Positions 1 through 33,914 of a stretch of 33,914 nt of DNA are shown one piece after another. The stretch covers positions 1 through 33,914 of the forward strand of contig JAQBUF010000038.1 of NCBI GenBank assembly GCA_027623995.1, in the 5' to 3' direction. Numbering within the stretch: position 1 is the stretch's first letter; each line of letters starts with the position of its first letter. Source of the stretch: Nitrospirota bacterium. Its GTDB lineage: Bacteria; Nitrospirota; Nitrospiria; Nitrospirales; UBA8639. Made by a program: the position numbers and the translations under genes. Below the pieces are notes generated by a model. The model saw nothing but the letters and a program-made list of their open reading frames with translations, was not told where the DNA came from and did no database searches.

Positions 1-154
1 GGTTGGCCACAAAAAATTCTCAGGGACGCCCTATCCAGTCAATTTCGGAATATCAGATAGTTCTCGCATGGGTTTGAGCAACAGACTCTTAAGAAACTAG
101 AATTGGAAAAAGGTTTCCTTTAAATTTGCTTAAGTTTCCTATCTAAAAAACAAT

Positions 155-200
155 AAAAAAAACCCTGACAGTCTTTTTACAGACTGCCAGGGTTTTTTAC
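155..200 (-). terminator. Intrinsic terminator after the NxrC-like gene
   Basis: A 14-base arm at 161-174 pairs with 181-194 around a six-base loop, with one mismatch. On the minus strand the stem is followed by a run of eight T. It lies about 50 bases after the stop codon of the NxrC-like gene and should end that transcription unit. The plus strand also carries a T run after the stem, so it may work in both directions. Bases 1-150 hold no gene that I can support. Confidence 0.85.
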
Positions 201-245
201 TTCTGTATAAAAAGCTAAAAAGACTTATGAAAGTTCTTTAACTTC

Positions 246-1199
246 TTATGGCATTTTTGCTGTGAACCAGGTGGAAATACCTTTCATGCCGTTACGTTCG
301 ACATTTTGGCCATCCCACACTGCAAACGCCACTGGAATGCTGCTACCAGAACTGAACTGAACATCGTTCGAGTCATTGGTGGTCAGTGAACGCTTCATCA
401 CAACCCGCCAGGTTGGTCCGCTGCAGCAACCACCCTTTAAGGCACCATATGGTTCCCATAACCCATTTCCGACCACATCTTGTGAAGCTTGAGTCGTTAA
501 TGTGCTGAAACCATTGGCATTTAAATCTTCAACAGAACTTTTCCTGAGATTAGGATCTGACATAATGTTACCTGACCAAATTCCTGGATTGAATGGGCCA
601 AGACTACGGCCAATACGATCTGGGTAGGTCACACCACCAGCTGGTTCTTCATAATAGAAGTCCCATGCGATGGATGGATATTGTTGATCCACGTCCCACA
701 TCCCTGCTACCCCAGCACCCATGTCGCGTTGCCATTCGGCATTCCAACGCCAGATGTTGACGGTTCCGCCAGATTGCCCCATACATTGAAATGGTGGCGC
801 ACCAGAGGTTTGCACTGGAAACTGCACCGCAACTTGGTCACGAAAATCTTGTGGCCCAATCGTGGTGTTATTGAGGGTTTGATCACCCCAGTTAGCCCAG
901 ACCCCGATCTCCTTACCGTTTGTGGCCATTTTCACCATCACGGTCTTCACAGAGATATTGGGATGCATAGGGGTGGTAATCGTTTGGCCACTGAGAGCCA
1001 CCGTGACTCCAGGAACCGTTTCCCACACTGGATTGGCAGCATCCATTGGGATGGAGCCGCTAATCTTGCCAACAGGAATGGTTACCGGCTGACTGACTGC
1101 GAGAGGCACCTGCCCAAGCGTCAACATGACACCTACTGCAAGGGCAGAGAGTAAAATGCCGAACACCAGCCTTTTGTTACGCGTCTGCACCACTCTCAT
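246..1199 (-). CDS. nxrC: NxrC-like haem-binding subunit (ethylbenzene dehydrogenase gamma family)
   Basis: Protein of 317 residues with a Sec-type signal peptide (basic start, hydrophobic residues about 11-29, likely cleavage after residue 36). It is otherwise a single ethylbenzene-dehydrogenase-type haem b domain, ending in the typical PVAFAVWDGQ stretch. In type II DMSO-reductase-family enzymes this periplasmic subunit takes electrons from the Fe-S subunit. In Nitrospira the equivalent is the gamma subunit of nitrite oxidoreductase. A strong GGAGG lies 10 bases before the ATG. It is the last gene of a cluster with a TorD chaperone and a ferredoxin, and a terminator follows. NxrA and NxrB are not in the window, so assignment to NXR rests on the domain and the neighbours. 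A chlorate- or selenate-reductase-type gamma subunit cannot be excluded from sequence alone. Confidence 0.8.
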   Translation of the reverse strand: MRVVQTRNKRLVFGILLSALAVGVMLTLGQVPLAVSQPVTIPVGKISGSIPMDAANPVWETVPGVTVALSGQTITTPMHPNISVKTVMVKMATNGKEIGVWANWGDQTLNNTTIGPQDFRDQVAVQFPVQTSGAPPFQCMGQSGGTVNIWRWNAEWQRDMGAGVAGMWDVDQQYPSIAWDFYYEEPAGGVTYPDRIGRSLGPFNPGIWSGNIMSDPNLRKSSVEDLNANGFSTLTTQASQDVVGNGLWEPYGALKGGCCSGPTWRVVMKRSLTTNDSNDVQFSSGSSIPVAFAVWDGQNVERNGMKGISTWFTAKMP

Positions 1200-1294
1200 A
1201 ATGACGCATCCTCCTTTTAATGAAAGATTAAAACTAAATGACTGCGTACTAACAACTTCTTCAAATAAATGAAAACGTACTACACGACTACTAC

Positions 1295-2254
1295 TTAAGC
1301 AGTACCAGACTGACCTGAATCCTGCTTTCCTTTGTCGAGGAATTCCTGAGCACCAACTTCATTCATTAACAGACTTAATTCATTTCCCTTATCCTGAGCC
1401 CCACATTCAAAAGATTGCCCTTCAGGATTCACAAAATTAGCTGGGCGATAATCTGTCTCTGAATATGGCTGAGGGCTTACAGCAAGGAAATGAATTTCAA
1501 AATTCACCCAAGCGGATGTGAAATCTGCAATTGATTTATAAAATCCATAATCTGCTTTTATCTTGAGCATTCCTGCAAAGAGCGGAACCCAACGACCAAC
1601 ATGCTCCTTAACAAACTTTTTCTCTGCGTCAATTACTGTTTTAATTTTTTCTTTTCCATCATGACACAAGGCATATGATTCTTTGTAGGCCAAGAAATGC
1701 AAAAACTCAAGCTCTACGGCTAAATGATCGAGTCGTTCATGAATATCTTGAGATAATTGGAGTCCAAATGCCGTGTAAAATCCAGAGATATCGCCCATAA
1801 CGTAGGACTGACCAAACACATGGTCATTTCCAAACAAGGTTTCGTATGGTGGGCAATCCAACGCGATAACGTTGCTAAAAACACGTCGATGCTCATCACG
1901 AAGGTCCTGGACCTTCCAATTTATGCCCTCCGAGGACGACCAATGCTCTATTTCGCTTAAATGCGCTTCAATTTTATCAAGACTTTCCATCGCGTCTTCA
2001 CTTAAGTCACTATCCAAAACGGACCTTAAGCTTTCGAGCGCAGCCCTTCCATCTTCAACAAATTCTCCACTTTGTACGTAATCCAAGAATTCATCGTCTT
2101 CAGGGTACAGGTAAGCCCACGATAACAAAAGATATAATTTACTTCTGGAAAGGGCACGTTCGACAGCGGGAGAATCCTTCATCGGGGAAATAGCAGGGAC
2201 AGATCTAGCGGCACTCTTCACTCCATTCTTACCTTCTTTTAAATTCGTCGCCAT
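1295..2254 (-). CDS. TorD/NarJ-type molybdoenzyme maturation chaperone
   Basis: Cytoplasmic protein of 319 residues with no signal peptide or membrane helix. The central part (roughly residues 33-230) is alpha-helical in character and resembles the TorD/DmsD/NarJ fold, including the ERLDHLAVELEFLHFL helix that is typical of the family. Such chaperones bind the apo catalytic subunit and hold it until the Mo-bisMGD cofactor is inserted and, for exported enzymes, Tat export occurs. The protein is longer than usual (family about 200-240), with an extra N-terminal tail of about 30 residues and a polar C-terminal tail. AAAGAGG lies six bases before the ATG. It lies between the ferredoxin gene and the NxrC-like gene, which points to maturation of nitrite oxidoreductase. 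Confidence 0.8.
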   Translation of the reverse strand: MATNLKEGKNGVKSAARSVPAISPMKDSPAVERALSRSKLYLLLSWAYLYPEDDEFLDYVQSGEFVEDGRAALESLRSVLDSDLSEDAMESLDKIEAHLSEIEHWSSSEGINWKVQDLRDEHRRVFSNVIALDCPPYETLFGNDHVFGQSYVMGDISGFYTAFGLQLSQDIHERLDHLAVELEFLHFLAYKESYALCHDGKEKIKTVIDAEKKFVKEHVGRWVPLFAGMLKIKADYGFYKSIADFTSAWVNFEIHFLAVSPQPYSETDYRPANFVNPEGQSFECGAQDKGNELSLLMNEVGAQEFLDKGKQDSGQSGTA

Positions 2255-2348
2255 AGACTACCTCTTTAAGTTCCTATGCGGAATAGTCTTAGCTTCCCCA
2301 ATAAATAATAGAGAAATCATACTTTCCAGCCTCTCATAGGGAGGCCAG

Positions 2349-2377
2349 ATAATAGGCGAACTCTATGGCGAAGTCAA
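2349..2377 (-). promoter_or_regulatory. Sigma-70-type promoter for the TorD/NxrC pair
   Basis: On the minus strand TTGACT is followed by a 17-base spacer and TATTAT, one mismatch from consensus in each box. It would start transcription near 2342, giving a leader of about 88 bases before the TorD start. The leader begins with a small hairpin (GCCTC/GAGGC, seven-base loop). This suggests that the two genes can be expressed independently of the ferredoxin gene upstream. Confidence 0.65.
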
Positions 2378-2513
2378 GGTCTAATTCCTGCATTTTTGAC
2401 CAAAAAATTAAAAAATCACCCTGTTTTACACTGAATATTTAGACAGGATCTCAATCACCAAAACCCACCTATGAATGTCCATACAATCGGCACGTTACAT
2501 GGATTCCGATTGG

Positions 2514-3134
2514 CTATAAAGAACGAAAGGGAACAACCTTTATCGCAAGTCGATCATTCACACTTCCACAAACATATTCACAAATTCCACACCCCACACA
2601 TTGAACATCATCAACCAAAATCCCAAAAGATGAAAAATCCATCCTTATGGCCTCCATAGGACATTTTGATACGCAGGCATTGCAACCCTGTGGCGCCGTA
2701 CACATCCGCTGATTAATTTTGGCCGTCCCAAGGTTGGCACCGCTTACCCCTCCATCAATGGGCAAAAGCGCTTCGGTTTCACATGCCGCAACACAAGGAA
2801 AGTCATCACAGACATAACAAGGGGTTCGGTCAGGGAAAATAATCGGTCGTTGATCTTGCGTGGAGATCTCAATGCTGTCATGAGGACACACATCCACACA
2901 GTCCCCGCAAGCCGTACAACGCTCAAGAAACAGCGATTCGTCAACAGCGCCTGGCGGTCGCAACCAATCGTTTCGTACCAGTTCAACTTTTTCTTCCTGG
3001 GGAGCTTTGGCATCACGATGCTTGACGAATTCATGGACGGTAACACCGAACGAAACAGCTGACTGCTTGAGAAAATTTCGACGTCCGTAGGTCGGTTCGG
3101 CATCCTGTGATTGAGAGTCCGATGCTTGAGCCAT
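2514..3134 (-). CDS. Four-cluster ferredoxin-type protein (NapF/NapG-like)
   Basis: Protein of 206 residues with sixteen cysteines in four groups: C73/76/79/83, C106/109/114/118, C145/151/154/158 and C179/182/185/189. These fit four [4Fe-4S] clusters, as in the NapG/NapF/MauM ferredoxin family. The N-terminus contains a Tat-like RRNFLK at 18-23. The following hydrophobic stretch is short and interrupted by charged residues, so export is uncertain. These proteins move electrons to or from molybdoenzymes, or help in their maturation (NapF). Placement between the HExxH protein and the TorD chaperone fits a role in nitrite oxidoreductase electron transfer or assembly. Only a weak G-rich sequence precedes the start codon. 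Confidence 0.8.
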   Translation of the reverse strand: MAQASDSQSQDAEPTYGRRNFLKQSAVSFGVTVHEFVKHRDAKAPQEEKVELVRNDWLRPPGAVDESLFLERCTACGDCVDVCPHDSIEISTQDQRPIIFPDRTPCYVCDDFPCVAACETEALLPIDGGVSGANLGTAKINQRMCTAPQGCNACVSKCPMEAIRMDFSSFGILVDDVQCVGCGICEYVCGSVNDRLAIKVVPFRSL

Positions 3135-3223
3135 ACTTTACGACTTTTCCCCACCCCACCTGGTAAAAAAACTCTCGCCGATAGCGAGTAGGATCTTTTT
3201 CATTTACAAACAACCAAGAGTTA

Positions 3224-4222
3224 CTAGACGACTCCAGCTGCACGAAGCTTGTAAACCTCAACACACCGATCACAAGCGCCATACTCGACATCCCAGCCTG
3301 GATGATTCTCTCGCATAAAATCAAGGACAAACCCCTCGACATTTTCATTTAAATTTTCTACCCAAGAATACGTCGGGAAGCGACACAACGGACACGGGAA
3401 CCCTGGCATGAGAATATGCTCGGTGGGCACATCTGGGATTTCGCATTCGTCAAACTCGACAGCACGCTCAATAACACGCCCTGTGTCTTGCGCCATTTCT
3501 ATAAGTTCGGCGTGGGTAAAGTAATCGGTACGCCACAAACCTTCAAACACAGACTCCACCTGATTGGGAGAAATTTTGCGATACCAAGATCGGAACTCGC
3601 GCAACCGATATTCTCGGCTAAACATGGGCTCTTTTCCTGATTCAGCGATACGACTATCAACGTGCAAACTCCACAACACTCGATAACGATTGAGAATGAG
3701 ATGTTCTTCGCCAGGATTCAATCCGACTTTGGTATCAGGGTCATAGCCAAAAGCTGGATCCAGCATATCGAAAATATGAGTGAGTTCATGCCGAAGGTAC
3801 CGATTGATGGCTGGGTCATAGAATCGACGGGGAATCAACTTAATACCCACGCCTTTTTTCCCCTGCTCTTCAAACTTTGCAGCAAGTTTTTCTTCCACAA
3901 TTCCCCATTTGCGGAGAATATCAACCCCTTCTTGATCTTCTTTGAGAACACCACGAATCAAGACAATCCCAATTTTCTCTTTCAATTCTGGAAATTCGTT
4001 AAAGCCCTCGCGAAGAATATCTGCAAACCCCCATTTGCCAAACAGGTATTGATACAACTTTTTAAATTCAGGTTCGCGATCATCTAAACCAAACTTTTCA
4101 TAAATGGGATCGGCAACTTCATGAAACTCATTATAATAGGTAGGATCCCCTTCCCGTTCGGTTTTTTCCGAGAACGAGTCGATGACTTCTTGAAGAAGGG
4201 CAGGTTGAAATCGAATTTCCAT
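3224..4222 (-). CDS. Unknown protein with HExxH motif and C-terminal zinc ribbon
   Basis: Protein of 332 residues that I do not recognise as a named family. It has HELTH at 145-149, the zinc-binding signature of metallopeptidases. Some 40 residues later comes a WSLHVDSRIAES segment (184-195) whose H or D could be a third ligand, as in HExxH-D peptidases. Two CxxC pairs (C277/C280 and C317/C320) look like a zinc ribbon. No signal peptide or membrane segment is visible, so it is likely cytoplasmic. AAGGAG lies six bases before the ATG. As the apparent first gene of the nitrite oxidoreductase maturation cluster, it could process or check one of the subunits, but that is inference. It may also be a non-catalytic metal-binding protein. 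Confidence 0.7.
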   Translation of the reverse strand: MEIRFQPALLQEVIDSFSEKTEREGDPTYYNEFHEVADPIYEKFGLDDREPEFKKLYQYLFGKWGFADILREGFNEFPELKEKIGIVLIRGVLKEDQEGVDILRKWGIVEEKLAAKFEEQGKKGVGIKLIPRRFYDPAINRYLRHELTHIFDMLDPAFGYDPDTKVGLNPGEEHLILNRYRVLWSLHVDSRIAESGKEPMFSREYRLREFRSWYRKISPNQVESVFEGLWRTDYFTHAELIEMAQDTGRVIERAVEFDECEIPDVPTEHILMPGFPCPLCRFPTYSWVENLNENVEGFVLDFMRENHPGWDVEYGACDRCVEVYKLRAAGVV

Positions 4223-4342
4223 AATAAACTCCTTACACGAGACATCACACGAAACAACAACGGGGATCGCCCCACATTTTAAATATCCGAGAACGAAGAA
4301 CCCATTCGCATTTTTACGTACATCCCATCAAGCCATTTCAGC

Positions 4343-4372
4343 TTGACGCCAGGATTCTTAGCTAGCTAGTAT
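4343..4372 (+). promoter_or_regulatory. Possible sigma-70 promoter for the WD40 gene
   Basis: TTGACG, an 18-base spacer and TAGTAT lie about 100 bases before the WD40 start codon, in the 250-base gap between divergent genes. The -35 box is good and the -10 box is weak. No other signal stands out in 4223-4473 apart from AAGGA ahead of the WD40 ATG. Confidence 0.35.
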
Positions 4373-4473
4373 CACTTTCAGGGCCAGCAGTCGCCATTAT
4401 AGTCGCCCCCTCTTTTCATTGGCAAGGACATCATCGACGTACCAATCAGCGAAAGCGAAAGGATCAAATTCAT

Positions 4474-5580
4474 ATGGATCACTCGAATCTATCCTCCATC
4501 GACATTGAGTCATCTACCCAGGGCCTGGCGCAACCAGTCGCACCACCGCCACCGGTTGACGCACTCGCTTATTGGAAAGCTGGCACGCATGAAGTCAAAA
4601 CATTCCGAGGCCATACCCAAGAGGTATGGAGTGTATCGTACTCTCCAGATGGGCTGACATTGGCCAGTGGTGGAAGTGATCGCTATGTTCGTCTTTGGGA
4701 AATTGAAACGGGACGGCTGACAAGATCTCTTCGCGGGCACACCGCCGTCATTCGACAAGTCGCCTATAGTCCTGATGGAACAATACTCGCCACAGCAAGT
4801 GAAGATCGCACGATCAGGATCTGGAACCCCCAAACGGGCGAAACCACCAGACTCCTCTTTACACGGTACGATCATGCCGTATGCAGCATCTCGTTTTCGC
4901 CTGATGGGTTAATGTTAGCCCGCGCTGGCCAAAATAAAGACATTAAAATTTGGGAAGTCACGACAGGCACCGAGCTCATGACGCTCTTAGGCAAAGACCA
5001 ATACGATCACCATTGGACGGTCTGTACGGCGTTTTCTCCAGATGGGCTTCATCTCGTGGGGGGAAGCGACATTGGTAAATTGAAATTGTATGAAGTGCTT
5101 CCTAGCGGTGAAGAAAAGGGACTCTGCGATGGGCATTGGCGAGACGAACCCGACGATGAAGAAACGGAACAACGCGGATTTTTCGTTGATGACTTCGGGG
5201 GATTCCAAAGACCCATGGAATATTGGGTTGGCGCCATTGCGTTCTCGCAAGATGGAAAACAATTGATCACCGGAGGCCGTGACTCCGCCATCAAATATTA
5301 TGACATGCCAGAGATGAAAGAAATTCGAACCGTGAAAGGACATTCAGAATGGGTTCGATGTTTGATCCTCTCGCCAGACGGAAACATGCTTGTGAGTGCG
5401 AGTGATGACCACACCATCAAAATGTGGGATATTAAAACCGGCAGGCTCGTTCAAACAATCAAAGGACATACGGGGCCAGTTCGTGGCATTTCATTTTCTC
5501 CAGATGGACGGCAATTAGCCAGTGCATCCGCTGATCGCACCGTTCGCCTCTGGAAAGGTGGGAAAGAGTTTGACGATTAA
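4474..5580 (+). CDS. WD40 repeat protein (seven-bladed propeller)
   Basis: Protein of 368 residues made almost entirely of WD40 repeats. Seven can be counted: GHTQEVWSV, GHTAVIRQV, the repeat beginning RYDHAVCSI, the repeat with HHWTVCTAF, VGAIAFSQDG, GHSEWVRCL and GHTGPVRGI. Most contain an SPDG turn and end in the typical LW/IW. An acidic insertion of about 35 residues, with DEPDDEETEQ, interrupts the propeller between blades four and five. There is no signal peptide, so it is probably cytoplasmic. WD40 propellers are protein-docking scaffolds with no catalytic activity of their own. It stands alone on the plus strand, divergent from the nitrite oxidoreductase maturation cluster and convergent with the sigma-54 regulator. 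Its partner is unknown. Confidence 0.85.
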   Translation: MDHSNLSSIDIESSTQGLAQPVAPPPPVDALAYWKAGTHEVKTFRGHTQEVWSVSYSPDGLTLASGGSDRYVRLWEIETGRLTRSLRGHTAVIRQVAYSPDGTILATASEDRTIRIWNPQTGETTRLLFTRYDHAVCSISFSPDGLMLARAGQNKDIKIWEVTTGTELMTLLGKDQYDHHWTVCTAFSPDGLHLVGGSDIGKLKLYEVLPSGEEKGLCDGHWRDEPDDEETEQRGFFVDDFGGFQRPMEYWVGAIAFSQDGKQLITGGRDSAIKYYDMPEMKEIRTVKGHSEWVRCLILSPDGNMLVSASDDHTIKMWDIKTGRLVQTIKGHTGPVRGISFSPDGRQLASASADRTVRLWKGGKEFDD

Positions 5581-5630
5581 AGGCTCTCACATCAAGGGTA
5601 ACCCCAGCTATTGCCCCCAAGAAATACTTA

Positions 5631-5655
5631 CGTGACTCTCTAGAATAGAGTCACG
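5631..5655. terminator. Stem-loop between convergent genes
   Basis: A perfect nine-base stem (CGTGACTCT with AGAGTCACG) and a seven-base loop lie between the convergent WD40 and response-regulator genes, five bases after the regulator stop codon. Neither side has a real T run, so it is either a weak terminator or an mRNA 3'-end stabiliser shared by both transcripts. Confidence 0.5.
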
Positions 5656-5659
5656 GGAC

Positions 5660-7126
5660 TCAGGCTGACGTGTCCGATTCATCTGGTTCGTCAGCGGAAG
5701 TAATTCCATAGCGTTTACACTTCTCCCAGAGAGCTTTCCTCGATAACCCAAGTGCCTTTGAAGCAATCGTTCGGCTCCAATCCGTACGATTCAACACGCC
5801 TAATATATATTCACGCTCGAATTCCTCTCTGGCTTTGGCTAAAGTTTCCCCTGTGGAAATCCTCAATGGCAATGCGGCTTTTACCTGCCCATCACTCAGC
5901 CCTTCCTGGCAAAATCCGCATCCTTCCTGAACCGTGCCACCGGAAAATGGACAGCTCTGGTGCCCGCAGAGATCCCAGACCTCGATGTCTTTTCGATTTT
6001 GCGCCAAGGCCACGGCCCGCTCAATCGTATTCTCCAATTCCCGTACATTGCCCGGAAAAGAATATCGCAATAACACTTCATTGGATTGAGCGGTAAATCC
6101 TTGGATCTCACAATTGGTCCTCGAAAGACATTTCTTCAATAAATGTTCCGCCAAGACTAAAATATCTTCTTTGCGTTCACGCAAAGAAGGGAGTCTCACT
6201 TGCACCACATGAAGCCGATAATACAGATCCTCTCTGAACCGACCTTCCTCGACTTCTTTTTTTAAATCTTTCTGCGTCGCACAGACCAGCCGAACATCAC
6301 TTTCAATCGTCTCCGTCCCACCAACTCGCTCAAATTGACGCTCCTGGAGCACACGCAAGAGCTTCACCTGCACCATCGGCGAGATTTCTCCAATTTCATC
6401 CAAAAACAAGGTACCCTTATGCGCCAATTCAAATCGACCACGGCGCTGCTTTACTGCCCCAGTAAAGGAGCCTTTTTCGTGGCCGAATAATTCCGCCTCA
6501 AGAAGAGTCTCCGGCAACGCAGCGCAACTGACTTTAATGAGCGCGTATTCCCGACGCGGGCTATTCCGATGAATGGCATTCGCAACCACTTCCTTTCCTG
6601 TTCCACTTTCTCCGGTGATCAGGATGGTCGCATCAGTGGACGAGACGAGTTTAATTTTTTCGATCACCTGTCGCATGCGTTCATGTTTGCCCACGAGACC
6701 TTCGAAGCTAAATTTCCCCTCCAATTCCTGACGAAGCGCCGTATTTTCTTTCCGAAGATCCACGATTTTTGTCGCACGATCCACGGTCAATAATAACTCA
6801 TCCATTGAGAAGGGCTTCGTAATGTAATCATACGCACCCAGCTTCATGGCTTGCACAGCAGTTTCCACGGAGCCATGCGCAGTAATCACAATCACTTCTG
6901 TGTCAGGAGCACCCTCCTTGCAAGATTGCACGACCTGCAACCCGTCGCTTCCCGGCATACGCAAATCAGTAATCACGAGGTCGTACCGGTTTGCCCGTAG
7001 ACGCTCAATGCCTTCAGTTCCATTGGAAGCATCTTGCACCTCACAACCTACGGCTTTCAGTGCATCCATCATGGAAAGGCGCATAAGAGGTTCATCATCA
7101 ATGATTAGGACCGAGGGTTGACTCAT
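5660..7126 (-). CDS. NtrC-family sigma-54-dependent response regulator
   Basis: Protein of 488 residues. It has an N-terminal receiver domain (1-120, phospho-acceptor D54, conserved K104), a sigma-54 AAA+ domain (about 142-375, Walker A GESGTGKE at 172-179, Walker B FLDEIGE), and a C-terminal Fis-type helix-turn-helix (about 440-474). The sigma-54 contact loop reads GSFTGA (219-224) instead of GAFTGA. The linker between the AAA+ domain and the helix-turn-helix carries C387, C392, C403 and C406, an unusual cysteine group. The ATG at 7126 is chosen because it overlaps the kinase stop codon (ATGA) and follows AGGGAGGG. A longer frame starting at 7162 would lie inside the kinase gene. It is the cognate partner of that kinase. 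No sigma-54 promoter (GGCAC/TTGC) was found in the window, so the target lies elsewhere or is not recognisable. Confidence 0.92.
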   Translation of the reverse strand: MSQPSVLIIDDEPLMRLSMMDALKAVGCEVQDASNGTEGIERLRANRYDLVITDLRMPGSDGLQVVQSCKEGAPDTEVIVITAHGSVETAVQAMKLGAYDYITKPFSMDELLLTVDRATKIVDLRKENTALRQELEGKFSFEGLVGKHERMRQVIEKIKLVSSTDATILITGESGTGKEVVANAIHRNSPRREYALIKVSCAALPETLLEAELFGHEKGSFTGAVKQRRGRFELAHKGTLFLDEIGEISPMVQVKLLRVLQERQFERVGGTETIESDVRLVCATQKDLKKEVEEGRFREDLYYRLHVVQVRLPSLRERKEDILVLAEHLLKKCLSRTNCEIQGFTAQSNEVLLRYSFPGNVRELENTIERAVALAQNRKDIEVWDLCGHQSCPFSGGTVQEGCGFCQEGLSDGQVKAALPLRISTGETLAKAREEFEREYILGVLNRTDWSRTIASKALGLSRKALWEKCKRYGITSADEPDESDTSA

Positions 7127-10100
7127 GAAGCCCTCCCTGTTGAAACACGAGTCGCACTGCAAGAAAGCTTCACGGTAAAGACCGTCCCATGGCCTTCTTC
7201 GCTTTCCACCAACAATTGCCCACCATGGCGTTCCACAATGCCGAGACTGACAGACAGACCTAAGCCCGTCCCCTCCCCGGTACGTTTTGTCGTGAAAAAT
7301 GGATCAAAAATATGTGGTCGAACATCAGCAGCAATACCCGACCCCGTATCGGCGACTTCGAGCTCACACATTCCCCCAACGACTTTGGTTCGCAAAGTAA
7401 TGGTGCCTCCTGCTTGCGTAGCCTGAATGGCATTGAGCAAAAGATTCGTGATGACCTGTTCAATCATATGGGGGTCGACAAACAGGGACGGCAAATCGTC
7501 GGCCAATTCTTTTTCTAACTGCAAGCCTTTTTCTATAATCGCATGATTCGTGAGCACCAGCACCCGATCCATGAGCACATTGATCGAACTCATGGTAAAT
7601 TCCGGTTCACGCTGCTGTGAGAAGTCGAGCAGTTGCCGGACAATCTTTTGGGCCCGCCGCAACCCGTCTTCCATGTACATGAGATATTCTTCTTGCCGTT
7701 CAGGAGCCAACGTCCCTTTCCGAATATTGTACAAACAGTTCAGGAGGCCCCCTAATGGATTATTGATTTCGTGTGCCACCCCAGCGGCTAATTTACCCAC
7801 GGATGCAAGTCGCTCGGTATTACGAATATGTTGTTCCATAATTTTTCGATCAGTAATATCGCGGGCAATCCCCAGAACCCCAACCACGGCGTCCTCATCA
7901 TTGCGAAGCGGCGACACACTCACCAACACCGAGCGACTCTCCCCGCTTCGGCTCATCACTTCCACTTCATATTCCTGTTTGACCGGCATATTCAAAATTT
8001 CCTTGAGACGTCGACCACGATGGCGTTTTGTCAATAGGGTTAAGAAGGGACGCCCCAGCAAGTCCTCTTTTTGATACCCCCAAATTTCCACCTTACTATT
8101 CACATAGGTGAAACACTGGTCGTGGTCCAGGGTATAAATCACATCATTGGCATTTTCCAAAAGACTTTCCAAATATACCTTCGTACGTTGGATTTCCAAC
8201 GTCCTCGACTGCACTTTATCCTCCAACTCCTCATTATATTGCTGCAGGCGTGCCTCCAGAAGTTTTCGCTCGGTGATATCACGAAGCTGCACCATCACCA
8301 CAATAGTCGCCTCCTGTTCCACTCGAATGAGATCCATTTCCACCAAAAGCACCCGGTGCTCAGCATCATAGACTTCGATTTCTTTGGTCAGGACTTTTTC
8401 CTCGCCAGAAACCACGGTGTGGAACGTCTGTTCGGTCGTCTCGTGAAAGGACTCAACCAACACTTTGGTCAGTGGGTGCTGAATCAACTGGGACTCGTGA
8501 TAACCCAAGACCTCGAGTTCCCGCTCATTCACCGCCACAATGATCCCATTCGCATCCACCATCAAAATCGAATCTGCCGAACGGTCAAACAACACCCGAT
8601 AACGCTTTTCCGACTGTGACAATTGATGCGTTTGTACGGCGACTTCCTCTTCCAGCTTTGTCGTATATTGTTCAATCTGATGCTGAAGCACTTTTCGTTC
8701 GGTCACATCACGCACAAAGGCTCGCGTATACACCAGTTCACCGGAAACCGAATCCACCAAAGCGGTCGAGTGAATTTCCACATCGATAAACGCCCCTTGA
8801 CGGGTCACAAACACCGTCTCCAAGGTTCCCTCCCGTTGGTATGGCAATTGCCGGACATAGTCCATAATTTCCGGTTGTTTTTCCGAGGGAACAATATCCC
8901 ACAAAAACTTTTTCAACATTTCTTCTAGCGAATACCCCAGTTTTTCAAGCTCAGTTTCATTCACATGGACAAATTGACCGGTCTTGTCGATCTGATGAAT
9001 CATTTCCGGAGACTTTTCGATGAGATCTCGATATCGCTCCTCCAACTGACGAATCTCACCCATCTGCGCGTTGAGTTGGGAAAAGGACTGCTTCAAATTT
9101 GTGGCCATTTTATTGAAGGCATTGGCCAAATCTTCAATTTCATCACCAGTCCGGAGGATCAAATGATGATCGAGATTTCCGCTGCCGATGCGCTGCACAC
9201 CATCGTTCAGTGATTGAATGGGACTCACAATCCGTCGTGCCACCACAATCCCCATCAACCATAACACCCCAAAGACAATGACCCCATACATCGCGACTTT
9301 GATCAGCATTTGATTTAACGGCGCATAGGTCTCCCGAGGGTCTTGTCGCACATAGGTCACCCAATGATGCCCACCAAAACTTTCTGGGGCCAAGGGCTCA
9401 CTAATGCGCAACCGCGCAAACCCCACAATGGAATCCTCCGCCCCATGAGAGTCTCGTTCGGCTTGAACCCAGCCCTCCGATGTTTGGGCAACAACCGAGA
9501 CAAGTGAGGGTTGAATGGCATGTCGCTCAAGCGAGAGCACAGGGCAGATGAGTGGAGTGCCATCACTCGACATCAGCATGGCATGACCCGTTGAACCGGC
9601 CGTGACCTCGGAAATGGATCGAAACAATGAATCGCGTCTCAACAAAATACTCACCGTACCCACCGCACGAACACGCTGTTCATCATAAATGGGCACCACC
9701 ACGTTCAAGATATGAGTGCCAAACGACGGATCAAAGGACAGATCACTCACATAGATTTGACCAACACCCTCATGGAACGCCGATTTCCACCAGGTACTCT
9801 CTCCATGGAAAAACTGCACCTGAGGCAACGAACTCAACACAATGGCCCCTTGATTATCCGTCACCAAAATCCCGAGATAGTCTGATTTTCGAATGGCATG
9901 CCAATCCATCAAATAGTTGGTGGCAATTCGGTTCACAAACATCGGAAAATCATCAGGATCCTGACGTTGTCGCCACCGTGCTTTCCACTCTTCGATAAAC
10001 TCTTTGATCTTTTCCGGCTCCCGCCCTTCATAGCTCCGATTGGCCCCCGTCACAGCCGATCGAATGAACGGAATGGTCGCCAATTGCTGTGCCTCATTAA

Positions 10101-10302
10101 TCCCCCGAGTAATCTGGGTTTCAATCTTTCTAGCTACCTCAACGGCAATGCCTTTAAAATTTGATCCACTGGTTTCGCGAAGAGCGCGACGCTCTTCAAC
10201 GTAGGTGAGAACCAAGGAGAGAAGGAGAGGGAGAAGGCCAACAAGAACCATCCCGAGAATGGTTTTACGTTGAATACTATGAGACCACTTCCACCGTTTC
10301 AT
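7123..10302 (-). CDS. Membrane histidine kinase: Cache, HAMP, three PAS, HisKA, HATPase
   Basis: Protein of 1059 residues. Membrane helices at 14-33 and about 333-354 enclose a 300-residue periplasmic sensor that looks like a double Cache domain. Next come HAMP (355-407), three PAS domains (about 423-540, 563-680 and 706-820) joined by coiled-coil linkers, HisKA with phospho-acceptor H844 in GVAHEINNP, and HATPase_c with N957, the DTGSGI box at 985 and a GEGTGLGL lid. Cache domains usually bind small extracellular molecules. PAS domains may add redox or ligand sensing, but no haem or flavin residues can be assigned by eye. It is coupled by a four-base overlap to the sigma-54 activator. The upstream region is the REP array. 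A TTGACA at 10378-10383 (minus strand) has no convincing -10 box, so the promoter is not settled. Confidence 0.93.
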   Translation of the reverse strand: MKRWKWSHSIQRKTILGMVLVGLLPLLLSLVLTYVEERRALRETSGSNFKGIAVEVARKIETQITRGINEAQQLATIPFIRSAVTGANRSYEGREPEKIKEFIEEWKARWRQRQDPDDFPMFVNRIATNYLMDWHAIRKSDYLGILVTDNQGAIVLSSLPQVQFFHGESTWWKSAFHEGVGQIYVSDLSFDPSFGTHILNVVVPIYDEQRVRAVGTVSILLRRDSLFRSISEVTAGSTGHAMLMSSDGTPLICPVLSLERHAIQPSLVSVVAQTSEGWVQAERDSHGAEDSIVGFARLRISEPLAPESFGGHHWVTYVRQDPRETYAPLNQMLIKVAMYGVIVFGVLWLMGIVVARRIVSPIQSLNDGVQRIGSGNLDHHLILRTGDEIEDLANAFNKMATNLKQSFSQLNAQMGEIRQLEERYRDLIEKSPEMIHQIDKTGQFVHVNETELEKLGYSLEEMLKKFLWDIVPSEKQPEIMDYVRQLPYQREGTLETVFVTRQGAFIDVEIHSTALVDSVSGELVYTRAFVRDVTERKVLQHQIEQYTTKLEEEVAVQTHQLSQSEKRYRVLFDRSADSILMVDANGIIVAVNERELEVLGYHESQLIQHPLTKVLVESFHETTEQTFHTVVSGEEKVLTKEIEVYDAEHRVLLVEMDLIRVEQEATIVVMVQLRDITERKLLEARLQQYNEELEDKVQSRTLEIQRTKVYLESLLENANDVIYTLDHDQCFTYVNSKVEIWGYQKEDLLGRPFLTLLTKRHRGRRLKEILNMPVKQEYEVEVMSRSGESRSVLVSVSPLRNDEDAVVGVLGIARDITDRKIMEQHIRNTERLASVGKLAAGVAHEINNPLGGLLNCLYNIRKGTLAPERQEEYLMYMEDGLRRAQKIVRQLLDFSQQREPEFTMSSINVLMDRVLVLTNHAIIEKGLQLEKELADDLPSLFVDPHMIEQVITNLLLNAIQATQAGGTITLRTKVVGGMCELEVADTGSGIAADVRPHIFDPFFTTKRTGEGTGLGLSVSLGIVERHGGQLLVESEEGHGTVFTVKLSCSATRVSTGRAS

Positions 10303-10411
10303 TTTGGTAACAATATCTCAGATGAAAACTATAAGTTCTTAATTTTCTAGAGAATTTTTTCAGGGAGACCCAACCCTTGTCAAGGACTGTAATGAATTAG
10401 ATAAAGAAGGA

Positions 10412-11267
10412 GGCAGTATGAGATGCTGCGGCTACAGGGGGAGAGGATTTTCCAACCACCACGATATCCTCAATCTATAAGTGTAGCTGCACAATCTTAT
10501 TGTGCCCTCTTCACTTCAAGCGTCTCAATGGCTACTGCCGCGCGAGGGAAGGCAGCATGAGATGCTGCGGCTACAGGGGGAGAGGATTTTCCACACCGTC
10601 CCGGCATCCCAAAGAGTGTAGCTGCACAATCTTATTGTGCCCTCTGCACGCGCATCAATGGCTACTGCCGCGCGAGGGAAGGCAGCATGAGATGCTGCGG
10701 CTACAGGGGGAGAGGATTTTTCACACCGTCCCGACATCCCAATTTAAGAATGTCGCTGCACAATCTTATTGTGCCCTCTTCGCTTCAAGCGTCTCAATGG
10801 CTACTGCCGCGCGAGGGGACGGCAGCATGAGATGCTGCGGCTACAGGGGGATATGATTTTCCCAACCACCACGATATCCTCAATCTATAAGTGTAGCTGC
10901 ACAATCTTATTGTGCCCTCTTCACTTCAAGCGTCTCAATGGCTACTGCCGCGCGGCGGGAGAGGCAGCATGAGATGCTGCGGCTACAGGGGGAGAGGATT
11001 TTCCACACCGTCCCGACATCCCAAAGAGTGTAGCTGCACAATCTTATTGTGCCCTCTTCACTTCAAGCGTCTCAATGGCTACTGCCGCGCGAGGGAAGGC
11101 AGCATGAGATGCTGCGGCTACAGGGGAAGAGGATTTTTCACACCGTCCCGGCATCCCAATTTAAGAATGTCGCTGCGCCATCTCATGGCACCCTCTTCAA
11201 ATGTCGCAATGGCCACTGACGCGTGGGAGAGGCAGCATGAGATGCTGCGGCTACAGGGGGGAGGATG
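10412..11267. repeat. Tandem array of GTAG-type REP pairs (six units plus a partial seventh)
   Basis: Six direct repeats start at 10412, 10551, 10681, 10821, 10963 and 11098. A partial seventh starts at 11231. Units are 130-142 bases long. Each full unit holds two short palindromes facing opposite ways: GCAGCATGAGATGCTGC followed by GGCTAC, and GTAGCT followed by GCACAATCTTATTGTGC. Read from the GTAG end, both are a GTAG head plus a seven-base-pair stem with a three-base loop, the plan of REP/SMAG elements mobilised by RAYT transposases. No RAYT gene is in the window. Open frames across the array are only translations of the repeat. The 1.1 kb between the kinase gene and secF holds this array, the degenerate copies described separately, and no gene. 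Confidence 0.9.
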
Positions 11268-11325
11268 CGAAGAAACATAGGGGAATGTGAGGGCGACCCC
11301 CAGGTCTTTCACTCTTTCATGCTTG

Positions 11326-11356
11326 GGCACCTGGCCTACTTCGCCGAAGTGGCTAC
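11326..11356. repeat. Degenerate GTAG-REP-like element near the secF end
   Basis: Read on the minus strand this begins GTAGCCACTTCGGCGAAGTA, a GTAG head followed by an imperfect palindrome with a three-base loop, like the elements of the array next to it but with a different stem. The adjoining GGCACCTGGCC at 11326-11336 recurs at 11452-11462 inside the secF 3' end. Confidence 0.5.
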
Positions 11357-11385
11357 GAAGACTGAAAGCGCTACCGCCCGCAGGC

Positions 11386-11418
11386 ATGAGATACGAACGA
11401 CGAGATACGAAATACGAG
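11386..11418. repeat. Heptanucleotide tandem repeat (GARATAC)n
   Basis: Four consecutive seven-base units (GAGATAC, GAACGAC, GAGATAC, GAAATAC) and a partial fifth end seven bases short of the secF stop codon. Such short tandem heptamers are common intergenic repeats in several bacterial groups. It has no coding value. Confidence 0.7.
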
Positions 11419-11424
11419 TTGCTA

Positions 11425-12342
11425 TCAGCTTCGGCTTAATAGCCGACCCTCGGCACCTGGCCACACCATGAGTAACGGGCTGGCCACAAAAATTGAGGAG
11501 TAGGTCCCAATGATCACACCAAGAAGAAGGGCGAATGAAAAATCGTGTAACACTTCACCGCCAAATAGAGTGAGAGGCAGTAAGACTAAAACCACCGTCA
11601 GCGTGGTCACTAATGTCCGGCTCAGCACCTGATTGATCCCATTATTGATAATGGTCAGGACGGAATCCTTGCGGCGACCCCGAAGATTTTCTCGGATACG
11701 ATCGAAGACCACGACGGTGTCCGTGAGAGAATACCCAGCCAACGTCAAGAGGGCCGTCACTACCAACAAGGTAATTTCAACATCTAACAGATAAAAAATT
11801 CCAAGCACGGCTAAGACATCATGAAACGTGGCGATGGCTGCAGCCACACCAAAGCGTAGCTCAAACCTGGTGGCAACATAGAGGATAATCCCAATTAACG
11901 AAATGGCAATCGCCAACATGGCATCCTGTTGCAGCCGATGTCCGATGGTGGGCCCAATTTCCGTGCTGGAATCCACGACAAATTTATTATTGGTAAATTC
12001 CTGTTCAAACACCTGAACGATTCGATCAGCGACTTTCTCCTCAATCGTCCCCTCGGTTTTCACTCTGATTAACAGCTTATTATCCTGGGCAAATTCCTGA
12101 AGCTCCGCATCATTCACACCATGCTTGCCTAACGCCTGGCGCGCGGCATCGATGGCGATGGGATTGTCAAATTTTAATTGCACCGCCGTTCCACCAGCGA
12201 AATCAATGCCGAGATTCGCTGCGCCTCGGCTAATCTGAATTACCGTGAGCAGCCCAAGGAGCACCAACACGCCTGAAATCGCCAGTGCGGCTTTGCGTTT
12301 TCCCATAAAATCAATGTTTGTTTTGCCAACGATTTCGAACAT
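11425..12342 (-). CDS. secF: Protein translocase subunit SecF
   Basis: Protein of 305 residues with the SecF layout: first membrane helix at about 18-38, the GIDFAGGTAVQLKFDNP periplasmic entry, a periplasmic domain, then five helices with the typical DTVVVFDRIRENLR and NQVLSRTLVTTLT segments. With SecD it forms the proton-driven accessory complex that pulls exported proteins through SecYEG, which matters here because many neighbours encode exported cytochromes. The ATG at 12342 is chosen because GAGGAG precedes it. A TTG at 12357, directly after the secD stop, is the alternative. The last 10-15 residues are encoded by sequence related to the repeats downstream, so the C-terminal tail looks replaced. 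Confidence 0.96.
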   Translation of the reverse strand: MFEIVGKTNIDFMGKRKAALAISGVLVLLGLLTVIQISRGAANLGIDFAGGTAVQLKFDNPIAIDAARQALGKHGVNDAELQEFAQDNKLLIRVKTEGTIEEKVADRIVQVFEQEFTNNKFVVDSSTEIGPTIGHRLQQDAMLAIAISLIGIILYVATRFELRFGVAAAIATFHDVLAVLGIFYLLDVEITLLVVTALLTLAGYSLTDTVVVFDRIRENLRGRRKDSVLTIINNGINQVLSRTLVTTLTVVLVLLPLTLFGGEVLHDFSFALLLGVIIGTYSSIFVASPLLMVWPGAEGRLLSRS

Positions 12343-12357
12343 ATGACTCCTCAACAA

Positions 12358-13995
12358 TTAAATACTTAGACTGTCGATTTTTTTCCGATTCACCAAGTCA
12401 AACACCACTTTGGTTCCGATAAAGGCGGTAAACAGATTAATCCCAATACCCAAACACAAGGTGACCGCAAAACCTTTGATGGGACCGCTGCCAAATACAA
12501 ACAGGGCCATCCCTGTAATCAATGTCGTCACATGCGAGTCCACAATGGTGAGAAAGGCTTTATCGTAACCGGCATCCACCGCCAATCGAATAGGTCGCCC
12601 CTGACGAAGCTCTTCACGGATACGCTCAAAAATAAGGACGTTGGAGTCGACCCCCATACCAATGGTCAAAATAATCCCGGCAATTCCTGGAAGTGTCAAT
12701 GTCGCGTTTAACCCTGATAAGGCCCCAAACAAACAAATGAGATTCAGCCCCACGGCAGCATTGGCCACAACCCCCGACAGGCGGTAATACACCATCATAA
12801 ACAGCAGCACGAAAAGTCCGGCGATCACCGTGGTTTTTAAGCCTTTTTCAATGGAGTCTCTCCCCAAAGACGGGCCAACCGTGAGATCCTGAAGGGTCTT
12901 CATTGGCGCAGGCAAGGCACCGGCTCGAAGGACAATCGCGAGATCATTCGCCTCATCCGTCGTAAACGCGCCAGTGATTTGAGCTCGACCACCTCGAATG
13001 CGTTCATTAATATTCGGTGCGGAATACACGGTGCCGTCGAGCACGATACCCATGCGTCGTCCAACGTTGGCACCCGTAATCCGATCAAATTCCTCGGCAC
13101 CCTTGCTATCAAAGGTCACGGAAACCATCGGCTCGCTAAAGTCACCAATAGAAACCCGCGCGTCCTGTAATACATCACCTGTCAAAGCCGCATCGGCAAA
13201 TACAAGCCATGGGCGGCTATACACAGGACGCCCCTCATCTGAAGCAATGGGCTCAAACAATATTTCTGAACCTTCCGAAACCTTACTGGCAAACTGGACA
13301 CGAAGAGCATCTTCCTGAGCTATTTCTACTTGAACCGGCAAGGCCAACCTCGGGCCATTATCTTCATCCACCATTTTGAATTCGAGGATCGCGGTAGATT
13401 GGATCAATTCCTTAGCCCGCTTCGGATCTTTCACCCCGGGTAATTGAATGACGATCTGATTTCGCCCCTGTCGTTGGAGAAGCGGCTCAGTGACACCAAA
13501 CTCGTCAATACGATTCCGAATAGTTTCAAGTGCCTGATTAATCGCCCCATTTTTAATGCGCTCAATATCATCGCTATTCAGTTCATAAACCAGGATTTCA
13601 CCTTCTTTCGAAGCCTGAGAATATGAAGGGTAGGATTCGCGGATCAAATTCGCGGTTTCCTCAACGTTGTCCACCCCGGAGAGTTCGATGGTGATATTCA
13701 CCCCGTCTTTTCTTGAGACCTCCTTGACCTCAATGCCTTTTTCGGCTAACAGATCTTTCATGGCTCTGGCCGAGCGATCTACGGCAATTTCTACCGCGCG
13801 ATCTTCCTCGACCTCTAAGACCATATGGATGCCACCTTGAAGATCAAGGCCCAAGGACACGCCACGCGGAGGAATGATCCACTTGAAATTATCAGGCAAC
13901 GAATCATGAATTCCTGGCCATGAGGGAATAGCCAAATACACCGAGAGGACCGTTAACACCAACACCAATAGTAGACGCGCTTGAACCTTTTTCAT
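12358..13995 (-). CDS. secD: Protein translocase subunit SecD
   Basis: Protein of 545 residues. An N-terminal helix (about 7-24) is followed by the SLGLDLQGGIHMVLEV signature, a large periplasmic P1 region (about 45-370), and a six-helix RND-type membrane domain with GMGVDSNVLIFERIREELR. It is the partner of SecF, using the proton-motive force to complete translocation after SecA. The gene ends next to secF and starts 19 bases after yajC, the usual yajC-secD-secF order. AAGG lies seven bases before the ATG. Length and motifs are normal for the family. Confidence 0.97.
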   Translation of the reverse strand: MKKVQARLLLVLVLTVLSVYLAIPSWPGIHDSLPDNFKWIIPPRGVSLGLDLQGGIHMVLEVEEDRAVEIAVDRSARAMKDLLAEKGIEVKEVSRKDGVNITIELSGVDNVEETANLIRESYPSYSQASKEGEILVYELNSDDIERIKNGAINQALETIRNRIDEFGVTEPLLQRQGRNQIVIQLPGVKDPKRAKELIQSTAILEFKMVDEDNGPRLALPVQVEIAQEDALRVQFASKVSEGSEILFEPIASDEGRPVYSRPWLVFADAALTGDVLQDARVSIGDFSEPMVSVTFDSKGAEEFDRITGANVGRRMGIVLDGTVYSAPNINERIRGGRAQITGAFTTDEANDLAIVLRAGALPAPMKTLQDLTVGPSLGRDSIEKGLKTTVIAGLFVLLFMMVYYRLSGVVANAAVGLNLICLFGALSGLNATLTLPGIAGIILTIGMGVDSNVLIFERIREELRQGRPIRLAVDAGYDKAFLTIVDSHVTTLITGMALFVFGSGPIKGFAVTLCLGIGINLFTAFIGTKVVFDLVNRKKIDSLSI

Positions 13996-14013
13996 TGATT
14001 GACCTTCTGGACG

Positions 14014-14340
14014 TTACCCTTCATCGGTGGTCCTCACCTTGGTAATATTTTCTCGCTGAATCTTGACCCGCGTATTATCGTCAATTTGCACGGTCGCCGT
14101 TTCTTTATCCAATCGGTTAATCGTTCCCCAAATACCAGAGGACGTAATGACCTTGTCCCCCTTCTTCAGAGCTTCAAGCATTTTCTTATGTTCTTTCTGC
14201 TTCCGTTGCTGCGGAAGAATCAAAAGAAAATAAAAAATCACGAAGATCAAAATAAAGGGAACGAGAGATAAGAGACCTGCGGGACCGTCCTCTCCCCCAC
14301 CAAGTCCTTGCGCCCATGCTACCGAAGACATCACATTCAT
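14014..14340 (-). CDS. yajC: Preprotein translocase subunit YajC
   Basis: Small membrane protein of 108 residues with one helix (about 21-41), a QQRKQKEHKKMLEALKKGDK linker and an SH3-like domain with the conserved VITSSGIWGTI. YajC associates with SecDF at the translocon. The ATG at 14340 is chosen because AGGAG lies eight bases upstream. A GTG at 14346 overlaps the tgt stop codon but is only two bases from that ribosome site. It is the first gene of the yajC-secD-secF group and is likely transcribed from tgt. Confidence 0.95.
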   Translation of the reverse strand: MNVMSSVAWAQGLGGGEDGPAGLLSLVPFILIFVIFYFLLILPQQRKQKEHKKMLEALKKGDKVITSSGIWGTINRLDKETATVQIDDNTRVKIQRENITKVRTTDEG

Positions 14341-14342
14341 AC

Positions 14343-15533
14343 TCACAACTCCTGCTCTTTCTGGGAACTCCCATTTCGGTCTGTCACACTCACGCTCACT
14401 TCCTCCACATAGGCCATGCTCCTCGGGGAGGCCTCTCGTGTGTGATAGAAATGTTCACGAAAGGCTAGGAGACGATCTTCTTGAATCGCCTCCCGTAATT
14501 GCTGCATCAGTTGGGCATAGTACCATAAATTGTGGATGGTATTGAGCCGAACTCCCAACATTTCATTCGACACAAAGAGATGCCGAAGATACGCGCGGGA
14601 ATACTTCTGACAAACTGGACAAGCGCATTGGTCATCGATCGGAGATTCATCCCGAGCATATTGCGCATTTTTAATCATCACACGGCCAAAGGTGGTAAAC
14701 AGCCACCCCGTCCGACCATGTCGTGAAGGAATCACGCAGTCGAACATATCAATCCCTCGGATGACGGCCTCGACCAAATCCTCGGGTAACCCTACGCCCA
14801 TGAGATACCGTGGACGATCTCGAGGAAGTTCCGGAATTGATGCGTCAATCATGGCCATCATGGCCAGCTTGTCTTCCCCTAAACTTAGACCACCGAGGGC
14901 ATATCCATCAAATTCAAGTTCAATAAGCGCTTGGGCCGCCTGTCGTCGAAGGTCGGCATCAAGGCCTCCCTGGACAATGCCAAAAAGCGCTTGGTCACTT
15001 TGTTGAGCCGCCTCTTTACATTGTCGAGCCCATTGCGTGGACCGTCTGACAGCCTCACGAGCTTGTTCTGCGCTACACGGGTGGGTGGGACATTCATCCA
15101 GGACCATCATGATATCGGAGCCCAAGGCCATTTGAATTTCCATGCACCGTGCTGGAGTCAACTCATGCATAGAGCCATCCAGATGCGACTTAAACGTCAC
15201 GCCGTCATCAGTAATACGGCGCAGGTCAGAAAGACTGACCATTTGGAAGCCGCCACTATCGGTTAAGATGGCACCGGACCACCCAGCAAAGCGATGCAAT
15301 CCGCCCATTTCAGCAATTAATTGATGTCCTGGGCGAAGATAGAGATGGTACGAATTGCTCAACATCAAACCAAATCCACAAGCTTGCAGCTCTTCAGGAC
15401 TAATTCCCTTGACTGGGCCAAGCGTGCCCACCGGCATAAACACAGGGGTCTCCATGATCCCATGTATTGTCGTTAATCGACCGGTTCTGGCCTGACAGCC
15501 GGATTCTTGATGCGAGATCGAAAATTGAATCAT
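14343..15533 (-). CDS. tgt: Queuine tRNA-ribosyltransferase
   Basis: Protein of 396 residues. It exchanges guanine for preQ1 at position 34 of tRNAs with GUN anticodons. Visible landmarks are TDSGGFQ with D92 (base-recognition aspartate), the VQGG and GGLSLGE substrate loops, the DMFDCVIPS segment with nucleophile D265, and the zinc site C303, C305, C308 and H334. All catalytic and zinc residues are present and the length is slightly above the usual 370-380. It ends three bases before the chosen yajC start. A tgt-yajC-secD-secF order is common in bacteria. Confidence 0.97.
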   Translation of the reverse strand: MIQFSISHQESGCQARTGRLTTIHGIMETPVFMPVGTLGPVKGISPEELQACGFGLMLSNSYHLYLRPGHQLIAEMGGLHRFAGWSGAILTDSGGFQMVSLSDLRRITDDGVTFKSHLDGSMHELTPARCMEIQMALGSDIMMVLDECPTHPCSAEQAREAVRRSTQWARQCKEAAQQSDQALFGIVQGGLDADLRRQAAQALIELEFDGYALGGLSLGEDKLAMMAMIDASIPELPRDRPRYLMGVGLPEDLVEAVIRGIDMFDCVIPSRHGRTGWLFTTFGRVMIKNAQYARDESPIDDQCACPVCQKYSRAYLRHLFVSNEMLGVRLNTIHNLWYYAQLMQQLREAIQEDRLLAFREHFYHTREASPRSMAYVEEVSVSVTDRNGSSQKEQEL

Positions 15534-15591
15534 AGAGTGGTCAAAATTGTAAAAGAGAACGCTTGATAGTCAGCATGCCACACCACATCAG

Positions 15592-17349
15592 CTACATTTT
15601 CTCTGGCGCACTCACACCCAACAGGGTTAAACCATTGTGGAGCACCGTTTTGACCTGTTGTAATAAGGCCAATCTGGATTGGGTCACCGATGGAGAGACG
15701 ACTTCTCGAGGTGCCTCCACCGCTTCTCCATCTGGCCCTGGCTCGACGGCGTCGGCTTGCACCTCACCCTCCTTGGGGGGCAAAACTCGATGCTTGTAAT
15801 AAAACGCATGGAGCAGACCGGCCAACTCCTGGAGGTAAAATGAAATCCGGTGGGGTTCTAAGGCCTGCGCGCAACTTTCGATTAACCCTGGGAAGCTGGA
15901 GAGATGCTTGATGAGCCGAAATTCCTCTGGGGCAGCGAGTAATGACAGATCGACATCGGACACGACAGGAACAGTCAATCCACGCTCTTCGGCAATACGC
16001 AATAAACTGGCCAGCCGCGCATGCGCATACTGCACATAATAGACAGGGTTTTCCGACGACTGTTTTTTGGCTAACTCTAGATCAAATTCCAAATGAGTAT
16101 CGGAGCGCCGCATGAGGAAAAAAAACTTGGCCGCATCAGCCCCCACTTCGTCCGCGACTTCTTGAAGCGTCACAAACTCACCGGACCGCTTGGACATTTC
16201 GACTTTCTGGCCACCTCGCAACAAACTGACCATCTGCACCAACACGACTTGGAGTCGGTCCTTGGGGTATCCAAAGGCCTCTACCGCTCCTTGCATTCGA
16301 GGCACATACCCATGATGATCCGCGCCCCAAATGTTGATAAGCCAATCGAATCCCCTCGTCAACTTGTCATAGTGGTAGGCAATGTCAGAAGCCAAATATG
16401 TATAATCACCATCTTGTTTACACACGACGCGGTCTTTTTCATCTTTGAAGGTCGTGGATCGAAACCAGGTGGCCCCATCTGCCTTAAATACCAGATCGCG
16501 TTTCTCTAAATCATTCAACGCATCATGGATTTTCCCAGTGGTAAAGAGCGACGCCTCGCTATACCAGGTCTCAAACGTAATTCCAAAATCAGCGAGGTCT
16601 TGTTTGATTGCGGCAAGGAGTTTTTCATAAGCCAGTTCACCACAACGGGCTGTCGCCTCTTCTGGGGAAAGACTGAGAAGGTTTGATCCCATCTGTTCCT
16701 GAATACCTTGGGCTAATTCTTGAATATAGGCTCCATGATACCCATCCTCGGGAAAGGCAATCGTTTGCCCTTCCAACGCTGCATACCGGGCGTAGACCGA
16801 AGCGGCAAGCAACTTCATTTGCCGTCCAGCATCATTAATGTAGTACTCCCGCTCCACAGCATACCCTGCGGCTCGGAGCAATCTGGCCAACGCTTCTCCA
16901 AGCGCGGCACCACGCCCATGCCCCATGTGCAGTGGCCCAGTAGGATTGGCGCTGACAAACTCAAGTAATACTCGGCGACCATGGCCAATCGAACTGTTGC
17001 CATAGCATGCACCCTGCGTTTCAACTTCTGTCAGCACAGTATCCCAACAGTCTCGACGAAGAGTGAAATTAAGAAATCCAGGTGGAGCAATATCGATGTG
17101 TTCAAAAAATGGGCAAGCCGCTCTCATTTGCTCGGCGATTAGCTCAGCAACTACACGAGGTGATTTACCCTCTTTCTTGGCGAGGGACATCGCAACGTTA
17201 GAAGAGAGATCTCCCCATTCCTCGCGCTTGGGAAATTCAACCACAGGAGAAGGAAACATTTCGGAGGTAAGCAACCCCTGCTTTTTGACTATTTCTAGGG
17301 CTTCAGCAATGGCAGCGGCGACTCGTTCTTGAACAATTCCTACAGACAC
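15592..17349 (-). CDS. argS: Arginyl-tRNA synthetase
   Basis: Class I synthetase of 585 residues. It has the N-terminal ArgS-specific domain (about 5-95), the HIGH signature as HMGHG (141-145) after SANPTGPL, the KMSKS equivalent EMSKRSG, and a C-terminal anticodon-binding DALR domain. The start is GTG with only a modest GAGAG upstream. An unusual low-complexity acidic insertion of about 30 residues (526-555, bases 15685-15774) sits inside the anticodon-binding domain between HRVLPP and SRLALLQ, where relatives have only a few residues. The gene lies 58 bases upstream of tgt and on the same strand. Confidence 0.97.
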   Translation of the reverse strand: MSVGIVQERVAAAIAEALEIVKKQGLLTSEMFPSPVVEFPKREEWGDLSSNVAMSLAKKEGKSPRVVAELIAEQMRAACPFFEHIDIAPPGFLNFTLRRDCWDTVLTEVETQGACYGNSSIGHGRRVLLEFVSANPTGPLHMGHGRGAALGEALARLLRAAGYAVEREYYINDAGRQMKLLAASVYARYAALEGQTIAFPEDGYHGAYIQELAQGIQEQMGSNLLSLSPEEATARCGELAYEKLLAAIKQDLADFGITFETWYSEASLFTTGKIHDALNDLEKRDLVFKADGATWFRSTTFKDEKDRVVCKQDGDYTYLASDIAYHYDKLTRGFDWLINIWGADHHGYVPRMQGAVEAFGYPKDRLQVVLVQMVSLLRGGQKVEMSKRSGEFVTLQEVADEVGADAAKFFFLMRRSDTHLEFDLELAKKQSSENPVYYVQYAHARLASLLRIAEERGLTVPVVSDVDLSLLAAPEEFRLIKHLSSFPGLIESCAQALEPHRISFYLQELAGLLHAFYYKHRVLPPKEGEVQADAVEPGPDGEAVEAPREVVSPSVTQSRLALLQQVKTVLHNGLTLLGVSAPEKM

Positions 17350-17443
17350 AATAACTCTCGATCACAGCATAAAATATGAAGATTTTTAAGAATGGGCTCG
17401 GAATTTAACACAGCCTTCCGCAGACTGGCAAGCGAGAAAACAC

Positions 17444-18499
17444 TTAGTGGACTTTTACTATGTCGGAGCAGGGATCCACGTTGGCTGAACGAGCCAATAG
17501 CCGTTCAACTGCTTGTACAATATCGTCTACGGAATGAGTCAAACAGATTTTATCAGTACATTGTTGAACGGCATTCCAATCCTGGCATTGGCAACACGGC
17601 CCCTGAAGAATTTCCACATTGGTTCCTTTTGGTCCCCACCGCAGAGGATCGGTTGGACCAAATAAGGCAATCGTGGGAACACCTAATGCCGCAGCAAGAT
17701 GTGTTAACCCAGAATCATGCCCAAGAAACATATCTGCCTCGCGTAAGGCCTTAGCCATATCCGACAAATTAGTATTTTTTAAAATCTTATGGGGGACCTG
17801 GTGTATATAAGGCTGAAGGGCCAAAAAAATGTTTTCGTCGGCAGGACCTTGGCAAAGAATCATCTGACAATTCTGGCTTTCAACGAGCTGTCGAATGACA
17901 GCTCCCATTTTTTCTGGACGCAGACACTTGTGCCGACTCCCAGTGCCTGGATGGATCATAAAAACTTTTCGATCATGACTTTTCGGAAAAATCGACAATA
18001 GCTTTTTGTCCCCTGGCCCCTCAACACGTAAACGAAAAGGGTTTGGAAAAATAAGGTCCGTCTTATCCTTCACCCGTTCCACCACAGATTCGCAATATCT
18101 CCCGGATTGATGTCTGGCATGCAACGAGTCGTCATGAGGAGAGATGATAGAAATATTCTCCACTCCGAGCGACTGGAGATTGGCCAACAAACGACCATCC
18201 AGATCATTCACCCAGACCACCGCATACCGACAACGAGCCATGATATCTGCGGCATCAGTCCCAAGTTGTGGATCCTCAGAATACAGTTCACTCAGCATTG
18301 TCTCATCAATATCCAGCACGCGATCGACGACGTCATACTCCAAAAGAATCTGACCAACTTCCCCACCAACCGACAGGATCAATTCATGATCATGAAATCG
18401 GCACCGAATACCATCAATGGCCGTTAGAGAAAGCATCACATCCCCCAGAGTTCCAGGATGGATAATTAACACCACGGGTTTCTTATTTTCCTGATTCAT
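17444..18499 (-). CDS. Glycosyltransferase family 9 (heptosyltransferase-like)
   Basis: Protein of 351 residues with the GT9 pattern: an N-terminal Rossmann half starting VVLIIHPGTLGDVMLSL, and a C-terminal half with MIHPGTGSRHKCLRPEK, the GHDSGLTHLAAALGVPTIALFGPTDP motif and a PCCQCQ segment. Family members add heptose from ADP-heptose to the inner core of lipopolysaccharide in the cytoplasm. The exact sugar and acceptor cannot be told here. It has no membrane helix. Its start overlaps the mobA end by 17 bases, so the two are probably co-translated. The reason for the pairing with mobA is not evident. Confidence 0.85.
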   Translation of the reverse strand: MNQENKKPVVLIIHPGTLGDVMLSLTAIDGIRCRFHDHELILSVGGEVGQILLEYDVVDRVLDIDETMLSELYSEDPQLGTDAADIMARCRYAVVWVNDLDGRLLANLQSLGVENISIISPHDDSLHARHQSGRYCESVVERVKDKTDLIFPNPFRLRVEGPGDKKLLSIFPKSHDRKVFMIHPGTGSRHKCLRPEKMGAVIRQLVESQNCQMILCQGPADENIFLALQPYIHQVPHKILKNTNLSDMAKALREADMFLGHDSGLTHLAAALGVPTIALFGPTDPLRWGPKGTNVEILQGPCCQCQDWNAVQQCTDKICLTHSVDDIVQAVERLLARSANVDPCSDIVKVH

Positions 18500-19124
18500 C
18501 TTGCCTTGTGGATGAGGACCGTGTGATTTTCCTAGCCAATTCTAGATCAGCTGGGGAATTGAGATTCATGAAGGACAGTAATTGAGGGTCAACAGATAAA
18601 ATTTCTGATTCCTGAACCTTTCTTAAAGCCAATGAGGAGGCTTTCAAGAGATCCTGAAGTCTTAAATTCCTATCCTTCACCATCTTTTCTAAAACCGGCA
18701 GGCAACGTTTTGAATAAATCCCATGGGTCATTTGGATACCCTGCGTAAGCTCAGCCAACGTCATATCAAAGGTGCCCGAAAGGGAAGCCATGTGCTGTAT
18801 AACGACAGGATTTAAAAATGGCATATCGCAAGCCACCACAAAAATGTTGGGTTTCGTGGCATAAGATAACCCCGTAAAAAGACCACCAGCTGCAGCGCAA
18901 TTTGGAATGATATCGTGAACAACCCGAACAGTATGGTCATCGATCGCAAATTCTTCTTCACCAAGCACAACAATCACTTCTTGGAAAACATTGACCAAAA
19001 CCCCAAGGGCTCGATTCAATAGGGTCTCCCCATCCAAGACAAGAATACGTTTATCTTTTCCCATTCGCCGGCTTTTCCCACCAGCTAACAATACCCCAGA
19101 AATTTGAGTGTTTTTATTTTCCAT
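18483..19124 (-). CDS. mobA: Molybdenum cofactor guanylyltransferase MobA
   Basis: Nucleotidyltransferase of 213 residues with the N-terminal GVLLAGGKSRRMGKDKR signature (10-26) that binds GTP, a VACDMPFLNP metal-binding aspartate motif, and a C-terminal FMNLNSPADLELA close. It attaches GMP to molybdopterin to form the MGD/bisMGD cofactor needed by DMSO-reductase-family enzymes such as nitrite oxidoreductase. The start is uncertain. ATG at 19124 puts the conserved motif near the N-terminus as in relatives, but no good ribosome site precedes it. In-frame ATGs at 19139 and 19163 are alternatives. The gene starts just after the terminator of the upstream cytochrome operon, and no clear promoter was seen. 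Confidence 0.88.
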   Translation of the reverse strand: MENKNTQISGVLLAGGKSRRMGKDKRILVLDGETLLNRALGVLVNVFQEVIVVLGEEEFAIDDHTVRVVHDIIPNCAAAGGLFTGLSYATKPNIFVVACDMPFLNPVVIQHMASLSGTFDMTLAELTQGIQMTHGIYSKRCLPVLEKMVKDRNLRLQDLLKASSLALRKVQESEILSVDPQLLSFMNLNSPADLELARKITRSSSTRQDESGK

Positions 19125-19164
19125 AATAAGGAGGCCCATGGAAAGACTGTGGGAAATTGCCATT

Positions 19165-19203
19165 TAAACAAAAAAAGGGGGTGGGTTTACCCCACCCCCT
19201 TTG
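19165..19203 (-). terminator. Intrinsic terminator of the cytochrome operon
   Basis: A perfect 12-base stem (AAAGGGGGTGGG at 19174-19185 with its complement at 19191-19202) with a five-base loop is followed on the minus strand by a run of T. It lies about 45 bases after the stop of the dihaem NxrC-like gene and separates that operon from mobA. Confidence 0.92.
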
Positions 19204-19248
19204 AGCATTTTTATCTGAGACCCTTGGGTCAAAGAAAATACTAGGATA

Positions 19249-21081
19249 TTAGGCTCGGCCTTTTTCCTTGCGTCGATTTGCACGACGTCCAAGCACCCAA
19301 CCTTCTAATACAATAATACCAACTCCCATGAGAATGGGATAAATATATGTGGTATTCGGAATCGTTGGTTCCATGACGAGGTAATAAAACGCCGAAACCG
19401 CCATCTTCCGTCCTACATCACCATTGTGACCATCCCAGGCAAAAAATACCATTGGGATGTATTTTCCAGCTTCTAAATAGGCCACTTCTTCGTAGTCGCC
19501 TTTAATAGGACGCTTGATGATGACTGTCCAGCGACCATTGACCCATTCGGCTTTCACCACTGATACTTCTTCTTGGAAATCAATTTCGTTGAAATCTTGA
19601 TCCCAGCCCGTTCCCTCGTATACTGCGAGAGTACCATCTGCCGTCCATTTTGTGATATCGGCGGCAAATCGTTCATCGCCCCAGAAATATCTGGGTTTCC
19701 GAGGCGCAGGTAATTCTTGCCATTTAATGGGGAATTGGAAAGCGATTCCATCATTGAATACGGCATACCCGTCTTTTTGTTTGGCTGCAAGGGATTCCGG
19801 ATGGAATTGTTCATCGGCAAACGAAGAGCCATTTGGCTGTTGTTCTTCAATACCATAGTCACCTAAATTGACTTCGGTTTTGTCCCAATCCACTTCACCT
19901 TCTTGGATACTTTTTGTACGATCATCCCATTTAAACATGAACAAAATATGGTCATTATTGTAAACGGATTGTACCCAGGCGTCATCGATCCTATTCACGA
20001 AGTTTCTGGGCTTGTGAGTGATTTGACCACCTAAGGCGAGCCAAATTCTAGGAGCTGTTTTCCATGCTTCCCCATTTTCATCAGTTGGGAGCTCTCCCTC
20101 AACGAACTTAGACGGAATCACGAAAGTTCCCTTCGGTTTATCCGTTTGGGGGTCAATTGCCAATGGCTGCGCCGTAGTAAACGTAGTAGCAATTTCATCA
20201 GTAACAACCCCATTGATGGCCGCCACTTCTCCCTGTCTTTCACATAATGAATTTACGTAGTTTGCAATATCCCAGCGATCAGCAATGCTGGTAGTATCGG
20301 CAAACGATGGCATTGGAGTCCCGTTAATACCGGTGGAAAATGTACGAAAAATATTCTTCACATTGTAAGGATCTTGCCGGCTGCCTCGGAAATTCCAGCA
20401 TTTATGCCAATCTGCAGGTTGAATGGAGAATCCCCAGTCATCCTTCAGATTAAACGCGTTGCCATCCCCTCGTCCTTCTTGCCCATGACATTCCACACAC
20501 TTTTTTTCTTGGACAAGCTCCGCTCCATGTTTAATGGATTCAGGGGTATTTGGCGTTGGTTGGAGTTTATCCAATTCTAAAACAAAAAAATCTTCGAATT
20601 CAGTATCTTGCCAGTCACGATCCTTAACTAATTGGGTGCTTATAAAAGCCAAAACATCTTTCCGTTGGTCCTCAGTAAGAATACCTTCCCAGGATGGCAT
20701 AGCTGAACCTGGCAAACCATGCGTCACTGTTTGGAGAAGATCAACATTAACTAACGGTAATTGTCCACTAGCGGTATGACGAATTTTAAATGTTCCGGAA
20801 ACAAAGTTTCTAGGGCGCGGCCAAAGACGAGCAGCCCCTGGTCCATCCCCAGCTCCTTCGACTCCATGACACCACACGCATTTGGTGAAATAGACTCGCT
20901 TTCCAGATTCTATCTGTTCTGCACTTGGCACTGGAGGAGCAGTTTGCTTCACAAACCCCTCGGGTGGTCCATCTTGCCCCCAACTGGATATTGGGAGACC
21001 GACCCCTAGCAGTAGACTTATTCCTACCGTCAGAGCGAAACGACTTGATGTGCTCGCTGTGAATCTCATGTTCCTGTTCAT
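19249..21081 (-). CDS. Dihaem cytochrome c fused to an NxrC-like haem b domain, membrane-anchored
   Basis: Protein of 610 residues. It has a signal peptide (about 1-35), two class I cytochrome c domains with haem sites C68-x-x-C71-H72 and C195-x-x-C198-H199, an ethylbenzene-dehydrogenase-type haem-binding domain (about 315-570, ending MVFFAWDGHNGD), and a C-terminal membrane helix (about 577-598) followed by a basic tail. It is predicted to sit on the outer face of the inner membrane and could pass electrons between a periplasmic NxrC-like enzyme and the membrane cytochromes encoded just upstream. The ATG at 21081 is chosen because AGAGGA lies six bases before it. The frame stays open for 34 more codons without a good start. 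It is the last gene of the bd-like oxidase operon. Confidence 0.85.
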   Translation of the reverse strand: MNRNMRFTASTSSRFALTVGISLLLGVGLPISSWGQDGPPEGFVKQTAPPVPSAEQIESGKRVYFTKCVWCHGVEGAGDGPGAARLWPRPRNFVSGTFKIRHTASGQLPLVNVDLLQTVTHGLPGSAMPSWEGILTEDQRKDVLAFISTQLVKDRDWQDTEFEDFFVLELDKLQPTPNTPESIKHGAELVQEKKCVECHGQEGRGDGNAFNLKDDWGFSIQPADWHKCWNFRGSRQDPYNVKNIFRTFSTGINGTPMPSFADTTSIADRWDIANYVNSLCERQGEVAAINGVVTDEIATTFTTAQPLAIDPQTDKPKGTFVIPSKFVEGELPTDENGEAWKTAPRIWLALGGQITHKPRNFVNRIDDAWVQSVYNNDHILFMFKWDDRTKSIQEGEVDWDKTEVNLGDYGIEEQQPNGSSFADEQFHPESLAAKQKDGYAVFNDGIAFQFPIKWQELPAPRKPRYFWGDERFAADITKWTADGTLAVYEGTGWDQDFNEIDFQEEVSVVKAEWVNGRWTVIIKRPIKGDYEEVAYLEAGKYIPMVFFAWDGHNGDVGRKMAVSAFYYLVMEPTIPNTTYIYPILMGVGIIVLEGWVLGRRANRRKEKGRA

Positions 21082-21139
21082 TGTTTTCCTCTTTATATTG
21101 CCAGTCATCAAATGATCGGTTAACGCTATTTCAATCCGG

Positions 21140-22105
21140 TTAGTCCCACGTACGAGGATAGTATCCTGTGTGCCAATACTCAAACATCACAACTTTCCAG
21201 ATTTCATCGACCGTAAGGTGCTGCTCCCATGGTGGCATCACTGAGGCCCAGGGGAAACCTTCTCCTGGCAACCCGATTCCACCTTTTGAAACACGCCAGA
21301 AAACAAAGGTCTCTTGTAACTGCGCAATCGTACCGGCATCTGTGAAATTAGCCGGGATGGGGTTAAACGCATAGGCCCAGAGTCCTCGACCATTCAAGTT
21401 GTCACCGTGGCAGAAGTGGCAATTTTGATAAAAGATCTCACCACCTTCACGCACATACTTTGTGTAGCCTTCAGCATTGGGATCCCATGGATTAAAATTG
21501 GGATCATTCACATCTTTCATCAGGCGCCCCATGGACTGCTCCACAATACGTTCGTTACTGAACGCCTGATCGTATTTCCCTTCTTTATTTACGCGGAAGG
21601 GATTTGCAGATGTTTGAAGGACAAAGGTTTTCCCATGAACTTTGGTTGTGGCAGGTGGTGCCGGATGCACAGTCCGTAATTCAATGGGCTCTTCAAAGCT
21701 TGGGAGGAATGATTTAAACGCGAACCCACCCAAGCCAAGGGGTATGAGGATGAGCGCCACGACACGAATAGCTTTGTGGAACCCAGAAATCCCATCCATC
21801 ACATTAAAAATAGGGCGTTTAAATTCTTCCCAGGCCCCTTGTGAACCAGAGACCCACATGAATAGCCCACAAGCAGATACCGTCCCATAAATGGCTCGAA
21901 CACTAAACGGAATGGGCGGATAAATCCGATACGTTAAATAGGTGACGATAAACGCCCAGATTCCGATGGCTGCCCAGAATGAAGAAATTCCCATTCCCGC
22001 ACGCTTCAGAGTCCAATTCACTAAACAAAAAATTAACACTGAAAGAGCCAATTCAGAAATCATCTGCATTGGCATGTAGCCTTCAACTAACTTTAGCCAG
22101 GTCAT
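21140..22105 (-). CDS. Membrane-anchored monohaem cytochrome c
   Basis: Protein of 321 residues. Four membrane helices (about 15-33, 41-61, 70-88, 110-131) precede a periplasmic domain with a single class I cytochrome c site, C229-x-x-C232-H233. A downstream MPPWEQHLT segment can supply the methionine ligand. An AGGAG lies nine bases before the ATG. The four-helix part does not match any quinol-oxidising subunit I recognise. It lies between two other cytochrome genes in the bd-like oxidase operon and is most likely a subunit of the same complex, relaying electrons on the periplasmic side. Confidence 0.82.
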   Translation of the reverse strand: MTWLKLVEGYMPMQMISELALSVLIFCLVNWTLKRAGMGISSFWAAIGIWAFIVTYLTYRIYPPIPFSVRAIYGTVSACGLFMWVSGSQGAWEEFKRPIFNVMDGISGFHKAIRVVALILIPLGLGGFAFKSFLPSFEEPIELRTVHPAPPATTKVHGKTFVLQTSANPFRVNKEGKYDQAFSNERIVEQSMGRLMKDVNDPNFNPWDPNAEGYTKYVREGGEIFYQNCHFCHGDNLNGRGLWAYAFNPIPANFTDAGTIAQLQETFVFWRVSKGGIGLPGEGFPWASVMPPWEQHLTVDEIWKVVMFEYWHTGYYPRTWD

Positions 22106-22149
22106 CTTGATAAACTCCTGTTTTAATTTTCAGAGCTTACGAATACGTT

Positions 22150-23481
22150 TCAATTAAAATCTTCAATTGGAGGAGGATCTTGACCCTCCTGTAAACGTGA
22201 TAAATAGTTCACAATTTTATTCACTGCTCCTGCACTAAGGGTTTTGCCGAAATCTTTTGGCATTTGGTTATCAGGATAATCAGTCACCACATAAGCACTC
22301 GGACTTAGAATTGATTCCGTGATGTACTCACGTGTGGATTTTGCCTTACCCTTGTAACCTGCGTCCTTAATTCGTTTTGGAGCATTACTCCCTTCCATTA
22401 ACAAGGGACCCACTTTTCCAACGGCGTCTTTAATGCCAGGAATAGTATGACAAGCGGGGCATCCAGCGGCCATAAAGAGATCCGTAATGGGTTCTTCCCC
22501 AGTTGCCAACACTCCACCTGCTGCCTTATCTCCACCTTCACTAGCCTTTGGACGATCGGCTTCAGGAATAAACTTTTCGTATGATGCATTTATGTCCTCG
22601 TATGTTGGAGCTTCTTTTCCTTCTCTCACATACATCCAAGTATCAACCGCCGCCATTTCACCAATTGACAATGAAATCGGTGGCTTATGAATTCTTGGCA
22701 TCGGACTTTCCGTATCATTAGATCCCTTCACACCAAATCCTGGCACCACAAAACAATTTGGGCAAGAATGGGACTCAGCAATATATTCCTGACCTGTTGT
22801 GGCAGTTCCAGACCCAGCAAACGCCTCTTTTTGGACTGTATCCCGAGATGCGGGATCATTCATATGGTACTTTTCGTGCTTCAATCGTTCTTCCGCTCTA
22901 GCCGGAACATCCCAAAGATTTGGGGCTCGTTCACTTAGGAAACCCTGATTGAACCCATGACAAAGAGGACATTGCCCCTTTCCAATGGCGCCCTGAACCT
23001 TACTTTGACCAATGCCGCCGAAGATTATTTTTTCACCTTCATCACCCAACTGTTGGCCTGACATACTTTGAAAATCAAGTTTGACAACTGGGGGAGGAAA
23101 CCCCCCTTCCACCTGTGGCAACCAGTTTCCATACCCAGACAAAGCAGCAGCCACAAAAAACATAAATCCACCGATTTTCATTAACGCACTAATATTCGTG
23201 AAATACACCCCCATGAGGAATGTAAGACTCGTAATTAGCACCAATGAAACTGGCAACTTTCCATCATTAGTTCCAAAGTTATCCTTATAGTTAACGATGG
23301 CAACCAACAGCATGACTGAAGCAACGACTCCAATCAAAATATTGAATGTCATATTCTTTTTTACTTCAGGGTCTTTTTCCTTTGCATACCTATACAAGGA
23401 AACCCCCACGACCAAGGCTAAAAACGGCCAACCAAATGCAAGTGCATCTGTTAATAATTCAACCACCTTGACACCCTCCAT
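22150..23481 (-). CDS. Membrane-anchored dihaem cytochrome c with a degenerate third site
   Basis: Protein of 443 residues. Four membrane helices (about 10-30, 46-63, 78-97, 101-118) are followed by a large periplasmic part with haem sites C171-x-x-C174-H175 and C341-x-x-C344-H345. A third CxxC at C240/C243 is followed by phenylalanine instead of histidine, so it looks like a lost or altered haem site. The last domain has the MPKDFGKTLS methionine-ligand region. A glycine/alanine-rich linker (about 312-330) separates the domains. The ATG at 23481 is preferred over the TTG just before it, with GAGGG nine bases upstream. It lies next to the bd-like oxidase gene and is probably an electron-entry subunit of that complex. 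Confidence 0.83.
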   Translation of the reverse strand: MEGVKVVELLTDALAFGWPFLALVVGVSLYRYAKEKDPEVKKNMTFNILIGVVASVMLLVAIVNYKDNFGTNDGKLPVSLVLITSLTFLMGVYFTNISALMKIGGFMFFVAAALSGYGNWLPQVEGGFPPPVVKLDFQSMSGQQLGDEGEKIIFGGIGQSKVQGAIGKGQCPLCHGFNQGFLSERAPNLWDVPARAEERLKHEKYHMNDPASRDTVQKEAFAGSGTATTGQEYIAESHSCPNCFVVPGFGVKGSNDTESPMPRIHKPPISLSIGEMAAVDTWMYVREGKEAPTYEDINASYEKFIPEADRPKASEGGDKAAGGVLATGEEPITDLFMAAGCPACHTIPGIKDAVGKVGPLLMEGSNAPKRIKDAGYKGKAKSTREYITESILSPSAYVVTDYPDNQMPKDFGKTLSAGAVNKIVNYLSRLQEGQDPPPIEDFN

Positions 23482-23563
23482 CAATGTTAGCCCTCTCTTC
23501 TTTAGAGAAGGCCAACTTTTTTGAATCTACTTTTTCGTTAATATATCTGTCTCTTTTTCCAAC

Positions 23564-25555
23564 TTAACTTCCACCGGCAGGCTGCGCAGAAGGAATCGCC
23601 TGCACTGGCTCTTTTACCGCTACAGGAGCCTTCTTCATACCTAAGGTTCCAAGCCAGAAGACAAACATAATTGAAATCCAGAAAAATAACACATTAAACG
23701 AAATGACATTGGCTGCGAAACCAATGGTATGAGTGTAAGCCCAAGGAGAATTGTCTCGCATAATTTCGTTCACATGCCAGAACAACCTCACGGAAGATCG
23801 AATGTATCCCATCAGGCCCATCATCCATGTGAAGGCTGTTGCCAACATAATGAGAGCATATTGAGAACGAGGAGCGATCTTTCCATATTGAATAGGACCA
23901 ATTTCTTTCGCCCCCTTCAACATCATAAGATTGATTGTTGTTCCTATAAACAGACAGGACAGCGTTCCTGCGACTTGCGGAATCGATAATCCAATTCGGA
24001 CGTTAGCTGGGATAAAATACCCGTAACACGCCACCCAGATATTATTGACGTGCGCCACGACAAAGAATGTTATCAGGAATATATTCCCAAAACTCGACCA
24101 ACTCACCGCTGGCATCTTATTTCCTCTTTGATACCAAATGAAACTTGCGATTGTCGTCATAATAATCGCATTAATTCCACCATTTTTGGCCGACATCACA
24201 CCATAGTTACCCAGCACAGGATGCTGCTGACCGCCCATGGCTTTTAATTCCGCTGGAGTCATCACGATTGTATGAGGAGTGATAAATACCAGGAGCCCTA
24301 CGACAAGTATAAACACGAAGTACTTGATATATTTTTGGAACCTTTCACCTCCACTCATTCGCCCTAGCGCCTGCCAGAGGTAGTAGTTAGTGGTGAGGAA
24401 CAGGATTCCAATCATTGTGGCTTGAATAATAAACAACCAAGCCAACAATCCACCCATCAAGGTAATACCCATCTGTTGTCGATATGCATACACTTCGCGC
24501 ATTAACCAATACCCAGCAAATGGGAGAGGGATTAAGAATGCAACCCCAAGTGACATGGCGATATAACCCATCCAATCATAATGGGCCCGCTCTTCATCTG
24601 TTTTCGCAGATAAAAACCTATAAGCCGCATATGCAGCCACAACACCACCACCAAAAGCCATATTACCAAGAATCCTATGCACATTAAGAGGATTCCAGAG
24701 TGCCGTATGAAGCACGTGCCAGATATTGCCAAGGTAACGACCTTGTTCATCCACACCTGCGGGGGACATCATAAAAGCAATCCAGGAATTGGCCAAGAAC
24801 ATCAACACCGTACCAATCACGTTCAAGACCACGCACATGCTGAGATGGATCCACTTCATGACCCCCTCTCGCATCTTGTCCCACCCATAATAGTAGATAT
24901 ATAAAACTCCGCTCTCCGCCACAAACATCAATGCATAGATATGCATCACCGGGCGGAAGATACTCGACAGATACCCAAAAAACGAAGGATACAACGTCAG
25001 GAAGGTGAAAATTAAAATCCCGCCAAGAATAGCGGTAAGCGAGTAGGCCGTCAGGCTTATTTTAATAAAGTCATAAGCAAGCTGGTCATATTTTTTCGCC
25101 ATCGCCTTGTCTTTTGAAACCATCCCCGCAAATTCCACACACATGCAAAAAATAGGAACGGCCAACACAAAGCTGCCATAATAGAGGTGCTGCTGGTTCG
25201 CTACCCAAAGAAGGACACGGCTTTCGAAATTGTACCGTGGATAAAATTCTGAAGTATCCGCAGTCTTAGGAGCAGGCGCACCAACGACAGGGCCCTCTGT
25301 TTTGTAATACACATCACGGCCGACCTCGACCTTTTCGCCCTCGACACCCTCACCCGAAGCTGCTGCTGCTGCTGCCGCCGCCTTTTGAGCCGCCAACACT
25401 TCAGGAGGAGGACCACCAGCTGATCCACCACCACCACCAGCCAATGCCGCCGGGAGTGCTGCAAAAATTGGGAGCACCAACATCGCCCCCATTGCAAATA
25501 AACCTGCGACCGCCAGGAATTTCTTCCTAGCTTGTCCATCATTGAGGCGACCCAT
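23564..25555 (-). CDS. Cytochrome bd-like oxidase subunit I-type protein
   Basis: Polytopic protein of 663 residues with about 14 hydrophobic segments. The first half resembles CydA: NQQHLYYG (120-127) matches the helix bearing the haem b595 histidine, and HLSM at 237 lies in a later CydA-like helix. Both fit haem ligation. The quinol-binding GRQPW region of true bd oxidases is absent. Extra conserved histidines occur at 280, 283, 293, 428 and 445, and the C-terminal half has no CydA counterpart. A signal-like N-terminus is followed by a Gly/Ala-rich tract (39-70) that is missing from its paralogue at 29127-30998. The ATG at 25555 has AAGGAGG seven bases upstream. Nitrospira is known to encode such bd-like proteins, some proposed as terminal oxidases. 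Adjacent cytochromes c suggest that electrons come from cytochrome, not quinol. Confidence 0.85.
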   Translation of the reverse strand: MGRLNDGQARKKFLAVAGLFAMGAMLVLPIFAALPAALAGGGGGSAGGPPPEVLAAQKAAAAAAAASGEGVEGEKVEVGRDVYYKTEGPVVGAPAPKTADTSEFYPRYNFESRVLLWVANQQHLYYGSFVLAVPIFCMCVEFAGMVSKDKAMAKKYDQLAYDFIKISLTAYSLTAILGGILIFTFLTLYPSFFGYLSSIFRPVMHIYALMFVAESGVLYIYYYGWDKMREGVMKWIHLSMCVVLNVIGTVLMFLANSWIAFMMSPAGVDEQGRYLGNIWHVLHTALWNPLNVHRILGNMAFGGGVVAAYAAYRFLSAKTDEERAHYDWMGYIAMSLGVAFLIPLPFAGYWLMREVYAYRQQMGITLMGGLLAWLFIIQATMIGILFLTTNYYLWQALGRMSGGERFQKYIKYFVFILVVGLLVFITPHTIVMTPAELKAMGGQQHPVLGNYGVMSAKNGGINAIIMTTIASFIWYQRGNKMPAVSWSSFGNIFLITFFVVAHVNNIWVACYGYFIPANVRIGLSIPQVAGTLSCLFIGTTINLMMLKGAKEIGPIQYGKIAPRSQYALIMLATAFTWMMGLMGYIRSSVRLFWHVNEIMRDNSPWAYTHTIGFAANVISFNVLFFWISIMFVFWLGTLGMKKAPVAVKEPVQAIPSAQPAGGS

Positions 25556-25645
25556 GACCAACCTCCTTTTTCCTTTGAACAATTTCAAAGAGACTAAATC
25601 TTTGTGAAGTTTTTCCATTATATTCAATTCAATTCACCCAATCAC

Positions 25646-25762
25646 TTAGCGGAGAATATAGAAGTAATCTAGACCTTGCTGGTCCATCAAGAACCAATCA
25701 AGGAATTGAAAATACCCCACCGAGATCACCAACGAAATAATCACATACACAATCTTTTGCAT
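25646..25762 (-). CDS. 38-residue single-helix membrane protein beside the bd-like oxidase
   Basis: Small frame starting MQKIVYVIISLVISVGYF and ending YFYILR, with one membrane helix (about 3-23). AAGGAGGAG lies a few bases before the ATG, one of the best ribosome sites in the window, so it is almost surely translated. It is co-directional with the bd-like oxidase gene. Bacterial bd oxidases carry tiny one-helix subunits (CydX, CydY, CydH) of similar size. No sequence match to these is evident, so a role as a small oxidase subunit is inferred from size, topology and place only. Confidence 0.72.
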   Translation of the reverse strand: MQKIVYVIISLVISVGYFQFLDWFLMDQQGLDYFYILR

Positions 25763-25798
25763 GCCAACTCCTCCTTTATAGACCAATCAGTTCCAAAA

Positions 25799-25912
25799 TC
25801 AACAAGGGCATTGAATACCGGCAAACCAATAGAAGAACCAAAAACTCACCGCGCAGGTGACATAAAAAATTGCCTTACCTACCTTCGTTTCAACGGAATC
25901 AGTTTTCGCCAT
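25799..25912 (-). CDS. 37-residue single-helix membrane protein at the head of the oxidase operon
   Basis: Small frame starting MAKTDSVETKVGKAIFYVTC, with one aromatic-rich membrane helix (about 13-32, including FWFFYWF) and a short tail ending CPC. The ribosome site is weaker (GGGG seven bases before the ATG). It is the first frame of the minus-strand operon, followed after 36 bases by the second small frame and then the bd-like oxidase. The size and charge pattern (short polar N-terminus, single helix) fit a structural subunit of a respiratory complex. The helix cysteine and the CPC tail are notable. No named family is recognised. Confidence 0.65.
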   Translation of the reverse strand: MAKTDSVETKVGKAIFYVTCAVSFWFFYWFAGIQCPC

Positions 25913-25959
25913 GATGTACCCCTAAATACTTAAATAGTTAACCCTAAATAATTATACTC

Positions 25960-25987
25960 TTGACACTTTTCTCTACGATATGATACT
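25960..25987 (+). promoter_or_regulatory. Sigma-70-type promoter for the divergent small gene
   Basis: A perfect TTGACA, a 16-base spacer and GATACT (four of six bases match) lie about 33 bases before the start codon of the 34-residue gene. The region between the two divergent small genes (25913-26019) is AT-rich. Its minus strand carries a TATAAT at 25951-25956 that could be the -10 box of the oxidase operon, but no good -35 box was found for it. Confidence 0.55.
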
Positions 25988-26019
25988 CATCGATCACTTT
26001 TATTAACGAGGTCAAATGA

Positions 26020-26124
26020 ATGCGAAATAACGCAAAATTGTTCGACATTATAGTGCTGGCAGGAATGGTTGTCAATATTCTTTTGGCTGTCTTCCTGATT
26101 CTCTACTATTTCGATTTCCTCTAA
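26020..26124 (+). CDS. 34-residue single-helix membrane protein, divergent from the oxidase operon
   Basis: Small plus-strand frame starting MRNNAKLFDIIVLAGMVVN and ending YYFDFL, almost entirely one membrane helix (about 8-30). GAGG lies eight bases before the ATG, and a sigma-70-type promoter lies upstream. It stops eight bases short of the convergent stop of the FGE-like gene. It resembles the other two tiny proteins in size and topology and may belong to the same complex. Being alone on the plus strand makes it less certain. Confidence 0.55.
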   Translation: MRNNAKLFDIIVLAGMVVNILLAVFLILYYFDFL

Positions 26125-26131
26125 AATGCAT

Positions 26132-27046
26132 CTAAGCCTTAGGGTTTTTGTTGGTCGGAGCATCAGGGTTTTTATCTAATTTAGACGTCGCGCACCTGAA
26201 TCCAATGGTTTCATCGCGGAAGTCTGGAACCATAAAACTCCTTGCCGTAATTCTCAAATCAATTCCATGGCTGGTATACCCTGCTCCGCGAAGAGTCTTA
26301 TATCCTCCGCGATCCGCAGAATTTTCCTCACGAGACTCATTTGAATCCACCGCTTGCTCTTCATACCAGTTCTCCACCCATTCCATCATATTTCCAAATC
26401 CATCATGGACCCCAAAGGGGCTTCGGTCCAATGGAAAAGAGCCAACAGGTGCTGTGGCCTCGTATCCATCCTCCGGACCTCCCAAATTGGCCTTAAAAAT
26501 TCTCGGAGAGCTACCCCATGGCCACAACCGACCATCGATACCTCTCATGGCTTTTTCCCACTCCGCTTCTGTCGGTAATCGGAACCCTCTCCATCGACAA
26601 TAGGCACCCGCATCATGCCAGGACACATAGGCCACGGGCTGGTTAGGGCTACGAAGCTGAGCAAGCCGCTTGGCATAACGCGATGGGGGACCAGGTTGAC
26701 GATGCCCGGCCTTCTCCACAAAATCGAAATAGTGATGATTTGTCACTTCATGTCGAGTGATCCAATACCCATCTAGCTTCACAATCCGCTCCGGGCGCTC
26801 ATTAAACCCACCCTGCTTCGTCCCTTGGATAAATTCTCCAGGAGGAATAAACACCATTTCTTCCTTGGTAATCTTTTGGGGAGAACCCGAAGAGGACAAC
26901 GCTTGAGGATTTTGAAGGGGTTCCGCAAGATTTGCGAGATCCGGGTCTGGCGGTGGAGGTTTCATTCCTCGCAAGATTCCAGAAACCGGCATGCCCACCA
27001 TAAACAAAATGACGGCGGCAAGAATTAGTTTTAATCGAATGTCCAT
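26132..27046 (-). CDS. Membrane-anchored FGE/SUMF1-like protein without catalytic cysteines (copy 2)
   Basis: Protein of 304 residues. An N-terminal helix (about 5-24) anchors a periplasmic FGE-sulfatase-type domain (about 60-290) with the usual landmarks MVFIPPGEF, VSWHDAGAYCRWRGFRLPTEAEWE, LWPWG, FGVHDGFGNMMEWV, TLRGAG and IGFRCA. True formylglycine-generating enzymes have two copper-binding cysteines in the segment between the RGG and GFRC motifs. Here that segment (YTSHGIDLRITARS) has none, so sulfatase activation is unlikely. Such domains often serve as binding or structural modules. It is the last gene of the second oxidase operon and lies 28 bases after a related gene. A role in assembly or as an outer-face subunit is inferred. 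Confidence 0.8.
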   Translation of the reverse strand: MDIRLKLILAAVILFMVGMPVSGILRGMKPPPPDPDLANLAEPLQNPQALSSSGSPQKITKEEMVFIPPGEFIQGTKQGGFNERPERIVKLDGYWITRHEVTNHHYFDFVEKAGHRQPGPPSRYAKRLAQLRSPNQPVAYVSWHDAGAYCRWRGFRLPTEAEWEKAMRGIDGRLWPWGSSPRIFKANLGGPEDGYEATAPVGSFPLDRSPFGVHDGFGNMMEWVENWYEEQAVDSNESREENSADRGGYKTLRGAGYTSHGIDLRITARSFMVPDFRDETIGFRCATSKLDKNPDAPTNKNPKA

Positions 27047-27074
27047 TGGTTAGCCGCGACAGAAGACATACATT

Positions 27075-28004
27075 TTAAGGCGACTTACTGTTTGATGCTG
27101 GCTCATAGCCCTCGGCATCAAGAGCACACCGGAAACCCATCGTGGCATCAGCCCTCCACATTTTGGCGGAAAAACGCTTCGTCACTCGCGCATTCAATTT
27201 TGAGTCCCGCCACGTACCACCTCTGATCACTTTAAACTCTGAATCATCTGGCCCAGGCGGATCTCGGAAAGGCGTATTCTGATAATATTTTGGATCATAG
27301 GAATCAGCCACCCATTCTGCGACATTTCCCGTCATATCGTACACCCCATAGGGACTGCGCCCAACCTCATATGATCCCACCGGCGAAAGATACATGAAAC
27401 CATCATCATCCCCATCAACATTTGAATAGGCATAGCTAAACTCATTGCCCCAAGGATAGAGACGTCGGCCTTCGCCACGTGCAGCTTTCTCCCATTCAGC
27501 CTCTGTGGGCAACCGTTTTCCTGCCCACTGGCAATAGGCAAAAGCGTCATGCCATCCGACACCGACCACAGGGAAATCTGGATCAAGAAGTTTAGAAATA
27601 TCTTCTTCAAAAACTGGGACCTTCGGCTTTTCTCGCTTGACCATGTTCACAAAACGATTATATTCAGCCTGAGTCACTTCCTTAAGATCGATAAAGAAGG
27701 CCTTAATATACACCGGATGCGCTGGAGCCTCATCTGGGTCCCCCTGATCATGGCCCATGGTAAAAGGCCCTTCAGGGATTTCAACCATTTCCCGGCCCTC
27801 ATTGCCCATCACAGTCCGGTACATCGAAAAATCTTGGACCTTCACCGGCTCGATTAACCGTGGCTTGGCTGTTTGGGATACTGCGACCAAGCGTTCCCGC
27901 TCAGCCTTCCCTTTATATGTTTCATAGATCAGCAAACCCATCATCAGAATGAATGAACCAAAGACAAAGATAATTGAACCAATCAAGACACCACGATTTT
28001 CCAT
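27075..28004 (-). CDS. Membrane-anchored FGE/SUMF1-like protein without catalytic cysteines (copy 1)
   Basis: Protein of 309 residues with an N-terminal membrane helix (about 6-28) and a periplasmic FGE-sulfatase-type domain containing MVEIPEGPFTMG, VGWHDAFAYCQWAGKRLPTEAEWE, LYPWGNEF, YGVYDMTGNVAEWV, VIRGGTW and MGFRCALD. The segment that holds the two copper cysteines in true formylglycine-generating enzymes (here RDSKLNARVTKRFS) contains none. It and the next gene are tandem copies that have diverged widely. Both are anchored facing the periplasm and follow the second bd-like oxidase gene, which suggests a pair of accessory subunits or assembly factors. The enzymatic role is unknown. Confidence 0.82.
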   Translation of the reverse strand: MENRGVLIGSIIFVFGSFILMMGLLIYETYKGKAERERLVAVSQTAKPRLIEPVKVQDFSMYRTVMGNEGREMVEIPEGPFTMGHDQGDPDEAPAHPVYIKAFFIDLKEVTQAEYNRFVNMVKREKPKVPVFEEDISKLLDPDFPVVGVGWHDAFAYCQWAGKRLPTEAEWEKAARGEGRRLYPWGNEFSYAYSNVDGDDDGFMYLSPVGSYEVGRSPYGVYDMTGNVAEWVADSYDPKYYQNTPFRDPPGPDDSEFKVIRGGTWRDSKLNARVTKRFSAKMWRADATMGFRCALDAEGYEPASNSKSP

Positions 28005-28064
28005 AAATCCTCAATCTATCCTAACTGTACGATTTCGTGCGGAAGAAAAAATCGGCTTACCGTG

Positions 28065-28487
28065 TTACGCACTTTGATCTGTTGCCGAAACAGGTTTAAT
28101 CTGCTTTCTAAAAAACACATCAAGCAACATGGAAATCCAGGTTCCCAAAAACCCTCCCATCGCCGCTCCGGATCCAGCACCAATCGTAATATTATGAGAA
28201 CCAGCGACCAACCATGCCAAGGCACCACCTAACACCGCCCCAACAAGAATGCCAATAAAAAACCGTCGGCCTCCAATCAGGCCTATGCCAACCCCAAGCG
28301 CCAAACCCAAACCTGTTGCCCCGTACAAAAAAGCGCCCCCCATTAACAACCCGATGAGAACGCCCACGGTCCCCATCACCACAATGCCGAGAAGCACATC
28401 AATAATTTTTTCGGTAGTGATAGGAGCCTCCAACGATCCTAAACGTCTCAGGCGAGACCTATTTCTCGCGTATTTCAATCGACCCAA
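28065..28487 (-). CDS. Glycine-rich membrane protein of unknown function
   Basis: Frame of up to 140 residues. After a basic N-terminus it has three to four glycine-rich membrane helices (about 28-80 and 84-122, with [13 protein letters not shown] and [13 protein letters not shown]). These are typical of small glycine-zipper membrane proteins. The longest start is a TTG at 28487, which overlaps the DUF3047 gene by 29 bases. No ATG lies upstream of the first helix, so the start is uncertain and the true N-terminus may be shorter. It is co-directional between the DUF3047 and FGE-like genes of the second oxidase operon. I do not recognise the family. Confidence 0.6.
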
Positions 28488-29130
28488 AATCCACTTCTAC
28501 CCCTGGTCCACTCTGCAAGGAGATTCCCCAAGCCTTCGCAGCAGGTTCGTGTTTATGAATATCTATAAAATCTTTATAGGCATTCACTTCCTCTTGAATC
28601 CACTCGCCAAACTGTTCATTTCCAGTTCGCACCACGACCTCGGCTGCCCCGAACATTCCACCATCCTTCACATCACCTTTTTTTCGAGTTCCACTCCAGA
28701 CATACTTCGTGGAAACGGGAATAAACATATAATCCAAATCTAAGTTCGCAAACACCGACGCCATAAAATCTGCGTTTTCAGGAGCCGAGATCACCCGCCA
28801 CCGCCATCGTAAAATAGGATGGGTTTTGGGGTCCCAATTGATATGCTTGGTATACACACGTTGGTTTGCGCCCTTGCCTTTCAAAAAAGCCATATTGTCT
28901 TCTTTATGAAGGGAATAGGCTTCTTGGGCTGTCACCTTACTACGCGACCCCTCCCAACCTTGGGGAAAGCCATCGGCATCAGGGGTCTGGAAATCTTCCA
29001 AGACGACACCTGACGAATGACTATCGTCGGCATACACCAACGATCCCCACGGTATTCCGATAATGACAATGGCGGCCAACATCAGCCCAATCGACTTCTT
29101 TATGATACGCCCAAACAATTGACTCTTCAC
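28459..29130 (-). CDS. Exported DUF3047-family protein
   Basis: Protein of 223 residues with a signal peptide (hydrophobic about 14-34, ending VYADD). The mature domain matches DUF3047 in pattern: [16 protein letters not shown] near the start, LRWRWRV, a YVWSG segment, [19 protein letters not shown] and GISLQSG. The fold is probably a jelly-roll-like beta sandwich. The function of the family is not known, and members are often found near cytochrome or export genes. The GTG start overlaps the bd-like oxidase stop (GTGA), showing translational coupling and so a likely role with that oxidase. Confidence 0.75.
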
Positions 29131-30998
29131 GCCGATTCCCCTCTTGAAAAAGTCCGCACCAATGAAATTTCTTGTGGCTCAGCCGAAGGTTCCTCAGTCA
29201 GCACGACCTGCCGATCCTTCGTCGCAAGCCAAAACATCGCAAACACCGAAGCCCAGAAGAGCAACATATTAATGGTGACCATTTTCGCGGCAAAGGTGAT
29301 TTCTGGAGTAAAGGCCCAGGGAGAAAGATCTGCCATAAGATCCTTCACATGCCAGCCCAACCGTCCTGCGGATCGAATATAGCCCATGAGTCCCATCACC
29401 CAGGTAAACATCGCCGCGACAACGAATAAGGAAACCATGCCACGCACAGAAATGTTTCCCCATTGAACAGGCCCACGAAGTTTCGACCCACGAAGCATCA
29501 CCTGATTCAACACCAATCCAAGAATTAATACCGTGGCAGTGGTGGCTCCTTGCGGAACGGAGAGTCCGACGCGAACGTGAGCCGGAATATAAAATCCATA
29601 AATCGCCACCCACACAATATTCACAATACCGATAACAAACAACATCCCCAATGCAATATTTCCCGCTGTAGCCCAAGGGACCGTAATAATTCTATTAGCT
29701 CTTCGATAGAGTAAATAACTCAGCCCTGTTAAACAAATCATGACATTAATCGCGCCATTCTTTGCAGACATGACCCCAAATTGACCAATCACCGGATGTT
29801 GAGCCGCACCCATGGCTTTCATTTCACTCGGTGACATGGCGATGGTATGTGGAGTGAACCACACAAGGAAAGCCATCATCAGACCACCGACAATGAACTT
29901 AAAGTAGGGATCAAATCGGTCGCCGCCCCTGATGCGCCCTAACGATTGCCAAATATAATAATTGATTCCCAAAAACAGCGCGCCAACGGTAATAGCCTGT
30001 ACCACAAAGAGCCACGTGAGCAACCCGCCCATCATCGTCACACCCATTTCCTGACGAAACTCGAATACGGCTCGCATCAGCCAATACCCGGCAAAGGGCA
30101 TAGGGAGTAACGCACAAACCATGACGACGATAAAGACATAGCCCACCCAATCATAATAGGCACGCTCTGTAACCGACCGCGTTCGCAAAAACCGATAGGC
30201 TGCATAGGCCACAACAACAGCGCCTCCCGACATGATATCCGCGAGGAACCGATGCGCATTCAATGGATTCCATAAGGGAGAATGCAGGAGATGCCAGATA
30301 TTCCCAAGGAATCGGCCACTCTCATCAACGCCCGATGGTGCCATCATGAATGACGCCCAGGCATTCGCCATCAGCAGCAAAAGGAGCCCCATCGCGTTGG
30401 CCAAGACCCCAATCGACATATGAAACCACTTCCGTCCCCCCTGCGCCATCTTGTCCCAACTATAGTAATACAAAACCAGCAAGAACGACTCACCCAGAAA
30501 CACCACCGCATATATCGGCATCAGACTCTTAAACGTGGTGCCCATATAATTCATGAATCCTGAATACATCGTAACAAACGCGATGAGCATCAGACTTCCC
30601 AAGAGGGCCGTGACGGAAAGTGACAACACACCGACGCGCAAAATATCTCGCGCCAAGTCATCATAGCGTTTGGTGGCTTCAGGATCACGACGAGAACGCG
30701 CAAAGAACTCTAGCAAGAGGACAAACAACGGCAACGCCAACACAAACCCGCCAAAATACGTATGCTGCTGCGTCACCATCCAAATCAAAATTCGGTTATC
30801 CACCATTTGCCATTGGGGATACTCGGATTTGATTTCTTTGGCAGCGATCCCCTGGGGAACCCCTTCAGTTTGGTAATAGACATCACGGGGAGGGTCGCCA
30901 TAGACCACCTCCTCTGAATACCCTACTGAAACTTGGAAAAGGACAAAGAAAAAAAAGCAGGCTGCAAGAGTGAAGGGAGAAAAGTTTCGCATCGACAT
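29127..30998 (-). CDS. Second cytochrome bd-like oxidase subunit I-type protein
   Basis: Polytopic protein of 623 residues, closely parallel to the protein encoded at 23564-25555 along its whole length. It has a signal-like N-terminus, then DVYYQTEG, TQQHTYFGG (76-84, likely haem histidine), HMSIGVLANAMG, NIWHLLHSPLWNPLNAHR, WFTPHTIAMSP, QHPVIGQFGVMSAKNG and LGWHV. All these histidines are shared by the two. The quinol-site GRQPW motif of true bd oxidases is missing here too. It lacks the Ala/Gly-rich insertion and the cysteines of the helix near residue 92. No cytochrome c gene is next to it. Instead it is grouped with DUF3047, FGE-like and DUF420 proteins. It may form a pair with the first copy or be an alternative isoform. 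Confidence 0.83.
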   Translation of the reverse strand: MSMRNFSPFTLAACFFFFVLFQVSVGYSEEVVYGDPPRDVYYQTEGVPQGIAAKEIKSEYPQWQMVDNRILIWMVTQQHTYFGGFVLALPLFVLLLEFFARSRRDPEATKRYDDLARDILRVGVLSLSVTALLGSLMLIAFVTMYSGFMNYMGTTFKSLMPIYAVVFLGESFLLVLYYYSWDKMAQGGRKWFHMSIGVLANAMGLLLLLMANAWASFMMAPSGVDESGRFLGNIWHLLHSPLWNPLNAHRFLADIMSGGAVVVAYAAYRFLRTRSVTERAYYDWVGYVFIVVMVCALLPMPFAGYWLMRAVFEFRQEMGVTMMGGLLTWLFVVQAITVGALFLGINYYIWQSLGRIRGGDRFDPYFKFIVGGLMMAFLVWFTPHTIAMSPSEMKAMGAAQHPVIGQFGVMSAKNGAINVMICLTGLSYLLYRRANRIITVPWATAGNIALGMLFVIGIVNIVWVAIYGFYIPAHVRVGLSVPQGATTATVLILGLVLNQVMLRGSKLRGPVQWGNISVRGMVSLFVVAAMFTWVMGLMGYIRSAGRLGWHVKDLMADLSPWAFTPEITFAAKMVTINMLLFWASVFAMFWLATKDRQVVLTEEPSAEPQEISLVRTFSRGESA

Positions 30999-31004
30999 AA
31001 TCGA

Positions 31005-32087
31005 TTATGACGTTGGTTCGGCTGGCCTGGTCGCCAGGGAAGATGATGTTGGTACTTGGCTAGGAGAAACCCAGCCCGTTTTAGCTAAGATTTCCATGAC
31101 AAACGGGCAGCGACGCAGCCCCTCAGAAATCTCTCCTTGCGTCTGCCTTTCCACGAATACTCGCGTCCCAAGAAAATAGCTATACCCAACCATTAACGCA
31201 CTCGTCATCCCAGCGAGTCCTGCAAAAAGGCCAATTTGGGTCACGCTCACATTCAACAAAAAGACCGCAAAACTCCAGAGAACTAAATAGTATGTCAGGG
31301 CAAAAGTCAAACACGGCCACACCAAAAATTGCACCCGCTCCCACCATGATTGTGACCCGATCCGTTCGGTCCAATTGCTCTCTGGAAATTGCCCTTGGAG
31401 AAAAGCGAGATGAGCCAAACTACCGGCCACCACCATGGAAATAATCGCTTGCCCTATTCCGCTCACCCCCCAGTCCCCCACAAGACTGAATAAGAGGGAA
31501 CACATGGCACCGGCCATGAGGCCACCACCACCCCATTGCAAAACATGAAGGGGATCTCGTTGCAGAAACTCTCGGAAGGGTTGACCATTGGGGAATGTCA
31601 CCATTCGAGTGCCTTCAGACTCCAATCGCATCACATGGCCAATCTCAAAGGCATCCCGCGTCACTGCCGTCGTGGGAATAATCAACGCCATCATGGCAGG
31701 GCCTTCTGGGTGAAGCAGAAAATTGTAGTCGACAAAAAGTGCGAGCATGGCCAAGACCAACAACGATAGCTGCATGCCATAGGCACAACCGATCCATCCA
31801 GCGACCCAAGCCAATCTCTTGAACGAGTCGTTTTTGAAGATAAGAGAGAAGGCCTCTTTCCTCCCCATACGATAAGCCCACAAGGCGGTGACCGTAGAAA
31901 TCGCCCCACTGAAGGCCAATAATACAAAGGGTTCTCCAAGAGGCAAAGAGTCTTTAAGCCCTCGATAGAGCAGAAAGGCTATAAACCCTGGGGCCAGCAT
32001 GACCCAGCGTTTGCGCTTGCGAACAGTAGATTCCGTCACCGCGGCGTTGAGTTGAGGAATGACTCGAAGGGCTAATCGATGGAGCAT
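31005..32087 (-). CDS. Polytopic membrane protein of unknown function
   Basis: Protein of 360 residues with about eight membrane helices (for example near 31-45, 50-70, 90-125, 180-205, 245-275, 280-305). A conserved-looking loop contains RDAFEIGHVMRLESEG, and the C-terminal cytoplasmic tail has CPFVMEILAKTG. There is no signal peptide and no haem motif. AGGGA lies near the ATG. It ends seven bases before the second bd-like oxidase gene, so the two are probably in one operon and it may be an integral subunit or assembly factor. I do not recognise the family. Confidence 0.72.
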   Translation of the reverse strand: MLHRLALRVIPQLNAAVTESTVRKRKRWVMLAPGFIAFLLYRGLKDSLPLGEPFVLLAFSGAISTVTALWAYRMGRKEAFSLIFKNDSFKRLAWVAGWIGCAYGMQLSLLVLAMLALFVDYNFLLHPEGPAMMALIIPTTAVTRDAFEIGHVMRLESEGTRMVTFPNGQPFREFLQRDPLHVLQWGGGGLMAGAMCSLLFSLVGDWGVSGIGQAIISMVVAGSLAHLAFLQGQFPESNWTERIGSQSWWERVQFLVWPCLTFALTYYLVLWSFAVFLLNVSVTQIGLFAGLAGMTSALMVGYSYFLGTRVFVERQTQGEISEGLRRCPFVMEILAKTGWVSPSQVPTSSSLATRPAEPTS

Positions 32088-32103
32088 GGAATTCCCTAGT
32101 ACC

Positions 32104-32207
32104 GTAATGCGTGATGCGTAATGCGTGATGGGTAAAAACCAAAGAGTTTGACGAGCTGAATGTACATATTTATTTTCGCCTTACGCTTCACGGATTACGC
32201 TTCACGA
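32104..32207. repeat. Pair of inverted heptanucleotide arrays between two genes
   Basis: The left arm at 32104-32130 is GTAATGC, GTGATGC, GTAATGC, GTGATGG. The right arm at 32181-32207 has the same seven-base period on the other strand (TTACGCT, TCACGGA). Bases 32111-32135 and 32181-32205 are inverted copies matching at 21 of 25 positions around a 45-base loop, so a long stem is possible. The right arm contains the stop codon of the PCP_red-domain gene. The left arm lies just upstream of the next start codon. Confidence 0.7.
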
Positions 32208-32687
32208 CGTCTTCGCAGCCATCCCAAAATACCGAGCCTTGAGTTCTTCCATTAAAGACACAGTCACCTCCGGCAATCCACGATCCAAGGCTGTTCGCTC
32301 CAACTCCACTCTGGCCATCGCACGAACCGCTCCAGGAACCCGGGATAACCGACCTTCCGCGTCAGGATGCCAAGCCACAGTGCCCTGGTTTCTGGCCTCC
32401 GTGATCAAGCCAGTGGTAATCAGGGTAAGATGCTTTCCCCCGACGTAATCCTCAACCTCCCTGCGAACAAGTGGCTCAAGATACGGTGGGAGTCTCTCTA
32501 AACAATGCTGAGCTTCATCCGTCCACACAGGATGCTCGAATAAAGGAGAGGCTTCTTCACTGGTAGCCTCTATGCCAAACTTACAGTCACACCCAGCACA
32601 GGCAAAACGGATAAACGCCTGCCCATCATCACCTTCTTCGATTTGGCCAAGCCGGAAACCTGAACCACAAGTACAGGTCATACACAT
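32202..32687 (-). CDS. Zinc-ribbon protein with two PCP_red-type domains
   Basis: Protein of 161 residues. The N-terminus has C2, C5, C7 and C30, C33, C35, likely a metal-binding ribbon. Two helical segments (about 55-98 and 106-155) each show the W...A...L...P..VR..VE pattern of the PCP_red domain, first known from the light-independent protochlorophyllide reductase subunit and also found in non-phototrophs. The ATG at 32687 overlaps the stop of the DUF420 gene (TAATG), so translation is coupled. A longer frame from 32759 would run inside that gene. The stop codon lies in a heptamer repeat. The role is unknown. Its place suggests tetrapyrrole or metal handling for the neighbouring oxidase. 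Confidence 0.65.
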   Translation of the reverse strand: MCMTCTCGSGFRLGQIEEGDDGQAFIRFACAGCDCKFGIEATSEEASPLFEHPVWTDEAQHCLERLPPYLEPLVRREVEDYVGGKHLTLITTGLITEARNQGTVAWHPDAEGRLSRVPGAVRAMARVELERTALDRGLPEVTVSLMEELKARYFGMAAKTS

Positions 32688-33403
32688 TACCCAATTTTGC
32701 CGGGATACAAAATATACAGCATGGTATAGGTAAAGCTGCCCGTCACAAACAGCACGCAATAGATAGCCATCGTAAATCGGCCTAAGACTTTATGACGCCG
32801 TGCGCCATTGGGCCAAATGCGCTGGATGGTGATTTCAACTCCAAAGACGATTCCAAGAATAATGAGCAGGCCAAGATACACACTGAGTTTTCCCATGGAA
32901 AAACCAGAGGAAAGCCCACGACTGACAAACAATAACAGTACCGCGACCGCGACCACACCAAAAATAATGCCGACCTTTCGCCAAGTCGTTTGGAGCATGG
33001 CGTCTCTCAACTTTCGTTGTCCATCGATAAACGTTTGAGAGCGAAAGCCCAGGACCATCATATAGATAGCCATTACGAGGCCGATCACCACCAAAATTAT
33101 GTGGAAAGTCAGCACGGGAATAAATACATTGTCATACAAGGCCTGTGATCCACCAAACCCTTCTTTTCCTTCAAAGGCCAACACACCCAATTGCCGAAAT
33201 AAATAGTAGCTCGTAAAGAACGCTAACATGGCAATCATGCCACCCAGCATCAACCAATGATGAGCGGATCCTTTTCCAGTTTTGGCCTGAATCCAACCAA
33301 GGATAAACAACGCCGTAAAGAACGTCGCCATGAGCTGACTCACATCCGCCCCCATGGTCGCATGCGTCCCAGCAAAACCTGGCTCTCGTAACCATTCAGC
33401 CAT
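32687..33403 (-). CDS. DUF420-like membrane protein
   Basis: Protein of 238 residues with about six membrane helices. Several features match DUF420: SAHHWLMLGGMIAML with paired histidines, a helix with LTFHIILVVIGL, and RRHKVLGRFTMAIYCVLFVTG, where a histidine follows an arginine just before the last helix. Some family members (YozB/CtaM type) are needed to assemble haem-copper oxidases. A role in oxidase assembly or haem handling would fit its operon, but that is inference. AAGGGA lies seven bases before the ATG. It is longer than the usual 130-190 residues because of extra N-terminal and internal helices. Confidence 0.7.
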   Translation of the reverse strand: MAEWLREPGFAGTHATMGADVSQLMATFFTALFILGWIQAKTGKGSAHHWLMLGGMIAMLAFFTSYYLFRQLGVLAFEGKEGFGGSQALYDNVFIPVLTFHIILVVIGLVMAIYMMVLGFRSQTFIDGQRKLRDAMLQTTWRKVGIIFGVVAVAVLLLFVSRGLSSGFSMGKLSVYLGLLIILGIVFGVEITIQRIWPNGARRHKVLGRFTMAIYCVLFVTGSFTYTMLYILYPGKIG

Positions 33404-33445
33404 TCAATGTTCCCTTTTCTATTGGGGCAATTCCAAAATGCCCCA

Positions 33446-33914
33446 TTACGCCCTTGTTCCTTGAACAATGGCTCGAGGTTCTAATTCAGTCACAGAGTGA
33501 AATCCTGCCGTGGTCATCCAGTCCAAGGCTTCCTGAGTGGTAAAACAATCCCCATGTTCCGTGTTGACCATAATATGAACCGCAAAGGCCGTAGTCCAGG
33601 CCGGACTGGTTCGACCTGGATCTAGGAACCGATCTTTAATCACCAATCGACCTTTGGGACTTAGATGCGCAAAAACCTTTTTCACTAAGGCCGCATTGAT
33701 ATCATGATCTTGGTAATGGAGAATATCGGACATCAGCGCCACATCATAGGGACCACCCAACAAGTCCGTATTGAAGTTGCCGGGCTTCAGAGCAATCCTA
33801 TCTCGCAGACCTGCTTCCCTTACATAGCGTTCCGTCACGAGCAGCGTTTGAGGAAGGTCAAACACTGTGGCCTTCAAATTGGGATATTCCTGACAAAAAG
33901 CAATCGCATTCGTC
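33446..33914 (-). CDS. SAM-dependent O-methyltransferase (partial, cut by the window edge)
   Basis: The C-terminal 155 or so residues are present and the reading frame runs on past the window end. The segment TVFDLPQTL, GNFNTDLLGGPYDVALMSDILHYQDHD and GRLVIKDRFLD is the catalytic Rossmann domain of the plant-type O-methyltransferase family (PF00891), which includes BchU-like and hydroxyneurosporene-type enzymes. The substrate cannot be told. It lies 42 bases ahead of the DUF420 gene on the same strand and probably belongs to the same operon. Next to a PCP_red-domain gene, a tetrapyrrole or quinone substrate is conceivable. Confidence 0.75.
   Translation of the reverse strand, partial: TNAIAFCQEYPNLKATVFDLPQTLLVTERYVREAGLRDRIALKPGNFNTDLLGGPYDVALMSDILHYQDHDINAALVKKVFAHLSPKGRLVIKDRFLDPGRTSPAWTTAFAVHIMVNTEHGDCFTTQEALDWMTTAGFHSVTELEPRAIVQGTRA

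Follow-up and report, generated by a model that had tools for sequence, protein, structure and literature searches.

The window analysed here is a whole contig of 33,914 nt (C59) from the 3.13 Mb, 99.7% complete genome (G000) of a marine nitrite oxidiser of the Nitrospirales, which carries nxrA and nxrB on contig C75. On its minus strand lies an operon of six co-directional genes (Table 1), and the window also encodes an NxrC, TorD and a two-component system. An earlier note on this DNA had described six such genes running up to one strong terminator, encoding two tiny one-helix proteins, a bd-like protein lacking the GRQPW motif, a four-helix dihaem and a four-helix monohaem cytochrome c, and a membrane-anchored protein that joins a dihaem cytochrome to an NxrC-like domain. 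We recovered all six open reading frames as well as a terminator with a 12-bp stem, and the gene descriptions are borne out by Pfam and NCBIfam, the haem motifs, the hydropathy profiles and the conservation of both tiny coding sequences.

The promoter scan returned 21 sites against 14.7 expected from shuffled sequences, with a single site (26075-26047) matching at all 12 positions. Together with the terminator (19202-19174) it encloses exactly the six genes, and the adjacent FGE-like gene is probably transcribed separately. The bd-like gene has an ATG at 25555 behind an AAGGAGG sequence, which makes a longer, TTG-initiated reading frame unnecessary. For the last gene, hereafter alt_NxrC, a start at the ATG at 21081, which is preceded by a Shine-Dalgarno sequence, appears more likely than one at 21183.

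Table 1 Features of the six-gene operon and its upstream flank (window positions)
Feature	Position	Strand	Remarks
Second membrane-anchored SUMF1/FGE-like protein	27075..28004	-	kept across the class
SUMF1/FGE-like protein with membrane anchor, lacking the FGE Cys pair	26132..27046	-	kept across the class
Promoter, sigma-70 type	26047..26075	-	TTGACA-N17-TATAAT, 12/12 match, ~135 nt upstream of small1
small1, 37 aa, one helix	25802..25912	-	conserved ORF
small2, 38 aa, one helix	25649..25762	-	conserved ORF
bd-like (CydA-superfamily) membrane protein, 663 aa	23564..25555	-	PF01654; orthologous to bd-like_3 of N. moscoviensis
Membrane dihaem cytochrome c, 444 aa	22150..23484	-	Pfam cytochrome c domains, 2 CxxCH
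Monohaem cytochrome c (321 aa) with a four-helix membrane anchor	21140..22105	-	1 CxxCH
Dihaem cytochrome c with NxrC-like (EB_dh) domain and C-terminal membrane helix ('alt_NxrC_2')	19249..21183	-	PF09459
Intrinsic terminator	19174..19202	-	12-bp stem and T tract, -25.4 kcal/mol, z -3.5

Conservation of the operon and its two tiny genes

The conservation of gene order, on which the earlier note had made its proposal depend, was assessed in related loci. A contig scan yielded a best set of 80 loci, all closely related sequences and 2 of them labelled Nitrospinota. All six genes were detected in 77 of 96 related loci, and gene order and strand agree in every one of these (77/77), while the remaining loci are mostly cut at contig ends or have one tiny gene falling under the E-value threshold. 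Nearly all loci have two SUMF1/FGE-like genes directly upstream, and many have argS-tgt-secD downstream, within Nitrospirales and beyond, and this shared flanking synteny points to vertical inheritance of the module.

Codon comparison gave a pN/pS of 0.20 for small1 (86 distinct sequences) and of 0.32 for small2 (90 distinct sequences), which identifies both as genuine genes under purifying selection. These low values and the constant order and strand of the complete loci exclude a chance arrangement of the operon and, equally, that the tiny reading frames are spurious calls. The conserved core of small1 reads WFFYWF and that of small2 MDxQGLDYFY. Both were considered as CydX and rejected, since by inspection the CydX motif YxxWxxGx15[E/D] (PMC4325964) is absent from the two window proteins. 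At its C-terminus small1 carries CPC in all 79 loci of NXR-bearing lineages and in none of the 9 NXR-less loci, where the tail contains a His instead. This correlation goes back to one evolutionary change only and is no proof on its own.

Distribution in lineages without NXR

We scanned 396 Nitrospirota genomes with the dihaem cytochrome as query. It was found throughout Nitrospirales and in 20 genomes from other orders of the class, none of which had an NxrA match at 1e-10 and which gave only short, weak matches to NxrB. In 18 of these 20 the bd-like protein and alt_NxrC are encoded on one contig. The bd-like proteins of class relatives without NxrA or NxrB are 61-68% identical to that of the window, and the loci fetched from other orders have the same six-gene order, a few with one tiny gene weak or unmatched. 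Within Nitrospirales, the module is also present in two genomes of one family (f4; G309 and G355), in which neither NxrA nor NxrB was found. This family is probably UBA2166, reported as the sole NXR-less family of the order (PMC12342949).

A concatenated-protein tree (FastTree) unites the NXR-bearing families in one clade (support 1.0), with f4 as its sister and the other orders as a separate clade. As the NXR-bearing clade is thus nested among NXR-less lineages, the module is probably older than NXR. The simplest reading of these phylogenetic data would be that the class ancestor possessed the module and that NXR was gained after f4 had branched off; the alternative is a loss of NXR in f4 and in the other orders of the class. 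Under either history the module was retained without NXR. A study that lists 140 diagnostic genes of nitrite oxidation and gives NITMOv2_3614-3631 as the conserved cluster does not mention the module in the section consulted (PMC12342949).

A bd-like core lacking the quinol site

The bd-like protein matches PF01654 (E 2e-19) and, by profile comparison, the chain 5doq_A (E 1.6e-9). Its AlphaFold model is of moderate quality (pLDDT 65, pTM 0.67), and at that quality aligns with ten CydA chains at VIA Z-scores of 25-28, the match to 6rx4_A reaching Z 28.1 with an rmsd of 4.2 A over 344 residues spanning 106-647. Alignment with CydA assigns H123, E214 and H293 as the counterparts of His19, Glu107 and His186, and these are invariant in 38 sequences, including three paralogs from the same genome, which were also covered by the tree placement of the protein. 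Domain, fold and these three residues place it in the CydA superfamily.

The residues of a canonical quinol-oxidising bd enzyme (GWxxxExGRQPW with Glu445, plus Glu99) are lacking. GRQPW is absent from the protein, the aligned stretch reading WMMGLMGYIRSSVR, with MGYIRSSVR standing where the motif would be, and the position of Glu445 aligns to an invariant Leu581. At the position of Glu99, an axial ligand at the bd active site (PMC6853902), Tyr207 occurs in 38/38 sequences, including all four bd-like paralogs. With both glutamates replaced, the active-site haems cannot bind as in E. coli. Pfam found no member of the CydB family among the operon proteins. The loss of the quinol site and the c-type cytochrome partners are features shared with the OR-N reductases.

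Three anchored cytochromes c

The 444-aa, 321-aa and alt_NxrC proteins contain two, one and two CxxCH motifs, respectively, or five c haems in total, and hydropathy predicts four helices in each of the first two. In the AlphaFold model of the 321-aa protein the helices lie within residues 12-133 (pLDDT near 88); outside them the model is poor (mean pLDDT 56.6) and gave no useful fold match. Each c haem has an invariant methionine as candidate sixth ligand, the 444-aa protein providing M262 and M408 (29/29 sequences), the 321-aa protein M290 (30/30) and alt_NxrC M162 and M291 (23/23). The haem part of the 444-aa protein is homologous to Kustd1711 (PDB 7zs0; profile E 2e-14), a protein with His/Met haems at potentials of about +350 mV (PMC11791136). 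Both the invariant methionines and this homology fit electron donors at the level of cytochrome c.

In its dihaem part, alt_NxrC is homologous to the structurally solved cytochrome 6h5l_B (E 7e-42), a Kuenenia protein. Its second domain matches EB_dh (PF09459, E 2.4e-13) and aligns with NxrC at an hhalign probability of 99.6%. In Kuenenia NXR-C, haem b is held by Met155 and Lys305 (PMC8387239). The window's true NxrC (246-1199) retains both residues, whereas the alt_NxrC column of Met155 holds Trp, Phe or His in 23/23 homologs and the position of Lys305 is a Met in the window protein, with a Lys one residue earlier. Judging from these residues, the alt_NxrC domain probably does not bind haem b as NXR-C does. 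Of the attributes of an NxrC, it has the EB_dh/type II gamma domain and lacks the haem b ligands and the co-occurrence with nxrAB.

These data bear on the idea that the NxrC-like domain binds a periplasmic NXR and hands nitrite electrons to the membrane complex by way of the dihaem part. The presence of nxrAB in the genome, the NxrC, TorD and two-component genes of the same window, the genuine NxrC-like fold, the location of the dihaem gene kustd1711 within an anammox nxr cluster and the CPC end of small1 in NXR-bearing lineages all agree with such docking. However, the operon occurs without NXR in the 20 class relatives and in the two f4 genomes, the Met155 column is substituted throughout and the Lys305 position shifted by one residue, and in N. 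moscoviensis alt_nxrC_2 was expressed 4-fold below nxrC_2 (PMC6606698). We therefore consider docking of NXR improbable as the role of the module, although the complex may have acquired a role in nitrite oxidation later. From the interpretation in the earlier note, a conserved operon for a predicted membrane complex, with cytochromes c next to a bd-like core devoid of a quinol site, is supported, but the idea that NXR docks on the NxrC-like domain is not, given the NXR-less lineages and the lost Met155.

Relation to known systems

The closest described system is the bd-like_3/alt_NxrC_2 cluster of N. moscoviensis (Mundinger et al. 2019, PMC6606698), in which four orthologous genes, for a bd-like protein, two c-type cytochromes and the dihaem alt_NxrC, share this order (locus L074). 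The available text of that paper names four genes without mentioning the tiny ones, and reads the cluster as nitrite-linked, whereas we find it also without NXR. By annotation (PMC6423088), kustd1709-kustd1712 of Kuenenia stuttgartiensis encode dihaem, monohaem and dihaem cytochromes and a CydA-like protein in the same order, but they adjoin nxr genes, and Kustd1711 is described as exported with a signal sequence, in contrast to the four-helix anchor of the 444-aa Nitrospirales protein. The cluster has been regarded as nitrite-linked because it is common to anammox bacteria, Nitrospina and Nitrospira.

The OR-N CydAA' reductases (Murali et al. 2021, via PMC10839748 and PMC12342949) have a CydA-like N-terminal half and no quinol site, and a cytochrome c donor has been proposed for them; the proposed Nitrospirales oxidase, however, is the OR-N1/OR-N2 pair encoded at another locus, probably on contig C35 in our source genome. 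Canonical cytochrome bd (CydA/CydB/CydX) shares with the module the CydA fold, the His19/Glu107/His186 counterparts and tiny one-helix partners. The module differs from it in lacking GRQPW, in having Tyr for Glu99, in the absence of an operon-encoded CydB, in its three cytochrome c partners and in tiny proteins without the CydX motif.

Earlier papers on Nitrospira, Nitrospina and anammox bacteria have proposed a cytochrome-linked bd-like core devoid of a quinol site (PMC6606698, PMC3578206, PMC10839748). The four large genes, the missing quinol residues, the cytochrome c donor and the ideas of an NXR anchor and of reverse transport are thus published. What is added here are the tiny gene pair, the FGE-like neighbours, the operon in NXR-less lineages, the lost haem b ligand, the Met candidates and the CPC correlation, some of which may already be stated in other papers or supplements.

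Possible function of the proposed complex

Our preferred but tentative reading is that the operon encodes an ancestral cytochrome c-linked bd-superfamily complex of the Nitrospiria, most likely an O2 reductase. From the gene order we infer that all six products belong to a single complex. An OR-N-like bd core without quinol site would be joined by two one-helix accessory subunits and three anchored cytochromes c, of which the five presumably high-potential haems would form a periplasm-facing electron-entry unit. Electrons would pass from a soluble periplasmic cytochrome c through these haems and reach the b haems in the bd-like core, where O2 would be reduced, making the complex a cytochrome c-fed bd-type terminal oxidase. 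It would not have originated as an NXR anchor, and nitrite oxidisers would have fed nitrite electrons into it later.

The constant gene order (77/77), the purifying selection on both tiny genes, the occurrence in NXR-less relatives among which the NXR-bearing lineages are nested, the shared flanking synteny, the Met candidates, the potentials of Kustd1711, the CydA-like fold and the invariant His19/Glu107/His186 counterparts count in favour of this reading, as does genome G129 (96% complete), which has complex III cytochrome b, in which the bd-like protein of the module is the only PF01654 protein and in which COX1 was not found. Genome G271 is similar apart from a sub-threshold COX1 fragment. 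If these two organisms respire O2 through either of the two oxidase superfamilies searched for, bd-family or haem-copper, the module must be what does so. Against an oxidase count Tyr207 for Glu99 and Leu581 for Glu445, as well as the same four-gene order in anaerobic anammox bacteria and the proposal of other bd-like proteins (OR-N1/OR-N2) as the Nitrospirales terminal oxidase (PMC10839748, PMC12342949).

The occurrence of this gene order in anaerobes and the existence of separate candidate oxidases in Nitrospirales speak for a complex working in the opposite direction: an alternative complex III-like cytochrome c:quinone oxidoreductase, in which the proton motive force would drive cytochrome electrons uphill onto quinone via an unrecognised site in the bd core. 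Such reverse transport has been proposed before (PMC3578206, PMC6606698), and after CydA the next structural neighbours of the bd-like model are ActC and ActF of alternative complex III (Z 18-19.5), a match on which we do not rely because helical bundles readily score high. However, no known quinone motif is left in the core, and complex III cytochrome b is already present in 27/27 genomes checked. We judge reverse transport to be the main rival, though rather unlikely, and favour an oxidase over it, both readings being held far from certainty.

Alternatively, the complex could be a redox side branch that removes O2, NO or ROS, or serve another role without energy conservation. Canonical bd oxidases are capable of such removal according to the literature, and the module occurs in lineages of differing metabolism. 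Its transcripts, however, ranked within the top 40 in N. moscoviensis (PMC6606698), and retention across a whole class better suits a core energy role, so that we find a side branch very improbable.

Conclusions

Returning to the terminal oxidase, its fullest version, with five c haems, Tyr for Glu99 and two new one-helix subunits, ancestral to Nitrospiria and with nitrite oxidation plugged in later, the CPC tail marking the NXR lineage, is one that we regard as possible yet doubtful. The findings touch on two open questions, namely how nitrite electrons enter the Nitrospira respiratory chain and what role bd-like proteins play. The two conserved tiny proteins are new subunit candidates, and through the CPC versus His tail of small1 a connection with nitrite oxidation can be tested. 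Because relatives without NXR carry the whole operon, it can be set apart from that enzyme and viewed as a general high-potential respiratory module, amenable to study where NXR is absent.

Genes around the six-gene module

Both SUMF1/FGE-like genes keep their position upstream of the operon across the class, NXR-less members included, and the two encoded proteins of the window lack the FGE cysteine pair; it is possible that they are a structural part of the same complex as the operon products. Further upstream, a bd-like_4-type gene adjoins the module at ~3.5 kb in the Nitrospirales families f1-f3, and none was seen beside it in the fetched loci of family f4 or of other orders. The genes at 246-10302 likely represent the published NXR-diagnostic cluster of the NITMOv2_3614-3631 type, and they share the window with the older six-gene module.

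Features of the window outside and within the operon
Feature	Position	Strand	Remark
NxrC, TorD-like chaperone, ferredoxin-like, WD40 protein, sigma-54 regulator, large PAS histidine kinase	246-10302		
small1 C-terminus	25802-25819		predicted periplasmic tail
SUMF1/FGE-like membrane-anchored protein 1	26132-27046	-	immediately upstream of operon
SUMF1/FGE-like membrane-anchored protein 2	27075-28004	-	upstream of operon
Second bd-like protein (bd-like_4 type)	29127-30998	-	50% identical; ~3.5 kb upstream of module
Unnamed membrane protein	31005-32087		near bd-like_4-type gene
DUF420 protein	32687-33403		near bd-like_4-type gene

Related loci

A module locus sharing 81-89% identity with the window occurs in two MAGs labelled Nitrospinota (loci L002 and L023); these MAGs probably belong to Nitrospirales and were mislabelled or misbinned. 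The NXR-less genome G119 possesses a second, divergent gene set (L097:8495-14762) without alt_NxrC, comprising a dihaem cytochrome (39%), a monohaem-like cytochrome (36%) and two bd-like proteins (43-44%).

Features of the operon proteins

The tail of small1, the one-helix protein encoded by the first operon gene, reads CPC in all 79 loci from NXR-bearing lineages and contains His in all nine from NXR-less lineages; either form could bind metal. In structure matches of the bd-like model (residues 106-654), alternative complex III subunits (9ilt_F, 6btm_C, 6f0k_C and 6lod_C; Z 18-19.5) rank next after CydA, which may hint at a two-bundle architecture common to these subunits and the modelled bd-like protein.
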